Of a stretch of 64,000 nt of DNA, positions 1 to 64,000 are shown piece after piece (the stretch's first letter is position 1; every line of letters starts with the position of its first letter). The position numbers were made by a program, and so were the translations under genes. The notes under the pieces are model-generated. The model was not told the origin of the DNA and ran no database searches. It saw only the letters and a program-made list of their open reading frames with translations. Source of the stretch: Radicibacter daui (GTDB lineage: Bacteria; Pseudomonadota; Alphaproteobacteria; Radicibacterales; Radicibacteraceae); NCBI GenBank assembly GCA_030657355.1, contig CP131056.1:1133001-1197000 (forward strand). Direction: 5' to 3'.

Positions 1-518
1 CCGGCCTTGGTTGCGGCCTGCTTCGTCAGGAACTCCAGCGCCCATTCCGGCGTGATGCAGTCGGTCAGGTAACGGAAGTCGATGCAGCGCACCAGCTCTT
101 CCGGCGACATGTCGGCCACCAGCTGCCACACCGGCTTGCCTTCCAGCTTGGCCCAGAGGTCCCACACCGCATTCACCACCGCGCCGGTCGCCAGATGGAT
201 GGCGCCCTTGTCGGGGCCGATCCAGCGCAGCTGGCTGTCCGACGTGATGTGGCGCCAGAAGCGGCCCATATCGGCCGCCACCCATGCCATGTCGAGCCCG
301 ACTACCAGCGGTTTCAGCGCCTCGATGGCGGCAATGCAGATCTCGTTGCCGCGCCCGATGGTGAAGGTCAGCCCATGGCCTTCATGGGCACTGTCCGTCT
401 CCAGGATGACATAGGCGGCGGAATAGTCCGGGTCGGGGTTCATGGCGTCCGAACCATCCAGATGCTGGCTGGTCGGGAAACGCACGTCGACGGTGCGAAG
501 GCCGGTAATCTTGGTCAT
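1..518 (-). CDS. fucD: L-fuconate dehydratase, enolase superfamily (partial, C-terminus beyond left edge)
   Basis: Dehydrates L-fuconate to 2-keto-3-deoxy-L-fuconate in the non-phosphorylative L-fucose pathway. Only the N-terminal 172 codons are in the window. They match the conserved N-terminus of FucD closely: DAMNPDPDYSAAY near residue 26, GHGLTFTIGRGNEIC near 50-65, LRWIGPDKGAIHLATGA near 98-115, and the enolase capping-domain segment NAVWDLWAK. The catalytic barrel lies outside. The ATG at 516-518 overlaps the stop of the upstream FAA hydrolase by 4 bases (ATGA), so the two are translationally coupled in the fuconate operon. Confidence 0.92.
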   Translation of the reverse strand, partial: MTKITGLRTVDVRFPTSQHLDGSDAMNPDPDYSAAYVILETDSAHEGHGLTFTIGRGNEICIAAIEALKPLVVGLDMAWVAADMGRFWRHITSDSQLRWIGPDKGAIHLATGAVVNAVWDLWAKLEGKPVWQLVADMSPEELVRCIDFRYLTDCITPEWALEFLTKQAATKA

Positions 519-1357
519 GCGCGCACCACTTTCTGGGTCTGCTGGCCCAGCCCTTCAATGCCAAGGCGCATCACTTCGCCGCCCTTGAGATAGACCGGGG
601 GCTTCTGCCCCAGCCCGACGCCCGGCGGGGTGCCGGTGGAGATCACATCGCCCGGCTGCAGCGACAGGAAGCGGCTGAGATAGGCGATGATGTGCGGCAC
701 CTTGAAGATCATGGTGGCGGTGGAGCCGGACTGGTAACGGTGCCCGTCGACTTCCAGCCACATCTTCAGATCGTCGATATTGCCGGCCTCATCGGGGGTG
801 ACGAGCCAGGGGCCGATGGGGCCGAAGGTGTCGCAGCCCTTGCCCTTGTCCCAGGTGCCGCCGCGCTCGATCTGCCATTCGCGCTCCGACACGTCATTGA
901 TCACGCAGTAACCGGCCACATGGGAGAGGGCATCCTTCTCCTCGATATACCGCCCGCCCTTGCCGATCACGACGCCCAGCTCGACTTCCCAGTCGGTCTT
1001 GGTCGAGCCGCGCGGAATTTCCACATCGTCATCCGGCCCGCAGATGGCCGAGGTCCATTTGTTGAAGACCACCGGCTCGCTGGGGATCGCCATGCCGCTC
1101 TCGGCGGCATGGTCGGCATAGTTCAGGCCGATGCAGATAAACTTGCCCACCCGGCCCACGCAGGGGCCGATACGGGGAGTGCCGGGGACGAGCGCCAGGC
1201 TTTCCACATCAAGGGCAGCCAGCGCTGCAAGGCCGCCGGGGGTGAGGACGTCGCCGGCAATATCATCCGCATGGGGCGAGAGATCGCGGATCCGGCCGGC
1301 TGCATCGAGCAGGCCCGGCTTTTCCTGGCCCGCGGGGCCATAGCGCAGCAGCTTCAT
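515..1357 (-). CDS. FAA-family hydrolase, probable 2,4-diketo-3-deoxy-L-fuconate hydrolase
   Basis: A 280-aa fumarylacetoacetate-hydrolase-fold protein. It shows the family core KFICIGLNYADHAAE, the metal-site region DWEVELGVVIG (around residues 145-155) and VINDVSERE, and the C-terminal STGTPPGVG loop. Placed between the sugar ABC transporter and L-fuconate dehydratase, it is best read as the enzyme that cleaves 2,4-diketo-3-deoxy-L-fuconate to pyruvate and L-lactate. The assignment rests on family plus operon context; the same family also holds 2-hydroxyhepta-2,4-diene-1,7-dioate isomerases and acylpyruvases. Its RBS region follows a long hairpin at 1389-1447. Confidence 0.85.
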   Translation of the reverse strand: MKLLRYGPAGQEKPGLLDAAGRIRDLSPHADDIAGDVLTPGGLAALAALDVESLALVPGTPRIGPCVGRVGKFICIGLNYADHAAESGMAIPSEPVVFNKWTSAICGPDDDVEIPRGSTKTDWEVELGVVIGKGGRYIEEKDALSHVAGYCVINDVSEREWQIERGGTWDKGKGCDTFGPIGPWLVTPDEAGNIDDLKMWLEVDGHRYQSGSTATMIFKVPHIIAYLSRFLSLQPGDVISTGTPPGVGLGQKPPVYLKGGEVMRLGIEGLGQQTQKVVRA

Positions 1358-1388
1358 GTCTGTCCTCGAGGGGGTATCAAATCAGGGG

Positions 1389-1447
1389 CCGGCAGCCCTG
1401 CCCGCCAGTGCCGCTGCGAAAGCGGGGAAGGCGGGCAGGGCTGCCGG
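1389..1447 (-). promoter_or_regulatory. intercistronic hairpin downstream of the sugar-binding protein gene
   Basis: A perfect 18-bp inverted repeat (1389-1406 with 1430-1447) encloses a second small hairpin (1411-1415 with 1421-1425, loop gcgaa). It starts about 20 bases after the binding-protein stop and lies before the hydrolase gene. There is no T-tract, so it is more likely an mRNA-stabilising or processing element, or an attenuator, than a full terminator. Confidence 0.7.
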
Positions 1448-1466
1448 TGTCATGCGATCACGGGGA

Positions 1467-2411
1467 TCAGTCGTAGAGAACAGCGGCGATCTTCGGATCG
1501 TCGATGTTGGTCTTGTCGTACCAGTAGAAGCCGGTATCGATGTGCTTGGGCAGCTTTTCGCCCTTGGTGGCGGCCAGGGCGGCCTTCACCGTCTCATAGC
1601 CGATGCCGACCGGGTTCTGGGTGATGGCGCCTGCCATCAGGCCGGAGCGGATGGCATCCTTCTGGGCCTTGCCGCTGTCGTAACCGACGATCACGACCTT
1701 GGCGTTCATTTCCTTCACGCCGTTGACTACGCCGATGGCGGAGCCTTCATTGGTGCCGAAGATGCCCTTCAGCTTCGGATGGGCGGCAATGATCGCCTTG
1801 GTGATCTCGGTCGACTTCAGATGGTCGCCGCCACCGTACTCGACGGTCACGACATTGATCTTCGGATATTTGGCCTTGATCTCGTTAAGGAAGCCGTCAC
1901 GGCGGTCAACGCCGGTGCGCGAGGTCTGGTCATGGCACACCACGGCCACTTCACCTTCGCCGCCGATCATCTCGGCCAGCTTGTCGGCGGCCAGCGCGGC
2001 GGCAGCGATGTTGTCGGTGGAAGCGGTGGTCACGGGGATGTCGCTGTCGACGCCCGAGTCAAACGCCACGACCGGGATGTTTTCCTTCTGCGCCTTCTTG
2101 AGCAGCGGAATGGCGGCCTGGCTGTCAAGCGCGGCAAAGCCGATGGCGGCCGGCTTCTTGGCGAGCGCGGCAGACAGCATGTCGATCTGCTTGTCGACCT
2201 GGGTTTCGTTATCCGGGCCGTCAAAGCTGACTTCCACATTCAGCTCCTTGCCGGCCTGCTCGGCGCCCGCCTTCACGGCCTGCCAGAACTGGTGCTGGAA
2301 GCCCTTGGAGATGAGCGGGATATAGACCTTGTCCTGCGCGAAGGTCGGGCCGGCGGAGGTGATCATGGCGGCCATGGCGGCTGCCGCAATCAGGGTGCGT
2401 CTTGTAACCAT
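1467..2411 (-). CDS. sugar ABC transporter periplasmic substrate-binding protein
   Basis: A 314-aa type-I periplasmic binding protein of the ribose/galactose family. Residues 1-25 are a signal peptide (basic TRR start, Ala-rich core, cleavage after TFA). Mature-protein hallmarks include AFDSGVDSDIP near residue 118, a TDN segment, GIFGTNEGSAIGV and VGYDSG. The chosen ATG at 2409-2411 has a GGGAG Shine-Dalgarno; an upstream in-frame extension lacks signal-peptide character. It is co-operonic with its permease and ATPase and with fuconate catabolic enzymes, so L-fucose or a related sugar or sugar acid is the likely ligand (inference). Confidence 0.9.
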   Translation of the reverse strand: MVTRRTLIAAAAMAAMITSAGPTFAQDKVYIPLISKGFQHQFWQAVKAGAEQAGKELNVEVSFDGPDNETQVDKQIDMLSAALAKKPAAIGFAALDSQAAIPLLKKAQKENIPVVAFDSGVDSDIPVTTASTDNIAAAALAADKLAEMIGGEGEVAVVCHDQTSRTGVDRRDGFLNEIKAKYPKINVVTVEYGGGDHLKSTEITKAIIAAHPKLKGIFGTNEGSAIGVVNGVKEMNAKVVIVGYDSGKAQKDAIRSGLMAGAITQNPVGIGYETVKAALAATKGEKLPKHIDTGFYWYDKTNIDDPKIAAVLYD

Positions 2412-2461
2412 CTGTTTCGTCTCCCTGGGTTGGACTTGTTTTGCTGCTTTTGAAAACTCGA

Positions 2462-2499
2462 GGGGGAGAGGGGCCACTCCCGCGCGGCCCCCGCCCCCC
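2462..2499 (-). promoter_or_regulatory. GC-rich intercistronic hairpin between permease and binding-protein genes
   Basis: Runs of G at 2462-2466 and 2470-2475 (ggggcc) pair with ggcccc at 2486-2491 and ccccc at 2494-2498. The hairpin lies just after the permease stop and upstream of the binding-protein RBS. It may block 3'-5' decay or set the high binding-protein to permease ratio. No uridine tract follows. Confidence 0.5.
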
Positions 2500-2505
2500 T
2501 TGAGG

Positions 2506-3483
2506 TCACCTCGCCGAGCGCCGACGCATCTGGTCGGCATAAACCGCGGCGATAATGATCACGCCGGTAACAACCGTCTGCCATTCCGGGGCTACCGAAA
2601 GAATGCGCAGCCCGTTGGTGAGCACCGACATGATGAGGGCGCCGATGAGCGTGCCGAGAACCGTGCCGCGCCCGCCGGAAAGGGATGTGCCGCCGATCAC
2701 CACCGCGGCGATCGCCTCCAGCTCGTAACCAAGGCCAAGGGCCGGCTGGGCGGAGTTGAGGCGGCTGGAAATCAGGATGCCGGCAATGCCGCAGATGGAG
2801 CCGGCGAGGGCATAGATGCCCATCTTCCAGGCGTCGGTGTTGACGCCGGAAAGCCTGACTGCTTCCTCGTTGGAGCCGAGCGCGAAGGTGTAGCGGCCCA
2901 GCACGGTGCGCGAGAGCACCCAGGCCACGATGGCGGCCACGATAAAGAGGATGAGCACGCCGTTCGGCAGGGGGAAGACCGGCAGCAGGTCGCCGATGAG
3001 CGAGCCCTGCGAGATGTCGGTGTAGCCATCCGTGTTGTTGAAATAGATCGGCTTGGTGCCGGTCAGGATCAGCGACAGGCCTTTAAGCACCAGCATCATG
3101 CCGAGCGTGGCGATGAAGGGTGGGATCTTGGCCTTGGCGATGAGGGTGCCGGAAACGAGGCCGCAGGCCGCGCCTGCGGCCATGCCGGCAATCACGCCCA
3201 GGATCAGCGGCAGGCCGAGCCAGGTCAGCACCATGCCGCTGACCACGGCGCAGAAGGTCATCATCGTGCCGATGGAAAGGTCGATGCCGCCGGTGATGAT
3301 CACCATCGTCACGCCCACTGCCAGCACGCCGTTGACGGAGGTGGCCTGCAGGATCGACAGGATATTGTCGACCTGGAAGAAGTTGGGGCTCGCCAGCGAA
3401 AAGCCGATCACCAGCACGATCAGGCTGGCAAAGGCGAGCAGCTTCTGGTGGGCGCTGCCCTTGCGGGCTTCCTTCTCGCTCAT
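2506..3483 (-). CDS. sugar ABC transporter permease (RbsC/FrcC family)
   Basis: A 325-aa, strongly hydrophobic inner-membrane protein with about eight to ten predicted membrane segments. It has the typical family motifs ITGGIDLSIG (about residue 60), the cytoplasmic coupling loop GSNEEAVRLSGVN (about 205), and the C-terminal AVVIGGTSLSGGRGTV and GALIMSVLTNGLRIL segments. Length is normal for ribose-type permeases. The N-terminus is short and cytoplasmic (MSEKEARKGS). It lies 33 bases downstream of the ATPase gene and would dimerise to form the translocation path used with the binding protein at 1467-2411. Confidence 0.92.
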   Translation of the reverse strand: MSEKEARKGSAHQKLLAFASLIVLVIGFSLASPNFFQVDNILSILQATSVNGVLAVGVTMVIITGGIDLSIGTMMTFCAVVSGMVLTWLGLPLILGVIAGMAAGAACGLVSGTLIAKAKIPPFIATLGMMLVLKGLSLILTGTKPIYFNNTDGYTDISQGSLIGDLLPVFPLPNGVLILFIVAAIVAWVLSRTVLGRYTFALGSNEEAVRLSGVNTDAWKMGIYALAGSICGIAGILISSRLNSAQPALGLGYELEAIAAVVIGGTSLSGGRGTVLGTLIGALIMSVLTNGLRILSVAPEWQTVVTGVIIIAAVYADQMRRRSAR

Positions 3484-3516
3484 TCTTTTTCTCCGTTGGG
3501 CGCTCTGGTCTGTTGC

Positions 3517-5022
3517 TTATTCGGCAGCGAGCGCTTCACGCTCGGTTGCCAGCGCCATGATTTCCTCCTGCGAGGCGCCGCCGGGCAGGATGCCGGTCAG
3601 CCGTCCCTCGCACATGACCGCGATCCGGTGCGACAGCCGCAGCACTTCGGGCAGCTCGCTGGAGATCACGATGATGGCCTTGCCCTGTAGGGCGAGTTCG
3701 GTGAGCAGGCGGTAGATTTCCGCCTTCGCGCCTACATCGATGCCGCGCGTGGGTTCATCGAAAATCAGGATGTCGCAGTCGCGCAGCAGCCATTTGGCGA
3801 TCACCACCTTCTGCTGGTTGCCGCCGGAGAGCAGGCGCACTTCCTGCGCATCCCCCGGCGTGCGGATGTTCAGCATGTCGATATAGTCGCGGGCGATGCG
3901 GGCGAGCGCCGCCTCGTTGATGCGGCCGAGCTTGTCGGCGTAACGCGGCAGGCTTGCCATGGCGATGTTGGCGCGCACATCCATGCCGAGCGCGAGGCCG
4001 AAATGCTTGCGGTCCTCGCTGAGATAACCGATGCCGGCCTTCACCGCATCGGCAGGGCTGCCGATCTGCACCGGCTTGCCATGCACGCGGATTTCGCCGC
4101 TTTGCGCCGGCTCGGCGCCGAAGATGGCGCGGGCAAGTTCGGTGCGGCCGGCGCCCATCAGCCCGGCAAAACCCAGGATCTCGCCTTGCTTGAGGGTAAA
4201 GCTGATGTCCTTCAGCTCATGCCCGCGGGAGAGGTGCTCTACCTCCAGCGCCATCGGGGCGGCGGAAAGGTCGGGGATACGGGCCTGCTCGTCGGTAAGC
4301 TCGCGCCCCACCATCATGGAGATGATCTGCGAGATCGGCGTTTCGGCGGCATTCACCGTACCGACATAGGCGCCGTCGCGCATCACCGTCACCCGGTCGG
4401 AGATGCGTTTGATCTCGTCCATCTTGTGGCTGATATAAATGATGCCCACGCCTTCGGTGCGCAGCTGCCTGAGGATGGTGAAAAGCTCGGCTATTTCCGC
4501 ATCATTCAGTGCCGCCGTCGGCTCATCCATGATCAGCACGCGGCTGCGGTAGCTGAGCGCCTTGGCAATCTCCACCATCTGCTGGCGGGCGATGGTCAGC
4601 TCGCCGACGATGGCGCGCGGGTCCATGCGGATGTTCATGCTCTCGAAAATGGCGGCGGCATCGGCGTTCAGCTTCGCCTCGTCCAGCCGGCCGAAGGAGA
4701 GCCGCGGCTCGCGCCCGATCCAGATGTTCTGCGCCACGGTAAGGTCGCGCATAAGCGCCAGTTCCTGGTGCACGATGCCGATGCCGAGCGCCTGCGCCGT
4801 GCGCGGGGTCGGCAGGCTCACCTCCAGCCCGTCGACAATGATCTTGCCGCCATCGGGCTGGTAGACGCCGGAGAGGATCTTCATGAGCGTGGATTTGCCC
4901 GCGCCATTCTCGCCCATCAGGGCGTGAACCTCGCCGGCATTCAGCTCAAAACTGACGGATTTCAGGGCGTGCACGCCCGGAAAGCGCTTCTCGATGGTAT
5001 CGAGCTTCACAAGAGCCGTCAT
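3517..5022 (-). CDS. sugar ABC transporter ATP-binding protein (RbsA/MglA family)
   Basis: About 501 aa with two tandem ABC modules, as usual in the ribose/galactose family. The first has Walker [10 protein letters not shown] (near residue 40), a Q-loop, signature [13 protein letters not shown] and Walker [12 protein letters not shown]. The second has the degenerate P-loop [10 protein letters not shown] typical of the family, signature LSGGNQQK and Walker [13 protein letters not shown]. The ATG at 5020-5022 has a GGTGG Shine-Dalgarno 6 bases upstream; a GTG three codons earlier (5029-5031) is possible. It energises fuconate-locus sugar uptake. Confidence 0.93.
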
Positions 5023-5092
5023 GATTTCCACCCGGTTGTCTCGCGGGCTTTGCGCCCGTCATTGCCGCTTTATCGGCGGCCTTTGCTTTTTT

Positions 5093-5123
5093 GGGAGCCG
5101 GCGCCGACGGGCACCGGCTTCCC
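5093..5123 (-). promoter_or_regulatory. intercistronic hairpin after the SDR gene
   Basis: gggagccgg (5093-5101) pairs with ccggcttccc (5114-5123) with one bulged base. It sits directly behind the SDR stop, within the 102-bp gap before the ABC ATPase gene. On the transcribed strand it is followed by A residues, not T, so it is not an ordinary rho-independent terminator. Confidence 0.5.
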
Positions 5124-5124
5124 G

Positions 5125-5862
5125 TCAGATCGTCACGCCGCCATCGACGGACATCGCCTGGCCGGAGACGAAACGGCTTTCGTCCGAGAGCAGGTAGACG
5201 ACCATCGGTGTGATGTCGGCAACGGTTGCCAGCCGGCCCATCGGCTGGCGGGCGATGAAGTCCTTTTCCGCCTGCACCGGGTCGGCCGCGCTGGCAATGC
5301 GCCCGCGCAGGCTCGGCGTATCCACGGTGCCGGGGCACAGCGCATTGCAGCGGATGCCCTGCTTCACGAAATCAGCCGCGACGGCCTTGGTGAGGCCAAT
5401 CACCGCCGCCTTGGTTGCGCCATAGGCGGTGCGGTTCGGGAAGCCTTTGATGGAGGAGGCCATCGACGCCATGTTGAGGATGGCGGCGGTGCCCTTTTCC
5501 TTGCAGCGCTCCAGCATGCCCGGCAGGCAGGCACGCGTCAGGCGCATCATCGCCGTCACATTCAGGCTGACGCTGAAATCCCAGGCTTCGTCGGAGATGT
5601 CGAGGATCGTGCCGTTATGCACGTAGCCGGCGCAGTTGAAGAGCCCGTCGAGCGGGCCGGCTTTCGCGGCAATCGCCTTCACGGCCTCGCCATCGGTCAC
5701 GTCCAGAACGGCGGTTTCGATTCCGGGAAGGTCCGTCAGCAGCTCGGCCTTGATGTCGGTGGCGATAACCTTCGCCCCTTCCGCTGCCAGCGCAAGCGCA
5801 CTCGCCCGCCCGATGCCCTGCCCGGCGGCAGTCACCAGAATGGTCTTGTCCTGAAGACGCAC
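5125..5862 (-). CDS. SDR oxidoreductase, probable 2-keto-3-deoxy-L-fuconate dehydrogenase
   Basis: A 245-aa classical short-chain dehydrogenase. It has the Rossmann motif TAAGQGIG (residues 11-18), NCAG (76-79), a catalytic Ser near 133, Tyr147 and Lys151 (YGATK), and a C-terminal SVDGG. It would oxidise 2-keto-3-deoxy-L-fuconate to the 2,4-diketo acid with NAD+. The start is a GTG (5860-5862) preceded by GGAGG at good spacing; a long in-frame extension upstream has no SDR homology. First gene of the fuconate operon, transcribed away from the IclR regulator. Confidence 0.9.
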   Translation of the reverse strand: MRLQDKTILVTAAGQGIGRASALALAAEGAKVIATDIKAELLTDLPGIETAVLDVTDGEAVKAIAAKAGPLDGLFNCAGYVHNGTILDISDEAWDFSVSLNVTAMMRLTRACLPGMLERCKEKGTAAILNMASMASSIKGFPNRTAYGATKAAVIGLTKAVAADFVKQGIRCNALCPGTVDTPSLRGRIASAADPVQAEKDFIARQPMGRLATVADITPMVVYLLSDESRFVSGQAMSVDGGVTI

Positions 5863-6057
5863 CGTTTCCTCCGGATATCCCTTTTCCCAAACACCTTGTT
5901 TGGTTCTTATATGAATATATAGTTCACATATGAATTGACGGTGCAAGTATGAATTACGAGGCGGGCTCTCCGGCAGGTGCTTTCCGGATGCGGCCTTGCC
6001 GGTTAAGACGAGGCGCAAAGCCCGGTGATGCCCCGAAAGGGGTGGTGGGAGGAATGA
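5863..6057. promoter_or_regulatory. divergent promoter/operator region between the SDR operon and the IclR gene
   Basis: An AT-rich island in otherwise GC-rich DNA. It holds two 12-bp direct repeats, TTCTTATATGAA (5904-5915) and TTCACATATGAA (5923-5934), whose starts are 19 bp apart and each of which is a near-palindrome. Next to them is the inverted repeat CCAAACA-cct-TGTTTGG (5887-5903). These are the obvious candidate binding sites for the divergently encoded IclR protein; binding is inferred. Confidence 0.6.
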
Positions 6058-6858
6058 ATGCCGATGAAGAAGACGGGAGGCGCGGCCCCCAAGGCGGCTG
6101 CGGATGCCGCCGCGGACCGTTACCGCGCGCCCGCTCTCGATAAGGGGCTGGATATCCTTGAGGTTCTGGCGGACCAGGCCCGCGGCCTGACCCGGGCCGA
6201 GATCGTCAAGGCCATGGGGCTCAGCCCCTCGCAGATCTACCGCATGCTGGAGCGGCTGGTGGCGCGCGGTTATGTCACGCGCATTGAGGGCGGCGACCGT
6301 TACGCCCTCACCATGAAGCTCTATCTGCTCGCCACCCGGCATCCGCCGCTGCGCCGGCTGGTGGCGAAGGCCCAGCCCCTGATGGACGAGTTTGCCCGCG
6401 AGCAGCGCCAGTCCTGCCATCTGGTGGTGCCGGAGCAGAGCATCGGCATCATCGTCGCCCAGGCAACGCCGAACGCGCATTTTGAATTCCGGGCCCGGCT
6501 CGGCGGCCAGATCGACCTGCTGACCACCGGCTCCGGCCTGACGCTGCTGGCCTTCCAGCCGCCGCACCGGGTGGTGGAGACGCTGGGCGTGTGGGGCGTC
6601 GCCGATGCCGAGGGCCGCATTGCCGATGTGGCCGAACATCTCGATGCCATCCGCGCCCAGGGCTCCCGCACCGAACCTTCCGGCCAGCTGGTCGGCGTGA
6701 CCGACCTCAGCGTGCCGGTCTATGGCCACGGGCATGAGGCGATCGGGGTGCTGACCTGCGCCTATATCGAACATCCGGAAGACAAGGGCACCGAGGCGCG
6801 CGAACGTGCGCTCGCCGCGCTCAAGAAGGTCGCAGCCGAACTCTCTTACCCGGAATAA
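6058..6858 (+). CDS. IclR-family transcriptional regulator
   Basis: A 266-aa protein with an N-terminal winged helix-turn-helix (ALDKGLDILEVL near residue 23, then LTRAEIVKAMGLSPSQIYRMLERL and a wing at about 75-85). The C-terminal IclR effector domain runs from about 95 to 260 (GSGLTLLAF; SVPVYGHGHEAIGVLTCAY). ATG at 6058 follows a GGGAGG Shine-Dalgarno. Divergent from the fuconate operon and directly upstream of an LldD-type gene. It probably controls both in response to a sugar acid or keto-acid intermediate (inference). Confidence 0.92.
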   Translation: MPMKKTGGAAPKAAADAAADRYRAPALDKGLDILEVLADQARGLTRAEIVKAMGLSPSQIYRMLERLVARGYVTRIEGGDRYALTMKLYLLATRHPPLRRLVAKAQPLMDEFAREQRQSCHLVVPEQSIGIIVAQATPNAHFEFRARLGGQIDLLTTGSGLTLLAFQPPHRVVETLGVWGVADAEGRIADVAEHLDAIRAQGSRTEPSGQLVGVTDLSVPVYGHGHEAIGVLTCAYIEHPEDKGTEARERALAALKKVAAELSYPE

Positions 6859-6933
6859 GCAAAAACCTGTTCAAACTGCGCCGGATCAAGGCCTTATAGT
6901 CGCCGGTCCGCCCCAAGGAAGAAGCCCCGTCCG

Positions 6934-8085
6934 ATGCGTCTTGCCGATTGCCACAATTTCCATGATTTCCGCCGTCTGGCCAAAAACCGTCTTCCGGGGC
7001 CGATCTTCAATTACATCGATGGCGGCGCGGATGACGAGGTAACGCTGCGGCGCAACAGCGCCTCTTTCGAGAGCTGCGATCTGGTGCCCAGCGTGCTGCG
7101 TGGCGTCTCCGATGTGGACCTCTCCGTCACCGTGATGGGCCAGAAGATCGACCTGCCGGTCTATCTCTCCCCCACCGCCCTGCAGCGCCTGTTCCATCAT
7201 GAGGGCGAGCGCGCCACGGCCGCGGCGGCGGAAAAGTTCGGCACCATGTTCGGCTGCTCCTCGCTCGGCACCGTGTCGATGGAGGAACTGGCGAAGAAGC
7301 ACAGGAACCCGCAGGTCTATCAGTTCTATTTCCACAAGGACCGCGGGCTTAACCGCGCCATGATGCAGAAGGCCAAGGAAAGCGGCATCAAGGTCATGAT
7401 GCTGACGGTCGACAGCATTACCGGCGGCAACCGCGAGCGCGATCTGCGCACCGGCTTTTCCATCCCCTTCAAGCTGAAGCCAGCCGGCCTTGCCCAGTTC
7501 CTGATGAAGCCGATGTGGGGCATCAACTACGTAACGCACGAAAAATTCTCGCTGCCGCAGCTCGATGCCCATATCGACATGAAGGGCGATACCCTCACCA
7601 TCGGGCGCTATTTCACCGAAATGCTCGACCCGTCGATGAACTGGGACGATGTGGCGGCGATGGTTGAGGAGTGGGGCGGCCAGTTCTGCCTCAAGGGCGT
7701 GATGAGCGTGGCCGATGCCCGCCGCGCCGCCGATATCGGCTGCACCGGCATCGTTCTCTCCAACCATGGCGGCCGCCAGCTCGATGGCTCACGCACCGGC
7801 TTTGACCAGCTCGACGAGATCGTGCAGGCGGTGGGCGACCGGCTCGATGTGATGATCGATGGCGGCATCCAGCGCGGCACCCATGTGCTGAAGGCCTTGT
7901 CGCTGGGCGCAAAGGCCGTCGGCCTCGGCCGCTTCTACCTCTACGCCCTCGCCGCCGCCGGCCAGCCCGGTATCGAACGCGCGCTGACCCAGCTGAAGGC
8001 GGAATTGCTGCGCGACATGCGGCTGATGGGAGCGTCGAAGGTGGCAGACCTTAATCGCGACAATCTGCGGTTTCGGGGTGTCTGA
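6934..8085 (+). CDS. lldD: FMN-dependent alpha-hydroxy-acid dehydrogenase, probable L-lactate dehydrogenase
   Basis: A 383-aa protein spanning the whole flavin-dependent hydroxyacid dehydrogenase barrel. It shows FNYIDGGADDE at 25-35, LSPTALQ (FMN loop) near 81, QFYFHKDR, MLTVDS, and the catalytic SNHGGRQLDG with His278 and Arg281, followed by MIDGGIQRG and phosphate-binding GLGRFYLY. Such enzymes oxidise L-lactate to pyruvate. The upstream fuconate pathway makes one L-lactate per sugar, so lactate is the natural substrate here, though glycolate or mandelate cannot be excluded. Gene ends at a shared terminator (8093-8116). Confidence 0.88.
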   Translation: MRLADCHNFHDFRRLAKNRLPGPIFNYIDGGADDEVTLRRNSASFESCDLVPSVLRGVSDVDLSVTVMGQKIDLPVYLSPTALQRLFHHEGERATAAAAEKFGTMFGCSSLGTVSMEELAKKHRNPQVYQFYFHKDRGLNRAMMQKAKESGIKVMMLTVDSITGGNRERDLRTGFSIPFKLKPAGLAQFLMKPMWGINYVTHEKFSLPQLDAHIDMKGDTLTIGRYFTEMLDPSMNWDDVAAMVEEWGGQFCLKGVMSVADARRAADIGCTGIVLSNHGGRQLDGSRTGFDQLDEIVQAVGDRLDVMIDGGIQRGTHVLKALSLGAKAVGLGRFYLYALAAAGQPGIERALTQLKAELLRDMRLMGASKVADLNRDNLRFRGV

Positions 8086-8092
8086 GGGGGCG

Positions 8093-8116
8093 CCGGCCTC
8101 AGTCGAGGCCGGTTTT
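8093..8116 (+). terminator. rho-independent terminator after the LldD-type gene
   Basis: Perfect 8-bp stem CCGGCCTC/GAGGCCGG (8093-8100 with 8105-8112), loop AGTC, followed by TTTT at 8113-8116. It overlaps the 3' end of the convergent siderophore-interacting gene. Confidence 0.8.
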
Positions 8117-8845
8117 GCCCGGTGCCCAATAGGCCTTGCTCACGACCCGTGCAGAGGCAACGCCCAGTTGCCTGAGGCTTTGGCGGAGCTTCTGTATCGT
8201 GCCGGCTTTCCCGGTCAGAACGAAAGAGGCGCCGGCCTTGGCGAGGGCCGGCAGCGTGGCGGCGAGCTCCAGGACATGGGTGTCGCCATCCTGTCTTGCC
8301 GTCAGTCCGGCATCCGGCAGGCCAAGTTGAGCAATGGCTCCTGCGCATTCCTCCATATCGCGGACTTCGAAATGGCAGGCGACGGACCGTGTCCGGTCCT
8401 GCCGGTAAAGTGCGCAAGCAAGGCCGAGGCTGGTTTCGTCGCCAAAGACGGCAAGCGGGCCGGAAAGGCGGCGCGTGTCCAACGAGCTCCGGGGGCCGAA
8501 GAATTCGCATCTGTCGCCGGCCTTGAGCCCGCGAACCCAGGCGCTTCCCGGTCCGCTGCCATGTGCGTATCCCAGAATGCGGGTCCATCCGGCCGTGCTA
8601 TCCCAATCAATGGGGGTATAGGTTCGGGCGACAAAGGCCGATCCCATCGCGACCTGCACCTTCTGCCCGGCTATCCAGGGCAGGTCCCTGAGTGCTGCAC
8701 CTTCCAGCGTGATCAGGCGGAAGCTGTCCGATAGCCGCTCGACGGCGGTCACAGCCGCGGATTTCATCAGCAGGCGCATCAGGGCCTTGCCGAGACGCCC
8801 GGCCGGCCTGGGGGCCGGGCTTTCCAGCGGTTCCGTACTGGGCAT
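8099..8845 (-). CDS. siderophore-interacting FAD-binding protein (ferric-siderophore reductase type)
   Basis: A 248-aa protein of the ViuB/YqjH-like family. The FAD-binding signature RTYTPIDW is at residues 74-81, with an upstream beta-barrel segment and a C-terminal NAD(P)-binding-like half (AVFGDETSLGLAC; FVLTGKAGTIQKLRQSL). It would reduce cytoplasmic ferric siderophore to release Fe2+. The start overlaps the stop of the upstream methyltransferase by one base (TGATG), giving a two-gene operon. No Fur box was recognised by eye. Confidence 0.85.
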   Translation of the reverse strand: MPSTEPLESPAPRPAGRLGKALMRLLMKSAAVTAVERLSDSFRLITLEGAALRDLPWIAGQKVQVAMGSAFVARTYTPIDWDSTAGWTRILGYAHGSGPGSAWVRGLKAGDRCEFFGPRSSLDTRRLSGPLAVFGDETSLGLACALYRQDRTRSVACHFEVRDMEECAGAIAQLGLPDAGLTARQDGDTHVLELAATLPALAKAGASFVLTGKAGTIQKLRQSLRQLGVASARVVSKAYWAPGKTGLD

Positions 8846-9549
8846 CAGGCGGCCCTCAGCGTGAATTCGTTACCCCGGCCTTCGTCCAGCGGCAGCGGCT
8901 GCGAGAGGTATCCGTTCGCCGGATCGCGGACATAGCCCAGATATTCCGGCTCAAAGGCATTTTCCCCGAGGATCGTGGCGCCGGTCTTCAGGCGGGGTTC
9001 GACGAGCTTGAGCACCGGCAGATAAAGCGAAAACGCACCGTCGAGGTGCAACAGATCTATCGTGCCGACGACTCCGCGGAGCGTCTCGAGGGCGTCGCCC
9101 TCCCGGATATCGACAAGATCGGCCAGACCCGCTGCTTCAAGGTTGGTCCGCGCCCGGGAAACCTTGCCAGGTTCCAGTTCTGTGCCGATGAGGATGCCAC
9201 CGCCATTGTCGCGGATGGCCGCCGCCAGATAAATCGCCGATATCCCCATCGAGGTGCCGAATTCGACGATCCGGGTCGCGCCGGAGGCTCGTGCCATTGC
9301 GTAGAGGAACCGTCCGTAGGCCGGCGATACCGCAAGGAAGTTATTGGCATAACGGCGATAGGTCGCCTGATTGTCCGCCCGCTCCTGTGCCAGCAGGGTT
9401 TCGACGACCTGCGCGGCGTCCGCCCCCGGGCTTTCCATCAAGGCCATCATCTCTTCGATATGCGCTTGATCGGCGATCTTGGCCTCATGGTGGAGTTTGT
9501 CCAGGGTGTCGGCGACACGCCGGCTGCTCAATGTGGTCACGGAAACCAT
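8845..9549 (-). CDS. class I SAM-dependent O-methyltransferase-like protein
   Basis: A 234-aa protein with a Rossmann-type SAM fold. Motif I VEFGTSMG is at residues 95-102, followed by an acidic motif II (GTELEPGKVSRAR), a DLVDIREGDALETL motif and IDLLHLDGAF, as in class I O-methyltransferases of the CCoAOMT/catechol type. The N-terminal 60 residues are helical (dimerisation-like). Substrate unknown. Coupling to a siderophore-interacting reductase hints at catechol or siderophore chemistry, but this is inference. Divergently transcribed from an AraC regulator 131 bp away. Confidence 0.82.
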   Translation of the reverse strand: MVSVTTLSSRRVADTLDKLHHEAKIADQAHIEEMMALMESPGADAAQVVETLLAQERADNQATYRRYANNFLAVSPAYGRFLYAMARASGATRIVEFGTSMGISAIYLAAAIRDNGGGILIGTELEPGKVSRARTNLEAAGLADLVDIREGDALETLRGVVGTIDLLHLDGAFSLYLPVLKLVEPRLKTGATILGENAFEPEYLGYVRDPANGYLSQPLPLDEGRGNEFTLRAA

Positions 9550-9680
9550 CCTACCTGCTTGTGAAGGTCAAACTGTCAGGAGAGGCGCAGCGTATAAGGT
9601 GCAGAATTTGACGTCATTACGAACAATAGACAGAATGTTATTCAAAGACGCCAATCCGCTGTCATGCCTTTGGAGAAACC

Positions 9681-10493
9681 TTGCCGATCCTGAACCGCCC
9701 TTCCGGGGAAACCGACTGGATTGAGCCTGACGAGGTGCCGCGCCCGATTGTGGCCTTTGGGGCGGAAATGGCGGACGTCGATGGCTTCGAACTCGGCAGC
9801 CATGCCCACAGCAAGGGCCAGATCATGCTCGTCCAGCGGGGAGCGCTCAGCTGCGAGGTGGAGGGCGGGCTCTGGATCGTGCCCCCGCGCAGCGCCCTGT
9901 GGATACCCGGTGGCGCGCTGCACAGCGTCAAGGCAACGGGTCCGCTTGAAGGTTACAACGCGTTCATTGACCGGAATGTCGGGGTGCCGTTGCCGGCGGT
10001 GTGCTGTGCGGTATCGGTGACGCCGCTGCTGCGGGAGCTTCTCGCCCGTGCAGCGCACTTGCCCTACCTTTATGAGGAAGGAGGGGTGAACTCGCGCCTC
10101 GTGTCTGTTCTCCTGGACGAGCTTGCCATGGCGAAGGTGGAGGATCTGCATCTGCCGATGCCGGTCGATGCCCGGCTGCGCCGGATCGTTGACGCGATGA
10201 TGGCCTCGCCGGAAGAGCGGGGCACGCTGGAGAGCTGGTCCCGGCGGGCGGGGATGAGCGAACGCACCTTGTTGAGGCTGATCGTCAAGGAAACCGGCAT
10301 GAGCTTCGGTCGCTGGCGTCAGCAGCTCAGCGTAATCCTTGCCGTCAAATGGCTCTCCGGCGGCGCCTCGATCCAGCAGGTTGCAAACGACCTTGGTTAT
10401 GAGAGTGTGCCCAGCTTCGTAACGATGTTCCGCAAGACGCTTGGCACCTCGCCCCGGCGATATATGACCGAGCGTTATTCGGGCCGGCTTTAA
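9681..10493 (+). CDS. AraC-family regulator with N-terminal cupin domain
   Basis: A 270-aa protein with an AraC-type cupin sensor (HAHSKGQIMLVQRG at about 34-48; PPRSALWIPGGALHSV) and a C-terminal double HTH from about residue 170. HTH1 is around SRRAGMSERTLLRL; HTH2 is IQQVANDLGYESVPSFVTMFRK, ending TSPRRYM. The likely start is TTG at 9681 with GGAGA upstream; the nearby ATG at 9664 is out of frame. Similar to regulators that control adjacent efflux or detoxification genes. Probably regulates the divergent methyltransferase/siderophore gene pair. Confidence 0.88.
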   Translation: MPILNRPSGETDWIEPDEVPRPIVAFGAEMADVDGFELGSHAHSKGQIMLVQRGALSCEVEGGLWIVPPRSALWIPGGALHSVKATGPLEGYNAFIDRNVGVPLPAVCCAVSVTPLLRELLARAAHLPYLYEEGGVNSRLVSVLLDELAMAKVEDLHLPMPVDARLRRIVDAMMASPEERGTLESWSRRAGMSERTLLRLIVKETGMSFGRWRQQLSVILAVKWLSGGASIQQVANDLGYESVPSFVTMFRKTLGTSPRRYMTERYSGRL

Positions 10494-10497
10494 GAGT

Positions 10498-10522
10498 GCC
10501 CCTGTCTGATACAGAGGGGGGC
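10498..10522. terminator. possible bidirectional terminator between convergent genes
   Basis: An imperfect hairpin, GCCCCTGT-ctgat-ACAGaGGGGGGC, sits in the 30-bp gap between the convergent AraC and cupin genes. There is one mismatch and no clear T-run, so support is modest. Confidence 0.35.
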
Positions 10523-10523
10523 T

Positions 10524-11033
10524 TCAAGCAAGCTTCCTGGCCATCGCAAGAATACGCGGCGGAAAGGGTTCGCCCTCGGCATAAGGCGCAGCCTTCAGAT
10601 AGCCCACCGTCTTGAGGCCGCGCACCGATACCTTGCCATTGTCGGGATAGGTGCAGACTTCGTGCGGGTGGTTGAGGCCGACGGCGATGTAGACGAGGTC
10701 TTCCGGTCCGTCCGGATTGGCGATCTGGTGGGCGATGCCCTTGCCGGCCGGGCAGGAGATGCAGTCGCCCGGGCCGATGGCGGTGACGCTGTCGCCGTAC
10801 CGCAGCACGCCGTGGCCGGAGAGCACGTAGAAAATCTCGTCCTCGATCAGATGATCATGGAAGGGACAGCCGACCTGTCCTGCCGGAAGGCGTGTGATGT
10901 TCATGCCGAGCCGCCCTTCACTGCGCGGCAAACCTGGCGTCATCGGCTTGTAGTAGCTCGTCCAGTGCTGCCCGGCCTCGATGGCGGTTTCCGGGGTCGT
11001 GGCGATATTGGTGATGAGCGGCTTGTCCGCCAT
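10524..11033 (-). CDS. cupin-domain protein
   Basis: A 169-aa single-domain cupin. Metal-site motif 1 is in PFHDHLIEDEIFYVLSGHG (residues about 62-80) and motif 2 in CPAGKGIAHQI (about 101-111). The start is ATG at 11031-11033 with GGAGA upstream; a long in-frame extension is Arg/Pro-rich and implausible. Such stand-alone cupins are often sugar- or acid-binding or small dioxygenase-like proteins; no specific reaction can be assigned. It lies 46 bases downstream of the alpha/beta hydrolase in the same orientation, so the two are probably co-transcribed. Confidence 0.82.
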   Translation of the reverse strand: MADKPLITNIATTPETAIEAGQHWTSYYKPMTPGLPRSEGRLGMNITRLPAGQVGCPFHDHLIEDEIFYVLSGHGVLRYGDSVTAIGPGDCISCPAGKGIAHQIANPDGPEDLVYIAVGLNHPHEVCTYPDNGKVSVRGLKTVGYLKAAPYAEGEPFPPRILAMARKLA

Positions 11034-11079
11034 GCGGGGTCTCCCTCTGTGCCGGTCTGATTGCGGCTGGCCCGCTGTT

Positions 11080-11889
11080 TCAAGGTGCCGCCAGCATCGC
11101 GGCGACAATCGCCTCGGGGGCGTCTTCCTGCACAAGGTGGCCGGCCCCGGGCAGGCGCACAAGCGGCCGGGTGGAAATGAGCCCGGCCAGCGCCTCGCCC
11201 TTCGCCACCGGTATCCACTCATCTTCCTCACCCCACAGCACCGTCACCGGGCAGTCGAGTGGCCGGTAAAGCGGCTCGATTTCGTCGGTGTAACGCTGGT
11301 CCATCTGCGCGATTTGCCGGTAAAAGCCGGCCTGTCCCACTGGGCCGAGCCACGGTGCCATATAGGTATCGATCGCCTCGGCGCCGAGCGGTTTGTGCGC
11401 CGCGCCTTGCAGATAGGCCCGTAGCAGCGCTTCGTGGGCATAGGCCGGCAGGCCGGTGAAGGCGGGCTCAAAATGGCGCACATGCGCCACGAACGGAGAA
11501 CCCCACGGGGCGAGCGCCACGGCATCGAAGATCGTCAGCGAGCGATAGCGCAGCCCGGAGAGGAAATAACCCCGTAGCGCGGTGGCGCCGCCGAAATCGT
11601 GGCACAGCACATCCGGCCGCTCCAGCTGCCACTCCCGGAACAGGGCGGCCAGAAGCCGGTTTTGCACCGCCAGCGACACATCATGGGCCCCGGCCATCTC
11701 GGAGCGGCCATAACCCAAGAGGTCGAAATAATAGACCGTCCAGCGGCCCGCGAGATGCGGAGCGATGCGCCGCCACACCTGCGAGGAAAACGGTGTGCCA
11801 TGGATCAGCACCAGCGGCGGGCCGGCGCCGATCCGCCCCCACGCCACCCGGCGCCCCTCGAAGTCAAAGCTCCGGTCCAGCATCAGCAT
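11080..11889 (-). CDS. alpha/beta hydrolase with Asp nucleophile (haloalkane dehalogenase/epoxide hydrolase type)
   Basis: A 269-aa protein with oxyanion-hole HG (residues 30-31), GYGRSE, and the nucleophile elbow CHDFGG, in which Asp98 replaces the usual Ser, as in haloalkane dehalogenases, epoxide hydrolases and haloacetate dehalogenases. The C-terminal catalytic His lies in GAGHLVQEDAP, preceded by WGEEDEWIP. Start ATG at 11887-11889 (another ATG two codons later). Substrate unknown. In a probable operon with a cupin gene. Confidence 0.85.
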   Translation of the reverse strand: MLMLDRSFDFEGRRVAWGRIGAGPPLVLIHGTPFSSQVWRRIAPHLAGRWTVYYFDLLGYGRSEMAGAHDVSLAVQNRLLAALFREWQLERPDVLCHDFGGATALRGYFLSGLRYRSLTIFDAVALAPWGSPFVAHVRHFEPAFTGLPAYAHEALLRAYLQGAAHKPLGAEAIDTYMAPWLGPVGQAGFYRQIAQMDQRYTDEIEPLYRPLDCPVTVLWGEEDEWIPVAKGEALAGLISTRPLVRLPGAGHLVQEDAPEAIVAAMLAAP

Positions 11890-12250
11890 GCGCGATACCC
11901 TCGGTACTTTTGCAAATGGCTGGTGACTATATGAGGGACGGCAGGGCAGGCCGGTCAACCCGGGTCGGTGTGTTCCGAGGTTGCTTTAGTGCGGCAGTCC
12001 CGGGCAGTTGCAGGGTGCCGGTTTCATTACCGTGCGCCGCTTCCAGACGGGGAGTTGTTGCCGTCCAGGCCCGTTTGCGGCTCAACTGTGCGCCTTGACT
12101 GTCTGTGGCCTCACAAATGTCGGGCCAGTTTGCGGTCTAAGGTCCGGTTGCGGGCAATGCTAGCCCGCCGGGCCTTCCGGTTCGTCTGCCCCCTGCGCCC
12201 CGGGGGCCATCCATTTGGGGCGCGGAACCCATGGAGCGAGGAGATCTCTG
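11890..12250. other. 361-bp gap without a convincing gene (divergent promoter region)
   Basis: Separates the minus-strand hydrolase from the plus-strand ThDP-enzyme operon. Short frames here lack an RBS or codon bias. A TTGACT at about 12095 could be a -35 element, but no good -10 is evident at the right distance. GAGGAG just before 12251 serves as the RBS of the next gene. Confidence 0.4.
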
Positions 12251-13918
12251 ATGCCCAAAGGCGCTGAACTGCTGGTTGCCGCCCTTGAGAATGAAGGGGT
12301 GGAGCGGATCTTCGGTATTCCGGGCGAAGAGAATCTCGATGTCGTCGAAGCGCTGCGTAAATCCTCCATCGAGCTGGTGCTGACGCGGCATGAGCAGGCC
12401 GCCGCCTTCATGGCGGCCACCTATGGCCGCCTGACCGGCAAGCCCGGTGTCTGCCTCACCACGCTCGGGCCGGGCGCGCTCAACCTCACCACCGCGGCGG
12501 CCTATGCCCAGCTTGGCGCCATGCCGATGGTGATGATCACCGGGCAGAAGGGCATCCTTTCTTCCCGCCAGGCGCAGTTCCAGATCGTTGACATCGTGGC
12601 GGTGATGAAGCCGCTCACCAAACTTGCCCGCCAGATCGTCTCGCCGGCTACCGTGCCCACCATCGTGCGCGAAGCCTTCCGCATCGCGGCCGAGGAGCGT
12701 CCCGGCCCGGTGCTGCTGGAGCTGCCGGAGGATATCGCGGTGATGGAGGCGGCCAATCCCGGCCTTATCCCGCCGCATCCGGTTGAGATTCCGCTGGCAA
12801 GCGAAGCGGCGCTGGAGCGTGCCGCCCAGCTCATCATGAAGGCCGAGCGCCCGCTGGTGATGGTGGGGGCCGCCGCCTCGCGCCCGCGCTCCACCTCTGA
12901 GCTTGCGCAGTTCGTCGTGCGTTCGCGCATCCCCTATTTCACCACCCAGATGGGCAAGGGCACCGTGCCTGGCGGCACCGAGCTTTATATGGGCACCGCC
13001 GCCCTTTCCGAGCGCGACTATGTGCATGAGGCCATCGAGCGGGCGGACCTCATCATCACCATCGGCCATGACACGGTGGAAAAGCCGCCCTTCATCATGA
13101 AGGCGCGCGGGGAGAGCGACGGGCCGAAGGTCATCCATATCGGTTACCAGCCGGCCAGTGTCGAGCAGGTCTATTTCCCGCAAGTTGAGGTTATCGGCGA
13201 TCTTGGCCCCTCGCTGCGCCTGCTGGCAGACCGGGTGGAAGGCAAGATCCCCAATGCGGGCGCACTTCTGCCGCTGCGCGAAGGCATCCTTGCCCGTATC
13301 GCCGCCCGCGCTACCGAAGCGCGGCTCACCCCCCAGCGGCTGGTGCATGATATCCGCCAGGTGATGCCGCCGGACGGCGTGCTGGCGCTTGATAACGGCA
13401 TGTACAAGATCTGGTTTGCCCGCAATTACCGCACCCAGGTTGCCAACACGCTGCTGCTCGATAACGCGCTTGCCACCATGGGCGCGGGCCTTCCGTCCGC
13501 CATCACGGCGGCGCTGCTTTATCCCGGCCGCCGGGTGATGGCGGTGTGCGGCGATGGCGGCTTCATGATGAACAGCCAGGAGCTGGAAACGGCGCTGCGC
13601 CTCAAGGTCAATCTGGTGGTGCTGGTTATCGAGGACGGCGCCTTCGGCATGATCCGCTGGAAGCAGGCGGTCGACGAGTTTGCCGATTACGGCATGACCT
13701 TCACCAACCCGGACTTCGTGAAATACGCCGAATCCTACGGCGCGAAGGGCACGCGGGTAAATGCTCCCGAGGAGCTGAAGCCGGCGCTGGAAGCGGCCTT
13801 TGCCGGCGGTGGGGTGCATCTGGTCGTGGTGCTGATCGATTATTCGGAAAACAAGCGCGTGCTTGTGGACGAGTTGCAGAAGCGCCTGCCCGTGCTGCCC
13901 GAACCGGCAACAGCCTGA
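12251..13918 (+). CDS. acetolactate synthase large-subunit-like ThDP enzyme
   Basis: A 555-aa protein with the full three-domain ThDP-enzyme layout. N-terminal pyrimidine domain: IFGIPGEENLDVVEAL, catalytic Glu in TRHEQAAAFMA, LTTLGPGALN. Central domain around 190-320. C-terminal diphosphate domain: CGDGGFMMNSQELETA, the GDG...N cofactor motif near residue 432. Close to catabolic or orphan acetolactate synthases; no regulatory small subunit is adjacent. ATG at 12251 has GGAG upstream; an earlier in-frame start at 12215 is less likely. It heads an operon with an aldehyde dehydrogenase, suggesting a 2-keto-acid or aldehyde route rather than valine biosynthesis (inference). Confidence 0.85.
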   Translation: MPKGAELLVAALENEGVERIFGIPGEENLDVVEALRKSSIELVLTRHEQAAAFMAATYGRLTGKPGVCLTTLGPGALNLTTAAAYAQLGAMPMVMITGQKGILSSRQAQFQIVDIVAVMKPLTKLARQIVSPATVPTIVREAFRIAAEERPGPVLLELPEDIAVMEAANPGLIPPHPVEIPLASEAALERAAQLIMKAERPLVMVGAAASRPRSTSELAQFVVRSRIPYFTTQMGKGTVPGGTELYMGTAALSERDYVHEAIERADLIITIGHDTVEKPPFIMKARGESDGPKVIHIGYQPASVEQVYFPQVEVIGDLGPSLRLLADRVEGKIPNAGALLPLREGILARIAARATEARLTPQRLVHDIRQVMPPDGVLALDNGMYKIWFARNYRTQVANTLLLDNALATMGAGLPSAITAALLYPGRRVMAVCGDGGFMMNSQELETALRLKVNLVVLVIEDGAFGMIRWKQAVDEFADYGMTFTNPDFVKYAESYGAKGTRVNAPEELKPALEAAFAGGGVHLVVVLIDYSENKRVLVDELQKRLPVLPEPATA

Positions 13919-13942
13919 CGCCCTGAAACAGGAGTAAGAGAC

Positions 13943-15334
13943 ATGTCCCGGACCTATCAGGTCGTCCAGGCCTATGACCGTGCGCCGGTCAGGGAAGTGG
14001 TGGCCGACACCGCCGAGACGCTGGAAGCCAAGCTGGCCCTTGCCGAGCGCACGTTCAAAAACCGTGATGGCTGGCTGAAGCCGCATCAGCGCAGCGCCAT
14101 TCTCCTGCGCGCCGCCACCCTGCTGGCCGAACGCCAGCAGGTCTTCGCCAAACTCATCGCGCAGGAGGGCGGCAAACCGCTGACCGATGCGCTGGTGGAA
14201 GCGGCGCGCGCGGTTGACGGGTTGCGCAATGCGGCGGAGGAGCTGCGCAATTTCGCGGGCCGTGAAATCCCCATGGGCCTTACCCCGGCCAGCGACGGGC
14301 GCTGGGCTTTCACCACCAAGGAGCCGATTGGCGTCGTTGCCGCCATCTCGGCCTTCAATCACCCGCTGAACCTCATCATCCATCAGGTGGCGCCGGCCGT
14401 GGCCACCGGCTGCCCGGTTATCGTCAAGCCGGCAGCACCCACGCCGCTCAGCTGTATCGAGCTGGTGGCCCTGCTGGCCGAAGCCGGCCTGCCGGAGGGT
14501 TGGTGCCAGACGCTGATCACGGAAGAAAATGCCCTCGCCGAAGCGCTGGCGACGGACCGGCGGGTGGCCTTCCTCAGCTTCATCGGTTCAGCCAAGGTCG
14601 GCTGGTACCTGCGCAGCAAGCTCGCCCCTGGCGCCCGCTGCGCGCTGGAGCATGGCGGCGCCGCGCCGGTGATCGTGGACCGCAGCGCCCCGTTGGACTC
14701 GATCATCGAGCCGATCGTGAAGGGCGGCTATTATCATGCTGGCCAGGTCTGCGTGTCAGTGCAGCGCATCTTCGTGCATGAGGATATCAAGGCCGAGTTC
14801 ACCGAGCGGCTTGCTGCCCGTGTCGCAGCACTCAGGACAGGTGATCCGCTGCTGGCGCAAACCGAAGTCGGCCCCCTCATCCTGCCGCGCGAAACGGACC
14901 GGGTACTTTCGTGGATTGAGGAGGCGGTGGCCGGTGGCGGCAAGCTGATCGGTGGCGGGCGTCTCTCCGCCACGACGCTGAAGCCCGCCATCCTGCTGGA
15001 GCCGCCGGCGGATGCCAAAGTCTCGCAGCTGGAAGTCTTCGGCCCGCTGACCTGCGTTTATGGTTATAGCGATCTCGATCACGCCATCGAGATCGCCAAT
15101 TCCCTGCCGGTAGCCTTCCAGGCGAGTGTCTTTTCCAGCGAGATTGGCCCCGCCTTGCGCGCGGCCCATCGCCTCGATGCCGCCGCCGTGATAGTCAATG
15201 ACCACACGGCCTTCCGCACTGACTGGATGCCCTTTGCCGGGCGCCGCCAGTCCGGTTACGGCATCGGCGGCATTCCCTGGACGATGGCGGAAATGGCGGA
15301 AGAAAAGATGGTGGTGCTGCGGTACGGCGGCTGA
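13943..15334 (+). CDS. NAD(P)-dependent aldehyde dehydrogenase family protein
   Basis: A 463-aa ALDH-superfamily member. It has the N-terminal helical region, FNHPLNLIIHQVAPA (oxyanion Asn motif) near 138-152, cofactor motif VIVKPAAPTPLS, SFIGSAKVG, general-base Glu236 in ALEHGG, and nucleophile Cys270 in GQVCVSVQR. C-terminal FGPLTCVYGY and ADWMPFAG-like segments are present. Slightly shorter than typical 480-500-aa ALDHs. It lies 24 bases after the ThDP enzyme with a GGAG RBS; the pair may handle an aldehyde product of the first enzyme. Substrate unknown. Confidence 0.9.
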   Translation: MSRTYQVVQAYDRAPVREVVADTAETLEAKLALAERTFKNRDGWLKPHQRSAILLRAATLLAERQQVFAKLIAQEGGKPLTDALVEAARAVDGLRNAAEELRNFAGREIPMGLTPASDGRWAFTTKEPIGVVAAISAFNHPLNLIIHQVAPAVATGCPVIVKPAAPTPLSCIELVALLAEAGLPEGWCQTLITEENALAEALATDRRVAFLSFIGSAKVGWYLRSKLAPGARCALEHGGAAPVIVDRSAPLDSIIEPIVKGGYYHAGQVCVSVQRIFVHEDIKAEFTERLAARVAALRTGDPLLAQTEVGPLILPRETDRVLSWIEEAVAGGGKLIGGGRLSATTLKPAILLEPPADAKVSQLEVFGPLTCVYGYSDLDHAIEIANSLPVAFQASVFSSEIGPALRAAHRLDAAAVIVNDHTAFRTDWMPFAGRRQSGYGIGGIPWTMAEMAEEKMVVLRYGG

Positions 15335-15365
15335 TGACGCCGCGCCATTTCCGGCACCTGGGCCA

Positions 15366-16745
15366 TCAAGCCGGCCAGTTGGTCATCGGCCCGCGCCAGT
15401 CTTCATAGAGTTTGCTGAGGCGCAGCACTTCCATGTCGGCGAAACGGGGGGCCACGATCTGCAAACCAATCGGCATGCCGCCGTTTGAAAAACCGCAATT
15501 GATCGAGCTTGCCGGCTGCTCCGACATGTTCCACGGCACGGTAAAGGCAATGTGCTCGAAGGGTTTTGCCGGATCGTTGGTCGGGCTTGCCCAGTCAGCC
15601 GGATAGGAGATGATGGGGTTGGTGGGAGAGAGCACGGCGTCCACCTGCTGGAACAGAGCGCCGCAGGCCTTGCGCATCTCGATGGTCTGATTGAAGCCGC
15701 GCGCGGCGGCCACCCCGCTCACCTTGTCGCCGCCTTTGGCCCAGTCAAGGATATAGGGCAGGATTTTTGCCTTGCTGGCCTCGTCCAGCTTCTCCATGTC
15801 GCCCCAGAAGCGGGCGCGCCAGAAATCATCCAGCCCGTCCAGCATCTCGCGTGTCAGCACACCCGGCACCGGCACGATGATCGCGCCCGCCGCCTCAAAG
15901 CGCCGGGCGGCCGCTTCCACGGCGGCGGCAATTTCCGGGTCGGTCTCAAGGCCGCAGCCCGCCTCCAGCATCAAGCCGATGCGAAGGCCGCGAACATCCG
16001 TGCCGTCCAGATCCATCCAGTCGATCTCTTCCGGCGGCAGGCTGGTGCCGTCACGCCAGTCGGGGCGGGAAAGGGCGGTCATGGCAAGCGCACTGTCGGC
16101 AACGGTGCGTGTCATCGGCCCGGCGCAGCGACCGACATAATAGGGATCGACCGGGATGCGCCCGTGGCTGGGCTTGAAGCCGAAGATGCCGCACCAGCCC
16201 GCCGGCAGCCGCACCGAGCCGCCGATATCGGTGCCGACATGGACCGGCCCGTACCCCGCTGCCGCCGCTGCCGCCGCACCGGCGCTGGAGCCGCCGGGGT
16301 TCTGCGTCACATCCCACGGATTGCGCGAGAGCGGATGAAAGCTGGAAAGGCCGGAGGAGAGCATGCCGTAATCGGGGCAGGTGGTCTTGGCGAAGATCAC
16401 CGCACCATCCTCCCGCAGCCGCGCCGCTGCCGGGGCATCCGCGACGGCCGGCACCAGTTTCGTGGCGGCAGTGCCAAGCGGCACCGGTTGACCTTCAGTG
16501 GCGATCAGTTCCTTGAGCGTTACCGGGATGCCATCAAGCCGGCCTTGCGGCGCGCCTTTGGTCCAGCGCTCGGTGGAAGCTTTGGCCATGGCCCGCGCGG
16601 CCTCGGGGTCGTAGGCGTAAAGGGCCTGATATTTGGGCTCGTTGGCCTCCACATGCTTTTCCAGCGCCAGCCAGTGTTCGAGCGGAGAGAGCGCTTTCCG
16701 GGCGAAAAGCTCCGTCAGTTCAACGGCGGTCAAAAAGGCGGACAT
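15366..16745 (-). CDS. amidase (amidase-signature family)
   Basis: A 459-aa amidase-signature hydrolase with a Ser-cisSer-Lys triad: the catalytic Lys in GIPVTLKELI, and the Gly/Ser-rich signature NPGGSSAGAAAA through GTDIGGSVRLPAGWCG. Start ATG at 16743-16745 with GGAG; a TTG six codons earlier is less likely. Last gene of a dipeptide-type ABC operon, so it probably cleaves an amide in the imported solute. Could be mistaken for GatA, but the genomic context argues for catabolism. Confidence 0.9.
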   Translation of the reverse strand: MSAFLTAVELTELFARKALSPLEHWLALEKHVEANEPKYQALYAYDPEAARAMAKASTERWTKGAPQGRLDGIPVTLKELIATEGQPVPLGTAATKLVPAVADAPAAARLREDGAVIFAKTTCPDYGMLSSGLSSFHPLSRNPWDVTQNPGGSSAGAAAAAAAGYGPVHVGTDIGGSVRLPAGWCGIFGFKPSHGRIPVDPYYVGRCAGPMTRTVADSALAMTALSRPDWRDGTSLPPEEIDWMDLDGTDVRGLRIGLMLEAGCGLETDPEIAAAVEAAARRFEAAGAIIVPVPGVLTREMLDGLDDFWRARFWGDMEKLDEASKAKILPYILDWAKGGDKVSGVAAARGFNQTIEMRKACGALFQQVDAVLSPTNPIISYPADWASPTNDPAKPFEHIAFTVPWNMSEQPASSINCGFSNGGMPIGLQIVAPRFADMEVLRLSKLYEDWRGPMTNWPA

Positions 16746-16777
16746 GGTCAGGCTCTCCGGCAAGGCTCAGACTGGGT

Positions 16778-17581
16778 TCAGGCAGGCTGTTCGAGAAAAT
16801 CCAGCGTCGGTTCGGCGGCCAGCAGGCGGCGTGTGTACTCCTCGCGCGGGTTTTCCATCACCGCGGCGGTCGGACCTATTTCAAGGAGGCGCCCTGCCTG
16901 CATCACCCCCACCCGGTCGGCGATCTCCTCGATCACCCCGAGATTGTGACTGATGAAAAGCATGGTCAGGCCGTGGCGGGCGCGCAGATCCCGGAGCAGG
17001 CGCAGGATTTGTGCCTGCACGGTGAGGTCGAGCGCTGACGTCGCCTCATCCGCCACCACCAGCTTCGGCCTTGTGATGAGCGCGCGGGCGATGGCGATGC
17101 GCTGGCGCTGCCCGCCGGAGAATTCATGCGGGAAACGGGCGCCGTCTTCTGCCCGGAGCCCGACATCCTCCAGCATCGCCGCCACGCGTTTTGCCTTTTC
17201 GGCGCGGGAGAGCCTTTCGGGCAGCAGGCGCAGCGGCTCGGCGATGATGCGGGCCACGCTCATGCGCGGGTCGAGCGAACCGTAGGGGTCCTGGAAGATC
17301 ATCTGGAAGTTCCGCCGCCGCCGCGCGAGTTCGCGCGGGGAGAGGGCAAAGAGGTCGTCCCCTTCCAGGAGCACATTGCCGCTCGTCGGCCGGTCGAGCG
17401 CCATCACGATACGGGCGAGGGTGGATTTGCCGCAGCCGCTCTCGCCGACGATGCCGAGAATCTCTCCCGGCGCGACGCTGAGGCTCACATTGTCCAGCGC
17501 CTGCAAATTCCGGCCGCCCGGCAAGGCATACCGGCGGCTGAGGCCGATGACTTCCACGAGGGGAGCACGGTTGCCGCTCAT
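16778..17581 (-). CDS. peptide/nickel-type ABC transporter ATP-binding protein (DppF/OppF-like)
   Basis: A 267-aa ATPase with Walker A GESGCGKST (near residue 46), Q-loop MIFQDPYGSLDPRMSV typical of OppF/DppF, signature FSGGQRQR and Walker B LVVADEATSALD, then the C-terminal region specific to oligopeptide transporters (HNLGVIEEIADRVGVM). The start overlaps the end of the partner ATPase gene by four bases (ATGA). It energises uptake with the permeases at 18390-20242. Confidence 0.93.
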   Translation of the reverse strand: MSGNRAPLVEVIGLSRRYALPGGRNLQALDNVSLSVAPGEILGIVGESGCGKSTLARIVMALDRPTSGNVLLEGDDLFALSPRELARRRRNFQMIFQDPYGSLDPRMSVARIIAEPLRLLPERLSRAEKAKRVAAMLEDVGLRAEDGARFPHEFSGGQRQRIAIARALITRPKLVVADEATSALDLTVQAQILRLLRDLRARHGLTMLFISHNLGVIEEIADRVGVMQAGRLLEIGPTAAVMENPREEYTRRLLAAEPTLDFLEQPA

Positions 17582-18393
17582 GGTGCGGCCCCCTCAAGGC
17601 TGCGGCGGCTGCGCCGGGGCAGGGCGGCGATCAGCTGGCGTGTGTAGTCACTTTGCGGCTGGCGCAGCACCTGCACTGTCGGCCCGTCTTCCATCATATC
17701 GCCGCGATACATCACCAGCGTGCGCGCGGCGGAGCGGGCGATAACTCCCAGATCGTGGCTGATGAGAATCAGCGCCATGGCGCGCTCGCGCACCAGCTCG
17801 TCAAGGATATCCAGAATGTCCTTCTGTACTGTCACATCCAGCGCGGTGGTCGGCTCGTCGGCGATCAGCAATCGCGGTTTGAGCGCCAGCGCGATGGCAA
17901 TGCCCACCCGCTGGCGCTGCCCGCCGGACATTTCATGCGGGTAACTGGCAAAGCGCCTTCTGGCCTCCGGCAGTCGCACCTGCTCCATCAGCGCCAGCGC
18001 CTCGGCATTGGCGTCGGCCCGTGACAGGCCGCCCCGCAGGCAAAGACCTTCGGCAATCTGCGCGCCCACCGTCATCGCCGGATTAAGCGCCGTCATCGGC
18101 TCCTGGAAGATCATGCCGGCCTCGCGTCCGCGCAGGGCATCGAGCGCCCTGTCGCTTGCCCCGACCACTTCCTGCCCGCCAAGCCGGATGGAGCCGGAAA
18201 GCCGGGCATCGCCGGGCAGCAGCCCCATGATGGCGAGCGACAGCATGGACTTGCCGGACCCGCTTTCGCCGACAATGCCAAGCGTCTCCCCGGCCTCGAG
18301 GCTGAAGCTCACTGCCTTCACGACCGCTGTTTCGGCCGTCGAGCGCCGGTTCCGGAAGGTAATGGTCAGGTTGTTGACGGCAAGCAGGCTCAT
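17578..18393 (-). CDS. peptide/nickel-type ABC transporter ATP-binding protein (DppD/OppD-like)
   Basis: A 271-aa ATPase with Walker A GESGSGKSM, in which the usual Ser/Thr after Lys-Ser is Met (GKSMLS, a conservative DppD-type variant). Q-loop MIFQEPMTALNPAMTVG, signature MSGGQRQRVGIA, Walker B LLIADEPTTALD and the H-loop ISHDLGV are all present. It overlaps both neighbours by ATGA, so the operon is tightly coupled. It forms a heterodimer with the ATPase at 16778-17581. Confidence 0.92.
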   Translation of the reverse strand: MSLLAVNNLTITFRNRRSTAETAVVKAVSFSLEAGETLGIVGESGSGKSMLSLAIMGLLPGDARLSGSIRLGGQEVVGASDRALDALRGREAGMIFQEPMTALNPAMTVGAQIAEGLCLRGGLSRADANAEALALMEQVRLPEARRRFASYPHEMSGGQRQRVGIAIALALKPRLLIADEPTTALDVTVQKDILDILDELVRERAMALILISHDLGVIARSAARTLVMYRGDMMEDGPTVQVLRQPQSDYTRQLIAALPRRSRRSLEGAAP

Positions 18394-19241
18394 CGCTCGA
18401 TCCTCCGGCGCGGATCGATAAGGCGGGAGAGCCCGTCTCCCAAGAGGTTGAAGCCCAGCACGGCCAGCGCAATGGCAAGGCCGGGGGCAAGTGCCATGTG
18501 CGGGGCTTTCAAGAGATAAGTCTGGGAATCCGCCAGCATGCGCCCCCAGCTTGGTGCCGGCGGCGGGGTGCCGAGGCCAAGGAAGCTGAGGCCCGCTTCG
18601 GTCAGGATCGCCATTGCCAGCTGGATTGCCACCTGCACGATGATCTGGCTGGCGATATTGGGGATGACGTGGAGCAGGGTGATGGTCACCTCTCCCTCGC
18701 CGGCCATGCGGGCGGCGAGGATATAGTCGCGGGCCCGCACCTGCATCGCCGCGCCCCGCGTCACCCGGGCAAAAACCGGGATCATGAAGGTGCCGATGGC
18801 AAGGATGGCGGTGGTCGTGCCCGGCCCCATCAGCGCGCCCAGCATGATGGCGCTGAGGATCGGCGGCAGGGCAAAGATGGCGTCATTCAACCGGCCGAGC
18901 GCCGCGCCGGTAAAACCCGGCCGTGCCGCCGCCGTTACGCCCAGGGCGGTGCCGATCATCGCGCCGATGGCGACGGAAGCGAGGGCGACGGTCAGGGAAT
19001 AACGCGCCCCCACCATCAGCATGCTGGCGATGTCGCGCCCGAAATGGTCCTTGCCCAGCAGGCCGGAGGAAAAGCCGTTTTCCAGCGGACCTTTCAGCTT
19101 CTGGGCGATGTTCATCTTCGTGGGGCTCATCGGCACCCAGAACAGGGACAGCAGCGCCAGCACCACGATGCTGACGGTGATGACGAGGCCCGCCGCCAGT
19201 GCCTTGTTGTCCCGTAGCCAGCGCATCATGCCCGCCCTCAT
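18390..19241 (-). CDS. peptide/nickel-type ABC transporter permease (DppC-like)
   Basis: A 283-aa inner-membrane permease. It has the DppC N-terminal membrane helix, LLGKDHFGRDIASMLMVGARYSL (family GTDxxGRDxxSR motif), about six membrane segments, and the coupling EAA loop near RDYILAARMAGEGEV, ending in GDGLSRLIDPR. Start ATG at 19239-19241 overlaps the stop of the DppB-like gene (ATGA). A longer upstream frame is only an antisense or read-through extension. Confidence 0.9.
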   Translation of the reverse strand: MRAGMMRWLRDNKALAAGLVITVSIVVLALLSLFWVPMSPTKMNIAQKLKGPLENGFSSGLLGKDHFGRDIASMLMVGARYSLTVALASVAIGAMIGTALGVTAAARPGFTGAALGRLNDAIFALPPILSAIMLGALMGPGTTTAILAIGTFMIPVFARVTRGAAMQVRARDYILAARMAGEGEVTITLLHVIPNIASQIIVQVAIQLAMAILTEAGLSFLGLGTPPPAPSWGRMLADSQTYLLKAPHMALAPGLAIALAVLGFNLLGDGLSRLIDPRRRIER

Positions 19242-20242
19242 GATCTGCCCCTCAGGCGCGGATCGAGCAGCAGGTAGAGCGCATCGACGGCGAGATTGAC
19301 CACAATCACGATGACCGCAAACAGCAGCACTACATTCTTGATGACGACAAGGTCCCGCTGGGCGAGCGCCTGATAGGCAAGCCGCCCCATACCGGGCAGG
19401 GAGAAGATGTTCTCCACCAGCACAGCGCCGGCCAAAAGATAGGAAATCTGCAGGCCCAGCATGGTTGCCACCGGCACCAGCGCATTGGGCACTACATGGC
19501 GCCACAGCGCCCGTGACCGGCTGAGACCCTTGGCGCGTGCGGTGCGCACAAAATCCTCGTTCATCACGTCGATCACGCTGGCGCGGGTGACACGGGCCAG
19601 GATCGCCGCCTGCGGCACCGCCATGGCAAGCGCCGGCAGAAAGAGCGCGTGCAGTCCCTGCCAGAAGCCGTGATCCCAGCCATCGAACCCGCTGGCGGGA
19701 AACCAGCCGAGATGGAGCGACAGGGCCATCAGCAGCAGAAGGCCGATCCAGAAATTCGGCACTGCGATGCCCAGCTGGGAGAAAAGCGTCGCGCCCTGAT
19801 CCACGATCCGGCCGGGGCGGGAGGCGGCAAACACGCCGAGCGGGATGGCAATGAGCAGGGAGATCAGCGTTGCCATCAGGGTCAGCGGGCCGGTCACCGC
19901 CAGCCGCTCGCCGATCAGCTGCGAAACGGGCACGCCATAGGAGTAGGAGATGCCGAAATCCCCGTGCAGCATACCGCCCACCCAGCCGAGATAGCGCGCA
20001 ATCGCCGGTTCATCGAGCCCCATCTGATGCCGGAGTGCCGCCAGCGTATCGGCCTGCGCGGAGGTGCCGAGCATGATTGCTGCCGGATCGCCGGGCAGCA
20101 CCTCGATGATGAGGAAGAGCGCGAGGGAGATGAGCGCCAGCGTGGCCACGAGGCCTGCCAGACGCCGTGCCAGGGTACGCAGCAAGGGGCGGCTTTCTGA
20201 TCTCGAACAGGCGGAGAAAATCGGGGCTGGGGGTTGTCGCAA
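19238..20242 (-). CDS. peptide/nickel-type ABC transporter permease (DppB-like)
   Basis: A permease of up to 334 aa with the DppB hallmarks: an N-terminal membrane helix followed by LPGDPAAIMLG, LGWVGGMLHGDFGISY, the EAA loop DFVRTARAKGLSRSRALWRHVVPNA and a C-terminal LLAGAVLVENIFSLPGMG. The start is uncertain. TTG at 20240-20242 gives the longest frame; TTG at 20183-20185 would begin just before the first membrane helix. Follows the binding-protein gene after a strong hairpin (20257-20289). Confidence 0.9.
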   Translation of the reverse strand: MRQPPAPIFSACSRSESRPLLRTLARRLAGLVATLALISLALFLIIEVLPGDPAAIMLGTSAQADTLAALRHQMGLDEPAIARYLGWVGGMLHGDFGISYSYGVPVSQLIGERLAVTGPLTLMATLISLLIAIPLGVFAASRPGRIVDQGATLFSQLGIAVPNFWIGLLLLMALSLHLGWFPASGFDGWDHGFWQGLHALFLPALAMAVPQAAILARVTRASVIDVMNEDFVRTARAKGLSRSRALWRHVVPNALVPVATMLGLQISYLLAGAVLVENIFSLPGMGRLAYQALAQRDLVVIKNVVLLFAVIVIVVNLAVDALYLLLDPRLRGRS

Positions 20243-20256
20243 GGGTGAGGGGTAAA

Positions 20257-20289
20257 GCGGCCGGCAGCGCCTGTGGCACTGCCGGCCGC
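20257..20289 (-). promoter_or_regulatory. intercistronic hairpin between binding-protein and permease genes
   Basis: A perfect 11-bp inverted repeat (20257-20267 with 20279-20289, 11-base loop) begins 7 bases past the binding-protein stop. No T-tract. It resembles the hairpins in the fuconate operon and probably stabilises the upstream binding-protein mRNA or limits read-through. Confidence 0.65.
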
Positions 20290-20296
20290 CGGCGGA

Positions 20297-21835
20297 TCAA
20301 TCCTTCCAGTGGACCCCGGTCAGGTCGTTGGAGGGGATGGGTTCATCCTTCCACAGGCCTTCCAGCTTGGCATCCCAAATGCCGAGCTTGGGCAGCACAT
20401 AGAGGTAAAGCGCAGGCACATCCTCGGCCAGCATCGTCTGCGCCGCGCCATAGAGTTCGGCGCGTTTTGCGTCGTCCGTGGTCTTTTCCGCCGTGGCGAT
20501 GGTGTCGTTGAAGGCAGGGTTCTGGTAGCCGAAATAATAGTCCGGGCGGCTATAGATATCGATGTCCATCGGCTCGGCATGGGCGACGATGGTCATGTCA
20601 AAGTCATGGCCCTTGAAGACTTCCGGCAGCCATTTGGCGGGGAACTCGGTCGGCACGATGTTCATCGTCACGCCCACATCCGCCAGCATTGCCTGCAGCA
20701 CTTCCGAGGTGCGCGTGGCGTAGCTCATCTGCGGCGCCTTGATGGAGAAGGTCAGGCCCTTGCCGTAACCGGCTTCCTTCAGCAGCGCCTTTGCCTTTTC
20801 CGGGTCGTAGGGCAGCTTGCCGGTTTCGTCGACATACCCCGGATCGTTGGGCGTATAGTGGCTGCCGATGGGGGTGCCGAGGCCGGACCAGGCACCCTCG
20901 ATCAGCGTGGCGCGGTCCACCGCCATCATCAGCGCCTGGCGCACGCGCTTGTCGTTGAAGGGCGGGCGCGCAGTGTTCATGCCCGCCACCACCTTCAGCT
21001 CGGTATTGCCGGCATAGGCGATGAACTTCTTGTCGTCCTTGAAGCCATCAAAGAGTTCCGGCGCGCCCAGTTCCGGGAAGGCATCGACATCGCCGCCCTT
21101 GAGCGCCGCCACCTGGGCCTGCGGATCGTTGATGAAGCGGAAGGTGATGTCGCTGAGCGCCACCTTCTTGTCCTTGTCCCAGTAATCCTTCCTCGCCGTC
21201 AGCTCCAGCCGGTCGCCCTTGGTCCAGCTCTTGAGCGTAAAGGGGCCGGTGCCTACCGGGTTGGTCTTGTCATTGTCGGCGGATTTGGGCTCCACCATCA
21301 CCGCGGCCGGCCAGGTCAGGTGATAGAGCAGGTTGCCGGCCGGCTCCTTCAGATGCAGTACCAGCGTGGTGGCATCCGGCGTCTCGATGCTGTCGATGGC
21401 GGCAAAGAAGCGCTTTTGCGGATTGACGGATTTTTCCCCGCGCGCCCGGTCGAGCGTGAATTTGGCCGTCTCGCTGGTAAAGGCCTCGCCATTGCTGAAA
21501 GTGACGCCCGGTTGCAGCGTGAAGCTGTAGGTCAGGCCGTCCGGCGAAATGGTCCAGCTTTTGGCAAGCTGCGGCTTGATCTCGCCCTTTTCCGTCAGGC
21601 GCACCAGCCCTTCAAAGATGTTCTGCCAGGTTACCTGGCCGATGGCGACCGGCGCGGCGATGGTCGGGTCCAGCCCGGCCGGCTCGATCGACATGCCGAT
21701 CTTGAGGTCACTGCGCGTGGCATAGGCCGGGCTTGCCAGGGCCAGCGACAGGGCGCTGGCCGCCATCAGGGCAGAAAGCAGCACGGCCGGGCGGGCGCTG
21801 AAGAAGGGAAGGGTTCGGGCAATGCTGGCTGACAT
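20297..21835 (-). CDS. peptide/nickel-type ABC transporter substrate-binding protein (SBP_bac_5)
   Basis: A 512-aa periplasmic protein. A signal peptide covers roughly residues 1-39 (hydrophobic core LLSALMAASALSLALA, cleavage after AYA). The mature part shows the family-5 solute-binding hallmarks: EPAGLDPTIA, LVRLTEKGEIKPQLAKSW, NPVGTGPFTLKSW, RQALMMAVDR and VGVTMNIVPTEF. ATG at 21833-21835 has an AGGA RBS; an ATG nine codons upstream is possible. Ligand unknown; the amidase at the end of the operon suggests a peptide-like or amide compound. Confidence 0.92.
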   Translation of the reverse strand: MSASIARTLPFFSARPAVLLSALMAASALSLALASPAYATRSDLKIGMSIEPAGLDPTIAAPVAIGQVTWQNIFEGLVRLTEKGEIKPQLAKSWTISPDGLTYSFTLQPGVTFSNGEAFTSETAKFTLDRARGEKSVNPQKRFFAAIDSIETPDATTLVLHLKEPAGNLLYHLTWPAAVMVEPKSADNDKTNPVGTGPFTLKSWTKGDRLELTARKDYWDKDKKVALSDITFRFINDPQAQVAALKGGDVDAFPELGAPELFDGFKDDKKFIAYAGNTELKVVAGMNTARPPFNDKRVRQALMMAVDRATLIEGAWSGLGTPIGSHYTPNDPGYVDETGKLPYDPEKAKALLKEAGYGKGLTFSIKAPQMSYATRTSEVLQAMLADVGVTMNIVPTEFPAKWLPEVFKGHDFDMTIVAHAEPMDIDIYSRPDYYFGYQNPAFNDTIATAEKTTDDAKRAELYGAAQTMLAEDVPALYLYVLPKLGIWDAKLEGLWKDEPIPSNDLTGVHWKD

Positions 21836-22143
21836 GACTGTCCTCGTCTGGCGGTGTTGCATGAGGGCGGCGATGTAACGGGCTTCGCGGGATCTGGGGA
21901 CAGTGGCCGAAGCTTGCCATCCCACCCTTCCTTCGGAGGTGCTTCCTGATCTGTTTCAACCGCTTGGCAGGCTTTCACCTGTCGGTATCGATCGATCTTG
22001 AAGGCGCTTCAGGTGATCCCGCAATCTTTAAAAATTGTTCAGGGTGTTTCGGTTTTTGTAGCACTCAGTTCATGGTGTTTCCTTCCCCTCTTTCGGGGCT
22101 GCCGGCACTTGTGCCTGCCGGTTCCTGGTATCGGTTCAAGGGC
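21836..22143. promoter_or_regulatory. 308-bp region between the LysR gene and the ABC operon
   Basis: Holds the presumed promoter of the ABC/amidase operon. Visible structure: the palindrome ATCGATCGAT (21987-21996) framed by the inverted repeat TCACCTG (21975-21981)/CAGGTGA (22010-22016), an AT-rich stretch near 22020-22070, and a small GC hairpin CCGGCA/TGCCGG (22102-22121) just after the LysR stop that could help terminate that gene. No gene seen. Confidence 0.4.
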
Positions 22144-23091
22144 TTATGCGCTGCGTCGGCGCCGGGTGGCCGTGGCGGCGAGTGTTGCCGCGCGGGCGGA
22201 AAGCTCGCCCATCTCGCGCTCCAGCATCGCCACCAGCTTGGTGGCGGCGAAACTCAGCGGATGCTCGCGCGCGCAGTTAAGGTCGATCTTGGTGGCGATG
22301 TTGTGCGGGCCGGCCAGCGGCACGGCAATCAGCTCGCCCGCCTTCTTTTCCCGCTCGATGGCCAGCTCCGGCAGGATCAGGATGGCCGCACCCCGACGCG
22401 CCAGCTCCTTCTGCATCTCGATGGAGCTGGTCTCGAACACGGGGTCCACCATCAGCCCGGCATCATGCATGGCGCTTTCCAGCGCCTGCCGCGCGGCAAA
22501 GGCGCTGTCGGGCAGGGCAAGGGCGTGGGTGGCAAGGTCTTCCAGCGTTACCTCACGCCGGCCGGCCAGCGGATGGTCCGGGCTCATGATGGCGGCATGG
22601 GCGAGTTCGCAGCTTTGCCGTACCTGGATGTCGGCGCGCGGCGGGCTGAAGAGGGTGATGGCGATATCGGCCTCGCGCTGGCTCAGCGCTTCCAGCGCCG
22701 CGCTGGCGCTGGTGATGCTCACCTCGTGCATCACCTTTGGATAAGTGAGGGAAAATTCGGCCAGCACCGGGCCGATAAGGCCAGCGGCAAGCGCGCCGTT
22801 GGTCACGATCTTCACGCTGCCGCGGCGCAGGCCTTTAAGGTCGTCGATCAGCATATGCACCTGATCGAGGTCGCGCAGCACGCGGCCGGTGCGGGCGGCC
22901 AATAGTTCGCCCGCTGCCGTCAGGCGAATGCCGCGCGCATCGCGCTCGATCAGCTGGGTCCCGAACTGATGTTCCAGATTTTCGATCTGCCGCGTGATGG
23001 CCGTCGGCGCCACACCCAGGCGCTGGGCGGCCTTGCGCAACGATCCGGCGCGCACGACCTCGCGGTAATAAAGAAGGGCCCTGATCTGCAT
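22144..23091 (-). CDS. LysR-family transcriptional regulator
   Basis: A 315-aa protein. The N-terminal winged HTH is at residues 1-60 (YYREVVRAGSLRKAAQRLGVAP then TAITRQIENLE), with the usual linker helix, and a C-terminal type-2 periplasmic-binding-like effector domain from about residue 90. Start ATG at 23089-23091. Upstream in-frame codons lack homology. Same orientation as, and directly upstream of, the dipeptide-type ABC/amidase operon, which it likely controls. A perfect inverted repeat lies about 95 bp upstream of its start. Confidence 0.9.
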   Translation of the reverse strand: MQIRALLYYREVVRAGSLRKAAQRLGVAPTAITRQIENLEHQFGTQLIERDARGIRLTAAGELLAARTGRVLRDLDQVHMLIDDLKGLRRGSVKIVTNGALAAGLIGPVLAEFSLTYPKVMHEVSITSASAALEALSQREADIAITLFSPPRADIQVRQSCELAHAAIMSPDHPLAGRREVTLEDLATHALALPDSAFAARQALESAMHDAGLMVDPVFETSSIEMQKELARRGAAILILPELAIEREKKAGELIAVPLAGPHNIATKIDLNCAREHPLSFAATKLVAMLEREMGELSARAATLAATATRRRRSA

Positions 23092-23184
23092 GGTGCCACG
23101 GTCCTGGATAAGCCGGGAAAAGGGGGCGTTTTGCGCCGGCGCTGCCCTTGTTCGGGGCGGGGCGCACGTTAGGGCAGCATCATG

Positions 23185-23208
23185 CCACATTCCATGTAGA
23201 AAATGTGG
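23185..23208. promoter_or_regulatory. inverted repeat upstream of the LysR gene, candidate operator
   Basis: CCACATT (23185-23191) and AATGTGG (23202-23208) form a 7-bp perfect dyad with a 10-base centre. It lies between the divergent LysR gene and the 23309 gene. Spacing resembles LysR recognition sites; autoregulation is inferred. Confidence 0.45.
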
Positions 23209-23308
23209 TCACTGACACCTTTTTGTGGGCACTGCGCCCGGGTCTCTTTTCCACAGCCAGTGCCGCTCCTATGATCCCGGAAAAGCACTAAAGAGGCGGA
23301 ACAGGGCC

Positions 23309-23869
23309 ATGCGGCTAACCGAATTTGTCAGTGCCAACCCGATGATGGCGGCCGGCAGCTGGCGGCAGGAGCTGGTGGCCGGCGAGCCGGTGCAGCTTCC
23401 CCTCCGTTCAGAGGAATGGGTCGGGCGCTGCCTTTCCGTCTTCGGTGCACTCTCCGGGGCCGTGCGCCGTGCCAAGAGCGGCCAGCGCATAGAGCTTGGC
23501 AGCGGCGTCTCCTGGACGGACGAGGCCGGGGCCGATCATTTCCGCATTGCCGATGTCATCGTCGCCACGCCGCCCAAGGTCGGCCGGCGCTATGACAACA
23601 CGCTGATCGCGCTGGTGGTGGAGGATGCCACCGCGCTCGATGCGGCGGAGGAAGGGCGCTTTGCCATCTACAAGCGCCAGAAGGGCATCCGCGAGGTGTT
23701 GCTGTTTTCCGCCGGTAAGCCGCTCGCCGTTCACTGGCGCCAGATCGGCGGCGAGTGGAGCGAGAACCGGTTGGAGGGGCAGGGGGCGGTGATGCGCCTT
23801 GCCAGCGTCAAGGCCAGCGTGTCGCTGCTCTCGGTCTATACCGATCTCGAGCCTGAAATAGACCCCTGA
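23309..23869 (+). CDS. hypothetical protein, weakly Uma2/PD-(D/E)XK-like
   Basis: A 186-aa soluble protein starting at ATG 23309 with a GAGG-type RBS. The order of features recalls Uma2-family proteins (a divergent restriction-endonuclease-like fold): an N-terminal ELVAGEPVQLP (compare E-x-GE-x-V), then DVIVATPP, IALVVE, and an IYKRQKGIREVLLF strand-helix-strand segment. The usual catalytic Lys position is occupied by Arg, so activity is doubtful. The family call is tentative. No operon partner; divergent from the LysR gene and convergent with the small coiled-coil gene. Confidence 0.55.
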   Translation: MRLTEFVSANPMMAAGSWRQELVAGEPVQLPLRSEEWVGRCLSVFGALSGAVRRAKSGQRIELGSGVSWTDEAGADHFRIADVIVATPPKVGRRYDNTLIALVVEDATALDAAEEGRFAIYKRQKGIREVLLFSAGKPLAVHWRQIGGEWSENRLEGQGAVMRLASVKASVSLLSVYTDLEPEIDP

Positions 23870-23885
23870 AGGCGGTTGACTGACC

Positions 23886-24212
23886 TTAGCGCCGCTGCAG
23901 GTCGCGGCGAATCTCAGCGAGCGCCGCCAGCGTGCGGTCGAGCGCCTGCTCGGTATCGTCCAGCCTTTTTTGCGCCTGAGCGGACTGGCGCTCGGCGCTG
24001 TCTGCGCGCTCGGCAACGCGCCGCAGTTCCTTGACGATGGAAGGGTCGTCAATGTCCTGGCGCATATGGTGCAGGCCCACGAACAGCACATCCGCCAGCG
24101 AGGCGCCGTCGGGCAAAAGCCGCTCCAGTGCGCTCAGCGCCGCTACCGCTTCGCCGCCGGAGCTTTTCTCCAGGCGCGCCAGGATGGCATGCAGGCGGCG
24201 GTCGAGACTCAT
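23886..24212 (-). CDS. small coiled-coil hypothetical protein
   Basis: A 108-aa, charged, cytoplasmic protein. Residues 1-45 are helical (LHAILARLEKSSGGEAVAAL), and about 60-108 have heptad-like character (RVAERADSAERQSAQAQKRLDD), so an antiparallel or dimeric coiled coil is likely. Start ATG at 24210-24212; the longer in-frame extension is Cys/Arg/Pro-rich and unconvincing. Function not recognised. It stands alone between the Uma2-like gene and the T6SS-associated sensing module and is transcribed away from the latter. Confidence 0.55.
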   Translation of the reverse strand: MSLDRRLHAILARLEKSSGGEAVAALSALERLLPDGASLADVLFVGLHHMRQDIDDPSIVKELRRVAERADSAERQSAQAQKRLDDTEQALDRTLAALAEIRRDLQRR

Positions 24213-24317
24213 CGTAAGGCGGGGCTCCGGATACTCGGGTCTGGGGTCCCGGCGGCAGAGGCCAGCGGGAAGTTCTTGTAATCGAACGCAGGTTTTTCCC
24301 CGCATTCAGTTGTAAGC

Positions 24318-24342
24318 TAAACGTGTCTGGGCGATAAACGTG
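24318..24342. promoter_or_regulatory. direct repeat upstream of the sensing module, candidate operator
   Basis: Two identical octamers TAAACGTG (24318-24325 and 24335-24342) lie 17 bp apart, about 60-80 bp before the first gene of the T6SS-linked module. They could be tandem half-sites for a regulator; function unproven. Confidence 0.35.
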
Positions 24343-24398
24343 GCCGGAAGAAGATAAATCGCGCGGGGTGCAGGCGCCGCCGAGGGTCAGGGGGAGAG

Positions 24399-25274
24399 AT
24401 GAGGGGATTTGGACGCCTCGCTTTACGCATCTGGCTTTGCGCGGCGATTGCCCAGACCTTGGTGATAGTGGCGCTTTTTGCCGCCCTCATCAATATTCAC
24501 ACCCGTCAGGGCATGGACCTGCTGGAGACGCTGGTGGGCCGCGTGGTGGCGCCGGCGGCGGCACGCACCGCCCTTGGTTATCCGCTCGATACCCAGGCCC
24601 CGTTGCAGGGGCTGATTGAAAGCCTGGCCATCAGCGCCAAGCGCAATGCCGAAATCTATATCGTCGATGCCGACAATATCGTGATGTTCTCGACTGACGG
24701 CGAGAGCATCGGTTCGCCGGTGTCCGCCGCCTGGCAGCGCAACGATGCCCCGGCCGATGATTACTGGCAGGTGCTGACCGACCGCGAAATGGTGGTTGGC
24801 CGCGTCCTGCTGACACCGCTCGGCACCCGCGCCGGCGCCGTCATCGCCCGCGGCCTGCGCCGCGACGTGCTGGTGGATGTCGTCTCTGCTACCCAGCGCC
24901 CCGTCTTTATCGGCTTCGGCACGCTTGCCGTGCTGGCATTGCTGGCGCTACCGGCCGCCGGACTGGCGCTGCATCCGCTGGGCCTGCGCTTCGGCCGCAT
25001 GGCGCGGCTGCATGCGGCAACAGCCGAACTGGTGAGCGCCGGCAAGGTGCCGGACAAATCTTCAAGCCCCAGCGATCTCGCCGTCACGGCCGCCATCTGG
25101 GACATGGAACAGCTGGAGGCGGAGGCGGCGCGCATCGACAAGGTCGAAGGGGTGGCCGGTGCCACCGCCCAGCCGACTTGCGGCCCGGCAAAAGAGGACG
25201 CGGCAACAGCCGCCGCTGAAGCGCCGTCCGATCCAACGGCACAGGAAAAACCGGCCGAGGGAGGGGCTGCCTGA
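24399..25274 (+). CDS. two-TM membrane sensor protein of module A
   Basis: A 291-aa protein. Membrane helix at about 10-32 (LCAAIAQTLVIVALFAALI), an extracytoplasmic region of about 130 aa with PAS/Cache-like strands (EIYIVDADNIVMFSTDGESIGSP), a second membrane helix at about 165-190, then a cytoplasmic tail rich in Ala/Glu/Pro. Start ATG 24399 has GGGGGAGAG upstream. It is paralogous in layout and motifs to the protein at 61535-62479 (VLYST...VG). Overlaps the next gene by TGATG. Likely the signal-input subunit of a three-protein membrane module upstream of the T6SS genes; ligand unknown. Confidence 0.75.
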   Translation: MRGFGRLALRIWLCAAIAQTLVIVALFAALINIHTRQGMDLLETLVGRVVAPAAARTALGYPLDTQAPLQGLIESLAISAKRNAEIYIVDADNIVMFSTDGESIGSPVSAAWQRNDAPADDYWQVLTDREMVVGRVLLTPLGTRAGAVIARGLRRDVLVDVVSATQRPVFIGFGTLAVLALLALPAAGLALHPLGLRFGRMARLHAATAELVSAGKVPDKSSSPSDLAVTAAIWDMEQLEAEAARIDKVEGVAGATAQPTCGPAKEDAATAAAEAPSDPTAQEKPAEGGAA

Positions 25275-27154
25275 TGTCTCCCCTGCGTTCGCTCTGGCTG
25301 CTCATCATGGTCGGTGTCGTCGTCACCCTCATTCCCTGGGCGCTCACCGTCGCCTCGGCCACGCTGGTTGCCGGCAAGATGGTGCATGAGACGACCGCCA
25401 CCCGGCTCGATATCATCGGCAATTCGCTCTCCGGCGATATCGGGGCCTATCTTGATCTCGGCGTACCGCTGGATGAGGCGGTGGGCGCTTCCGATTTCCT
25501 CGGCGCCGATCTGGCGGCCTATCATTATATCCTCAGTGCCAGCCTGACGTCGGCGGACGGGCATGAGCTTGGCAGCTACAAGGCGCCCGGCAGCCCGGCC
25601 GGGGCAGAATTCATGGCGGCGGATATGCCGACCCAGAGCAAGAGCTTCCCCATCACCTCGGCCGGCAAGGTCGTCGGCCGGCTTGATCTGGTCTACCGGC
25701 AGCCCACTGTCAGCGGCGAGCTGGGGCAGGCGGGGCTCAGTTTCCTCATCGCCCTCGCCATCTCCCTTGTCTTCGGGCTGCAGTTCATCCTCTCCTCCTT
25801 CCGGCGCTCCGTGCTGTGCCCGATGCAGGTGGCCGATGCGCTGGAGGCTCGCATGAGCCAGCGCCGCTTCGATACCCGCGCCCCGGTGGATGAGCCCGGC
25901 CCGCTCTCGCTGGTGTTTGAGCAGATCAACCAGCTGCTGGTCGCCGTCAATGAGCGGGTTGCCACCTGCCGTTCCTACCTGTGGGAAGTGCGCGACTACA
26001 GCTACAACCCGGCTGCCGCCCCGGCCATGGAGCGGCTGGAGCAGCGCCTCGGCCTTATCGGCCGTTTTGCCCCTGACGGCATGCGCGAGCTGAAGCTCGA
26101 TCATGGCGATCTGCTGGCCGGCCCGGCCATCTTCCGCCTTGGTGCCCTGCTGGCCCTGCTGGCGACGCAGGCCTTTGCCACCGGGTTCGTTACCGCGCCT
26201 CATCTCCTCCTCATTCTGCTGGGCTCCGCCGCGGCTGCCTGCCTCATCCATGAGCTGTTCGGCTGGCTGCGCCTGTGGATCTTCGCACCGCTCGCACTCG
26301 CGGCGCTGATCGCGCTGCCCTGGCTGGGCGAGCCGCCCTCTGTTGCCGTTTGTCTCGGTGTCGGAACCTTCGCCGCCACTGCCTGCGCCCAGATGCTGGC
26401 GGCGCGCCATGTGGTGGCGCGGGCCGGTACCGCCTGGCACGGGCTTCTCGGGATCTTTGCCGGCCTTGGTATTGCCGTGCTGGCACAGCAGCTGCGTTTC
26501 CCGGCACTGGTCTGGGTCGCGGGTATCGCCGTTACCGGTGGTCTGGCCGCTCTCGGGCTGAGGAACACCCGCCTGCCGCGGGTACCGGCCGGCGAGACAC
26601 GGTCGATGACCGGCAAGCTGCTGGCACTCATCGAGCTGCTGCCGGCGCTGCTGTTCTTCGGCGGGCTTGGTGTCTGGCTGTCGCAAACCGGCCTCAGGCT
26701 GGCCTTCTCCTGGTCGCTTGAAGGCAGCGCCGGCTTGCTGATGGCGATCTGGCTTGCCGCCGGCATAGCGAGCCTTACTGCCAGCATCGTGCTGGTGCTC
26801 TTGCGGGGGGCGCTGGCCGCGCCGGTCATCTGGCTTGCCCTGCCGCTGGCGCTCTTCGGGCTCGGGGGGCTGTTCTGGTTCCCGATCGATCCGCTGGGGA
26901 CCGTGGTGGGCAGTGCGGCCATCATCGGCGCCGGGCTTCCTGTCGCCTTCGGCGTGATTGCCCGTGCCCGGGGCGGGGCCTTCTTCCCGTGGGCGACGGT
27001 GTGCCTTGCCGCCGGTGTGCTGACCACGCTGGACCCGCCGCGTCAGCCGGTGCCGGTCATCCTGTTTGCCGGTGCGGCGGCGGCGGCGCTGTTCCTCCTC
27101 ATCGGCGGCCTTGTCGTCCTTCTGCGCGAGCGCACCCTGCGGAGGGCCTCATGA
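25274..27154 (+). CDS. polytopic membrane protein: sensor + HAMP-like + degenerate MFS-like region
   Basis: A 626-aa protein. An N-terminal membrane helix (8-32) is followed by an extracytoplasmic domain to about 155, a membrane helix (about 157-177) and a HAMP-like linker (VADALEARMSQRRFDTRAP). From about residue 275 to the end there are ten to twelve hydrophobic helices. The same order occurs in the protein at 62476, where the polytopic part is a recognisable MFS transporter; here MFS motifs are largely eroded. Overlaps both neighbours (TGATG and ATGA). Probably a signal-transducing membrane protein that may no longer transport. Confidence 0.75.
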   Translation: MSPLRSLWLLIMVGVVVTLIPWALTVASATLVAGKMVHETTATRLDIIGNSLSGDIGAYLDLGVPLDEAVGASDFLGADLAAYHYILSASLTSADGHELGSYKAPGSPAGAEFMAADMPTQSKSFPITSAGKVVGRLDLVYRQPTVSGELGQAGLSFLIALAISLVFGLQFILSSFRRSVLCPMQVADALEARMSQRRFDTRAPVDEPGPLSLVFEQINQLLVAVNERVATCRSYLWEVRDYSYNPAAAPAMERLEQRLGLIGRFAPDGMRELKLDHGDLLAGPAIFRLGALLALLATQAFATGFVTAPHLLLILLGSAAAACLIHELFGWLRLWIFAPLALAALIALPWLGEPPSVAVCLGVGTFAATACAQMLAARHVVARAGTAWHGLLGIFAGLGIAVLAQQLRFPALVWVAGIAVTGGLAALGLRNTRLPRVPAGETRSMTGKLLALIELLPALLFFGGLGVWLSQTGLRLAFSWSLEGSAGLLMAIWLAAGIASLTASIVLVLLRGALAAPVIWLALPLALFGLGGLFWFPIDPLGTVVGSAAIIGAGLPVAFGVIARARGGAFFPWATVCLAAGVLTTLDPPRQPVPVILFAGAAAAALFLLIGGLVVLLRERTLRRAS

Positions 27155-29160
27155 GTATCGGGCGCCGCGTTATCCTGCTGTTCGTCATCTGCTCCTGCGC
27201 GGTGGCACTGGCCGCCATCGGTGTCACGGTCGTGCGCCGCGTGGTGGAAGATACCCTCACCACCGATGCCCATGAGCGGGCGCTGCAAAGCAGCTGGGCC
27301 ATTGCGCTCGACCGGCAAGCCGGCGCTGTCATCGATCTGGTGACCGCCCAGCTCGCCCGCCCCGACATCCAGCCTGCCGGTGTCCTTGCGACTCTGAGCG
27401 GCGTCGGGGTACGCAGCATCACCTTCTATGATGATCTGGCGCAGATGATCGGCGTATGGCCGGCAACCGAGCAGGTGGCGGATATTCCGGCCCGCCGTGT
27501 TGCCCAGGCCATCGCCGGCGGGCGCGGGTTCCATACGCTCGTTGCTTCCGGCGGCAGCATCTACATGGTGGCGGTCGGTCCGCTTCAGCGGCAGGGCGAC
27601 GGCAAGGGTGCCTTCGCCGCGAAAGTGGAACTCAGCCTGCCGCTGGCGGAAACGGTGGGCGCGCTCGGCGGTGCCGGGTATGTCATCGATCCCGATGGCA
27701 AGCTCTTGTCCTCCTATGGCGCCCTGCCGTGGGCCGAGGTGTCGGCGGACTTTGCCGGCCGGACCTCCAACGTCTTCGACCTGACGCACGATACCCAGCG
27801 CCTGCGCCTGCAATCCATCACCCTGCGCCAGCCCGGCGGTACCGCGCTCGGTTATCTCGTCGTGCTGCGGGATATCACCACCTATGACCGCGTGCTGAAT
27901 GTGATGGATCTCCTGTCCCTCACGGCCATCGTCGCGGTGTGCATTGCCGTGGTTGCTTTTGGCCGCTGGTTTGCCGCCGGCAGCCTCAGGCCGCTGGCGA
28001 CAGCCGCGGACGGGCTCAGCACGCTTGTTGCCGGCAACACCAATGTCGATGTGCCGGGCGCCGAACGGAATGATGAGGCCGGCCAGCTTGCCCGCGCGGT
28101 TGTTGCCTTCCGTGACCGGGTGCGCCAGTCGCGCCAGGGCGAGGCGCAGCGCGCCCGCCAGTGGTCGCGCCAGCAGGAATTCATTCGTGCGCAGATGATG
28201 CGGATGGCGGAAACCCTGTCCGCTGACGGTCGCCGTACGCTGGAAGAAGATCTGGCCCGGATAGAGGCGCTCGCCGTCGGTGGTCCGGATGGCAAGGAAG
28301 GCGGCAGCAAGGCGGGCGGCGATGCAGCGCTCACGGCGGCTGTCGAGGTGATGGCCCAGCGCGTCAGCGAGCAGCATCGCGAGCTGGACCGGCTGGTCAA
28401 CGAACTGCGCGCTGCGCTCGGCACCCGCACCGAGCTTTTCCAGCTCCAGCAGCAGATGGAAGTCGCCCGCTCCATGCAGCAGGCCATGCTGCCGCGCGGC
28501 CTGCTGCCCAACCCCCATATCGAGGTTAAGGGCCGCCTTGTCCCGGCTGCAGAGCTGGACGGCGCCTTCTTCGACTATTTCTGGATCGATGAGGAACGGC
28601 TGGGGCTGACCCTCGGTCAGCCGGCCGTGGGCGGCCTTGTCGGCGGTTTCCAGTCCGGCACCGCCCGCGCCTCGATGCGGGCGCTGCTGCTGGCCGGCCT
28701 TGATGCCGGCGAGGCGCTGACACGAACGCGTGCCGAGCTGCGGGCGGAAGAGAACGGGGAGGATTTTGCCCTCACCGCCGCCATCATCGAACCCGGCACC
28801 GGCAATCTGGTCTGGGCCTCGCATGCCATGGCGCCGCCGATAGCGGTGCGCCGCCTCGGCGATGCCGCCGAGCTCTCCGGCACTGCCATCCAGGATGTCG
28901 ATTATGACGGCGATGGCACCACGGACGAGCACCGTTTTGAGCTGCCGCGCCGCTCCGCCGTCATGTTCTATGCGCCGGGTGTGGCCCAGAATGTGGGGCC
29001 TGCGGTTGCCCCTGGCCGCCTGCTTTCCGGCCTGCGCGCGGCAGACGATATCTCCGTCGACAGCCTGCTGGCGGCGCTTCAGTCCGAAGGGCTGCTCGAT
29101 CCGGGTGCCGTCGGCAATGTCAGGGATGGCGTGTGCGTGATCGCACGTTTCCTCGCCTGA
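27151..29160 (+). CDS. HAMP/SpoIIE-like PPM protein, predicted pseudophosphatase
   Basis: A 669-aa membrane protein: membrane helix at 9-30, extracytoplasmic sensor domain to about 245, second membrane helix (about 252-275), HAMP (about 275-330), a long coiled coil (about 330-445), and a C-terminal SpoIIE/RsbU-like PPM domain beginning QQQMEVARSMQQAMLP. The metal-binding Asp of the three PPM motifs is missing in each: VGGD becomes LDGA (Ala472), GDVSGxG becomes GQPAVGG (Gln490) and DGVTE becomes PGVAQ (Pro609). The fold is kept (TAAIIEPGTGNLVWAS), so a non-catalytic binding or scaffold role is likely. Coupled by ATGA and TGATG overlaps to its neighbours. Confidence 0.82.
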   Translation: MSIGRRVILLFVICSCAVALAAIGVTVVRRVVEDTLTTDAHERALQSSWAIALDRQAGAVIDLVTAQLARPDIQPAGVLATLSGVGVRSITFYDDLAQMIGVWPATEQVADIPARRVAQAIAGGRGFHTLVASGGSIYMVAVGPLQRQGDGKGAFAAKVELSLPLAETVGALGGAGYVIDPDGKLLSSYGALPWAEVSADFAGRTSNVFDLTHDTQRLRLQSITLRQPGGTALGYLVVLRDITTYDRVLNVMDLLSLTAIVAVCIAVVAFGRWFAAGSLRPLATAADGLSTLVAGNTNVDVPGAERNDEAGQLARAVVAFRDRVRQSRQGEAQRARQWSRQQEFIRAQMMRMAETLSADGRRTLEEDLARIEALAVGGPDGKEGGSKAGGDAALTAAVEVMAQRVSEQHRELDRLVNELRAALGTRTELFQLQQQMEVARSMQQAMLPRGLLPNPHIEVKGRLVPAAELDGAFFDYFWIDEERLGLTLGQPAVGGLVGGFQSGTARASMRALLLAGLDAGEALTRTRAELRAEENGEDFALTAAIIEPGTGNLVWASHAMAPPIAVRRLGDAAELSGTAIQDVDYDGDGTTDEHRFELPRRSAVMFYAPGVAQNVGPAVAPGRLLSGLRAADDISVDSLLAALQSEGLLDPGAVGNVRDGVCVIARFLA

Positions 29161-29855
29161 TGTGCCGCCTGGTCCGCCATGGGGGACGCTGGGGCCGGGG
29201 CTTTTTCCTCTTGCTTTGCGCCGCCCTGCTGGGCCTCGGGCTGACAGCCCGGCCGGCACAGGCGGGCGATTGCCGCTCGCTGGCGGCCGTGGCCGAGCCT
29301 GAATTCGGCATTCCCGAAGGGCTGCTTCAGGCCATGGCGATGGTGGAAACCGGCATTTACGGCATGGCCTGGCCCTGGACCATCAATGCCGGCGGCAAGC
29401 CCTATTACATGCTGACCGAGGCGGACGCGCAGGAGCTCGCCCGCCGCGCCGTCGCCGTCTATGGCGATCAGGTCGCCATGGGCTGTATGCAGATTTACCT
29501 GCGCTGGCACGCACAGGAATTCCACGATCTGCAGGAGATACTGCAACCGGCCGCCAATGTGCGCTACGCTGCGGCCTATCTGGTCAGCCTGCATCAGCGT
29601 TACGGTTCCTGGGTCAGTGCCGTGCAGCACTATCACGCCTCAGACCCCACGGCGCAGCTCATCTATCTGTGCAAGGTCATCCGTACGCGCGCTTCGCTGG
29701 GCTTCCAGACCGTGAGTTTGGATACCGCCCGGGCCTGTGCCGGTGCGGCGCCGATCCCCGGAGCCATGGTGACCGCCACCCCCGGCTTGCCGGCCGGCGC
29801 CGCGCCGGACCCGGCCTCCGGCAACCAGCAGGGGGAGAATGGTCGTGGCCAGTAA
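29160..29855 (+). CDS. secreted lytic transglycosylase (SLT domain)
   Basis: A 231-aa protein with a signal peptide (hydrophobic core 15-30, cleavage after PAQA near residue 35) and a GH23-type lytic transglycosylase domain. The catalytic Glu63 is in MVETGIYG, with WPWTINAGGKPYYM and MGCMQIYLRWH as typical substrate-groove motifs. The C-terminal tail is Ala/Pro/Gly-rich. The start overlaps the previous stop (TGATG). In this T6SS locus it is well placed to open peptidoglycan for insertion of the trans-envelope complex (inference). Confidence 0.88.
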   Translation: MCRLVRHGGRWGRGFFLLLCAALLGLGLTARPAQAGDCRSLAAVAEPEFGIPEGLLQAMAMVETGIYGMAWPWTINAGGKPYYMLTEADAQELARRAVAVYGDQVAMGCMQIYLRWHAQEFHDLQEILQPAANVRYAAAYLVSLHQRYGSWVSAVQHYHASDPTAQLIYLCKVIRTRASLGFQTVSLDTARACAGAAPIPGAMVTATPGLPAGAAPDPASGNQQGENGRGQ

Positions 29856-30327
29856 TCGCCTGTTATGGACCCCGATAAGACCCCGCCGTTCGGTCGTTGC
29901 CCTGCTCGCGGTGTTTTCCCTTGGCCTGCCTGCGATCCTGCCCTTGCCGGTTGCGGCGCAGCTCTGCGGCCAGCCGTCCTTTGCCATGTCGCCGCCGGCG
30001 CTCAATTTCCGCACGCCGTCGCTGGTCACCCCCACGGTTAATTACCGTCTGCCCAGCCTGCGTCTCTCCACCCTGCCGGCGCTCGGCCCCAGCTTTCCGG
30101 CCCTCAACCTGCGCTCGCCGACCCTGCCGGCATTGCCCCAGGCAAGCTTCACCATGTCGCCCAGCTCGATGAATTTGCCGGCACCGCCGGGTCTGGCGGC
30201 GCTCAACCAGCTCGCCGGTCTGCCGGGCCAGCTGGCGAACCAGCTTTCCAGTCAACTCAACCGCCTGACCAACCTGCCGCCGCTGCCAACTCTCGCCCTC
30301 AGATGCAGCGGGTTGTGTTGCCGGTGA
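29839..30327 (+). CDS. secreted Pro/Leu/Ser-rich repeat protein, unknown function
   Basis: A 162-aa protein. N-terminal signal peptide (VVALLAVFSLGLPAILPLPVAAQ). The mature part is low-complexity with a recurring pattern of about 15-20 residues: PALNFRTPSL, VNYRLPSL, PALNLRSPTL. It ends with a Cys-containing tail (LRCSGLCCR). No family recognised. Start ATG 29839 overlaps the transglycosylase end in another frame. Its position between a transglycosylase and SPOR proteins suggests a periplasmic or cell-surface role. Confidence 0.6.
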   Translation: MVVASNRLLWTPIRPRRSVVALLAVFSLGLPAILPLPVAAQLCGQPSFAMSPPALNFRTPSLVTPTVNYRLPSLRLSTLPALGPSFPALNLRSPTLPALPQASFTMSPSSMNLPAPPGLAALNQLAGLPGQLANQLSSQLNRLTNLPPLPTLALRCSGLCCR

Positions 30328-30328
30328 G

Positions 30329-30862
30329 GTGGACCATCTATATTTTGAAAGTCGCCGTCTTTTGAAAGTTGTCGCGATCATTATTGCAGCCGTTCTGGTC
30401 CTCGCGGCAGCCGGCGGGGCCGCATGGTACTTCCTGGGCGGCTCCGGCGGTGGAGACTCGGGTGTGCAGGCGGCTCCGAGTCCCGTTGAAAATCAGGCCG
30501 GTGTCACTAATCCTTCACCGGACAATGCGGAAACGGGCGATAAGTCGACAAAAGAAGCCCCGCCCCCTCCCCGAAGAGTCGAAGACGCCGCGAAGCCAGA
30601 AAACTGGCCAGTTTTCTCAATTGAACTGGCTACTTTCCGCAGTCTGGACAAGGCTCGTGAGTATCTGGCGGCCATTAGTCAGCGCGATATTGAAGCAGAA
30701 CTGGTGGAAACGGTGGATGCAGGGGGACGTGCATGGTACCACGTCAGGACTGGGAAGTTTGACGATCCGCGGCAGGCAGCAGCCCGGCTTCCGGACGTCG
30801 AAAGAAAGACTTCCGTCTACGGGGTAGTGGTAACCGAAATACCGGCTGCCGCTGCCAAGTGA
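30329..30862 (+). CDS. SPOR-domain membrane protein 1
   Basis: A 177-aa inner-membrane protein. One N-terminal membrane helix (about 13-36), a Pro/Ala/Gly-rich periplasmic linker with a PPPP stretch, and a C-terminal SPOR-type domain of about 75 aa (WPVFSIELATFRSLDKAREYL; WYHVRTGKFDDPRQAAARL). SPOR domains bind septal or denuded glycan strands. Start GTG 30329 (a TTG at 30362 is possible). Placed just upstream of TssJ-K-L-M, it probably anchors the T6SS or its remodelling enzyme to peptidoglycan. Confidence 0.78.
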   Translation: MDHLYFESRRLLKVVAIIIAAVLVLAAAGGAAWYFLGGSGGGDSGVQAAPSPVENQAGVTNPSPDNAETGDKSTKEAPPPPRRVEDAAKPENWPVFSIELATFRSLDKAREYLAAISQRDIEAELVETVDAGGRAWYHVRTGKFDDPRQAAARLPDVERKTSVYGVVVTEIPAAAAK

Positions 30863-30877
30863 GCGGAGGCAATCGCC

Positions 30878-31801
30878 TTGGGGGGCGAAGTGAGCAGGTT
30901 TTCGCTTGGGACCGGACAGGCAGTCGCTCTCATGGCAGGCGGTTTCATGATCGCCGCGCTGTCCTTTGCCTTTGGCGCTATCCTGTTTTGGTCCCCGGCT
31001 TCCAGCCAGTCTGCTTCCGGTTCAGCCGCCCAGGCAACGGCGGGCGGTCAGGTCGCCTCGGCGGACGGGGCGGAAGAGGGCGATAGCGGCCTTGTCGGCG
31101 CAGCGGGCCGCAAGGCTTCCGTCCAGTATGATTCCAGTGTCTACATCATGAAGAACAAGGCTGGCGACCTTTTGGGCGACAGCGCGGTGGACGCGACGAA
31201 AGAAGCGGTCGAGCCCGGGGTTGAAGCCGCCTCCCATGCGGTTGCCAGTGTGCTCCCGTCTTCCATTGCCCATTATGTCCCCTGGCTTGCCGGCGCCGCC
31301 CTCTACAAGGCGGAAGGCAATGCCAAGGAAAGCCTCGGCAACGTTGTCGAGGATAATTTTGAAGCGGCCGCAATGGCGGTGAAACCGGGCGGTGACGGTA
31401 GCGACGGTGGCAATGCCCCGGCGGCTTCCGGTTCTTCCGCGTCGGCCGGCAGGGTGGCGACGGGCGGGGCAGGGGCCCCTTCAGCCGTTTCCGGTTCCGT
31501 CCCCGGCACCGGCGGTGCTGTTGCTGGCGGAATGGTCACGCCTGCCGCCTGGGGTGGCGAGCGCTGGACGATCCGTCTCGGCCGCTTTGCCACGGCGGCC
31601 AATGCTGACACCTTTGCCGGCGAGCTGTCGCGCCGGGGTGTGCCAGCGCGGGTTGCCGTTGCTTCCGATGGCGGGCGTTACTGGTCTTTCGTCCAGTCCG
31701 GCAGTTACGAGGGCAGGGGCGCCGCCGAAATGGCGCTGCGCGACCTGCAGGCGCGGGGTTACGGTGGCTCGGTCGTCAGCGAAGGTGGGAGTGGGTTTTG
31801 A
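30878..31801 (+). CDS. SPOR-domain membrane protein 2
   Basis: A 307-aa protein. Single membrane helix at about 15-37 (ALMAGGFMIAALSFAFGAILF), a long Gly/Ala/Ser-rich periplasmic region, and a C-terminal SPOR domain from about 225 (WTIRLGRFATAANADTFAGEL; YWSFVQSGSYEGRGAAEMAL). Start TTG 30878 has GGAGG eight bases upstream; GTG 30890 with GGGGG is an alternative. Second SPOR protein of the T6SS locus and adjacent to the TssJ-like gene. Confidence 0.78.
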   Translation: MGGEVSRFSLGTGQAVALMAGGFMIAALSFAFGAILFWSPASSQSASGSAAQATAGGQVASADGAEEGDSGLVGAAGRKASVQYDSSVYIMKNKAGDLLGDSAVDATKEAVEPGVEAASHAVASVLPSSIAHYVPWLAGAALYKAEGNAKESLGNVVEDNFEAAAMAVKPGGDGSDGGNAPAASGSSASAGRVATGGAGAPSAVSGSVPGTGGAVAGGMVTPAAWGGERWTIRLGRFATAANADTFAGELSRRGVPARVAVASDGGRYWSFVQSGSYEGRGAAEMALRDLQARGYGGSVVSEGGSGF

Positions 31802-32265
31802 GCGTCTCCCCCCGTCTCATAAAGGCCGCACGCCGGAGCGTCGCGGTGGCCGCGCTAGTCCTCCTCGCCAGCTGTGCAACCAAGGATGCTCCGACGCTCA
31901 CCTTTGAGAGTGTCTCGCTGACGGCGGTTGAGGCTGCCAATGACAACAGCCCCGTTGCCGTTGATCTCCTGCTGGTGCGCGACCAGGCGCTTGTCGACAA
32001 ATTGCTGGCGCTGACCGCTGCACAATGGTTCCAGCAGCGCGCCCAGTTCGAGGCGGATTATCCCAAGGATTTGAGCGTCTATGGCTGGGAGATCGTCCCC
32101 GGCCAGACGCTGGAGGACAAGATACCTTCAACCTCGCCCGCCTGGGCGGGCATCGTTTTCACCAGCTACCACACCGCCGGTGCCCACCGCCTGCGTGTCT
32201 TCCCGGCCGAGAAGGGACCGAGTGTCTCCCTGCGTCTGGAAGCGGTGGATGCGGTCGTAAAATAA
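31798..32265 (+). CDS. tssJ: TssJ-like outer-membrane lipoprotein
   Basis: A 155-aa lipoprotein with lipobox LLASC (Cys26). The mature part has the TssJ-type two-layer beta pattern: NDNSPVAVDLLLVRD (compare the SPVxVRLxQL segment of TssJ), FQQRAQFEADYP and the conserved W-EIVPGQTLE turn. Starts at TTG 31798, overlapping the previous stop. It directly precedes tssK-L-M, where TssJ contacts the periplasmic TssM domain. Sequence is divergent, so the identity rests on features plus position. Confidence 0.75.
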   Translation: MSVSPRLIKAARRSVAVAALVLLASCATKDAPTLTFESVSLTAVEAANDNSPVAVDLLLVRDQALVDKLLALTAAQWFQQRAQFEADYPKDLSVYGWEIVPGQTLEDKIPSTSPAWAGIVFTSYHTAGAHRLRVFPAEKGPSVSLRLEAVDAVVK

Positions 32266-32326
32266 GGTCCCCCTTTTTCCCGTTATTTCCTGTCACCCAG
32301 CCCTCCAACAAGCCGGACCATTTCGC

Positions 32327-33658
32327 GTGAGCACTGTCAGGGACATACCCGATCCGATCGACTGGCATGAGGGCATGCTGCTCGCCCCGCAGCACTTCCA
32401 GCAGGAAGCGCTGCGTGCCAGCACGGCCCTTTCTGTGCGCCTCGATCAGGTCGCGGCTTTTCCCTGGGGCATTACCCATCTCCTGCTCGACCGCGTAGCG
32501 CTGGTCTCCGGCATGGTGCGCGTGCTGGAACTGGAAGGTGTGATGCCCGACGGGCTTACCGTCTGGCACGACAATACCAGCCCCGAGCCGCTGGAGCTTG
32601 ATATCGGCCCGATGGGCGATCCGCTCGCCCAGGCGCCCATCACCATCTTCATCACCGTGCCCGCCGCCCGCTCGGGCAGCTGGGGGGGCGCGCAGCGCTG
32701 GCGCTCCAGCGAAGGCAAGCCGGTGGCGGACGAAAACAGCGGCGAGGAAATTCCCGTGCCGCGCCTGCGCCCGCGCCTTGCGCTCACCGCCATCCCCACG
32801 CCGGGCGATATGCCGCCGCAGCGTCTCGTCTCGCTGCCCATCGCGCGCATTACCTTCGCCAATGACAGCTTTGCGCTGGTGGAAAACTACGCCCCGCCGG
32901 CACTCGCCGTGCCGGCCAACTCGCCCGTCGGGCGCCTGTGCGCCGATATTGCCCGCCGCGTGCGTGAAAAGGCCATGCTGCTGGCCGAGCGCATCGTTGA
33001 TGGCGGTGTTGCTGCGCCGGGCAGCGGCGACGTGAATGGTGAAATCCGCGCCCTGGTCGTGTCGCTGCCGGTGCTGGAAGCCCAGCTTGCCGTCGAATGC
33101 GTGCACCCCTTCATTCTTTACCAGAGCATGTGTGCGCTGCTGGGCCACGTCTCCTATCTTTCTACCGGCAAGGTACCGCCCAAGCTCTCGCGCTACGATC
33201 ATTACGATCCCTACGCCGCCTTCAGCGAAATCCAGGACTATATCGTCCGCATGGTCGACCGCGTGCGCGAAGCGGTGGAGCCTATCCGCTTCCGCTTCGA
33301 AAGTGGCATGTTCGGCCTTGAGATGACCAGGGACTGGATCGCCGGCCGTCTGTTCATCGGCGTGCGCGGCCCGGCCGCCATGTCGGCAGCGGAGATCGTT
33401 TCCTGGATCGAGAATGCCGTCATCGCCTCGCGCAGCCAACTGGAGCGGCTGGCCACCCTGCGTGTGAGGGGCCTTGCCCGCACGGTGGTAGAAACCGACA
33501 GCGAGATCGGCCTTGTGGTGCCGCGCGGCACCGTGCTCTTCCGGATCGAAAAGGATGAGGAACTGCTTCTGGCCGGCGAGCCGCTGGAAGTGTGGAACCC
33601 GGACAATCTGGGCAGCCGCTCGCGGCCCGTCGATATCTCGCTCTACGTCGCGCCATGA
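32327..33658 (+). CDS. tssK: T6SS baseplate protein TssK
   Basis: A 443-aa protein with the TssK N-terminal hallmark (VRDIPDPIDWHEGMLLAPQHFQQE), the shoulder-domain region and the neck/head part (GMFGLEMTRDWIAGRLFIGVRG). Length is normal. TssK trimers link the baseplate (TssE-F-G-VgrG) to the TssL-M membrane complex in the cytoplasm. Start GTG 32327; the end overlaps tssL by ATGA. Confidence 0.95.
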   Translation: MSTVRDIPDPIDWHEGMLLAPQHFQQEALRASTALSVRLDQVAAFPWGITHLLLDRVALVSGMVRVLELEGVMPDGLTVWHDNTSPEPLELDIGPMGDPLAQAPITIFITVPAARSGSWGGAQRWRSSEGKPVADENSGEEIPVPRLRPRLALTAIPTPGDMPPQRLVSLPIARITFANDSFALVENYAPPALAVPANSPVGRLCADIARRVREKAMLLAERIVDGGVAAPGSGDVNGEIRALVVSLPVLEAQLAVECVHPFILYQSMCALLGHVSYLSTGKVPPKLSRYDHYDPYAAFSEIQDYIVRMVDRVREAVEPIRFRFESGMFGLEMTRDWIAGRLFIGVRGPAAMSAAEIVSWIENAVIASRSQLERLATLRVRGLARTVVETDSEIGLVVPRGTVLFRIEKDEELLLAGEPLEVWNPDNLGSRSRPVDISLYVAP

Positions 33659-34557
33659 CCAGCGAGATGGAAATGCTCCCGCGCCGGGACATCCTCGACA
33701 GCTTCCTGGCGTTTGTGGCGGAGCTTAACCATCACCGCATGGCGGTTGGTGCGCGGGCGCGCGCCGTGCCGCCCGCCGGTCAGCTCCGGGCCGGCGGCCC
33801 GGTGGCGACGGCGGATGAGCAGATCATGCCGGCCTTCCTGCTGGAGGCGCCGGTGGGTGTCACCGCTCAGGCCGACCAGCCGGATGAGCCGGCCCCCAGT
33901 GCCCGCCCCGATCCCGAAATTATCCTGGAGCGCCTGCAGCAGTTCCTGGAAGCCGATGCGCGCAACTTCTCCCGCAAGGCGACGGAGATGATGCTCGCCC
34001 AGTATCGCGAGGCGCAGTACGCCATGGTGGCGCTGGCCGACGACGTCTTCCTGCACGAGATCGACTGGTATGGCCGCGACGTATGGCGCAGCAACCATCT
34101 CGAGCAGCGCATCTTCCAGTCCCGCCTTGGCGGAGATCGCATTTTCGAGCGCATGGACAAGCTGCTCGCCTCCGGCGACCGTCGTCTGCTCCAGCTCGCT
34201 TCCATCTATCTCTGCATCCTGTCGCTCGGCTTCCGTGGCCGTCACCGGGGCCCGCGTGGTGAGATGATGGTGCGCAGCTACGCGCAGCGCCTCTTCGAGA
34301 TGATTTCCGGCCGCGACCCGCTGCTGCTGGGTGATTTTGCCACCACCGTGCGCCCGCTGGTGCCGTCGGCCTATGCCCATACCGTCATTGGCGACAGTGC
34401 CCGGCGCGGGCGTTTCCAGCTGCGCTGGCCGTGGATTGCCGCGCTTGTCGTCGTCGGCTGGCTGGTGCTGGGACAGGCTGCGTGGATGTGGTTCTCCCAA
34501 GATACCTCCAACGCGGTGCATGAAGTTTTGCGCGTGGCCGGGGGAGGCGCCCCATGA
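33655..34557 (+). CDS. tssL: T6SS membrane protein TssL (DotU/IcmH family), no OmpA-like domain
   Basis: A 300-aa protein. The cytoplasmic DotU domain (about 85-245) has FSRKATEMMLAQYREAQYAMVALADDVFLH and ASIYLCILSLGFRGRH. One C-terminal membrane helix (about 262-285, PWIAALVVVGWLVLGQAAWMW) precedes a short periplasmic tail. There is no OmpA-type peptidoglycan-binding extension, so cell-wall anchoring must come from another protein, possibly the SPOR proteins upstream. ATGA overlaps on both sides. Confidence 0.93.
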   Translation: MTSEMEMLPRRDILDSFLAFVAELNHHRMAVGARARAVPPAGQLRAGGPVATADEQIMPAFLLEAPVGVTAQADQPDEPAPSARPDPEIILERLQQFLEADARNFSRKATEMMLAQYREAQYAMVALADDVFLHEIDWYGRDVWRSNHLEQRIFQSRLGGDRIFERMDKLLASGDRRLLQLASIYLCILSLGFRGRHRGPRGEMMVRSYAQRLFEMISGRDPLLLGDFATTVRPLVPSAYAHTVIGDSARRGRFQLRWPWIAALVVVGWLVLGQAAWMWFSQDTSNAVHEVLRVAGGGAP

Positions 34558-37500
34558 TGGAAGCGCTCTTCACCTGGCTGGCTGGTGACCAGTATATCGT
34601 GCTCGCCATCATCGGCGTGCTCATGCTGTTGCTGGTGCTGGTCATGGTTGTCGTGCTGGTGCGCGCCAACAAGGCCGCCCGTGCACTGCCGGAAGACGCA
34701 CCGCCGCCGCCGGTCGAACTCGACGTCATCTCCGTAACGCCGGAGGACATTGCCGCCCAGAAGCAGCAGGAAGTGCGTTCTCTGCGCCGCCTGATGCGCG
34801 ACGGGTTCTCGGCCACGAAGGAGTCCTTCGCCCGCAACCCCTATCTCATGCCCTGGGTGCTGCGGGTCGGTGTCGGCAGCAACGGCGATGGCGGCCTGCT
34901 GGCGGCCAGCGAACAGATCCGTCCGCCGCTTGGCGATCCAGGCCGCGATGCGCTCAGCTGGCATTTCTATGAACGCGGCGTCATCCTCAATGCCGGCCGC
35001 TCCGACCTCTGGTCGCAGATCCTCTCCTTCGTCAGCCGCAAGCGCCCGTCGCTGCCGCTTGACGGCATCCTGCTGACGGTCTCCGTCGCTGACCTTGCCG
35101 ACAGCCGCCGCGCCAATGCGCTGGGCTCGGAAGCCTATGCGCTGCTGTGGCAGGCCCAGCGCACGCTCGGTTTTGCCGTGCCGGTCTATGTCGTCGTCAC
35201 CGGCACCGAAAACCTGCCAGGCTTCGAGGCGCTGGAGGGCATGCTGCCGCCGGGCTTCCGCGATGGCATGCTCGGCTGGTCTTTCCCCTATCCCATGGAT
35301 ACCGCCTTCTCCGGCGATTATGTCGGGGAGGCACTGTCGGCCATCGAGCAGGGCGTGCTCTCCATCACCTTCGAGGCCTTCGGCTCGGTGATGGAAGGGG
35401 CGCGCGGCGCCGAACTGCTGCGCATCCGCGAGAACCTGACCGATCTGGAAGAGCCGCTGAAGGCTTTCCTCACCACCGCCTTCCGCCGTACCGCTTTCCA
35501 TGAGGCGAATTTCTTCCGCGGCGTCTATTTCATCGCCCAGCCCGATCCGGATCGCGGCGCTTCCTTCGCGCATGATCTCATCGAGCAGAAGGTGTTTGCC
35601 GAAAGCGGGCTTTCCCGCCCGCTGCGCGGTGCCCGGGGTCGTGTGTGGCGCCGTTTTGCCTGGCCGGCGGTGGCACTCGTGCTGCTGATGGCGGGGGCCG
35701 CCTCCATCGCCGCCTCGCTCGGGCGGCTTCATGCCTATCAGGCAGCGGCCGTGCCGGCACTGCATGCGCTGGCAAGCGATGTGTCGGCCTTTGGCGGCCT
35801 GCGCACCAAACCGGTCGATGCGGCGGCAAGCTCCGATGCCGCCATCCGTTACCTCAACACCGCCAATGTTCTGGCGCGGGCGGAGCCGTTCCTTTACCTG
35901 CCCGCTTCCTGGGTCGAGCGCGATCCCTACGGTGCCCGTGCTGCGATGCGCGCGGGCTGGGAAAATGTGGTGATGGTCGCCCTCAAGGCGCATATCGAGG
36001 ACAAGCTGCGCGATCTCTCCAATTCCGGTGAGACCGACCTGCCGCCCGATATTGCCCTGCCGCGTTTTCTCAGCCGTCTTGCCGAGGCGGAAGGTTTTGC
36101 CCTTGCCTATAACCAGCTGAGCGCCGGTACTCCGCCAGCTTCGACACGCGAACTCATCGACTATGCGCTGAACGTCAATGTGCCGGCGCAGACCATGGGT
36201 CATCTGGTGCGCTGGGATGTGATCGGCCCGGGCTCCGCGCCCTACAGCAATCCCAATCTCCATATCGATCTCACCCAGTTCCAGCCGGCCGCGCAGGCCA
36301 CCTATCTGCAGTTCGCCGATGGCTATATGCGCATGCTGGCGGCAGGTGGGCAGGCGGGTCTTCGCTTGCAGCTCGTCTCCAAGGAACTGAAGCTGCTGGT
36401 CACCGGCCGCAAGGCCGGCAAGAGCGCGACCGCCAGCTTCATGGAAGTCTCCGCCGGCCTTGATGAGGCGCGCTCGCTGCTCGCTTCCGGCCAGCCCTCC
36501 TGGCTCGGCGCTGCCGGCCCGGTGGTCCCGGCCGATATCCAGCTGATGATGGATGCGGCGGCAAAGTCCGATCTGCTCGGCCCGCGTTCGGCGCGCGATG
36601 TCCAGGCTCTCGCAAGCCGTCGGTTTGAGGAGGTGAAGGGTCAGGTGCTGGCGGTAGATAGCCCCATCGGCCCGCTCGTCACCCGCACCGAAGGCGTCAG
36701 CGCTGCGCTCTCCTCTCCGGCGGAATCACTGCGCCAGACGCTCGCGCAGTGGCTGCAGCGCAGCTTCATGCAGCCGGCGGATACCACCACGGCCAGCGCC
36801 GCGCCGCTTTCCGGTTATGGCTGGGATTCCGCGTCGCTGGAAAGCGTGCCGCCGCTCTTTGACGACTACATGCTGTTCGAGGCCAAGGAGATGGCACAGC
36901 TGCCGCCCTCTCTCCGGCCCGCCATGCGCTCGGCAGCGCAGGAAAGCCTGCATTCCAGCGTTACCCTCGCCATCGATCGTGCTTCCACCGGTATCGATGC
37001 GCGCGCCGTCGCCGCCACCAACTCGCTGGCCCAACTCGGCGGTTATGCCTCCTCGCTGCGGGTGGCCGTGCCCGTCATCGAGCAGACCATCCAGTCCTAT
37101 CTCCAGATCGGCATGAGCCAGCCGGCGGACGAGGTGCGTAACCGCGTCTCCAGCCTTGCCGGCGCCATCGTCGAGCGGGTGGACCAGATGCTGGCCGATG
37201 ACCAGCTCTATCGCCCGAGCACGCGCTATCTTGCCAACTGGCAGGGAGAGGCGATTTCTCCGGCGGGCATGTTCGACCAGCCGGATCTGCCGGCTCTGCG
37301 CCAGCGCCTCATCCAGTGGCGTCTTGAGATCACCACGCTTGCCCGCGATACCGCCGGTCCGATGCTGGAAGTTCTCTCGCGCCCGCTTCTGCAAACCCCG
37401 AGGGCCACGGCCGTTGCCGCCAAGTGGCTTCAGATCAGCGCCGCGCTTGATGCCTATGATGGCGCCCGCCCCAATGCCAGCCTGTTGCAGTTGGAAAACT

Positions 37501-38675
37501 TCATCAGCACCGACATGGCTGCCATCAGCGCGGAAAATTGCGCGGGGGACCCCACGGCACCGGGCATGGGCGGCGATTTCTTCGCCGATGCGCTGGAATC
37601 GTTGAAGCGTGACATCCGCGGGCGTTGTTACCAGCTGAAGGACGAGCGCCTCGTCACTGCCTATCAGAGCATCAAGCAGATCTTCGACCAGCGTCTGGCC
37701 GGCCATATTCCCTTTACCTATGCCGGCGGCAATGCCGCTCCGGCGGGGCGGGAAGATGTGGCGGCCTTCTATGCCGCCTTCGATGCCAGCAAGGATGTGC
37801 TGACGACGGCCATTCCAGCAGCGGCGCTCACCCGCCAGGCCTGGCAGCCGCCGGCAGCCTTCATCTCCGCCATGGCGACGGCGCGGCCCTTCCTCATGCA
37901 GGTTGCGGCGCCGGAGGCCGGCACCAGCCTCATGGTCAATCCGTCCTTCCGTGCCAACCGCGCGGGCGAGGTCGGCGGCAGCGACATCATCGAATGGTCA
38001 TTCGGTGCAGGTTCGAAGCAGGTCTCCAGCTTCACCGGCGGCGATGTCGCCTGGGCGCCCGGAGAAACGGCTTCCATCTCACTGCGCTGGGCCCGCAACG
38101 GCCCGGTCGTGCCGGTACGGGTGCTGGGCTCCACGCTTGGCACCATAGACGGGCTTACCGCGCGTTACTCGGCTGACGGGCTGTGGTCGCTCTATTCGCT
38201 GATGCGGGGCCTGACAGCGCCGCCGGGGGATGCTGCGGATGCGCAGGCAGTCAGTTCCGGTACGCTGCTGCGCTTCGATGTCGCCATCGGTTCGGCAGAT
38301 GCGCCGTCTGTCGACGGTACGGCAACGGCAAGCCTGCCGGCCCGCGTCTATGCCCGCCTTGAGCTGAGCCGCTCCAAGACAGAGCAGGGCCAGACGACGA
38401 AGGAAAAGATTGCCTTCCCGGGGCTGCCGGCCTTTGCGCCGGAGCTGCCGGTTGCTTCCAGCCATATGGGGGTGAGCCAGGGGCTTGGCCAAGGGCTTGG
38501 CATGAGCCTGCCGCAGCTGCCGGGCATGGTTGCGCCGGGCGCGGCGATGCCGGTGCCGCTTCTCCAGCAGGGCACCTCCTACACGCCCTCCCAGCTCGAT
38601 CGCGAGATGCTTGGCCTTTCCCTGCCGCGTTTCACCCCCGCAACCCTGACCGCCAACACGCCGGGAGACCTCTGA
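34554..38675 (+). CDS. tssM: T6SS membrane protein TssM (IcmF/VasK family), Walker A lost
   Basis: A 1373-aa protein. N-terminal membrane helix at about 14-37, cytoplasmic GTPase-like domain (about 90-360), a further membrane helix near 372-392, then a long periplasmic region with the IcmF-related and C-terminal VasK domains that bind TssJ. At the P-loop position the sequence is GVGSNGDGG (106-114) instead of GxxGxGKT, so nucleotide binding is unlikely. The DGILLTVSVADL and YVVVTGTENLPGFE (NKxD-like position) segments are retained structurally. Confidence 0.95.
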   Translation: MMEALFTWLAGDQYIVLAIIGVLMLLLVLVMVVVLVRANKAARALPEDAPPPPVELDVISVTPEDIAAQKQQEVRSLRRLMRDGFSATKESFARNPYLMPWVLRVGVGSNGDGGLLAASEQIRPPLGDPGRDALSWHFYERGVILNAGRSDLWSQILSFVSRKRPSLPLDGILLTVSVADLADSRRANALGSEAYALLWQAQRTLGFAVPVYVVVTGTENLPGFEALEGMLPPGFRDGMLGWSFPYPMDTAFSGDYVGEALSAIEQGVLSITFEAFGSVMEGARGAELLRIRENLTDLEEPLKAFLTTAFRRTAFHEANFFRGVYFIAQPDPDRGASFAHDLIEQKVFAESGLSRPLRGARGRVWRRFAWPAVALVLLMAGAASIAASLGRLHAYQAAAVPALHALASDVSAFGGLRTKPVDAAASSDAAIRYLNTANVLARAEPFLYLPASWVERDPYGARAAMRAGWENVVMVALKAHIEDKLRDLSNSGETDLPPDIALPRFLSRLAEAEGFALAYNQLSAGTPPASTRELIDYALNVNVPAQTMGHLVRWDVIGPGSAPYSNPNLHIDLTQFQPAAQATYLQFADGYMRMLAAGGQAGLRLQLVSKELKLLVTGRKAGKSATASFMEVSAGLDEARSLLASGQPSWLGAAGPVVPADIQLMMDAAAKSDLLGPRSARDVQALASRRFEEVKGQVLAVDSPIGPLVTRTEGVSAALSSPAESLRQTLAQWLQRSFMQPADTTTASAAPLSGYGWDSASLESVPPLFDDYMLFEAKEMAQLPPSLRPAMRSAAQESLHSSVTLAIDRASTGIDARAVAATNSLAQLGGYASSLRVAVPVIEQTIQSYLQIGMSQPADEVRNRVSSLAGAIVERVDQMLADDQLYRPSTRYLANWQGEAISPAGMFDQPDLPALRQRLIQWRLEITTLARDTAGPMLEVLSRPLLQTPRATAVAAKWLQISAALDAYDGARPNASLLQLENFISTDMAAISAENCAGDPTAPGMGGDFFADALESLKRDIRGRCYQLKDERLVTAYQSIKQIFDQRLAGHIPFTYAGGNAAPAGREDVAAFYAAFDASKDVLTTAIPAAALTRQAWQPPAAFISAMATARPFLMQVAAPEAGTSLMVNPSFRANRAGEVGGSDIIEWSFGAGSKQVSSFTGGDVAWAPGETASISLRWARNGPVVPVRVLGSTLGTIDGLTARYSADGLWSLYSLMRGLTAPPGDAADAQAVSSGTLLRFDVAIGSADAPSVDGTATASLPARVYARLELSRSKTEQGQTTKEKIAFPGLPAFAPELPVASSHMGVSQGLGQGLGMSLPQLPGMVAPGAAMPVPLLQQGTSYTPSQLDREMLGLSLPRFTPATLTANTPGDL

Positions 38676-38679
38676 TCCC

Positions 38680-39981
38680 ATGAGCGCGCAAGCTCGCCTC
38701 GACGCCATATACCGCGCCCTCGGCATCAAGCCCGAGCGTATCCTCGCGCCGCTGGCGGAGGGTGAGGGCGCCGGCGTCGACATGCGCTACACGCCGGAGT
38801 TCGACGAACTGGCGGAGATGCGGCGCGAGGACAGCGACGACGATCAGGGCATCTGGAAGACGGCGCCGAAGAAGGCGGACTGGAAGGCGGTTGCCCGCCA
38901 GTGCGCCACGCTGCTCTCCACCCGCACGCATGACCTGCAGATCGCCGTCTGGCTGTTGCAGGCCATGATCCGCCTGCAGGGCTTCGGCGGCCTTGCCGCC
39001 GGCTGCGACCTGCTGGGCCGGCTTTGCCGCGAGTTCTGGCCGGTGTTGTGGCCGAAGCTCGATGGCGACGATATGGAATCGCGCCTTGCCCCGTTCTTCT
39101 GGGCCGACCGGCATCTGACCATCGAGCTGCTGCAGGTTGCCGTCACCGATACGGCGGATGAGGCCCCGCAGGGCATCAACTTCCAGCGCATCGTCAAGGG
39201 CCGGCAACTGGTGCAACTCGCCACCAACAATGCCCGCGCCTATGCCGAGGCGATTTCGGAAGGCGAGCTGTCGCCGGAAGATATCGAGGCGATCATTGCC
39301 GAGACGCCGGATGAGTTCTTCGTCTCCCTGCATGAGGATCTGGCGCTCGCCCGGCAAAAGCTCGCCGAGCTGATCTCCATTCTCGATGGCGTTGCCGGCA
39401 TGGATGCGCCGAGCCTTTCCAGCATCGGCCGCACATTGGGCGAGATCGGCGCCTATCTGACCGGTGTACTCACGGCCCGGGATATCGAGGTCGAGACTGT
39501 CTCTTCGACGGCCTCCGCTGACGCGCAGACGGATGACGATGACGATCCCTTTGCGCTGTCGCAGGGTGAGGACGACATGACCGATGCGGATAGCGATGAC
39601 AGTGGCGAAGACGACGATCCCTTTGCCATGGACGAATCGGCGCAGGCTGTACCGTATGAAGAGGTGCCGGCACCGACTCCGGCCCGTACGGCTGGCCGGT
39701 CCGGCGTCTTTGAGCTGCCGTCCATTTCTTCCCGCCGCGAGGCTTACCGGCTGCTCGATCACGCCGCCAACTGGCTGATCGACCACGAGCCGCATAGCCC
39801 GGTGCCCTTCATGGTCAAGCGCGCCGTCTCCTGGGAGGGGGCGAGCCTGCGCACCGTGCTGACAGAGCTGATGTCGCGCGGGGCGGATGCCGACACCATC
39901 ATGGAATTTCTTGCGATTGACGAGTCTGGAAAGCCGGCCGGAAGTGCCGTCCGAAAGACTGGCCGATTATTCGAGGAATAG
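38680..39981 (+). CDS. tssA: T6SS protein TssA with acidic DPFA-containing linker
   Basis: A 433-aa protein. The N-terminal ImpA domain (about 1-260) includes WKAVARQCATLLSTRTHDLQ, REFWPVLWPKLDGDD and RLAPFFWADR. An acidic linker (about 275-325) carries two copies of a DDDPFA motif (residues 285-292 and 311-316). A small C-terminal helical domain (about 345-425) has REAYRLLDHAANWLIDHEPHSPVPFMVKRA. TssA primes or caps sheath assembly. The DPFA motif recurs 25 times (23 DPFA, 2 DPFG) in the protein at 51410-53050, suggesting a shared binding partner. Confidence 0.92.
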   Translation: MSAQARLDAIYRALGIKPERILAPLAEGEGAGVDMRYTPEFDELAEMRREDSDDDQGIWKTAPKKADWKAVARQCATLLSTRTHDLQIAVWLLQAMIRLQGFGGLAAGCDLLGRLCREFWPVLWPKLDGDDMESRLAPFFWADRHLTIELLQVAVTDTADEAPQGINFQRIVKGRQLVQLATNNARAYAEAISEGELSPEDIEAIIAETPDEFFVSLHEDLALARQKLAELISILDGVAGMDAPSLSSIGRTLGEIGAYLTGVLTARDIEVETVSSTASADAQTDDDDDPFALSQGEDDMTDADSDDSGEDDDPFAMDESAQAVPYEEVPAPTPARTAGRSGVFELPSISSRREAYRLLDHAANWLIDHEPHSPVPFMVKRAVSWEGASLRTVLTELMSRGADADTIMEFLAIDESGKPAGSAVRKTGRLFEE

Positions 39982-40000
39982 CGCAAAACGAGAATGCGCT
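39980..40000 (+). terminator. weak hairpin after tssA
   Basis: AGCGCA (39980-39985) pairs with TGCGCT (39995-40000), starting at the tssA stop; a TTTT occurs about 15 bases later. Probably a partial terminator dividing the T6SS locus into two transcription units. Confidence 0.4.
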
Positions 40001-40148
40001 TGAAGATATTCAGTAATTTTGGGAGCTTTTTCATACGTCATTAATGAGATTTCCACTATCGGTATGGTGGCTTATTTCGTCGGCGCCAGTCGTGGCTGGT
40101 CACTAACAGTGCAAATAACCTGCACGCATTGAATTGGGGAGCTCGAGA
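40001..40148 (+). promoter_or_regulatory. AT-rich promoter region of the tssB-tssC-hcp unit
   Basis: The only long AT-rich gap inside the T6SS core. It contains the perfect 10-bp palindrome TCATTAATGA (40038-40047) and ends in the GGGGAG RBS of tssB. A sigma-54-like GG/GC pair (40098-40112) has an 11-base instead of a 10-base gap and was not accepted. Confidence 0.45.
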
Positions 40149-40679
40149 ATGAGCGAGAGCACGCAGAAGAAGCTTGATCGGGTGCGCCCGCCGCGTGTCC
40201 AGATCACCTACGACGTCCACACCGGCGGCGCGATCGAGATGAAGGAGCTGCCGCTCGTGGTGGGCATCATGGCGGATCTTTCCGGCAAGCCGGAAAACCC
40301 GCTGCCCAAGGTCAAGGACCGCAAGTTCGTCGAGATTGACCGCGACAACTTCAATGACGTGCTCGCCGCCTCCGCGCCGCGCATCGCCTATCAGGTCCCG
40401 AACCGCCTTCAGGATGACGGCAGCAAGCTCAATGTCCTGCTGAACTTCTCCGAGATGGACGATTTCAGCCCGGTCTCCGTGATCAAGCGGGTGCCGAGCC
40501 TCAGCCGTCTGTTCGAAGCGCGCCAGCGCCTGACCGACCTGCTCGCCAAGCTCGATGGCAATGACGAGCTGGGCAGCATTCTCAATGACGTCGTCGCCAG
40601 CACCGAGCAGCAGGATGAGCTGCGCGGTCTGCTCGGCTCTTCCGCCGCCGGCGAAGAAGCCCCGGCCGAAGAGAAGTGA
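40149..40679 (+). CDS. tssB: T6SS contractile sheath small subunit TssB
   Basis: A 176-aa protein with the TssB family core: RPPRVQITYDVHTGGAIEMKELPLVVGIMADLSG near residues 14-46, FVEIDRDNFNDVL and FSEMDDFSPVSV. It assembles with TssC into the contractile sheath around the Hcp tube. Start ATG 40149 with GGGGAG seven bases upstream. The C-terminal tail is Ala/Glu-rich. First gene after the internal promoter region. Confidence 0.96.
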   Translation: MSESTQKKLDRVRPPRVQITYDVHTGGAIEMKELPLVVGIMADLSGKPENPLPKVKDRKFVEIDRDNFNDVLAASAPRIAYQVPNRLQDDGSKLNVLLNFSEMDDFSPVSVIKRVPSLSRLFEARQRLTDLLAKLDGNDELGSILNDVVASTEQQDELRGLLGSSAAGEEAPAEEK

Positions 40680-40723
40680 TGCCCCGGCATCGTTGACGCC
40701 CATTCTGAGGAAAGGTGACTACC

Positions 40724-42196
40724 GTGAGCACTGAGACCACTGTTCAGAGTGCCGAAGGCGCGACCCTGCTGGACCGTATGATGTCCGAGGGCAAGATGGC
40801 CCGCGACGAATCGCAGCGGGGCTATGCACGCGACCTTATCGCCGAGTTCGTCGACCAGGTGCTGGCAGAGACTGGCGAAGCCAGCAGCGCCGATGTCGTC
40901 GAGCTTATCAATTCCCGTGTTGCCCAGATCGACGAGCTGATCAGCGTTCAGCTTAACGAGGTGCTCCACGCCCCGGAATTCCAGAAGCTGGAATCCACCT
41001 GGCGCGGCCTCAACTACCTCGTCATGAACACCGAGACCAGCACGCGCCTCAAGCTGCGCGTGATGAACGTCGCCAAGTCCGAGCTCCTCAAGGATCTCGA
41101 AAAGGCGGTGGAGTTCGATCAGAGCGCCCTCTTCAAGAAAGTGTACGAAGAAGAGTACGGCACTCTCGGCGGCACCCCGTACGGTTTGCTGATCGGCGAC
41201 TATGAGTTCGGTCGTCATCCGCAGGATGTGGCACTGCTGGAGAAGATCTCCAACGTCGCCGCTGCGGCCCATGCCCCGTTCATCGCCGCTTCCAGCCCGC
41301 TGCTGTTCGACATGTCGAGCTTCACCGAGCTGGCCCAGCCGCGTGACCTCGCCAAGATCTTCGAGAGCGCCGAGCTCATCAAGTGGCGGTCCTTCCGTGA
41401 GTCCGAAGACTCGCGTTATGTCGCCCTTGCCATGCCGCACGTTCTCCTGCGTCTGCCCTATGGCCCCAACACCGTTCCGGTGGAAGGCGTCAACTTCATC
41501 GAGGATGTCGACGGCACCGATCACAGCCGTTACCTCTGGGGCAACGCGGCCTGGGCGCTGGGTGCCCGCATCACCGACGCGTTCGCCAAATATGGCTGGA
41601 TGGCCGCGATCCGCGGTGTCGAGGGCGGTGGCAAGGTCGAGGGTCTGCCGACCCACACCTTCAAGACCGACGAAGGCGACATCGCGCTCAAGTGCCCGAC
41701 CGAGATCGCCATCACCGATCGTCGCGAGAAGGAACTGAGCGACCTCGGCTTCATCTCGCTCGTCCACTGCAAGAACACGGACTATGCGGCGTTCTTCGGT
41801 GGACAGACGGCCAACAAGCCCAAGGTCTACAACACCAACGAGGCCAACGCGAACTCGCGCGTCTCGGCGCTGTTGCCCTATGTGCTCGCGGCCAGCCGCT
41901 TTGCCCACTACATCAAGGTCATGATGCGCGACAAGATCGGCTCGTTCATGACCCGCGGCAATGTGGAGAGCTACCTCAACACCTGGATGGCCAACTACAT
42001 CCTGCTGGATGATGATGCCCCTCAGGGCACCAAGGCCCGCTTCCCGCTGCGTGAAGGCCGTGTTGACGTCTATGACGTCCCGGGCCGTCCGGGCGTCTAT
42101 CGCGCCAACGTGTTCCTGCGTCCGCACTTCCAGCTGGAAGAGCTGTCCGCCTCCATCCGCCTCGTGGCGGAACTGCCGGCGGCCGGCGCCCAGTAA
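40724..42196 (+). CDS. tssC: T6SS contractile sheath large subunit TssC
   Basis: A 490-aa protein with TssC hallmarks: ISVQLNEVLHAPEFQKLESTWRGL, LIGDYEFG, FIAAASPLLFD, LRLPYGPNT and the highly conserved C-terminal SYLNTWMANYI and VFLRPHFQLEELSASIRLVAELP. Start taken as GTG 40724, which has AAAGG eight bases upstream; GTG 40715 would add three residues. Gap of 44 bases after tssB. Forms the sheath with TssB and is recycled by ClpV. Confidence 0.96.
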   Translation: MSTETTVQSAEGATLLDRMMSEGKMARDESQRGYARDLIAEFVDQVLAETGEASSADVVELINSRVAQIDELISVQLNEVLHAPEFQKLESTWRGLNYLVMNTETSTRLKLRVMNVAKSELLKDLEKAVEFDQSALFKKVYEEEYGTLGGTPYGLLIGDYEFGRHPQDVALLEKISNVAAAAHAPFIAASSPLLFDMSSFTELAQPRDLAKIFESAELIKWRSFRESEDSRYVALAMPHVLLRLPYGPNTVPVEGVNFIEDVDGTDHSRYLWGNAAWALGARITDAFAKYGWMAAIRGVEGGGKVEGLPTHTFKTDEGDIALKCPTEIAITDRREKELSDLGFISLVHCKNTDYAAFFGGQTANKPKVYNTNEANANSRVSALLPYVLAASRFAHYIKVMMRDKIGSFMTRGNVESYLNTWMANYILLDDDAPQGTKARFPLREGRVDVYDVPGRPGVYRANVFLRPHFQLEELSASIRLVAELPAAGAQ

Positions 42197-42219
42197 AGCG
42201 CCCGACACTTCAGCGCCTC

Positions 42220-42252
42220 CCCCGGCAGCGGCCATAACAGCGGCTGCCGGGG
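42220..42252 (+). promoter_or_regulatory. intercistronic hairpin between tssC and hcp
   Basis: A perfect 10-bp stem CCCCGGCAGC/GCTGCCGGGG (42220-42229 with 42243-42252) with a 13-base loop lies 41 bp upstream of hcp. No T-run. It could protect or process the hcp message, favouring high Hcp levels. Confidence 0.55.
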
Positions 42253-42292
42253 AACCGGCGATCCGGAACGGTTGAATAGCGGAGTCAAATAA

Positions 42293-42787
42293 ATGGCACA
42301 GGTAATCCTCGAGATCCCCGGCGTGGAAGGCGAATGCCAGCTGGAAGGGTTTCAGAAGATGATCGTCTGCGAGAGCCTCTCGCATGACATGGAAATCGAA
42401 ATTGAAATGTCCTCGAACGCCCGCCGTACGGTGCACGTTCCGACCATTTCCAACTTCGTGATCGCCCGTAAGTGGGACCTCGCTTCCCCGGGCCTCATCA
42501 AGTCCATCCTGCGCGCTGCCGTCGACACCAACGCCTGGAAGATCCACTGCCTCAAGGGCCTGGGCGAAGACGAGAACATGCAGGCCGAGTTCCTGACCGT
42601 GGAGCTGGAGAAGCCGATCCTGGCCAAATACGGCCTGGAAGTGAGCGAAGGCGACACGACCGAGAACATCGAAATCAACGCCGTTGTCGTCAGCTGGACC
42701 TACAGCATGTATGACGACAAGCAGTCCAAGACCGGTACCAAGTCGGTCAAGTTCGACACGCTGTCCGGCAAGCTGGCCTCCAGCTGA
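42293..42787 (+). CDS. hcp: T6SS tube protein Hcp (TssD)
   Basis: A 164-aa Hcp-family beta-barrel protein. It has the N-terminal strand AQVILEIPGVEGECQLEGF, the extended loop near 35-50 (SSNARRTVHVPTISNFVIAR), helix region GLIKSILRAAVDTNAWKIHCLK and C-terminal VVVSWTYSMYDDKQSKTG. It stacks as hexameric rings to form the secreted tube. RBS GGAG eight bases upstream. Flanked by a hairpin before and a strong terminator after, consistent with separate high-level control. Confidence 0.95.
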   Translation: MAQVILEIPGVEGECQLEGFQKMIVCESLSHDMEIEIEMSSNARRTVHVPTISNFVIARKWDLASPGLIKSILRAAVDTNAWKIHCLKGLGEDENMQAEFLTVELEKPILAKYGLEVSEGDTTENIEINAVVVSWTYSMYDDKQSKTGTKSVKFDTLSGKLASS

Positions 42788-42805
42788 TCTGTCAGGCCGT
42801 GACGA

Positions 42806-42852
42806 GAAACCAGCCGTGGCCCCCATCCGGGGGCCGCGGTCGGGTTTCTTTT
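42806..42852 (+). terminator. rho-independent terminator after hcp
   Basis: Core stem GGCCCCC-atcc-GGGGGCC (42818-42835), extended by CCG/CGG (42814-42839) and by gaaacc/ggtttc (42806-42848), followed by a T-rich tract to 42852. It lies 19 bases after the hcp stop and should strongly reduce transcription into tssF. Confidence 0.8.
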
Positions 42853-42874
42853 CATCGCCCGCAAGGGGACGACC

Positions 42875-44680
42875 ATGCGGCGTGAAGATCTCTACTCGCA
42901 TTATGAGCGCGAGCTTCTGTACCTGCGCCGCGCCGGCGAGGGCTTTGCCCGTGCCTACCCCAAGGTTGCCAAGCGCCTGGCTCTCGGACCGGACGAGGCG
43001 GGCGACCCGCATGTCGAGCGGCTGATCGAGAGCTTCGCGTTTTTAAGTTCGCGCCTGCAGCTCAATCTGGATGCGCAGTTTCCGGTCTTTACCGATGCGC
43101 TGCTCGGCATCCTCTATCCCCATCTTTCTGCGCCTATCCCCGCCTGCGGCATTGCGCGGCTGACGCCCGATGCCGAGGCCGGCAAGATGACCGACGGGCA
43201 TCTGCTGCCGCGTGGCACCGGCCTTGTCGCCATGGCCGGGCCGGATATGCGCTGCCGCTTCACCACCACCTCCGATCTCACCATCTGGCCGCTGGAAATC
43301 ACCCAGACCGTTCATGTCGAGCCGGACGAGACGCCCTTTGCCGACCGCGGCAATATCTCCAGCGTCATCCAGCTGCGCCTTGAGGCGCTGGCCGATCCGC
43401 TGGAGACGCTGGGCGTGCGGCGCCTGCGCCTCTTCATCCATTCGGAATCGAGCGTGGCCGCCGCGGTCTATGAAGCGCTCACCTGCCATGTGCGCGAGGC
43501 GCTGTTCATCAATGAAGAGGGGCGCAGCACCTCGGTGATGGGCCGGCCGATCATCGAGGCGGCAGGTCTGGCGCTGAATGAAAACCTGCTGCCGGTGCCG
43601 CCCAACAGCCACCCGGCCTACGGGCTGCTGCAGGAATATTTCATCTTCCCGCAGAAGTTCCTGTTCGTGGACCTGCTGCTGCCCGAGGGCGCGCTCAAGG
43701 GCAAGAGCAGCGTGGTCCAGCTCGGCCTTTCCCAGCCGCTGCCGGCGCGCCTTCGCATGCGCCCGGATACGCTGCTCACCGGCTGCGTGCCGGTGGTCAA
43801 TCTCTTCCGCCGCATTGCCGAGCCGGTGCGGCTTGACCAGCGCCGCTCCAGCTATCTGGTGGTGGCCGACGCCCTGCGCGACCGCATTACCGAAGTGCAC
43901 ACGGTGCTGGATGTTGCCGGCATCCATGATGACGGCACGCGCGTGCCCTACGTGCCGCTCTTTTCCACCCGCCATGCCATGGCGTCGCCCGAACCGGGCG
44001 TGGAGCCGGAGGCGTTCTGGCTGACCAGCCGCGAGATGGGCATGCGCTCGGACCGCGGCGGCACCGATACCTGGCTCTCGCTCGTCGATCTCAATTTCGA
44101 TCCCACGCGCCCGGCGGCCGAAACGCTGATGGTCACCACGCTGTGCACCAACCGCGGCCTTGCCGAGGAAGTGCCGGCCAAGGCCGAGCTGTCGCTGGAA
44201 GATGCCGCGCCGGTCGGGCAGGCGATGCTGCTCTACAAGCCCACCCTGCCGCGCTACCGCGCCGGCACCGGCGAGACGGCCTGGCGCCTCGTCAGCCAGA
44301 TGGCGCTCAACCATCTGAGCCTCACCACCGGGCCCGATGCGCTGGAGGCGTTGCAGGAGATCCTGACGCTGCACACGCTGGATGATCCAGCGGCGCGCGT
44401 GCAGGTCGCGGCGCTGCGCTCCATGGCGGTGCGGCCCATCGTGCAGCGGGTCGGGCGCGATGCCTGGCGCGGCTTCTGCCGCGGCCTCAACGTCAGTCTG
44501 GAGATCGACGAGCGGGGCTTCGTCGGGGCCAGTCCGCTGGTCTTCGGGGAGGTGCTGTCCCGCTTCATGGGCCTTTACGCATCCATCAACAGCTTCGTGC
44601 AGCTGAGCTTCCGCTCGATGCAACGCGGGGGAGAGTGGCGGACATGGCCGAGCGTCACCGGCGACCAAAACCTTCTCTGA
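42875..44680 (+). CDS. tssF: T6SS baseplate protein TssF
   Basis: A 601-aa protein with the conserved N-terminus (YSHYERELLYLRRAGEGFARAYPKVAKRL), VERLIESFAFLSSRLQLNLD, LYPHLSAPIP and PLFSTRHAMA, and a C-terminal LSRFMGLYASINSFVQL. It forms the baseplate wedge (TssE-F2-G) attached to TssK. RBS AAGGGG before ATG 42875. tssG begins inside its last codons. Confidence 0.95.
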   Translation: MRREDLYSHYERELLYLRRAGEGFARAYPKVAKRLALGPDEAGDPHVERLIESFAFLSSRLQLNLDAQFPVFTDALLGILYPHLSAPIPACGIARLTPDAEAGKMTDGHLLPRGTGLVAMAGPDMRCRFTTTSDLTIWPLEITQTVHVEPDETPFADRGNISSVIQLRLEALADPLETLGVRRLRLFIHSESSVAAAVYEALTCHVREALFINEEGRSTSVMGRPIIEAAGLALNENLLPVPPNSHPAYGLLQEYFIFPQKFLFVDLLLPEGALKGKSSVVQLGLSQPLPARLRMRPDTLLTGCVPVVNLFRRIAEPVRLDQRRSSYLVVADALRDRITEVHTVLDVAGIHDDGTRVPYVPLFSTRHAMASPEPGVEPEAFWLTSREMGMRSDRGGTDTWLSLVDLNFDPTRPAAETLMVTTLCTNRGLAEEVPAKAELSLEDAAPVGQAMLLYKPTLPRYRAGTGETAWRLVSQMALNHLSLTTGPDALEALQEILTLHTLDDPAARVQVAALRSMAVRPIVQRVGRDAWRGFCRGLNVSLEIDERGFVGASPLVFGEVLSRFMGLYASINSFVQLSFRSMQRGGEWRTWPSVTGDQNLL

Positions 44681-45729
44681 TCGAGGATCTGTTCGCCCGG
44701 CCGCATCGTTATGAGCTGCTGCAGGCGATCTCCTTGCTTGAACGCGTCGATCGCGGTGCTGTGCCTATCGGCCAGGGCATAGATCCCGAGTTCGAGGCGG
44801 TGCGGCTGGAGCAGGAGCCGGGCCTTGCCTTCGCCCCCAGCGATGTTTCTTCGCTGAAGCGCAGCGAGGACGGGCAGCCGCCGGTCCTGCGCACGCCCGT
44901 TATCGGTATGGGCGGCGTCAACGGCCCCATCCCCTATGCCTTCACCGAAACGCTGGTGGAGCGCTCCGCCCGCCGCGACACGGCGATGGGCGCCTTCTTC
45001 AACATCTTCAATCACCGCATCGTCTCGCTGTTCTACCGCGTGCGCACCACCACCGAGCCGCTGCTCTCGCGCTCGCCGGATGTCACGCTGGTGGCCGATG
45101 TGCTGCGCGCCATGGTCGGCATCGGCACGCCGGGCCTCGCCAAAAGGCTGGATGGCATCGGGGACCGGGCGCTGCTTGGCCATGCCGCGTTGCTGGCGGA
45201 CCGGCGCCGCTCGGCCATCGGCCTGCAATCGCTGCTGGCAGGCATCTTTTCCGCCAATGTCGAGGTGCTGAGCTTCCGGGGCCGCTGGCAGGAGCTGGAG
45301 GAAGGTTCGCTCACCCGCCTCGGCCGTTCCGGCGACAATGGCACCGGTGCCAACAAGCTGGGAGAAGGCGCGCTGCTTGGCCAGCGCATCTGGGACCAGC
45401 ACGCCGCCTATGTGGTCTCGATCCGGACCGACGATCTGAAGCGCTATGTGGAATTCCTGCCGAGCGGGCGCCATTTCCGGCCGCTCATCTCGCTTTGCCG
45501 CTTTTATGCCGGCGAGGTGATGGATGTGGTGGTGGAGCTGCGTCTTGGCCGCAAGGCCATTCCGCCGCTGAAACTGTCGGCGAAGGAGGGCAGCCGCCTT
45601 GGCTGGACGAGCTGGCTTTCCGCCGTGGGCGGCCGGGCGACCAGGGGCGGTGAAAGCGTCAACGGGCGCGTGCGCCTCGTGGCACGAATGGGAGCGCCGG
45701 TTGGGGCGCGCGGGGGAGTTCCATCATGA
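44644..45729 (+). CDS. tssG: T6SS baseplate protein TssG
   Basis: A 361-aa protein with typical TssG motifs: LIEDLFARPHRYELLQAISLLER, VIGMGGVNGPIPYAFTE, FFNIFNHRIVSLFYR, HAALLADRRRSAIGLQSLL and FLPSGRHFRPL. Start ATG 44644 has GGGGGAG about ten bases upstream; GTG 44635 is possible but too near the RBS. Overlaps tssF by 37 bases and tssH by ATGA. Confidence 0.94.
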   Translation: MAERHRRPKPSLIEDLFARPHRYELLQAISLLERVDRGAVPIGQGIDPEFEAVRLEQEPGLAFAPSDVSSLKRSEDGQPPVLRTPVIGMGGVNGPIPYAFTETLVERSARRDTAMGAFFNIFNHRIVSLFYRVRTTTEPLLSRSPDVTLVADVLRAMVGIGTPGLAKRLDGIGDRALLGHAALLADRRRSAIGLQSLLAGIFSANVEVLSFRGRWQELEEGSLTRLGRSGDNGTGANKLGEGALLGQRIWDQHAAYVVSIRTDDLKRYVEFLPSGRHFRPLISLCRFYAGEVMDVVVELRLGRKAIPPLKLSAKEGSRLGWTSWLSAVGGRATRGGESVNGRVRLVARMGAPVGARGGVPS

Positions 45730-48389
45730 CCATCGACCTCAAGACCCTGATCGGCAAGCTCGACCGGCCGAGCAAGAAGGTGCTGGAGCAGGCGGCAGCC
45801 CTCTGCGTCTCCCACACCCATTATGATGTCGAGCCGGAACATCTGCTCTCCGCCCTCTTCAAGGCCGGCGACCCGGTGGTCAAGGCGCTGCTCGGCCGCT
45901 ACGAGGTGACCGTCGGCGAGATCGAGGCGATGCTCGATACCGCGCTCGGCCGCATCAAGCGCGGCAATGCCCGCACGCCCGCCTTCTCGCCGCGTGTGCC
46001 GGAGATGCTGGAGGCGGCATTGCTCGCCTCCGCCGCGCGGCTGGAAAGCCCGACCGTCGTTCTCTCCACCCTGCTGCTCGCCCCGCTGGAGCGGGACCCG
46101 CTGCGCGGCCTGCTGCTGGAGATCGTGCCGGTGCTGGAGAATATCCAGATGGGCGAGGCGCTGCAGCTGCTGCCGGAGATGGTCCGTGCCGCCGCCGATC
46201 CGCGCAAGGATCTGGGCCCCCTGCTCGGCCGCTCCACCAAGGCCTCGCCGGCAGCACCTGCCGGTGCCAACGGCGCGCCTGCTGCCCCCGCGCAGGCCGG
46301 GGCGGAGGGTGAGGGGGATGCCCTCAAGCGCTTCACCATTGATCTCACAGAGCTTGCCCGCTCCGGCAAGCTGGACCCGGTAACGGGCCGCGACAGCGAA
46401 ATCCGCCAGCTCATCGACGTGATGATGCGCCGGCGCCAGAACAACCCCATCCTTGTCGGCGAGCCCGGCGTGGGCAAGACGGCGGTGGTGGAAGGCCTTG
46501 CCCTGCGCATTGCCGCCGGGGATGTGCCGCCGGCGCTCAAAAGCATGGTGGTGCGCACCCTTGATATCGGCCTCCTCCAGGCCGGCGCTGGGGTGAAGGG
46601 CGAGTTTGAGGAGCGGCTCAAGAACCTCATCGCCGAGGTGGGCCGTCAGCCGGTGCCCGTCGTCATCTTCATCGACGAGGCGCACACCCTCATCGGCGCC
46701 GGCGGTGCTGCCGGACAGAACGATGCCGCCAACCTGCTGAAACCGGCACTGGCGCGTGGTGATTTCCGCACCATCGCGGCCACCACCTGGAGCGAATACA
46801 AGAAGTACTTTGAAAAGGACCCGGCGCTTGCCCGCCGTTTCCAGGCCATTCCGGTCAATGAGCCGGACGAGGCAGCCGCTGCGGCCATGCTGCGCGGCCT
46901 CGTGCCCAAGCTGGAAGCGCACCACGGCGTGCGTGTCCTGGCCGGCGCAATCGAGGCCGCCGTTGCCCTTTCCGCCCGCTACATGCCGGCGCGCCAGTTG
47001 CCGGACAAGGCGATCAGCGTGCTCGATACCGCCTGTGCGCGCGTTGCCATCGGCCGCACCGTCTCGCCCTCGGCGCTCGCCGATGCCGAAAACCGTCTCG
47101 ATCTGCTGGCCGCCGAACGCAAGCTGCTGGAGCGCGAGCCCGGCGCCGGCCCGGAGATCGCCCGCCGCCTTGCTGCCATTGCCGCGGATGAGGAAGCCGC
47201 CGAAGCCGAGCGCGCCGCCCTCGTTACCCGCTGGGGCGAGGAAAGGGCGCTGGTTGAAAAGCTCGACGGCGCGCTGAAGGACGAAAAGGCCAATGGCGCC
47301 CTGCCGGCCCTGCGCGCGGAGCTTGACGGCCTGCAGCAGGAAGAGGTGCTGGTGCCCTGGTGCGTGGATGACCGCGCCGTCGCCAATGTCATCTCGGAGT
47401 GGACCGGCATCCCCACCGGCTCGCTCTCGCGCGATCTCGCCGCCGTCGTCCGCACGCTGGAAGATCGCCTTGGCGAGCGTGTCATCGGCCAGGGCCAGGC
47501 GCTTTCCGCCATCTCCAGCGCCATCCGCGCCTACCATGCCGGCCTTGCCGAGCCGCAGCGCCCGGTCGGCGTATTCCTGCTGTGCGGGCCAAGCGGTGTC
47601 GGCAAGACCGAGACCGCCCATGCCCTTGCCGACATTCTCTATGGCGGCGCCGGTAGCCTCATCACCATTAACATGTCCGAGTTTCAGGAGGCGCATTCCG
47701 TCGCGACCCTGCGCGGTGCCCCGCCGGGTTATGTCGGTTACGGCTCCGGCGGTGTGCTGACCGAGGCGGTACGCAAGCGCCCCTATTCGGTGGTGCTGCT
47801 GGATGAGGTCGAGAAGGCCCATCCCGACGTGCTCGACATGTTCTACCAGGTCTTCGACAAGGGGCATCTGGAGGATGGCGAGGGAGTCGCGGTCGATTTC
47901 CGCCACACCGTTATCCTGCTGACGAGCAATGTCGCCGAGGACATCCTGACCGCCGCCGGCCCGGCCACGCGCAGCATCGAGGCGCCGGCCGAGCGGCTGG
48001 AGGCGCTGGTGCGGCAGGTCTCGCCGGAGCTCAGGCGCCATTTCCGCACCGCCTTTATCGGCCGTCTCGTTACCGCGCCTTATCTGCCGCTGGGCGAGGA
48101 GCAGGTACGCCGCATCGTCGACATGCGCTGCGAGCGGGTGGCCCGGCGTTTTGCCGGCCGCAATGGCGACCGGCCGCTGGTCTTTACCGAGCGGGCGCGC
48201 GAGGAAATCCTGCGCCGCGCCATGATGGCCGATACCGGCGCGCGTGTGGTGGATAACGTGCTCAACCTCTCCGTCATCCCGCAGCTCGCCACCCGCATGC
48301 TGGATGCCATGGCGGCAGGCGGCGAGGTGGGGCAGATGCAGGTCGATGCCGAAGGGGATGGCACGCTCGTCTGCCGGCCGCTTGAATAG
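45726..48389 (+). CDS. tssH: T6SS sheath-recycling ATPase ClpV (TssH)
   Basis: An 887-aa AAA+ protein. An N-terminal ClpN-like domain (1-160) is followed by an Ala/Pro-rich linker, AAA1 with Walker A GEPGVGKT and [10 protein letters not shown], a middle coiled-coil region (about 440-530), and AAA2 with Walker A GPSGVGKT and [10 protein letters not shown] pore loop, then a C-terminal small domain. It disassembles contracted TssB-TssC sheaths. The AAA1 arginine-finger region [19 protein letters not shown] is intact. Confidence 0.96.
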
Positions 48390-48431
48390 GGCGGGGTGGC
48401 ATTTGGGCCAGGAAGGTAAAGAGGGCCGGTC

Positions 48432-50456
48432 ATGACCGATCTCAGCCAGGACGCGCAATATTTCTCGCTCACGACACCGCTGGGCAAGGACAAGCTCATC
48501 CTGCGCGAATTCAGCGGGGAAGAGAGCCTCTCGGGCCTCTTCCACTACAAGCTGACCATGGATTCTACCGATGCCAACCTCGCCTTCGACAGCGTGGTCG
48601 GCAAGGATGCCACCATCACCATCGGTGTCGGTCTCAAGGCCACGAGCCGCTACATCACCGGCGTCATCACCCGCTTCGAGCTCTCGCATTACGATGAGGA
48701 TGAGGGGCTTGCCACCTACGAGGCCGATCTGCGCGCCTGGTTCTGGCTGCTGCAGCTCTCCGGCGACAACCGCATCTACCAGCAGAAGACGGTGCCGGAA
48801 ATTGTCGAGGCGGTCTGCTCGGATGCCGGTTACGCCTTCATCAAGAAGTCGCTCTCCGGCACCTACACCGCGCGCGAATATTGCGTGCAGTATGGCGAGA
48901 GCGACTTCAACTTCATCTGCCGCCTGCTGGAGGAAGAAGGCATCTTCTACTTCTTCTCCCACACCAGCTCTAAATGCGAGATGGTGCTGGGCGATGGCTC
49001 CAGCGCCTTTACCGATGCGGCAACTGTCAACAAATTCACCTACCGCCCGACGCATGCCTTCGATAACGAGGATGATGCCGTCACGGCGCTGCGTTACGTC
49101 AACGCGGTTACCACCAAGACCATGGGGCTCGACAGTTTCAATTTCGAAACCCCGTCGACCGATCTCTACACCAAGGCCGATGGCACCAAGGGCATTGGCG
49201 GGCGCCATGCCTATACCGGGCGCTATACCAAGAGCGCCGATGGCGAGAAGTACGCCAAGATCCTGATGCAGGCTGCCGCCGTGCCGGGCGAACTGGTGCG
49301 CGGCACCGGCCATCTGCGCTCGCTCACTGCCGGCGCCAAGTTCAACATCGCCTCGCATCCCCGCACCAGCATGAATGGCGATTTCATCGCCTGGCGCCTG
49401 CGCATCAAGGCCAACCGCGCGGCCTATACGGTGAATTTCGAGGCGTTTCCATCGTCAAAAACCTTCAACCCGCCGCTCACTGCCGAGCGTCCACGCATCC
49501 ATTCCTCGCAGACAGCCATTGTGGTCGGTAAAAGCGGGGAGGAGATCTGGGCCGACAAGTACGGTCGCATCAAGGTGCAGTTCCACTGGGACCGCCTTGG
49601 CAAGAGCGACGACAGCTCCTCCTGCTGGATCCGCGTGTCGCAGGGCTGGGCCGGCAAGAGCTTTGGCGCCATCTTCCTGCCCCGCATCGGGCAGGAGGTG
49701 ATCGTTAGCTTCCTGGAAGGTGACCCCGACCAGCCCATCGTGACCGGTGCGGTCTATAATGCCGAGCAGACGGTGCCTTATGCGCTGCCGGACAATTCCA
49801 CCCGCAGCACCATCAAGACCCAGACCTCCAAGAACGGCACCGGCAAGTTCAACGAGATCAGGTTCGAGGACAAGGCCGACAGCGAAGAGGTCTATATCCA
49901 CGCCCAGAAGGACATGAAGGTCGAGGTGGTGAACGACCTGACCGAGACCATCGATCATGATCATTCCACCACGGTGAAGAACGATCACAAGCTGACGGTC
50001 TCGGAAGGTAACGAGACCTACAAGGTCGAGAAGGGCACCCGCGACGTCTCGGTCAAGGGCAAGGAAACCCACAAGAACGAGGATAATTTCGAGCACACCG
50101 TCTCGAAGGACTACAAGCTCACCATCGATGGCAACCTGACCATTGAGGTAACCGGCGATGTCAGCCTCAAGGGTAAGTCGCTCAGCTTTGAATCCAGTTC
50201 GGCAGGGGTGAAGATCAAGGCCTCCACCACGCTGGATGAGGAGTCGGGCACCGCCTACACCATCAAGTCCGGCACCACGCTGGGCGTCAAATCCGGCACC
50301 GACGCCAAGGTCGAGGCCGGCATGGGGCTCACCCTCAAGGCTGCCATGGCGCTGCAGGCCGAAGGCCTCTCCGCCACGGTCAAGGGCTCCACCACGGTGG
50401 AGGTGAATGGCAGCGCGATGACGACGATCAAGGGCGGCATGGTCAAGATCAACTGA
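48432..50456 (+). CDS. vgrG: T6SS spike protein VgrG (TssI)
   Basis: A 674-aa protein. The gp27-like domain (1-370) has the N-terminal TTPLGKDKLILREFSGEE and EYCVQYGESDFNFICRLLEEEGIFYFF motifs. The gp5 OB-fold (about 385-460) has DKYGRIKVQFHWDR and WIRVSQGWAG. A C-terminal beta-helix rich in short charged repeats (VKNDHKLTVSEGNETY; TIKSGTTLGVKSGT) follows. No extra effector domain is seen at the C-terminus (ends MTTIKGGMVKIN), so it is a canonical, cargo-carrying spike. Confidence 0.95.
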   Translation: MTDLSQDAQYFSLTTPLGKDKLILREFSGEESLSGLFHYKLTMDSTDANLAFDSVVGKDATITIGVGLKATSRYITGVITRFELSHYDEDEGLATYEADLRAWFWLLQLSGDNRIYQQKTVPEIVEAVCSDAGYAFIKKSLSGTYTAREYCVQYGESDFNFICRLLEEEGIFYFFSHTSSKCEMVLGDGSSAFTDAATVNKFTYRPTHAFDNEDDAVTALRYVNAVTTKTMGLDSFNFETPSTDLYTKADGTKGIGGRHAYTGRYTKSADGEKYAKILMQAAAVPGELVRGTGHLRSLTAGAKFNIASHPRTSMNGDFIAWRLRIKANRAAYTVNFEAFPSSKTFNPPLTAERPRIHSSQTAIVVGKSGEEIWADKYGRIKVQFHWDRLGKSDDSSSCWIRVSQGWAGKSFGAIFLPRIGQEVIVSFLEGDPDQPIVTGAVYNAEQTVPYALPDNSTRSTIKTQTSKNGTGKFNEIRFEDKADSEEVYIHAQKDMKVEVVNDLTETIDHDHSTTVKNDHKLTVSEGNETYKVEKGTRDVSVKGKETHKNEDNFEHTVSKDYKLTIDGNLTIEVTGDVSLKGKSLSFESSSAGVKIKASTTLDEESGTAYTIKSGTTLGVKSGTDAKVEAGMGLTLKAAMALQAEGLSATVKGSTTVEVNGSAMTTIKGGMVKIN

Positions 50457-50526
50457 GGCCAGCCGAAAGGGTGCCCGGAACTTCCGGGCAAACGCAGAAG
50501 AAGAGAACGGGGACAGGGCAGGAATT

Positions 50527-51243
50527 ATGGTAGACGCGGCAACAGCAGATCAGGCGGAAGGCGGGGCCCAGGCGGCGCCCGGCGCGGGGCCTGCTGACGG
50601 CGGGGAGTTCGACACCCTCGACGATCAGGGCCGCATCGTCTTTCGCGGACGGATCGTGAACGGCGTGCCGGAAGGCGAGACCCAGGAATGGGGCGCGAAT
50701 GGCAGGGTCGTGCAGCGCACCCACATCGTCGATGGCCAGATGCAGGGCGAGGCGCGGCGTTATGACGATGCCGGCCAGCTGGCGGAGGTGGCCTTCTATG
50801 ATCGCGGCCTGCGCCACGGCCTTACCACCAACTACAATAACGGCATCGTCACCGCCCGGCTTTCCTATCGCCAGGGCGTGCTGGATGGCGAGAGCCAGTT
50901 CTTTACGCCTGCCGGTGCACCAGCGGCAAAGCTGCCCTACCGGCTGGGCAAGCTGCACGGCACCGCGCTTTATTTCGACCCGCAGGGCCGGGTGATGCGC
51001 GAGGCGGCCTTCGTCGCCGATTTTCAGGAAGGGCCGCAGACGATCTATTTCGATACCGGCAAGGTGTTCGAGAAATCCGCCTTCAAGTCCGGCCTGCAGG
51101 ATGGCGATTTGCGGCGGTATTATCCGACCGGCGAGCTGATGCAGCAGGGCACCTACCGCATGGGGCTGCTGGTGGCCCCGCTCAAGACCTTCGCTCCCGA
51201 CGGCAAGGTCACGGCGGTGGTCGAACCGCCGCCGGCGGCATGA
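50527..51243 (+). CDS. MORN/YwqK-type repeat protein
   Basis: A 238-aa soluble protein. After an Ala/Gly-rich N-terminus come about seven MORN_2-like repeats of about 22-24 aa with the pattern Y-x-G-x-L/V-x(5-7)-G-x-x-x-G-x: FRGRIVNGVPEGETQEW, DGQMQGEARRYDDAGQL, LRHGLTTNYNNG, YRQGVLDGESQFF, GKLHGTALYFDPQGR. Family annotation is often YwqK antitoxin-like. It lies directly after vgrG, where adaptor, immunity or effector genes usually sit; which of these it is cannot be told from sequence. Confidence 0.75.
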   Translation: MVDAATADQAEGGAQAAPGAGPADGGEFDTLDDQGRIVFRGRIVNGVPEGETQEWGANGRVVQRTHIVDGQMQGEARRYDDAGQLAEVAFYDRGLRHGLTTNYNNGIVTARLSYRQGVLDGESQFFTPAGAPAAKLPYRLGKLHGTALYFDPQGRVMREAAFVADFQEGPQTIYFDTGKVFEKSAFKSGLQDGDLRRYYPTGELMQQGTYRMGLLVAPLKTFAPDGKVTAVVEPPPAA

Positions 51244-51254
51244 GGGAGGGCGCG

Positions 51255-51413
51255 ATGAAGAACCTTCCGGTGCAGAAAAATCAGCTGGCGCTCTTGGCGC
51301 ATCCGGGCGCGTGCGGCTACTCTCCTGAGACAGGGGCTGTTGTTGGTCGGGGGGCCAGAAGCGTGCGCAAGGACATGCAGACAGCCGGTACTGAATTCCC
51401 GGGGGCGGCATGA
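51255..51413 (+). CDS. 52-aa small protein, unknown
   Basis: A short gene, too small for most gene callers. ATG 51255 is preceded by a strong GGGAGGG Shine-Dalgarno four bases away, and its TGA stop overlaps the ATG of the next gene (ATGA), like the other coupled junctions of this locus. The product (begins MKNLPVQKNQ, ends TEFPGAA) is basic, contains one Cys and shows no membrane helix or signal peptide. It could be a real T6SS accessory peptide or act mainly to couple translation of the DPFA repeat protein. Confidence 0.55.
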   Translation: MKNLPVQKNQLALLAHPGACGYSPETGAVVGRGARSVRKDMQTAGTEFPGAA

Positions 51414-53050
51414 GCGAAACGATCGTCGTCTCGTCGCCGGTGGCCGATGCGTCCGATGTGCCGCAGTCGGTTCGGGAGCCGGCCAAGAACAAGCGCGAGG
51501 CGGATGCCGAGCGTGCGGCCACGCGTCTGCGCCGCGCCGGCTACAGCTATCGCCGCATCGCCGAAACGCTGAGCATTCCCTACATCACCATTTCGCGCTG
51601 GCTGTCGGGCGATACCTCATCGCCCGTGCCCACGGCGCCGAAGCCCAAACCCTTCAGGGCAGACCCGCGCGATGTGGTTCCGGCCAGCGAGGTGGTCGCC
51701 CGCCAGGCGGCTATTGCCGCGCTCGCCCCGCCGCAGGATGTGGTTGAAACCAGCGAGGTTTCTCATCGTCTCGAAGTGTTGCAGCTGCAGTTCTCCTCCT
51801 TCGAGAAATATGCGCGCGACATGGCGGAGGAGTTCAATTCCAGCCGCAAGGAACTGCTGGCCGAACAGGCAGAGGCGGTCAAGGACATGGCGCGCGAGCG
51901 CGATGCCATCCACCTCACCCGTAAATCCTTCGAGGCGGCGATCCAGCGCTTCGATAGCAAGTTCGATGATCTGGCCAATGAGCTGCGCGGCGAACTCGAA
52001 TCGCTGAAGGATCATGTCCGCCAGCAGCTGGAAAAGATAAAGGCGGATGTCGCGGCCGGCGGCGGTGCCATTGCCGCACCGGCTTCGGCCCGCATCGCCA
52101 GCAAGCCGGCGGACGAGGAGGATGATCCGTTCGGTGGCGGCGACGAGGAAGATGACGATCCCTTCGGCTCCTCCTCCGGCGACGATGATCCCTTTGCCAG
52201 CGGCGATGATGACGAGGATCCGTTTGCGGACGGTGGCGACAAGAAATCCGCCAGTGCGGATGACGATCCTTTCGCCAGCGGCGATGACGATGAGGATCCG
52301 TTTGCTGACAGCAGCGACGGGAAGTCTGCCAAGTCGGATGACGATGATCCTTTCGCCAGCGGCGATGATGACGAGGATCCGTTTGCCGATAGCAGCGACG
52401 AGAAGTCTGCCAAGGCGGAAGACGACGATCCTTTCGCCAGCGACGACGATGAGGATCCGTTTGCTGACAGCAGCGACGGGAAGTCCGCCAAGGCGGATGG
52501 CGATGATCCCTTCGCCAGCGGCGATGACGATGAGGATCCGTTTGCCGAGAGCAGCGACGGGAAGTCTGCCAAGGCGGATGACGATGATCCTTTCGCCACC
52601 AGCGATGACGATGAGGATCCGTTTGCCGAGAGCAGCGACAAGAAGTCTGCCAAGGCGGACGACGATGATCCTTTCGCGACCGGTGATGATGACGAGGATC
52701 CGTTTGCCGGGAGCGGCGACGAGAAGTCTGCCAGGGCGGAGGATGACGATCCTTTCGCGGCCGGTGATGATGACGAGGATCCGTTTGCCGAGAGCAGCGA
52801 CGGGAAGTCCGCCAAAGCGGACGACGAAGATCCTTTCGCTACCAGCGATGATGACGAGGACCCGTTCGCGGACAGCAGCGAGGAAAAATCCGCCAAAGCC
52901 GATGAGGACGATCCGTTCGCCTCGTCGGACGATGAGGATCCTTTTGCCAGCAGCACGGACGAAGATCCCTTCGCCGCCAGCGACGGGGATGACGACCCCT
53001 TTGCAACGGATGACGACGACGATCCCTTTGCCGAAAAACCCTCGAAATGA
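51410..53050 (+). CDS. HTH + coiled-coil + acidic DPFA tandem-repeat protein
   Basis: A 546-aa protein with three parts. Residues 32-67 form a helix-turn-helix resembling resolvase or sigma-region-4 types (LRRAGYSYRRIAETLSIP then YITISRWLSG). Residues 114-213 form a long coiled coil. Residues 235-546 are an acidic, disordered tandem array of about nine 26-27-aa units, each with two DPFA motifs separated by DDDE and closed by a basic KSAKA spacer. In total 23 DPFA and 2 DPFG are present. TssA carries the same motif twice. No named family is recognised; a T6SS scaffold or positional organiser is a plausible inference. Confidence 0.75.
   Translation: MSETIVVSSPVADASDVPQSVREPAKNKREADAERAATRLRRAGYSYRRIAETLSIPYITISRWLSGDTSSPVPTAPKPKPFRADPRDVVPASEVVARQAAIAALAPPQDVVETSEVSHRLEVLQLQFSSFEKYARDMAEEFNSSRKELLAEQAEAVKDMARERDAIHLTRKSFEAAIQRFDSKFDDLANELRGELESLKDHVRQQLEKIKADVAAGGGAIAAPASARIASKPADEEDDPFGGGDEEDDDPFGSSSGDDDPFASGDDDEDPFADGGDKKSASADDDPFASGDDDEDPFADSSDGKSAKSDDDDPFASGDDDEDPFADSSDEKSAKAEDDDPFASDDDEDPFADSSDGKSAKADGDDPFASGDDDEDPFAESSDGKSAKADDDDPFATSDDDEDPFAESSDKKSAKADDDDPFATGDDDEDPFAGSGDEKSARAEDDDPFAAGDDDEDPFAESSDGKSAKADDEDPFATSDDDEDPFADSSEEKSAKADEDDPFASSDDEDPFASSTDEDPFAASDGDDDPFATDDDDDPFAEKPSK
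52112..53047 (+). repeat. in-frame minisatellite encoding DPFA units
   Basis: A tandem array with a period of about 78-81 bp. Each unit contains two near-identical segments around gatgacgatcctttcgcc and gaggatccgtttgc, giving a regular series of GGATCC sites. Units differ mainly by synonymous or conservative changes, showing past expansion. Always in frame. Confidence 0.85.
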
Positions 53051-53063
53051 GGGAGGCGGCCTG

Positions 53064-53096
53064 ATGTGGAAGAAGAAAGCCGGCGATGCAGCCTAA
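53064..53096 (+). CDS. 10-codon mini-ORF overlapping the tssE start
   Basis: ATG 53064 follows a strong GGGAGG and encodes MWKKKAGDAA before TAA at 53094-53096. The tssE ATG (53086) lies inside it in another frame and has only a weak RBS of its own. Probably a translational-coupling leader rather than a functional peptide. Confidence 0.35.
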   Translation: MWKKKAGDAA

Positions 53097-53628
53097 ATCG
53101 CTGACCGGGCGCAAGGCGCCGCTCCTGGAGATGCTGACCGATCTTTCTCCCACCACGGGCGAGGATGATCAGGATTTGCGTTTCCAGACCGCCGATGCGG
53201 TTATCGCTTCGATCCGGCGGGAGCTGGCGCGCATTCTCGATACGCGCCTGCCCTGGCCGGAAGCGCGGGATGCCATGCCCGCGCCGGACGATGCCGGTAT
53301 GGGGCAACCGGTTCCGCGCGATGTCACGGTGCTGCGCTACGGGGTGCCGGACCTTACGCATCTGTGCATCCGCAACCACATCGAACGCCGGCAGATCGAG
53401 CAGCTCATTGCCGATGCCATCCGTAAATTTGAGCCCCGGCTGGAAGAGCCGGCGGTAACTGTTTCACTGCGGGCCGCCGGGGATCAGGCGAACATCGAGA
53501 TTACCGGCAATGTCCGGCTCGGCCGGGCGATGGAGCCGGTGCAATTTTCCGTGGCTTCGGGCCTGCGCATCGGCGGCACGCTGAAGCGCAGCATGCTGGA
53601 CGCCGCCCGCAATGGCGGCCGTGACTGA
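53086..53628 (+). CDS. tssE: T6SS baseplate protein TssE (gp25-like)
   Basis: A 180-aa member of the GPW/gp25 family. It has an N-terminal SLTGRKAPLLEMLTD, a central DAVIASIRRELARILDTRLPWPEA, a YGVPDL motif and the C-terminal IEQLIADAIRKFEPRLEEPAVTVS. It connects the sheath to the baseplate. Unusually it is not next to tssF-tssG but about 8.4 kb downstream of tssG... beyond vgrG and the DPFA protein. It may depend on an upstream mini-ORF for translation initiation. Confidence 0.92.
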   Translation: MQPKSLTGRKAPLLEMLTDLSPTTGEDDQDLRFQTADAVIASIRRELARILDTRLPWPEARDAMPAPDDAGMGQPVPRDVTVLRYGVPDLTHLCIRNHIERRQIEQLIADAIRKFEPRLEEPAVTVSLRAAGDQANIEITGNVRLGRAMEPVQFSVASGLRIGGTLKRSMLDAARNGGRD

Positions 53629-53690
53629 GCGTGGCCTGAAAGGGCAGGGGGCGCCGCTGCGTCCCCCGGTGAGGAAGAAAGGAGGAGGCG

Positions 53691-54080
53691 ATGGGCAATT
53701 GCGTGTGCATGGGGGCGGTAACCCAGTGCTCCTTCGGTGTTGCGCCATCCTCGCTCATGGTGCTGCCGGCCAATATGTGCATGACCGTCAATATGCCGGC
53801 CGCCAACATCATGGATAACAAGCCCATGATGAATGTCATGCCCTTCGGCATGTGCCAGAGCCTTGCCAACCCGATGGTCGCGGCTGCCACGGCGGCAGCG
53901 CTCGGGGTGCTCACCCCCATGCCCTGCATTCCCATGACCACCGCGCCCTGGATCGTCGGCGCCCCGACCGTGCTGCTCGCCAACATGCCCATCCTGAACG
54001 ACAGCTCGCAGCTGATGTGCAACTGGGGTGGAGTCATCAAGGTCAATTTCGCCGGCCAGGTCACTGTTCAGGTCCCCTGA
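53691..54080 (+). CDS. DUF4280 PAAR-like spike-tip protein
   Basis: A 129-aa protein with the DUF4280 pattern: MGNCVCMGAVTQCSFG at the N-terminus, repeated Cys/Met/Pro-rich turns (MPFGMCQSLANPMV; TPMPCIPMTTAPW) and a C-terminal strand region. DUF4280 proteins are PAAR-like and sharpen the VgrG tip or carry effectors. The RBS AGGAGG is excellent. No C-terminal toxin extension is present. Last gene of the T6SS run. Confidence 0.88.
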   Translation: MGNCVCMGAVTQCSFGVAPSSLMVLPANMCMTVNMPAANIMDNKPMMNVMPFGMCQSLANPMVAAATAAALGVLTPMPCIPMTTAPWIVGAPTVLLANMPILNDSSQLMCNWGGVIKVNFAGQVTVQVP

Positions 54081-54230
54081 GGGGCCTTTGATCTCCTGTG
54101 GTCGTGCCTGTCTGCGCTCCCTCACGAACATGTGACGCCGCGTATCCGCGCCCCGGCCTTTTAACCGGCGGGTGTTCTTCCCATCTCGTCACCTGTGCTG
54201 CAAAACCCCGTTTCTTCAGGAAATCCCGCC

Positions 54231-54638
54231 ATGGACGCGCTGAACAAAATCTATCCCGTCACCCGCACCGATGAAGAATGGCGCCGTCTGCTGACAGCAG
54301 AGCAGTACAATGTCATGCGCCGCCACGGCACCGAACGGCCGGGCAGCTGCGCCCTGCTGCACGAAAAGCGGCCGGGCCGTTTCTGCTGCGCGGGCTGCGA
54401 CCAGCCGCTGTTTGAATCGACGCTCAAATTTGAAAGCGGCACCGGCTGGCCGAGCTTCAATGACCCCGTCGAAGGCTCGGTCGAAACCGAGATCGACCGC
54501 AAGTTCGGCATGGTGCGTATCGAGGTGCATTGCGCAAATTGCGGCTCCCATCTCGGCCATGTCTTCAATGATGGTCCGCCGCCGTCCGGTTTGCGCTATT
54601 GCATCAATGGTGTAGCGCTCAACTTCGAGCCGCGCTGA
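54231..54638 (+). CDS. msrB: peptide-methionine (R)-S-oxide reductase MsrB
   Basis: A 135-aa cytoplasmic MsrB. Zinc-binding CxxC pairs are CAGC and CANC, with FESGTGWPSF, GSHLGHVFNDG and the catalytic Cys in RYCINGVAL. Start taken as ATG 54231 with AGGA upstream; GTG 54195 would add 12 residues. It reduces methionine-R-sulfoxide in oxidised proteins. Unrelated to the T6SS apart from position. Confidence 0.94.
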   Translation: MDALNKIYPVTRTDEEWRRLLTAEQYNVMRRHGTERPGSCALLHEKRPGRFCCAGCDQPLFESTLKFESGTGWPSFNDPVEGSVETEIDRKFGMVRIEVHCANCGSHLGHVFNDGPPPSGLRYCINGVALNFEPR

Positions 54639-54683
54639 AACCGGGGCGTCCTGCCGCCGCCTTCGGCTGTCGATGGGGTCTTG

Positions 54684-55238
54684 ATGAAACTTTTCATGTT
54701 CTATGTCGGCGGCAGCTTCCTGAACTCCAACGTCGAGTTGCACGATGTCCGTTTCTCGGTCGGGGAGACGGCGGAGGCCTGCCATGACGATCTGCGTCGC
54801 CAGTGGTGGGGCAATCCTTCCAGCCTGCATCTGGATTGCTGGGGCGCGGTGGAGCAGGCCGATGGTTACGACGTAACGCTGGCAGAAAAGGCCGGGGCAG
54901 AAGAGGCCGGGGCGGAAAGCGCCGGCACGAAGCAGGACGAGACGCCCGGCGGCCCTCGTCTCTTCTTCGTCAATCTTGGCGGGTACGACCCGCGTGAATT
55001 TGCCGAACTGCACCGCAACGTGTTGCTCGTGGCTGCCGACGAGGCAACGGCAAAACGCAAGGCCGTGGAACTCATCAAGGGGTGGATGCTGCCCCACAAG
55101 GACAACCTCTATGAGGTCGAGGGGCTGGTGGATGTCAGCGCCGCCGCCGCCGCTGCCAGTGGCCGGCGCCTCCACCTCACCCCGGCAAGCGCTGAAAAGC
55201 CGTTCGAGTTCATCTGCACCTACTTGCCGATTGGATAA
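54684..55238 (+). CDS. DUF1543-domain protein
   Basis: A 184-aa soluble protein. The N-terminal part has the DUF1543 pattern (KLFMFYVGGSFLNSNVELHDVRFSVGE, then LRRQWWG and LHLDCWG), a variable Glu/Ala-rich middle, and a second similar half (RLFFVNLGGYDPREFAELHRN) ending in a short C-terminal domain. Function unknown. ATG 54684 is preceded by GGGG; 45 bases after msrB, possibly co-transcribed. Confidence 0.82.
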   Translation: MKLFMFYVGGSFLNSNVELHDVRFSVGETAEACHDDLRRQWWGNPSSLHLDCWGAVEQADGYDVTLAEKAGAEEAGAESAGTKQDETPGGPRLFFVNLGGYDPREFAELHRNVLLVAADEATAKRKAVELIKGWMLPHKDNLYEVEGLVDVSAAAAAASGRRLHLTPASAEKPFEFICTYLPIG

Positions 55239-55369
55239 CAGGCGGCGGCACGGCCCCGGCAGACGCATCGATTTGCAGTAAATTGATACTAATTTTAGGA
55301 AAATATACGCCGCTACTTTTATGCAGCACCGAAGGCGGCTGATAAAAACTGTCATGCGTTCTTGTTAAC

Positions 55370-55394
55370 GTGAAGTGAACCTGAAACACTTCAC
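55370..55394. promoter_or_regulatory. perfect inverted repeat upstream of the HD-GYP gene
   Basis: GTGAAGTG (55370-55377) and CACTTCAC (55387-55394) with a 9-base centre lie in an AT-rich leader, 30 bp before the start codon. Candidate operator or 5' leader hairpin of the two-component operon. Confidence 0.45.
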
Positions 55395-55424
55395 TCTAAG
55401 GTCTAACGCAAGACGGGCCGCCTC

Positions 55425-56999
55425 ATGGACGACATGCTTTTTGCTGAAGAGCCGCAGTCCGCACTACCGTCCGCGGCCGAGCCGCTGCTGGCCGAACCCT
55501 GGAAACTGCTGGTGGTGGATGACGAGGCGGATGTCCATTCCGTCACGCGCATGGCACTGCGCAATTTCGAGTTTCTCGGCCGCCCGCTCGAAATCCTCAA
55601 TGCCTATTCCGCCCGCGAAGCCCGCGAGATCCTGCGCTCGGATGGCAATATCGCCATGGTGCTGCTGGATGTGGTGATGGAGCGGCCGGATGCCGGCCTT
55701 GCCCTCGTGCAGTGGATCCGCGGCGAACTCGACAATCAGGATATCCGCATCGTTCTGCGCACCGGCCAGCCCGGCCAGGCGCCCGAGCGTGATGTCATTA
55801 CCGGCTATGATATCAACGACTACCGCGAAAAAACCGAGCTGACCGCCAAGCGACTCCACACCATGGTGGTGGCCTGCCTGCGGGCCTGGCGGGACCTGCG
55901 CGCCTTGCAGCGCAATCGCCGGGGGCTCGACCGGATCATCCAGGCCATGGGCACGCTGTTTCGCCTGCGCTCCATGCATGATCTTGCCGTGGGCGTGCTG
56001 GAGCAGCTGACCGCGCTCTTCTATCTGGATGAACATGCCGCCTTCGCCAGCACCGAAGGCATCGCCGTGCATGAGGATCAGGACGGGGTGCTGCGGGTGA
56101 TCGCCGCCACCGGCCGTTACCGGCAGGCGGTGTCGGAGGATATTGGCGGCATCATCCCGGAGGATTTCCGCGAGTATCTGACCGGGCCTATCGACGGTGA
56201 GCGGGTCATCATCAAGGGCGATACCTGCCTTGCCCTGCTCACCACCTCCGACGGGCATCTCCATGCCGTGCTGCTGCGCGGCGTACAGGGTGCGATGGAG
56301 GTGGACGAAACGCTGGTGCGGCTCTTCCTGCGCAATATCGGCGTGGCGTTCGACAACCACCGCCTGATGACCGAGATCGACGCCACCGAACGGGAACTCA
56401 TCTTCCGCCTCGGGGAAGCCGTTGAAACGCGCTCCGGGGAAACCGGTAACCACGTCCGCCGCGTGGCGCTGATGTCGCGTTTCCTCGCCAACCAGATGGG
56501 CTATAGCGCGGAGGAAGCGGAGATCATCTATCGGGCCTCCCCGCTGCATGATGTCGGCAAGATCGCCATTCCCGATCTTGTGCTCAACAAGCCGGGCAAG
56601 CTTGATGCCGATGAGTGGCTGGTGATGAAGACCCATGCCGGCATCGGTGCCAATCTTCTCGGCGGCTCCCACCTCACCATCGTGCGCCACGCGGCCATCA
56701 TCGCTGCCCAGCATCATGAGCGCTGGGATGGCGCCGGTTATCCGGATGGCATCGCCGGCGAGGCAATCCACCCTTACGCCCGGCTCGTCGGCGCCGTGGA
56801 TGTGCTGGATGCCCTGCTCAGCAAGCGCTCCTACAAGCAAGCCTGGAGCCGGGACGAGGTGGTCTCTTATTTCGAAACCGAAAGCGGCCGCCAGTTCGAT
56901 CCGGCCGTGGCCGCGGCCATCCTCCGGCATATGGATGCGCTGCTGCTGCTGCGTTCCTCGATCGATATTCCCGGTGCCCCGCTGGAATTTGACGAATGA
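55425..56999 (+). CDS. response regulator with HD-GYP output (REC-DUF3369-HD-GYP), predicted c-di-GMP phosphodiesterase
   Basis: A 524-aa protein. The receiver domain (about 25-155) has LLVVDDEADVH and phospho-acceptor Asp in VLLDVVME. A DUF3369 sensor-like domain spans about 160-320. The HD-GYP domain (about 325-500) has intact motifs: HDVGKIAIPD and HHERWDGAGYPDG. It is expected to hydrolyse c-di-GMP when phosphorylated. The partner histidine kinase gene overlaps its stop by ATGA. Confidence 0.93.
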   Translation: MDDMLFAEEPQSALPSAAEPLLAEPWKLLVVDDEADVHSVTRMALRNFEFLGRPLEILNAYSAREAREILRSDGNIAMVLLDVVMERPDAGLALVQWIRGELDNQDIRIVLRTGQPGQAPERDVITGYDINDYREKTELTAKRLHTMVVACLRAWRDLRALQRNRRGLDRIIQAMGTLFRLRSMHDLAVGVLEQLTALFYLDEHAAFASTEGIAVHEDQDGVLRVIAATGRYRQAVSEDIGGIIPEDFREYLTGPIDGERVIIKGDTCLALLTTSDGHLHAVLLRGVQGAMEVDETLVRLFLRNIGVAFDNHRLMTEIDATERELIFRLGEAVETRSGETGNHVRRVALMSRFLANQMGYSAEEAEIIYRASPLHDVGKIAIPDLVLNKPGKLDADEWLVMKTHAGIGANLLGGSHLTIVRHAAIIAAQHHERWDGAGYPDGIAGEAIHPYARLVGAVDVLDALLSKRSYKQAWSRDEVVSYFETESGRQFDPAVAAAILRHMDALLLLRSSIDIPGAPLEFDE

Positions 57000-59050
57000 G
57001 CGCTGGCACGGAAGCCCGGCCGCGCGGAGAGGATGAGGGAGGGGAGGCGGGGCTGGCCGGCCGCATGGCCGTGCTGGAAGCCACTGTGGCGAATGCGCCC
57101 GACGGTATTCTGATGCTCGGGCGCGACCTGCGCGTCCTGCTCGTCAATCCCGCCTTCGCGCGCCTCTTCGGGCTTGCCGTCCCTATCGAGGGGCTGCCCT
57201 ATGAGGCGGCGCTGGCGGCCATCGCGGCCGCCTCCGGCATGCCGGAGGCGGAGCAGGCTTCCATCCGGCATCTGTTGCTGAATGCCGCCGTCAGCGGCCA
57301 GCCGGCCGAATTCGTGCGGCCGATGGCGGACGGGCGCACGCTCCATATACACGCCCAGGGCAGCGCCGATCTCGGCGTGGTGCTGACGGCGGTGGACGAG
57401 ACCGAGCTGGAGCAGGCGCGCCGGCGCCATCATGAAACCCTGCTCACCATGCGCCGCCGCTCGCGCCTCTTGCGCGCGGTGCTCGACCAGTCGCCGGTCG
57501 GTTACGTCATGCTCGACGAAAACCGGCAACTGCTGATGGTCAATGACCGGCTGCGCCAGATCTACGGTATCGGCCGCAACGGCCTTCTGCCCGGCATGCC
57601 GACGGAACGGGTGGTGGAGGTTATCGGCCAGCATCTGGGAGCCGAACCGGGCCAGATTGCCGAGTGGTTTGCCGAGGTAGACCGGGCGCTTGCCTCCGGC
57701 CGGCCTTTCGTCATCCAGCGCAGGGTGCCGGATGGCCGCACGGTGGAGATCTGGGGCGCACAGGTACGCGGCATCGGCACGCTCATCATGCATCAGGATG
57801 CCACCGAACGGGTGAGGTCGGAAGAGCAGGTGGCCCGGGCCGGCTGGGCCATCGAGCAGCAGCGCGCCGTGCTGCTCGGCATCCTTGATCGCTCGCCGGT
57901 CGGTTATCTCTTCCATGACGAGGAGGGGAACCTCCAGCTCGTCAATGAGCGCCTGCGTGAACTCTATGGCATGGATCCGGAGGATCTGGAGATCGGCGCC
58001 CCCACGCCGGTCATCAAGGCCATCGGCTCGCGGCTTGGCGTCGACGAAGGCACGGTGGAGCTGTGGGAGCGCCAGACCCGCGAGGCAGTAATGCAGGGCG
58101 ACTGGGTGCCCGTCTCCTGGACCTTGCCGGATGGCCGCATCATCGAGGCGCGAGGCGCCCGCCTGCCGGGTTTTGGTGCACTCTTTACCCATGATGATGT
58201 GACCGAGCGCCTGCATGTGCAGGAAAAGCTGATGGAAGCTGACCGGCTGGCCTCCCTCGGCCGGCTCGTCGCCGGTGTGGCGCATGAGGTCAATACGCCG
58301 CTAGGCAACGGCATTACCGCTCTCTCGGTGATGGCGGATTCCATCGAGGATATCCGCCGCGCGCTGGAGGCCGGCACGCTGCGCAAATCGCAATTCACCG
58401 AGTTTCTGGGCGAGGCCGCCGAGACGGTAGGCATTGCCAGGCGCAATCTTGATCGTGCGGCCCATCTGGTACGCACCTTCAAGCAGGTGGCACGTAATCA
58501 GGCGGTGGGCGAGCGGGCGCGCTTCAATCTGCGCACCGAAATTTCCGACCTCGTCACCACCTTCCAGCATGATCTGCGCCTGCGCGGGGTGGAGGTGGCA
58601 CTGGACCTGCCCCCCGATATCGAGCTGGAGAGTTATCCGGGCGACCTTACCCAGATCGTCGGCAATCTTATTGCCAATGCGCTGACCCATGCCTTTGCCC
58701 GGCCGTCAGGGACGGAGGCGGCGGAAGAGGAAAGGGAGACCGGCCCTGGCCAGCGCATTGCCATCCGGGCCCGGCGCCTTGGCGGCGAGGTCAATCTCGC
58801 CATTTCCGACAATGGCGCCGGTATGGAGCCGGCGGTGATGGCCCGTATCTTCGAGCCTTTCTTTACCACCGCGTCCGGCAATGGCGGCACCGGGCTCGGC
58901 CTTTCCATCGTCCACAATGCCGTGACCGGCCTTCTGGGCGGGCAGCTGACGGTAGAGAGCAAACCGGGCCTCGGCACCACCTTCCGCATCGTGCTGCCGC
59001 TGGTCGCGCCGAAGGAGAGGGTAGAAACAGCCTCGTCCGGGGCCGAATAG
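56996..59050 (+). CDS. soluble triple-PAS sensor histidine kinase
   Basis: A 684-aa cytoplasmic kinase without membrane helices. PAS1 at about 20-140, PAS2 at about 160-275 and PAS3 at about 297-410; the last two are similar (LDQSPVGYVMLDE and LDRSPVGYLFHDE). The HisKA-like region has phospho-acceptor His430 in VAGVAHEVNTPLGN, and the HATPase domain has N-box NLIANALTHAF, G1 SDNGAGM and G2 GGTGLGLSIVHNAV. It should phosphorylate the HD-GYP regulator just upstream. The signal is likely cytoplasmic (redox, gas or metabolite) but is not defined by sequence. Confidence 0.92.
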   Translation: MSAGTEARPRGEDEGGEAGLAGRMAVLEATVANAPDGILMLGRDLRVLLVNPAFARLFGLAVPIEGLPYEAALAAIAAASGMPEAEQASIRHLLLNAAVSGQPAEFVRPMADGRTLHIHAQGSADLGVVLTAVDETELEQARRRHHETLLTMRRRSRLLRAVLDQSPVGYVMLDENRQLLMVNDRLRQIYGIGRNGLLPGMPTERVVEVIGQHLGAEPGQIAEWFAEVDRALASGRPFVIQRRVPDGRTVEIWGAQVRGIGTLIMHQDATERVRSEEQVARAGWAIEQQRAVLLGILDRSPVGYLFHDEEGNLQLVNERLRELYGMDPEDLEIGAPTPVIKAIGSRLGVDEGTVELWERQTREAVMQGDWVPVSWTLPDGRIIEARGARLPGFGALFTHDDVTERLHVQEKLMEADRLASLGRLVAGVAHEVNTPLGNGITALSVMADSIEDIRRALEAGTLRKSQFTEFLGEAAETVGIARRNLDRAAHLVRTFKQVARNQAVGERARFNLRTEISDLVTTFQHDLRLRGVEVALDLPPDIELESYPGDLTQIVGNLIANALTHAFARPSGTEAAEEERETGPGQRIAIRARRLGGEVNLAISDNGAGMEPAVMARIFEPFFTTASGNGGTGLGLSIVHNAVTGLLGGQLTVESKPGLGTTFRIVLPLVAPKERVETASSGAE

Positions 59051-59177
59051 CAGCCGAAATACCGGCTAATTAATTTCCGGGTAAAAATGTTTGAAGGTAT
59101 TTGTGCCCGGGTGTAAATGCTTCCGCAGGCCATAACTGCCCCTTTCAGGGCCGTTTAAGGGGCCGGAAGGAGCGACC

Positions 59178-59513
59178 ATGCAGCAGGACCGGAAAAAAGC
59201 AGCGATAGCGGCCTGGAAGGAACGGCCGCCGGCCGTCGGCATCTATCTCGTACGCTGCGCGGCAACGAGTGAGTGCTGGGTGGGGGCGTCGCAGGATCTG
59301 GAAAAGATCGGCAACCGCATCCTCTTTTCCCTGCGCCATGGCAGTCACATGAACCGCGCGATGCAGGCGGCGTGGAATGCCCATGGGGCGGAAAGCTTCA
59401 GTGTCGAGGAAGCCGAACGCTTGCCGGAGGAGGCGCTGGAATTCGGCCTCCGGCAGACACTGAAGGAGCGGTTGGCCTTCTGGTGCGGCAAGCTGGGCGC
59501 CGGGGTGGCCTGA
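59178..59513 (+). CDS. small GIY-YIG nuclease-family protein
   Basis: A 111-aa single-domain protein. The core motif appears as VGIYLVRC...ECWVGASQDL (GIY ... YVG-like, with Trp in place of the second Tyr), then NRILFSLRHGSHMNRAMQAAWNAHGAESF, and a Glu-rich C-terminal helix. Most such orphan proteins are of unknown function. It is convergent with, and only 17 bases from, an operon of Hcp-like genes. Confidence 0.75.
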   Translation: MQQDRKKAAIAAWKERPPAVGIYLVRCAATSECWVGASQDLEKIGNRILFSLRHGSHMNRAMQAAWNAHGAESFSVEEAERLPEEALEFGLRQTLKERLAFWCGKLGAGVA

Positions 59514-59530
59514 AGCGCCGGGCGCGGCCC

Positions 59531-60082
59531 TCAGGCCGAGCTGGTCGGGTTGGCGATGTTGACCGTCACCGACACATTCCCGAGTTTCTTGCCGTTCTGG
59601 TAGGTGATGTACTCGAAGGTGATTTCCTTGAAGCCGATGCTGATCTCTTCGGACATGCCCTCGGTGGTTGCCCGCAGCTTGTGGCTGGTGATGTAGGCGT
59701 TTTTCATCGTCACATTCACGAAGGGCTCGTACCAGTTGACCTCGGAATCCGCACTGGTGGGGGCCTTGTCGAAGGCGCGGCAGATGGTGAGTTTCACCGT
59801 CTCGCCATCGGCTGACGATGAATCCTTCTTGGCGCAGGCCAACTGGAACAGCTTGGGGCTTGCCTTGTCGGCCTTGCGGGTAAGGCTGACGCTGTCGATG
59901 CCGACGGTCCGGATACCTTCCCGGTCCCGTCGCCGGCTCTCGTTGCGGTCGCCCAGCTGCGCCGCTCCCAGCGTGCCGCTTTCCGTGTGCATGTAAAAGC
60001 TCTCGCAGGCGATCAGATCCTCGTAGCCGGTCACGGTGACCTCGCCCGCAACGCCGGGATAGGTGAGGAAGAGCGTCTGCAT
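59531..60082 (-). CDS. Hcp-like T6SS tube-family protein (paralogue C)
   Basis: A 183-aa Hcp-superfamily protein. N-terminal TLFLTYPGVAGEVTVTGYEDLIACESFYM, a long charged loop near 38-58 (RNESRRRDREGIR), DSVSLTRKADKASPKLFQLACAK (helix after the loop, as in Hcp) and a C-terminal GFKEITFEYITYQNGKKLGNVSV. Divergent from the main Hcp at 42293. Third gene of a minus-strand operon of three Hcp-like genes; could form specialised ring layers or carry cargo. Confidence 0.82.
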   Translation of the reverse strand: MQTLFLTYPGVAGEVTVTGYEDLIACESFYMHTESGTLGAAQLGDRNESRRRDREGIRTVGIDSVSLTRKADKASPKLFQLACAKKDSSSADGETVKLTICRAFDKAPTSADSEVNWYEPFVNVTMKNAYITSHKLRATTEGMSEEISIGFKEITFEYITYQNGKKLGNVSVTVNIANPTSSA

Positions 60083-60141
60083 GTCTGTCTCCGTCCGGGC
60101 TCTGGTGCGTTATGTCTGGGCGCGGGTGTCGCCGGCTGCTC

Positions 60142-60642
60142 TCAGCTGATGCTGCCGAGCTGCATGTCATAGCTGAAGGCAAAATTGCCGACGGCGGTCT
60201 GGTTGGGGCCGTAGGCCGTGTATTTCCATTCCATCTTGCTGGCCGTCACCTTCAGCGTCTCGGTCACGTCACCGCTGTCGCCATCGATTTCCTGGCTCTG
60301 GCACAGCGCGTTGTAGAGCTTGAGCGACATGAACTGCATCACCGAGGCGTCGGTCTTGGCCAGCGAGCGGAAGAACAGCAGTTCCCAGGGCGTGGTGGAA
60401 ACATTGGCCTTCAGCGTCAGCCGGGTGATCTGGGCGGTGGCGACATCCATGTTGCGGGCGATGGTGAGGGCGGAAAGTGTCGGCCGGGCTGAGGTGCGTT
60501 TGCCCTGCTCCCAATCGGCGGAGCCGGAGATGCCATAGGACACTCGGTCGACCAGCGGCAGGTTTTCAAAGCCGTAAAGCGTTGAATCGCCGGTAATGAA
60601 GGTGGTGGCGCTGAGGGGGATCTTCAGGATGATGACGGCCAT
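60142..60642 (-). CDS. Hcp-like T6SS tube-family protein (paralogue B)
   Basis: A 166-aa Hcp-superfamily protein. VIILKIPL opens the first strand, YGFENLPLVDRVSYGIS follows, the extended loop RTSARPTLSALTIARNMD aligns with the Hcp loop RRTVHVPTISNFVIARKWD, and the C-terminus has ASKMEWKYTAYGPNQTAVG. It is about the size of the main Hcp, with clear motif-by-motif correspondence. Second gene of the three-gene operon. Confidence 0.82.
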   Translation of the reverse strand: MAVIILKIPLSATTFITGDSTLYGFENLPLVDRVSYGISGSADWEQGKRTSARPTLSALTIARNMDVATAQITRLTLKANVSTTPWELLFFRSLAKTDASVMQFMSLKLYNALCQSQEIDGDSGDVTETLKVTASKMEWKYTAYGPNQTAVGNFAFSYDMQLGSIS

Positions 60643-60654
60643 TCTTACCTTCCC

Positions 60655-61371
60655 TCAGCCAACCTGGGCGGTTTCAAGGTCATAGGTGGTGAGCTTGAAG
60701 CCCTGCAGGCCCTGATTCTCGCCAATCAGGTCGTAGCGGAATTCGAACTTTGTCGCGCTGACCTCGAAAGTCTCGGTAATCTCCTTTTCTCCGGCGGAGA
60801 AATTATACTCGGTGATCAGCGGGTTGTGCAGGATCAGGGTCATGAAGCGCTCGCGCGAGGCGGCTTCCGACATTCCGCCGGAGCTGCGCAGAAAGTAGAT
60901 TTCCCACGGGTCGGGAGAAACGCGCTGGTTCAGGGCCCAGCGGTTGAGAACGGCCGAGGCGGAATCGATCTGGCGGCTGAAGCTTATGCTCTCCAGTTCG
61001 GCGACCAGAACATCCCCTTCCTGTACCTGGATCGCTTCGCTGATCTCCAGCTCTTCCTCTTCGTGATCTTCCTCCTCCTCGTCGTCCTTGTGTTCTTCCT
61101 TGCCCTTGGTCTTCTTGTCGTTCTTGTCCTTTTTTTCCGGCTTTTCCTTTTTGGGTTTCTTCCTGGGTTTCTCACCGTCCTTGCTGACGGCGACCTCCCA
61201 GCCCACCGACTCCACCAGCAGCATGCGGTAATAGTCGAGCAATTCGCATTCGCCCCTTATCCAGGGCAGCACCGTGGGGGGACTGCCCTTGGCAATGCTG
61301 TCCTTGGCGCTCTTTACCGCAGAAGCGGAATAACCGCTGGTTGCGGGGACCATCAGCACAAATTCAGGCAT
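60655..61371 (-). CDS. Hcp-like protein with zwitterionic insertion (paralogue A)
   Basis: A 238-aa Hcp-superfamily protein with a compositionally extreme insertion at residues 63-110. The first half (about 67-91) is almost all Lys with Pro/Glu; the second (about 92-109) is almost all Glu/Asp. It sits where Hcp has its extended inter-subunit loop. Flanking Hcp segments: WIRGECELLDYYRMLLVESVGWEV before, and AELESISFSRQIDSASAVL, WEIYFLRSSG and ATKFEFRYDLIGENQGLQG after. First gene of the operon; start ATG 61369-61371. Confidence 0.82.
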   Translation of the reverse strand: MPEFVLMVPATSGYSASAVKSAKDSIAKGSPPTVLPWIRGECELLDYYRMLLVESVGWEVAVSKDGEKPRKKPKKEKPEKKDKNDKKTKGKEEHKDDEEEEDHEEEELEISEAIQVQEGDVLVAELESISFSRQIDSASAVLNRWALNQRVSPDPWEIYFLRSSGGMSEAASRERFMTLILHNPLITEYNFSAGEKEITETFEVSATKFEFRYDLIGENQGLQGFKLTTYDLETAQVG

Positions 61372-61508
61372 GGGCGCGCATCGGCTCCGGGCGGTTGTGG
61401 GGCCGCTGTACGGGGGCCCTGTTCTTGCGGCTATTTTGCGGTGTTCGTAACCGATTAGGCAATGACAAGCCTCAGCGGCGTAAGGTAGTTTTTGCCATAG
61501 TCACGTAT

Positions 61509-61527
61509 CCGGCGGCCTCACCGCCGG
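61509..61527 (+). promoter_or_regulatory. hairpin just upstream of the second sensor module
   Basis: Perfect CCGGCGG-cctca-CCGCCGG stem (61509-61515 with 61521-61527), eight bases before ATG 61535. It could lie in the 5' leader and sequester the start region, or be a recognition site. Confidence 0.5.
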
Positions 61528-61534
61528 CAATCAG

Positions 61535-62479
61535 ATGAATAAGGGAGCGAGCGGGCATGTCTCTTCTGCGCCATCGGGCGAGGGCCCTTCGCTCCGCCGG
61601 GCAGGCCCGGGCGTGAGCAGCGGTATCGCCGTGGGAGCGCCCGCCCGCCCCGTTGGTCTGCGCCTCAGCCACAAGATCTCGCTCGTGCTGCTGGCCCTTA
61701 TCCTCTTCGGCGCCACGCTGGTTGGGGTGCTCGCCTATTATAAATACCGCTCGCTGCTCACCTCGCTGATCGTGACGCGGGTGGAGGTGACGCTCTCCAA
61801 CCTGCAGAACGATATCCAGTCGCCGCTGCGCCTCGGCCTGTCGCTGCGCGACGTGCGCACCATCAAGCCGCTCTTGGAAAGCACCGTGCGGCAGGACAGC
61901 CTCATCACCTCGATCAGTGTCTTTGGCATGGGCGCCGATAACCAGGTGCTCTATTCCACCGCCAGCGGCCTTGTCGGCAATGCGCCGGAAGCCGGCTGGG
62001 TCACGGCGGCCGGCGGCAAGGGCGAGGGCAAGAAGCATTTCTGGCATTATGATGCCGGCAATGTGCGCACCATCGGCTCCGTGCTGGTCGACCGGCTGGA
62101 CCAGCCTGTCGGCGCCGTGGCGCTGACCTATGATGCGACCTATGAGGCCGGCAAGCTGGCCGCCATGCGCAACGAGATGATGCGCAACGTTGCCATCATC
62201 TCCGTGGTGCTGACCGTCATCTCCGCCATCATCATGTATCTCTTCTTCCGCCCGGTGTCCGGCCATCTCGACCGGCTGAGCCGTGTGCTCGAAGCCCGCG
62301 AGGGCGGCGATGCCACTGCATCGGCGGGTCATGAAATTTCCCCTGATGCGGCAGATGGCATCGACCGTGAATATGCGCGTTTCCGCCAGACGGCCGATGC
62401 CGCCGAGCGCCAGCTCGCGGCACTGGAAAAGGCCAGTGGCGGCAGTGCCGGAAGCAGTGGCAAGGGAGACGCAGCATGA
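61535..62479 (+). CDS. two-TM membrane sensor protein of module B
   Basis: A protein of up to 314 aa. Membrane helix at about 47-69 (KISLVLLALILFGATLVGVLAYY), an extracytoplasmic Cache-like domain (ISVFGMGADNQVLYSTASGLVG), second membrane helix at about 220-242, and a cytoplasmic HAMP-like/coiled tail. Same layout and motifs as the protein at 24399-25274. Start uncertain: ATG 61535 lacks an RBS, whereas GTG 61613 overlaps (GTGA) the stop of a 19-codon ORF that has a strong AAGGGAG. Overlaps the MFS gene by ATGA. Confidence 0.75.
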   Translation: MNKGASGHVSSAPSGEGPSLRRAGPGVSSGIAVGAPARPVGLRLSHKISLVLLALILFGATLVGVLAYYKYRSLLTSLIVTRVEVTLSNLQNDIQSPLRLGLSLRDVRTIKPLLESTVRQDSLITSISVFGMGADNQVLYSTASGLVGNAPEAGWVTAAGGKGEGKKHFWHYDAGNVRTIGSVLVDRLDQPVGAVALTYDATYEAGKLAAMRNEMMRNVAIISVVLTVISAIIMYLFFRPVSGHLDRLSRVLEAREGGDATASAGHEISPDAADGIDREYARFRQTADAAERQLAALEKASGGSAGSSGKGDAA

Positions 62480-64000
62480 GCGTTGAAGCTGTCTCCGGGC
62501 TTGAAGGGGGTGCCATTCCCGCATCCGGCGGGCGTGGTATGGATACCGGCAGCCTCGATTTCGAGCGGGTGCCGCGCCAGGTCATCCTGCTCTCGGGTTT
62601 CATGGTGCTGGTGGCGGCCGTGCTGGTCTTTGCGCTCGCCCTCATGGGCTTCAAGCGCGACCTTGTGCCGGAAATCGACGCCCAGACCCAGGCGGTGGCC
62701 TCGGCGGCCTATTCCACCCTCGATCAGGCGCTCCAGCTTGGCATCCCGGTCAGCGATCTGGTCGGCGTCAACGACTTCTTCGCCGAGACCATCAACGACA
62801 ATCCGGAGATCGACTACATCGCGGTGACCGGCCCGGCCACCAGCAACGGTGCCGGCCGGGTGCTGTTCGGCGCCGGCAAGGCGCTGGACCAGGTGTTCCG
62901 CCCCGGCACCGATCCGATCTCCGCCACCGCCGGTTTCCGGGACGAGGCACTGGCGCTCAAGGTCAACGATCAGCTTGTCGGCACCCTGCATGCCGGCATC
63001 AGCGAAAACTTCGTCACCAAGAGCATGGAAGATATCGCCTTCGACCTTGCCATCGTTCTGCTGGTGGCGCTCCTGGCGACCTTCGAGCTCTTGATGTTCT
63101 TCATCAACCGTACGCTGAGCGGCCCGATGTCGGCGGTGCTGATCGCCCTGCGGGCCGCCGCCGGGGGCGATTTCAGCCGCGGTATCGGCATCCGTGCCCA
63201 TGACGAGGTCGGCCGCCTCATCGGTGCCATCGACCGCCGCCTGCTGGAACTCAATGGCCGCTTCCAGAAAGTCGTGGCCGAGAGCGGCAGCGCCGTCGCC
63301 CACAAGCTTCCGAGCTTTACCTTCGCGCCCGGCGTGCTGCTGACGCGCCCGATGCAGATCATCACCGACGTGCGCCTGCCGCTGTTGCTCTATGTGCTGG
63401 CGGGCGAGATGTCGCGCTCCTTCTTCCCCAACTTCGTCAAGTCGGTCTACACGCCGATCCCCGGCCTTTCCTATGATGCCGCGCTCGGCCTGCCCATCTC
63501 GGCCTTCATGTTCGTGGTGGCGGCGGCAACGCCGGCGGGCGGCAGCTGGGCGGACCGGATCGGCGGCCGGCGCCTGTTCCTCATCAGCATGGTGCCCACG
63601 CTCATCGGCATGCTCGGCACCGGCTTTGCGCAGAACCTCTATCAGTTGATCGCCTTCTGGTCGCTGAATGCCATCGGCTATGCACTCGCCACCATCGCCT
63701 GCCAGAGCCGTATCGTGCACTCCACCACCGCGGCCAACCGCGCGCAGGGCATGGCGGCCTTCGTCACCGCCATCATGGTGGCGGCCATCTGCGGCACTTC
63801 CTTCGGCGGCGTGCTGGCGGACCGTATCGGCTTCCGCGCCACCTTCGTGGTGTCGGCGGTGTTCGTGCTGCTTTCGGGCCTCATCGTCGCGGCGGTCTTC
63901 ACCCGCACGGAAGATGGCGCCGTGGGGCCGCGCCCCTCGCTCATCCGGGCGCTGGGCGCCGTCTCGCGCAATGCCCGTTTCATCGCGCTGATGGCCTTCG
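62476..64000 (+). CDS. sensor-HAMP-MFS fusion transporter (partial, runs off right edge)
   Basis: 508 codons are visible. An N-terminal membrane helix (about 34-58) is followed by an extracytoplasmic Cache-like domain (to about 190), a second helix (about 193-213), a HAMP segment (TLSGPMSAVLIALRAAAGGDFSRGIGIRAHDEVG), and from about residue 300 an MFS transporter with the family motif between helices 2 and 3, AGGSWADRIGGRRL, and a repeat, GGVLADRIGFRAT. A sensory HAMP fused to an MFS is uncommon and suggests signal-gated transport or transport-coupled signalling. RBS AAGGGAG seven bases before ATG 62476. Confidence 0.82.
   Translation, partial: MSVEAVSGLEGGAIPASGGRGMDTGSLDFERVPRQVILLSGFMVLVAAVLVFALALMGFKRDLVPEIDAQTQAVASAAYSTLDQALQLGIPVSDLVGVNDFFAETINDNPEIDYIAVTGPATSNGAGRVLFGAGKALDQVFRPGTDPISATAGFRDEALALKVNDQLVGTLHAGISENFVTKSMEDIAFDLAIVLLVALLATFELLMFFINRTLSGPMSAVLIALRAAAGGDFSRGIGIRAHDEVGRLIGAIDRRLLELNGRFQKVVAESGSAVAHKLPSFTFAPGVLLTRPMQIITDVRLPLLLYVLAGEMSRSFFPNFVKSVYTPIPGLSYDAALGLPISAFMFVVAAATPAGGSWADRIGGRRLFLISMVPTLIGMLGTGFAQNLYQLIAFWSLNAIGYALATIACQSRIVHSTTAANRAQGMAAFVTAIMVAAICGTSFGGVLADRIGFRATFVVSAVFVLLSGLIVAAVFTRTEDGAVGPRPSLIRALGAVSRNARFIALMAF

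Follow-up and report, generated by a model that had tools for sequence, protein, structure and literature searches.

Two related Cache-HAMP receptor modules flank a type VI secretion cluster in Radicibacter daui

Introduction

In a stretch of 64,000 nucleotides of the Radicibacter daui genome (contig CP131056.1, positions 1,133,001 to 1,197,000; hereafter the window), a type VI secretion system (T6SS) cluster lies between two pairs of overlapping genes for membrane-bound sensors. An earlier note on this DNA proposed that the pairs are paralogous and form an undescribed signalling or transport system tied to the T6SS. We asked whether the two modules, here called A and B, are versions of one system, and what each has to do with secretion. 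Our literature searches on HAMP-MFS fusions, and on T6SS with SpoIIE or SPOR proteins, returned nothing on such a cassette.

Results

Layout of the locus

Both sensor pairs lie where the earlier note had placed them, and overlaps at A1/A2, A2/A3, A3/A4 and B1/B2 indicate translational coupling (Table 1). As had been read from the window, copy A continues with a HAMP-SpoIIE protein and a lytic transglycosylase, and copy B runs past the window edge. The suggestion that a HAMP-SpoIIE gene would follow there is ruled out: B2 is followed by B3, a periplasmic protein of the ABC_sub_bind family, and then by a GNAT gene.

Table 1. Features of the window and of the sequence just beyond it (positions in window numbering; the window ends at 64000)
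Feature	Position	Strand	Description	Basis or remark
A1	24399-25274	+	Two-TM membrane protein, single periplasmic Cache domain, short cytoplasmic tail	TM prediction, relationship to B1, Cache fold
A2	25274-27154	+	TM-Cache-TM-HAMP, then ~12 predicted TM helices, family unrecognised	
A3	27151-29160	+	TM-periplasmic sensor-TM-HAMP-coiled coil, then a SpoIIE (PP2C-like) domain from which three catalytic metal-ligand motifs are missing (predicted pseudophosphatase)	
A4	29133-29855	+	Lytic transglycosylase (SLT)	Conserved next gene of the module A operon
A5	29839-30327	+	Short exported-looking protein, no family	
A6	30329-30862	+	SPOR-domain protein, membrane-anchored	
A7	30878-31801	+	Second SPOR-domain protein	
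TssJ-like	31798-32265	+	Lipoprotein; opens the T6SS core after module A	Position and synteny; no Pfam hit
T6SS core	32327-50456	+	TssK, TssL, TssM, TssA, TssB, TssC, Hcp, TssF, TssG, ClpV, VgrG	
TssE	53086-53628		TssE	
Response regulator	55425-56999	+	DUF3369-HD-GYP (c-di-GMP phosphodiesterase type)	Homologue adjoins module B in Vibrio
Histidine kinase	56996-59050	+	PAS histidine kinase, partner of the DUF3369-HD-GYP regulator	Homologue adjoins module B in Vibrio
hcp-like trio	59531-61371	-	Three hcp-like genes between the PAS kinase and module B	Equal trio beside module B in Caenispirillum (L014)
B1	61535-62479	+	Membrane protein with two TM helices and one Cache domain	Relative of A1
B2	62476-64596	+	TM-Cache-TM-HAMP-MFS fusion, 706 aa	Runs past the window edge
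B3	64593-65645		PF04392 (ABC_sub_bind) solute-binding protein, secreted/periplasmic	Gene after B2
GNAT	65751-66305		GNAT gene	After B3

The two modules share their sensor parts

Fold prediction assigns A1 to the single-Cache class, with WalK, CitA and DcuS as its best crystal-structure matches (Z 12-13). Fold searches with A2, which covered its sensor half only, give the same class for residues ~10-160 (Z ~12 to WalK). B1 and B2 are counted as Cache proteins through profile homology to A1 and A2. A PDB profile search with B1 returned chance matches only.

Compared as single sequences by BLASTP, the copies give weak matches (E 0.003 for A1 and B1, E 0.04 for A2 and B2), too faint a signal to serve as sole proof of kinship. 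Profile-profile comparison aligns the A1 and B1 families over 204 columns (99.3%, E 8e-21) and the Cache-HAMP halves of A2 and B2 over 272 columns (99.7%, E 2e-25), and, independently of that result, a profile built from A2 recovers B2 of this window (E 3e-8). The proposed paralogy thus holds for the first pair; for the second it extends to the Cache-HAMP halves, the polytopic C-terminal halves not being detectably related. By hhalign, the polytopic half of A2 matches the MFS half of B2 with a probability of 0.1%, and none of 12 A2 family members has a Pfam match to MFS there, so that neither comparison supports an MFS assignment for this region. An AlphaFold model, computed without relatives for that half, has 12 helices at a pLDDT of ~50; judging from the sequences, this half could be an unrelated domain instead of a decayed MFS.

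In a tree, the A2 clade stands beside a Magnetospirillum SpoIIE clade (support 88, long branch). A recent duplication of A from B inside this genome is not supported, as the tree groups A2 with SpoIIE-linked copies. As judged by profile comparison, we conclude that copies A and B are distantly related versions of one receptor cassette.

Module A belongs to T6SS clusters

In 15 further loci, one of which ends after A2 at a contig end, and in two Azospirillum loci, the T6SS cluster repeats the order sensor-sensor-SpoIIE-transglycosylase-SPOR-TssJ-TssK. We found A2 in 11 of 23 searched genomes; in 10 of the 11 (all but G446 were checked) its contig also carries TssC, at a distance of 4-15 kb. Within the sample (Azospirillum, Caenispirillum and this window), module A occurs only inside T6SS clusters. 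Module A is therefore linked to the T6SS, and for this copy the proposal of a T6SS-tied system stands, although joint export of something with the T6SS, as had also been suggested, is unsupported. According to a study of A. brasilense Sp7 (PMC11837500), the T6SS whose cluster carries module A is functional, and its Tss proteins are induced by fructose in proteomic data. The available text does not mention module A proteins beside the fructose-induced Tss proteins, an absence that counts against a role of the module in T6SS control.

A3 is a SpoIIE homologue without metal ligands

The SpoIIE homology of A3 scores 26.8 bits in the genome scan (cut-off 25) and 22.7 bits with the protein alone. 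All three metal-ligand motifs (GGD, DxSGKG and [TS]DG) are intact in 24 module-linked SpoIIE relatives and have been lost from all the A3 copies in our alignment. In these copies DG[SA] is present, Gln takes the place of the second Asp, TDG is missing and DD[IL]T is weakened, with one Asp of the last SpoIIE motif retained; relative to the closest solved PP2C (3es2/3eq2), equivalent positions change from D to A, D to Q and D to P. A3 is thus predicted to be a pseudophosphatase, catalytically dead. Loss of the metal ligands, with the sensors kept, suggests a non-enzymatic T6SS switch. The post-HAMP motif VN.R....YL.EVRD.S.N is conserved across the A2 family. Our scan of genes around module A recognised no STAS or HATPase_c_2 gene; elsewhere the genome has a separate HATPase_c_2 gene and two SpoIIE response regulators that are intact.

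Module B is a portable cassette

The MFS domain of B2 is intact (PF07690, 124 bits; cut-off 33), with loop motif A, [DE]R.G.[RK], and invariant charged residues conserved. B3 resembles TrpX and the binding proteins 3lkv/6hni. The triad B1-B2-B3 recurs in ~80 proteobacterial loci (B1 in 72/80, B3 in 78/80). We counted linkage in the 53 loci with at least 20 kb readable. T6SS genes adjoin the triad in 23 of them, in several separate lineages, and an A3-like gene, mostly an active SpoIIE, in 17; the two linkages never coincide (0/53, p 4e-6 with kinship ignored) and are mutually exclusive. Of the 25 loci in which an A3-like gene neighbours the triad, 12 also have a STAS gene nearby, against none of the 55 others, and one Magnetospirillum SpoIIE runs on into a HATPase_c_2-like region.

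Linkage to the T6SS changed at least four separate times in the tree. In Vibrio, Photobacterium and Marinomonas, module B immediately precedes VgrG and shares its strand; one A. brasilense replicon has module B ~550 kb from the T6SS. TssC is absent from 18 of 50 genomes with the triad, which rules out a module dedicated to the T6SS, and in an alphaproteobacterial sample we detected no genome-level enrichment of T6SS with B (5/19 versus 69/387, p=0.35). Hence the proposed tie to the T6SS is refuted only in part for copy B: the module occurs in many genomes that have no T6SS, yet it often adjoins one. From both observations we conclude that B is no T6SS component but a portable receptor cassette that has become attached to the T6SS repeatedly.

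Discussion

On balance we think it probable that A and B represent one receptor cassette, of which A is a ligand- or envelope-controlled, non-catalytic T6SS adaptor or switch. Homology, architecture, synteny and the loss of catalytic residues are the observations behind this reading. In the usual form, B, a Cache membrane protein would work with a Cache-HAMP-MFS protein and a dedicated secreted solute-binding protein, which would capture a small solute and hand it to the Cache/MFS receptor, whose occupancy would alter the state of the HAMP domain. In many bacteria a HAMP-SpoIIE phosphatase would serve as output, frequently accompanied by a STAS protein for partner switching; in others the cassette is found next to T6SS genes. 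Copy A would have been integrated into one T6SS operon, in the lineage of Azospirillum, Caenispirillum and R. daui, retaining its periplasmic sensors, HAMP domains and strongly conserved cytoplasmic linker. As no MFS is recognisable in A2 and the SpoIIE metal ligands are lost while sensors, HAMPs and linker are kept, A is most likely a non-catalytic adaptor. We infer that its Cache domains sense a ligand and its HAMPs relay the signal; depending on that signal, the dead PP2C domain would then bind a partner, either a regulator or a cytoplasmic component of the T6SS, and so control T6SS assembly or firing. The transglycosylase and SPOR proteins of the same operon would ready the peptidoglycan for TssJ-TssL-TssM.

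It is possible, though we doubt it, that only A belongs to the T6SS and that B, a receptor or uptake system in its own right, borders the cluster by chance. The genomes with B that lack TssC, the missing enrichment, the distant A. brasilense copy and the SpoIIE-STAS neighbours elsewhere would fit such independence; adjacency to the T6SS in almost half of the readable loci, on several separate branches, and the same-strand position upstream of VgrG argue against chance. It is rather unlikely that module B is chiefly a nutrient importer whose binding protein supplies the MFS with a TrpX-like solute, perhaps an aromatic amino acid, with Cache-HAMP regulating transport and not signalling outward: the retained MFS motifs and charged residues and the likeness of B3 to TrpX would suit an importer, but two Cache domains and a HAMP are signalling parts, and SpoIIE/STAS genes are recurrent neighbours.

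For module A, an operon that places a transglycosylase and two SPOR proteins upstream of TssJ-TssM, together with a dead SpoIIE domain, could also point to a structural or assembly accessory of the envelope complex, remodelling peptidoglycan or anchoring, with no real sensing. We regard this as unlikely, since three module A proteins keep periplasmic sensor-type regions and two keep HAMP-type converters. Least probable by far is that A3 is an active phosphatase with a non-standard site, or acts on the separate partner-switching locus of the genome. Conserved domain homology, the one retained Asp and the presence of that locus would allow it; the loss of all three motifs from every aligned copy, with Gln throughout for one Asp, speaks strongly against it.

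Several known systems resemble parts of this cassette. The SLC5/STAC histidine kinases CbrA, CrbS and RpuS fuse a transporter-family domain to a signalling module (PMC9100948), as B2 does; however, B2 has MFS instead of SLC5, has Cache and HAMP instead of STAC, includes no kinase, and has a Cache partner as a separate protein as well as a dedicated binding protein. SpoIIE/RsbU-type partner switching is matched by the relatives of module B, with their intact-motif HAMP-SpoIIE proteins and frequent STAS neighbours, but not by A3, which lacks the catalytic metal ligands and has no recognised STAS or HATPase gene beside it. E. coli RssB, a catalytically inactive adaptor, offers a precedent for a dead PP2C fold ending a signalling protein, although A3, with its sensor and HAMP, is a receptor in the membrane, and the closest solved PP2C, of RssB type (3eq2/3es2), keeps its Asp residues. 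The TPP pathway (PpkA, PppA, Fha, TagQRST) likewise carries an envelope signal to the T6SS, and PppA is also of the PP2C family; we recognised no PpkA, PppA, Fha or TagF among the cluster genes scanned, and a genome-wide TagF search gave no match, its positive control being silent too. At the left junction of VflT6SS1 in Vibrio fluvialis and V. furnissii, an MFS transporter has been listed together with a periplasmic component of ABC type (PMC5371669), a pair that matches the B2 and B3 we see in V. furnissii (L032); that paper lists flanking genes only, leaving the sensor domains, B1 and the conserved cassette undescribed.

We suggest, tentatively and with more doubt than confidence, a broader view: a receptor family of which our literature searches found no description (Cache partner, Cache-HAMP-MFS protein and dedicated binding protein), placed on varied outputs including the T6SS, whose Azospirillum/Caenispirillum T6SS copy would be a dead, ligand-gated scaffold directly licensing membrane-complex assembly with the transglycosylase and SPOR proteins.

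Annotation masks the cassette as 'MFS transporter' and 'ABC transporter substrate-binding protein', and elsewhere it links partner switching with a transporter domain and a binding protein. The cues that time T6SS assembly are known for few lineages, and here a conserved, unnamed receptor unit of three genes lies within a T6SS operon that has been shown to function in A. brasilense Sp7 (PMC11837500). A dead-phosphatase output would be a signal route unlike that of the kinase and phosphatase of TPP.

Two related receptor cassettes

Single-sequence BLASTP comparisons of the two-TM Cache proteins (A1 with B1) and of the Cache-HAMP polytopic proteins (A2 with B2) gave scores close to noise. However, comparison of profiles built from their relatives settles the kinship of the two pairs suggested in the earlier note, with E values of 8e-21 over 204 columns for A1 and B1 and 2e-25 over 272 columns for A2 and B2; the A2 profile also retrieved the window's own B2 (E 3e-8). 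The region common to the two copies is TM-Cache-TM-HAMP. In their predicted structures, A1 and the N-terminal part of A2 match sensor domains of the Cache/PAS type from WalK, CitA and DcuS. No kinship was detectable between the C-terminal halves of A2 and B2. The MFS domain of B2 scores well over the Pfam cut-off, with motif A present and many charged residues conserved; the polytopic half of A2 (~12 TM helices) gave no convincing Pfam family in 12 members and did not align with the B2 MFS profile. The A2 linker is conserved as VN.R....YL.EVRD.S.N.

In the 5.06 Mb genome (window at C1:1133001-1197000), every gene named in that note was found in place, with coupled starts and stops (Table). A4 is followed by A5, two SPOR proteins, TssJ, TssK, TssL, TssM and TssA. 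The HAMP-SpoIIE gene that the note proposed to look for past the window's edge is not there: the sequence continues with the solute-binding protein B3 and then a GNAT gene.

Genes of the two cassettes in window numbering, continued past 64000
Gene	Coordinates	Product
A1	24399-25274	two-TM Cache protein
A2	25274-27154	Cache-HAMP polytopic protein
A3	27151-29160	HAMP-SpoIIE-like protein
A4	29133-29855	SLT
B1	61535-62479	two-TM Cache protein
B2	62476-64596	Cache-HAMP polytopic (MFS) protein
B3	64593-65645	ABC_sub_bind (PF04392) solute-binding protein

The two SPOR-domain proteins (30329-31801) and the SLT are kept upstream of TssJ in T6SS clusters of this type. Since Pfam finds no peptidoglycan-binding extension in TssL (33592), the SPOR proteins may serve as a wall anchor for the T6SS. 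The stretch between the T6SS and module B holds a gene pair (55425-59050) for a DUF3369-HD-GYP response regulator and a PAS kinase. Homologues of the pair (36-38% identical) divergently adjoin B1 in Vibrio sp. THAF190c (L012), and V. maritimus, V. fortis and Vibrio sp. D404a have similar matches beside module B. Three divergent hcp-like genes (59531-61371), one with a long Lys/Glu-rich insert (60655-61371), adjoin module B, as in Caenispirillum bisanense (L014, 7-9 kb). Between VgrG and TssE, a protein (51410-53050) whose N-terminus is HTH_23-like and whose long tail is of low complexity has counterparts adjoining module B in Azospirillum (L009 11975-13039; L011 4710-5924).

Module B is a portable receptor

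In 85,000 species genomes we found 145 B2 relatives, and we read 80 of their loci. B1 adjoins B2 in 72 of these and B3 does so in 78. In 24 of the 80, from Vibrio, Photobacterium, Marinomonas, Marinobacterium, Oceanospirillum, Donghicola, Azospirillum and others, the fetched flank holds two or more core T6SS genes, and in many of these loci B1-B2-B3 adjoins VgrG, TssA, TssB and TssC. An A3-like gene is close by in 25 of the 80 loci, nearly always encoding a SpoIIE phosphatase; a STAS gene is present in 12 of these 25 and in none of the remaining 55. At L152 an adenylate/guanylate cyclase domain replaces SpoIIE by Pfam, and the L067 partner is assigned to this type solely from its near-identical start and equal length. 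At least 20 kb could be read at 53 loci: 23 of these are T6SS-linked, 17 have an A3-like gene and none has both (Fisher p 4e-6, uncorrected for kinship).

The tie to T6SS would be refuted, the earlier note held, if the module were common in genomes lacking the system. Module B shows no such tie at the level of genomes: TssC is missing from 18 of the 50 that carry it, and among Alphaproteobacteria sampled, genomes with B have a T6SS no more often (5/19) than the sample as a whole (69/387). Yet the module lies repeatedly beside T6SS, the Cache-HAMP tree requiring five changes of linkage, at least four on well-supported branches. We conclude that B is portable, a receptor placed beside T6SS several times.

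Several loci showed further features. At L152 (9311-14160) and L067 (4003-8840), an A-like triad with the same sensor architecture and a weak MFS domain is divergent from module B; the output of the L152 triad is an adenylate/guanylate cyclase. In Magnetospirillum (L049 13793-16729), the SpoIIE protein of the cassette runs on into a HATPase_c_2-kinase-like region and is followed by STAS, in what looks like a complete partner switch. On a Nitratidesulfovibrio vulgaris plasmid (L013 7006-13091), an ABC_sub_bind gene and a 1012-aa MFS fusion lie close to the gene for a type III secretion chaperone, so the cassette may be paired with a secretion system here too. Between PAAR and TssA at L026, L032, L037 and similar T6SS loci is a protein of ~350 aa (cluster 17), possibly a T6SS effector, with a RelA/SpoT-type domain by eye. 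Downstream of module B at L002 (5872-7560, minus strand), a 563-aa protein has no Pfam match.

Module A carries a degenerate phosphatase

The order A1-A2-A3-SLT-SPOR-SPOR-TssJ, extending to TssK in stretches that reach far enough, recurs in Azospirillum sp. B510, several A. brasilense-group replicons, further Azospirillum genomes and C. bisanense, the near-identical Azospirillum copies being non-independent. Among 11 genomes with an A2 match, all 10 checked have TssC 4-15 kb from A2 on the same contig, and in a class sample of 387 genomes a full-length A2 match is confined to that of the window. Thus, module A is T6SS-bound wherever examined, with a narrow range. Its kinship to the SpoIIE-linked copies is moderately supported, on a long branch.

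The 24 module-linked SpoIIE domains keep GGD (AGD in three), DxSGKG or close variants retaining the Asp, and [TS]DG. We aligned the A3 proteins of T6SS operons from the window, two Azospirillum and 14 more loci, including Caenispirillum and several near-identical A. brasilense copies. They have DG[SA] where their relatives have GGD and Gln throughout for the second-motif Asp; TDG is lost wherever the alignment reaches, and of DD[IL]T, the last motif, one Asp remains. The three Asp positions of the closest solved PP2C domain, from a Pseudomonas response regulator, are Ala, Gln and Pro in the window's A3. Elsewhere this genome has two intact SpoIIE proteins adjoining a HATPase_c_2 gene, so it is specifically A3 that is degenerate. 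Conservation of a dead domain across Azospirillum, Caenispirillum and the window argues for a binding role; in E. coli RssB, an inactive PP2C domain serves as adaptor.

A possible route of T6SS control

The architecture, homology, operon context and catalytic-residue loss of module A are established. Building on these, we propose that a ligand or envelope state would be sensed by the A1 and A2 Cache domains and by the periplasmic part of A3, and that HAMP would pass it on; the A2 linker and the A3 pseudo-PP2C may then touch a partner, and this contact could license or restrain T6SS assembly. The SLT and SPOR proteins would work alongside, opening and binding peptidoglycan near TssJ-TssM. Among the T6SS cluster genes scanned we recognised no kinase, Fha or TagF, so there is scope for control by another route; a genome-wide TagF search ran without a positive control.

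In A. brasilense Sp7, the T6SS cluster with module A (L158) is reported to be induced by fructose and to kill E. coli and Agrobacterium, and the study's table of induced proteins includes Tss proteins of the cluster (PMC11837500). In Vibrio fluvialis and V. furnissii, an ABC-type periplasmic component and an MFS transporter have been noted at the left junction of VflT6SS1 (PMC5371669), in agreement with B3 and B2 of V. furnissii (L032). We found no published description of the cassette in the searchable part of the literature; the nearest concept is that of the SLC5/STAC kinases, which also fuse a transporter with a receptor (PMC9100948).

The paired A and B cassettes are real, and the proposal of an undescribed signalling system tied to T6SS holds for copy A within the sample studied and only partly for copy B. 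Cache-HAMP receptors, transporter-receptor fusions and SpoIIE outputs are known kinds; the striking feature is a pseudophosphatase receptor conserved in a T6SS operon.
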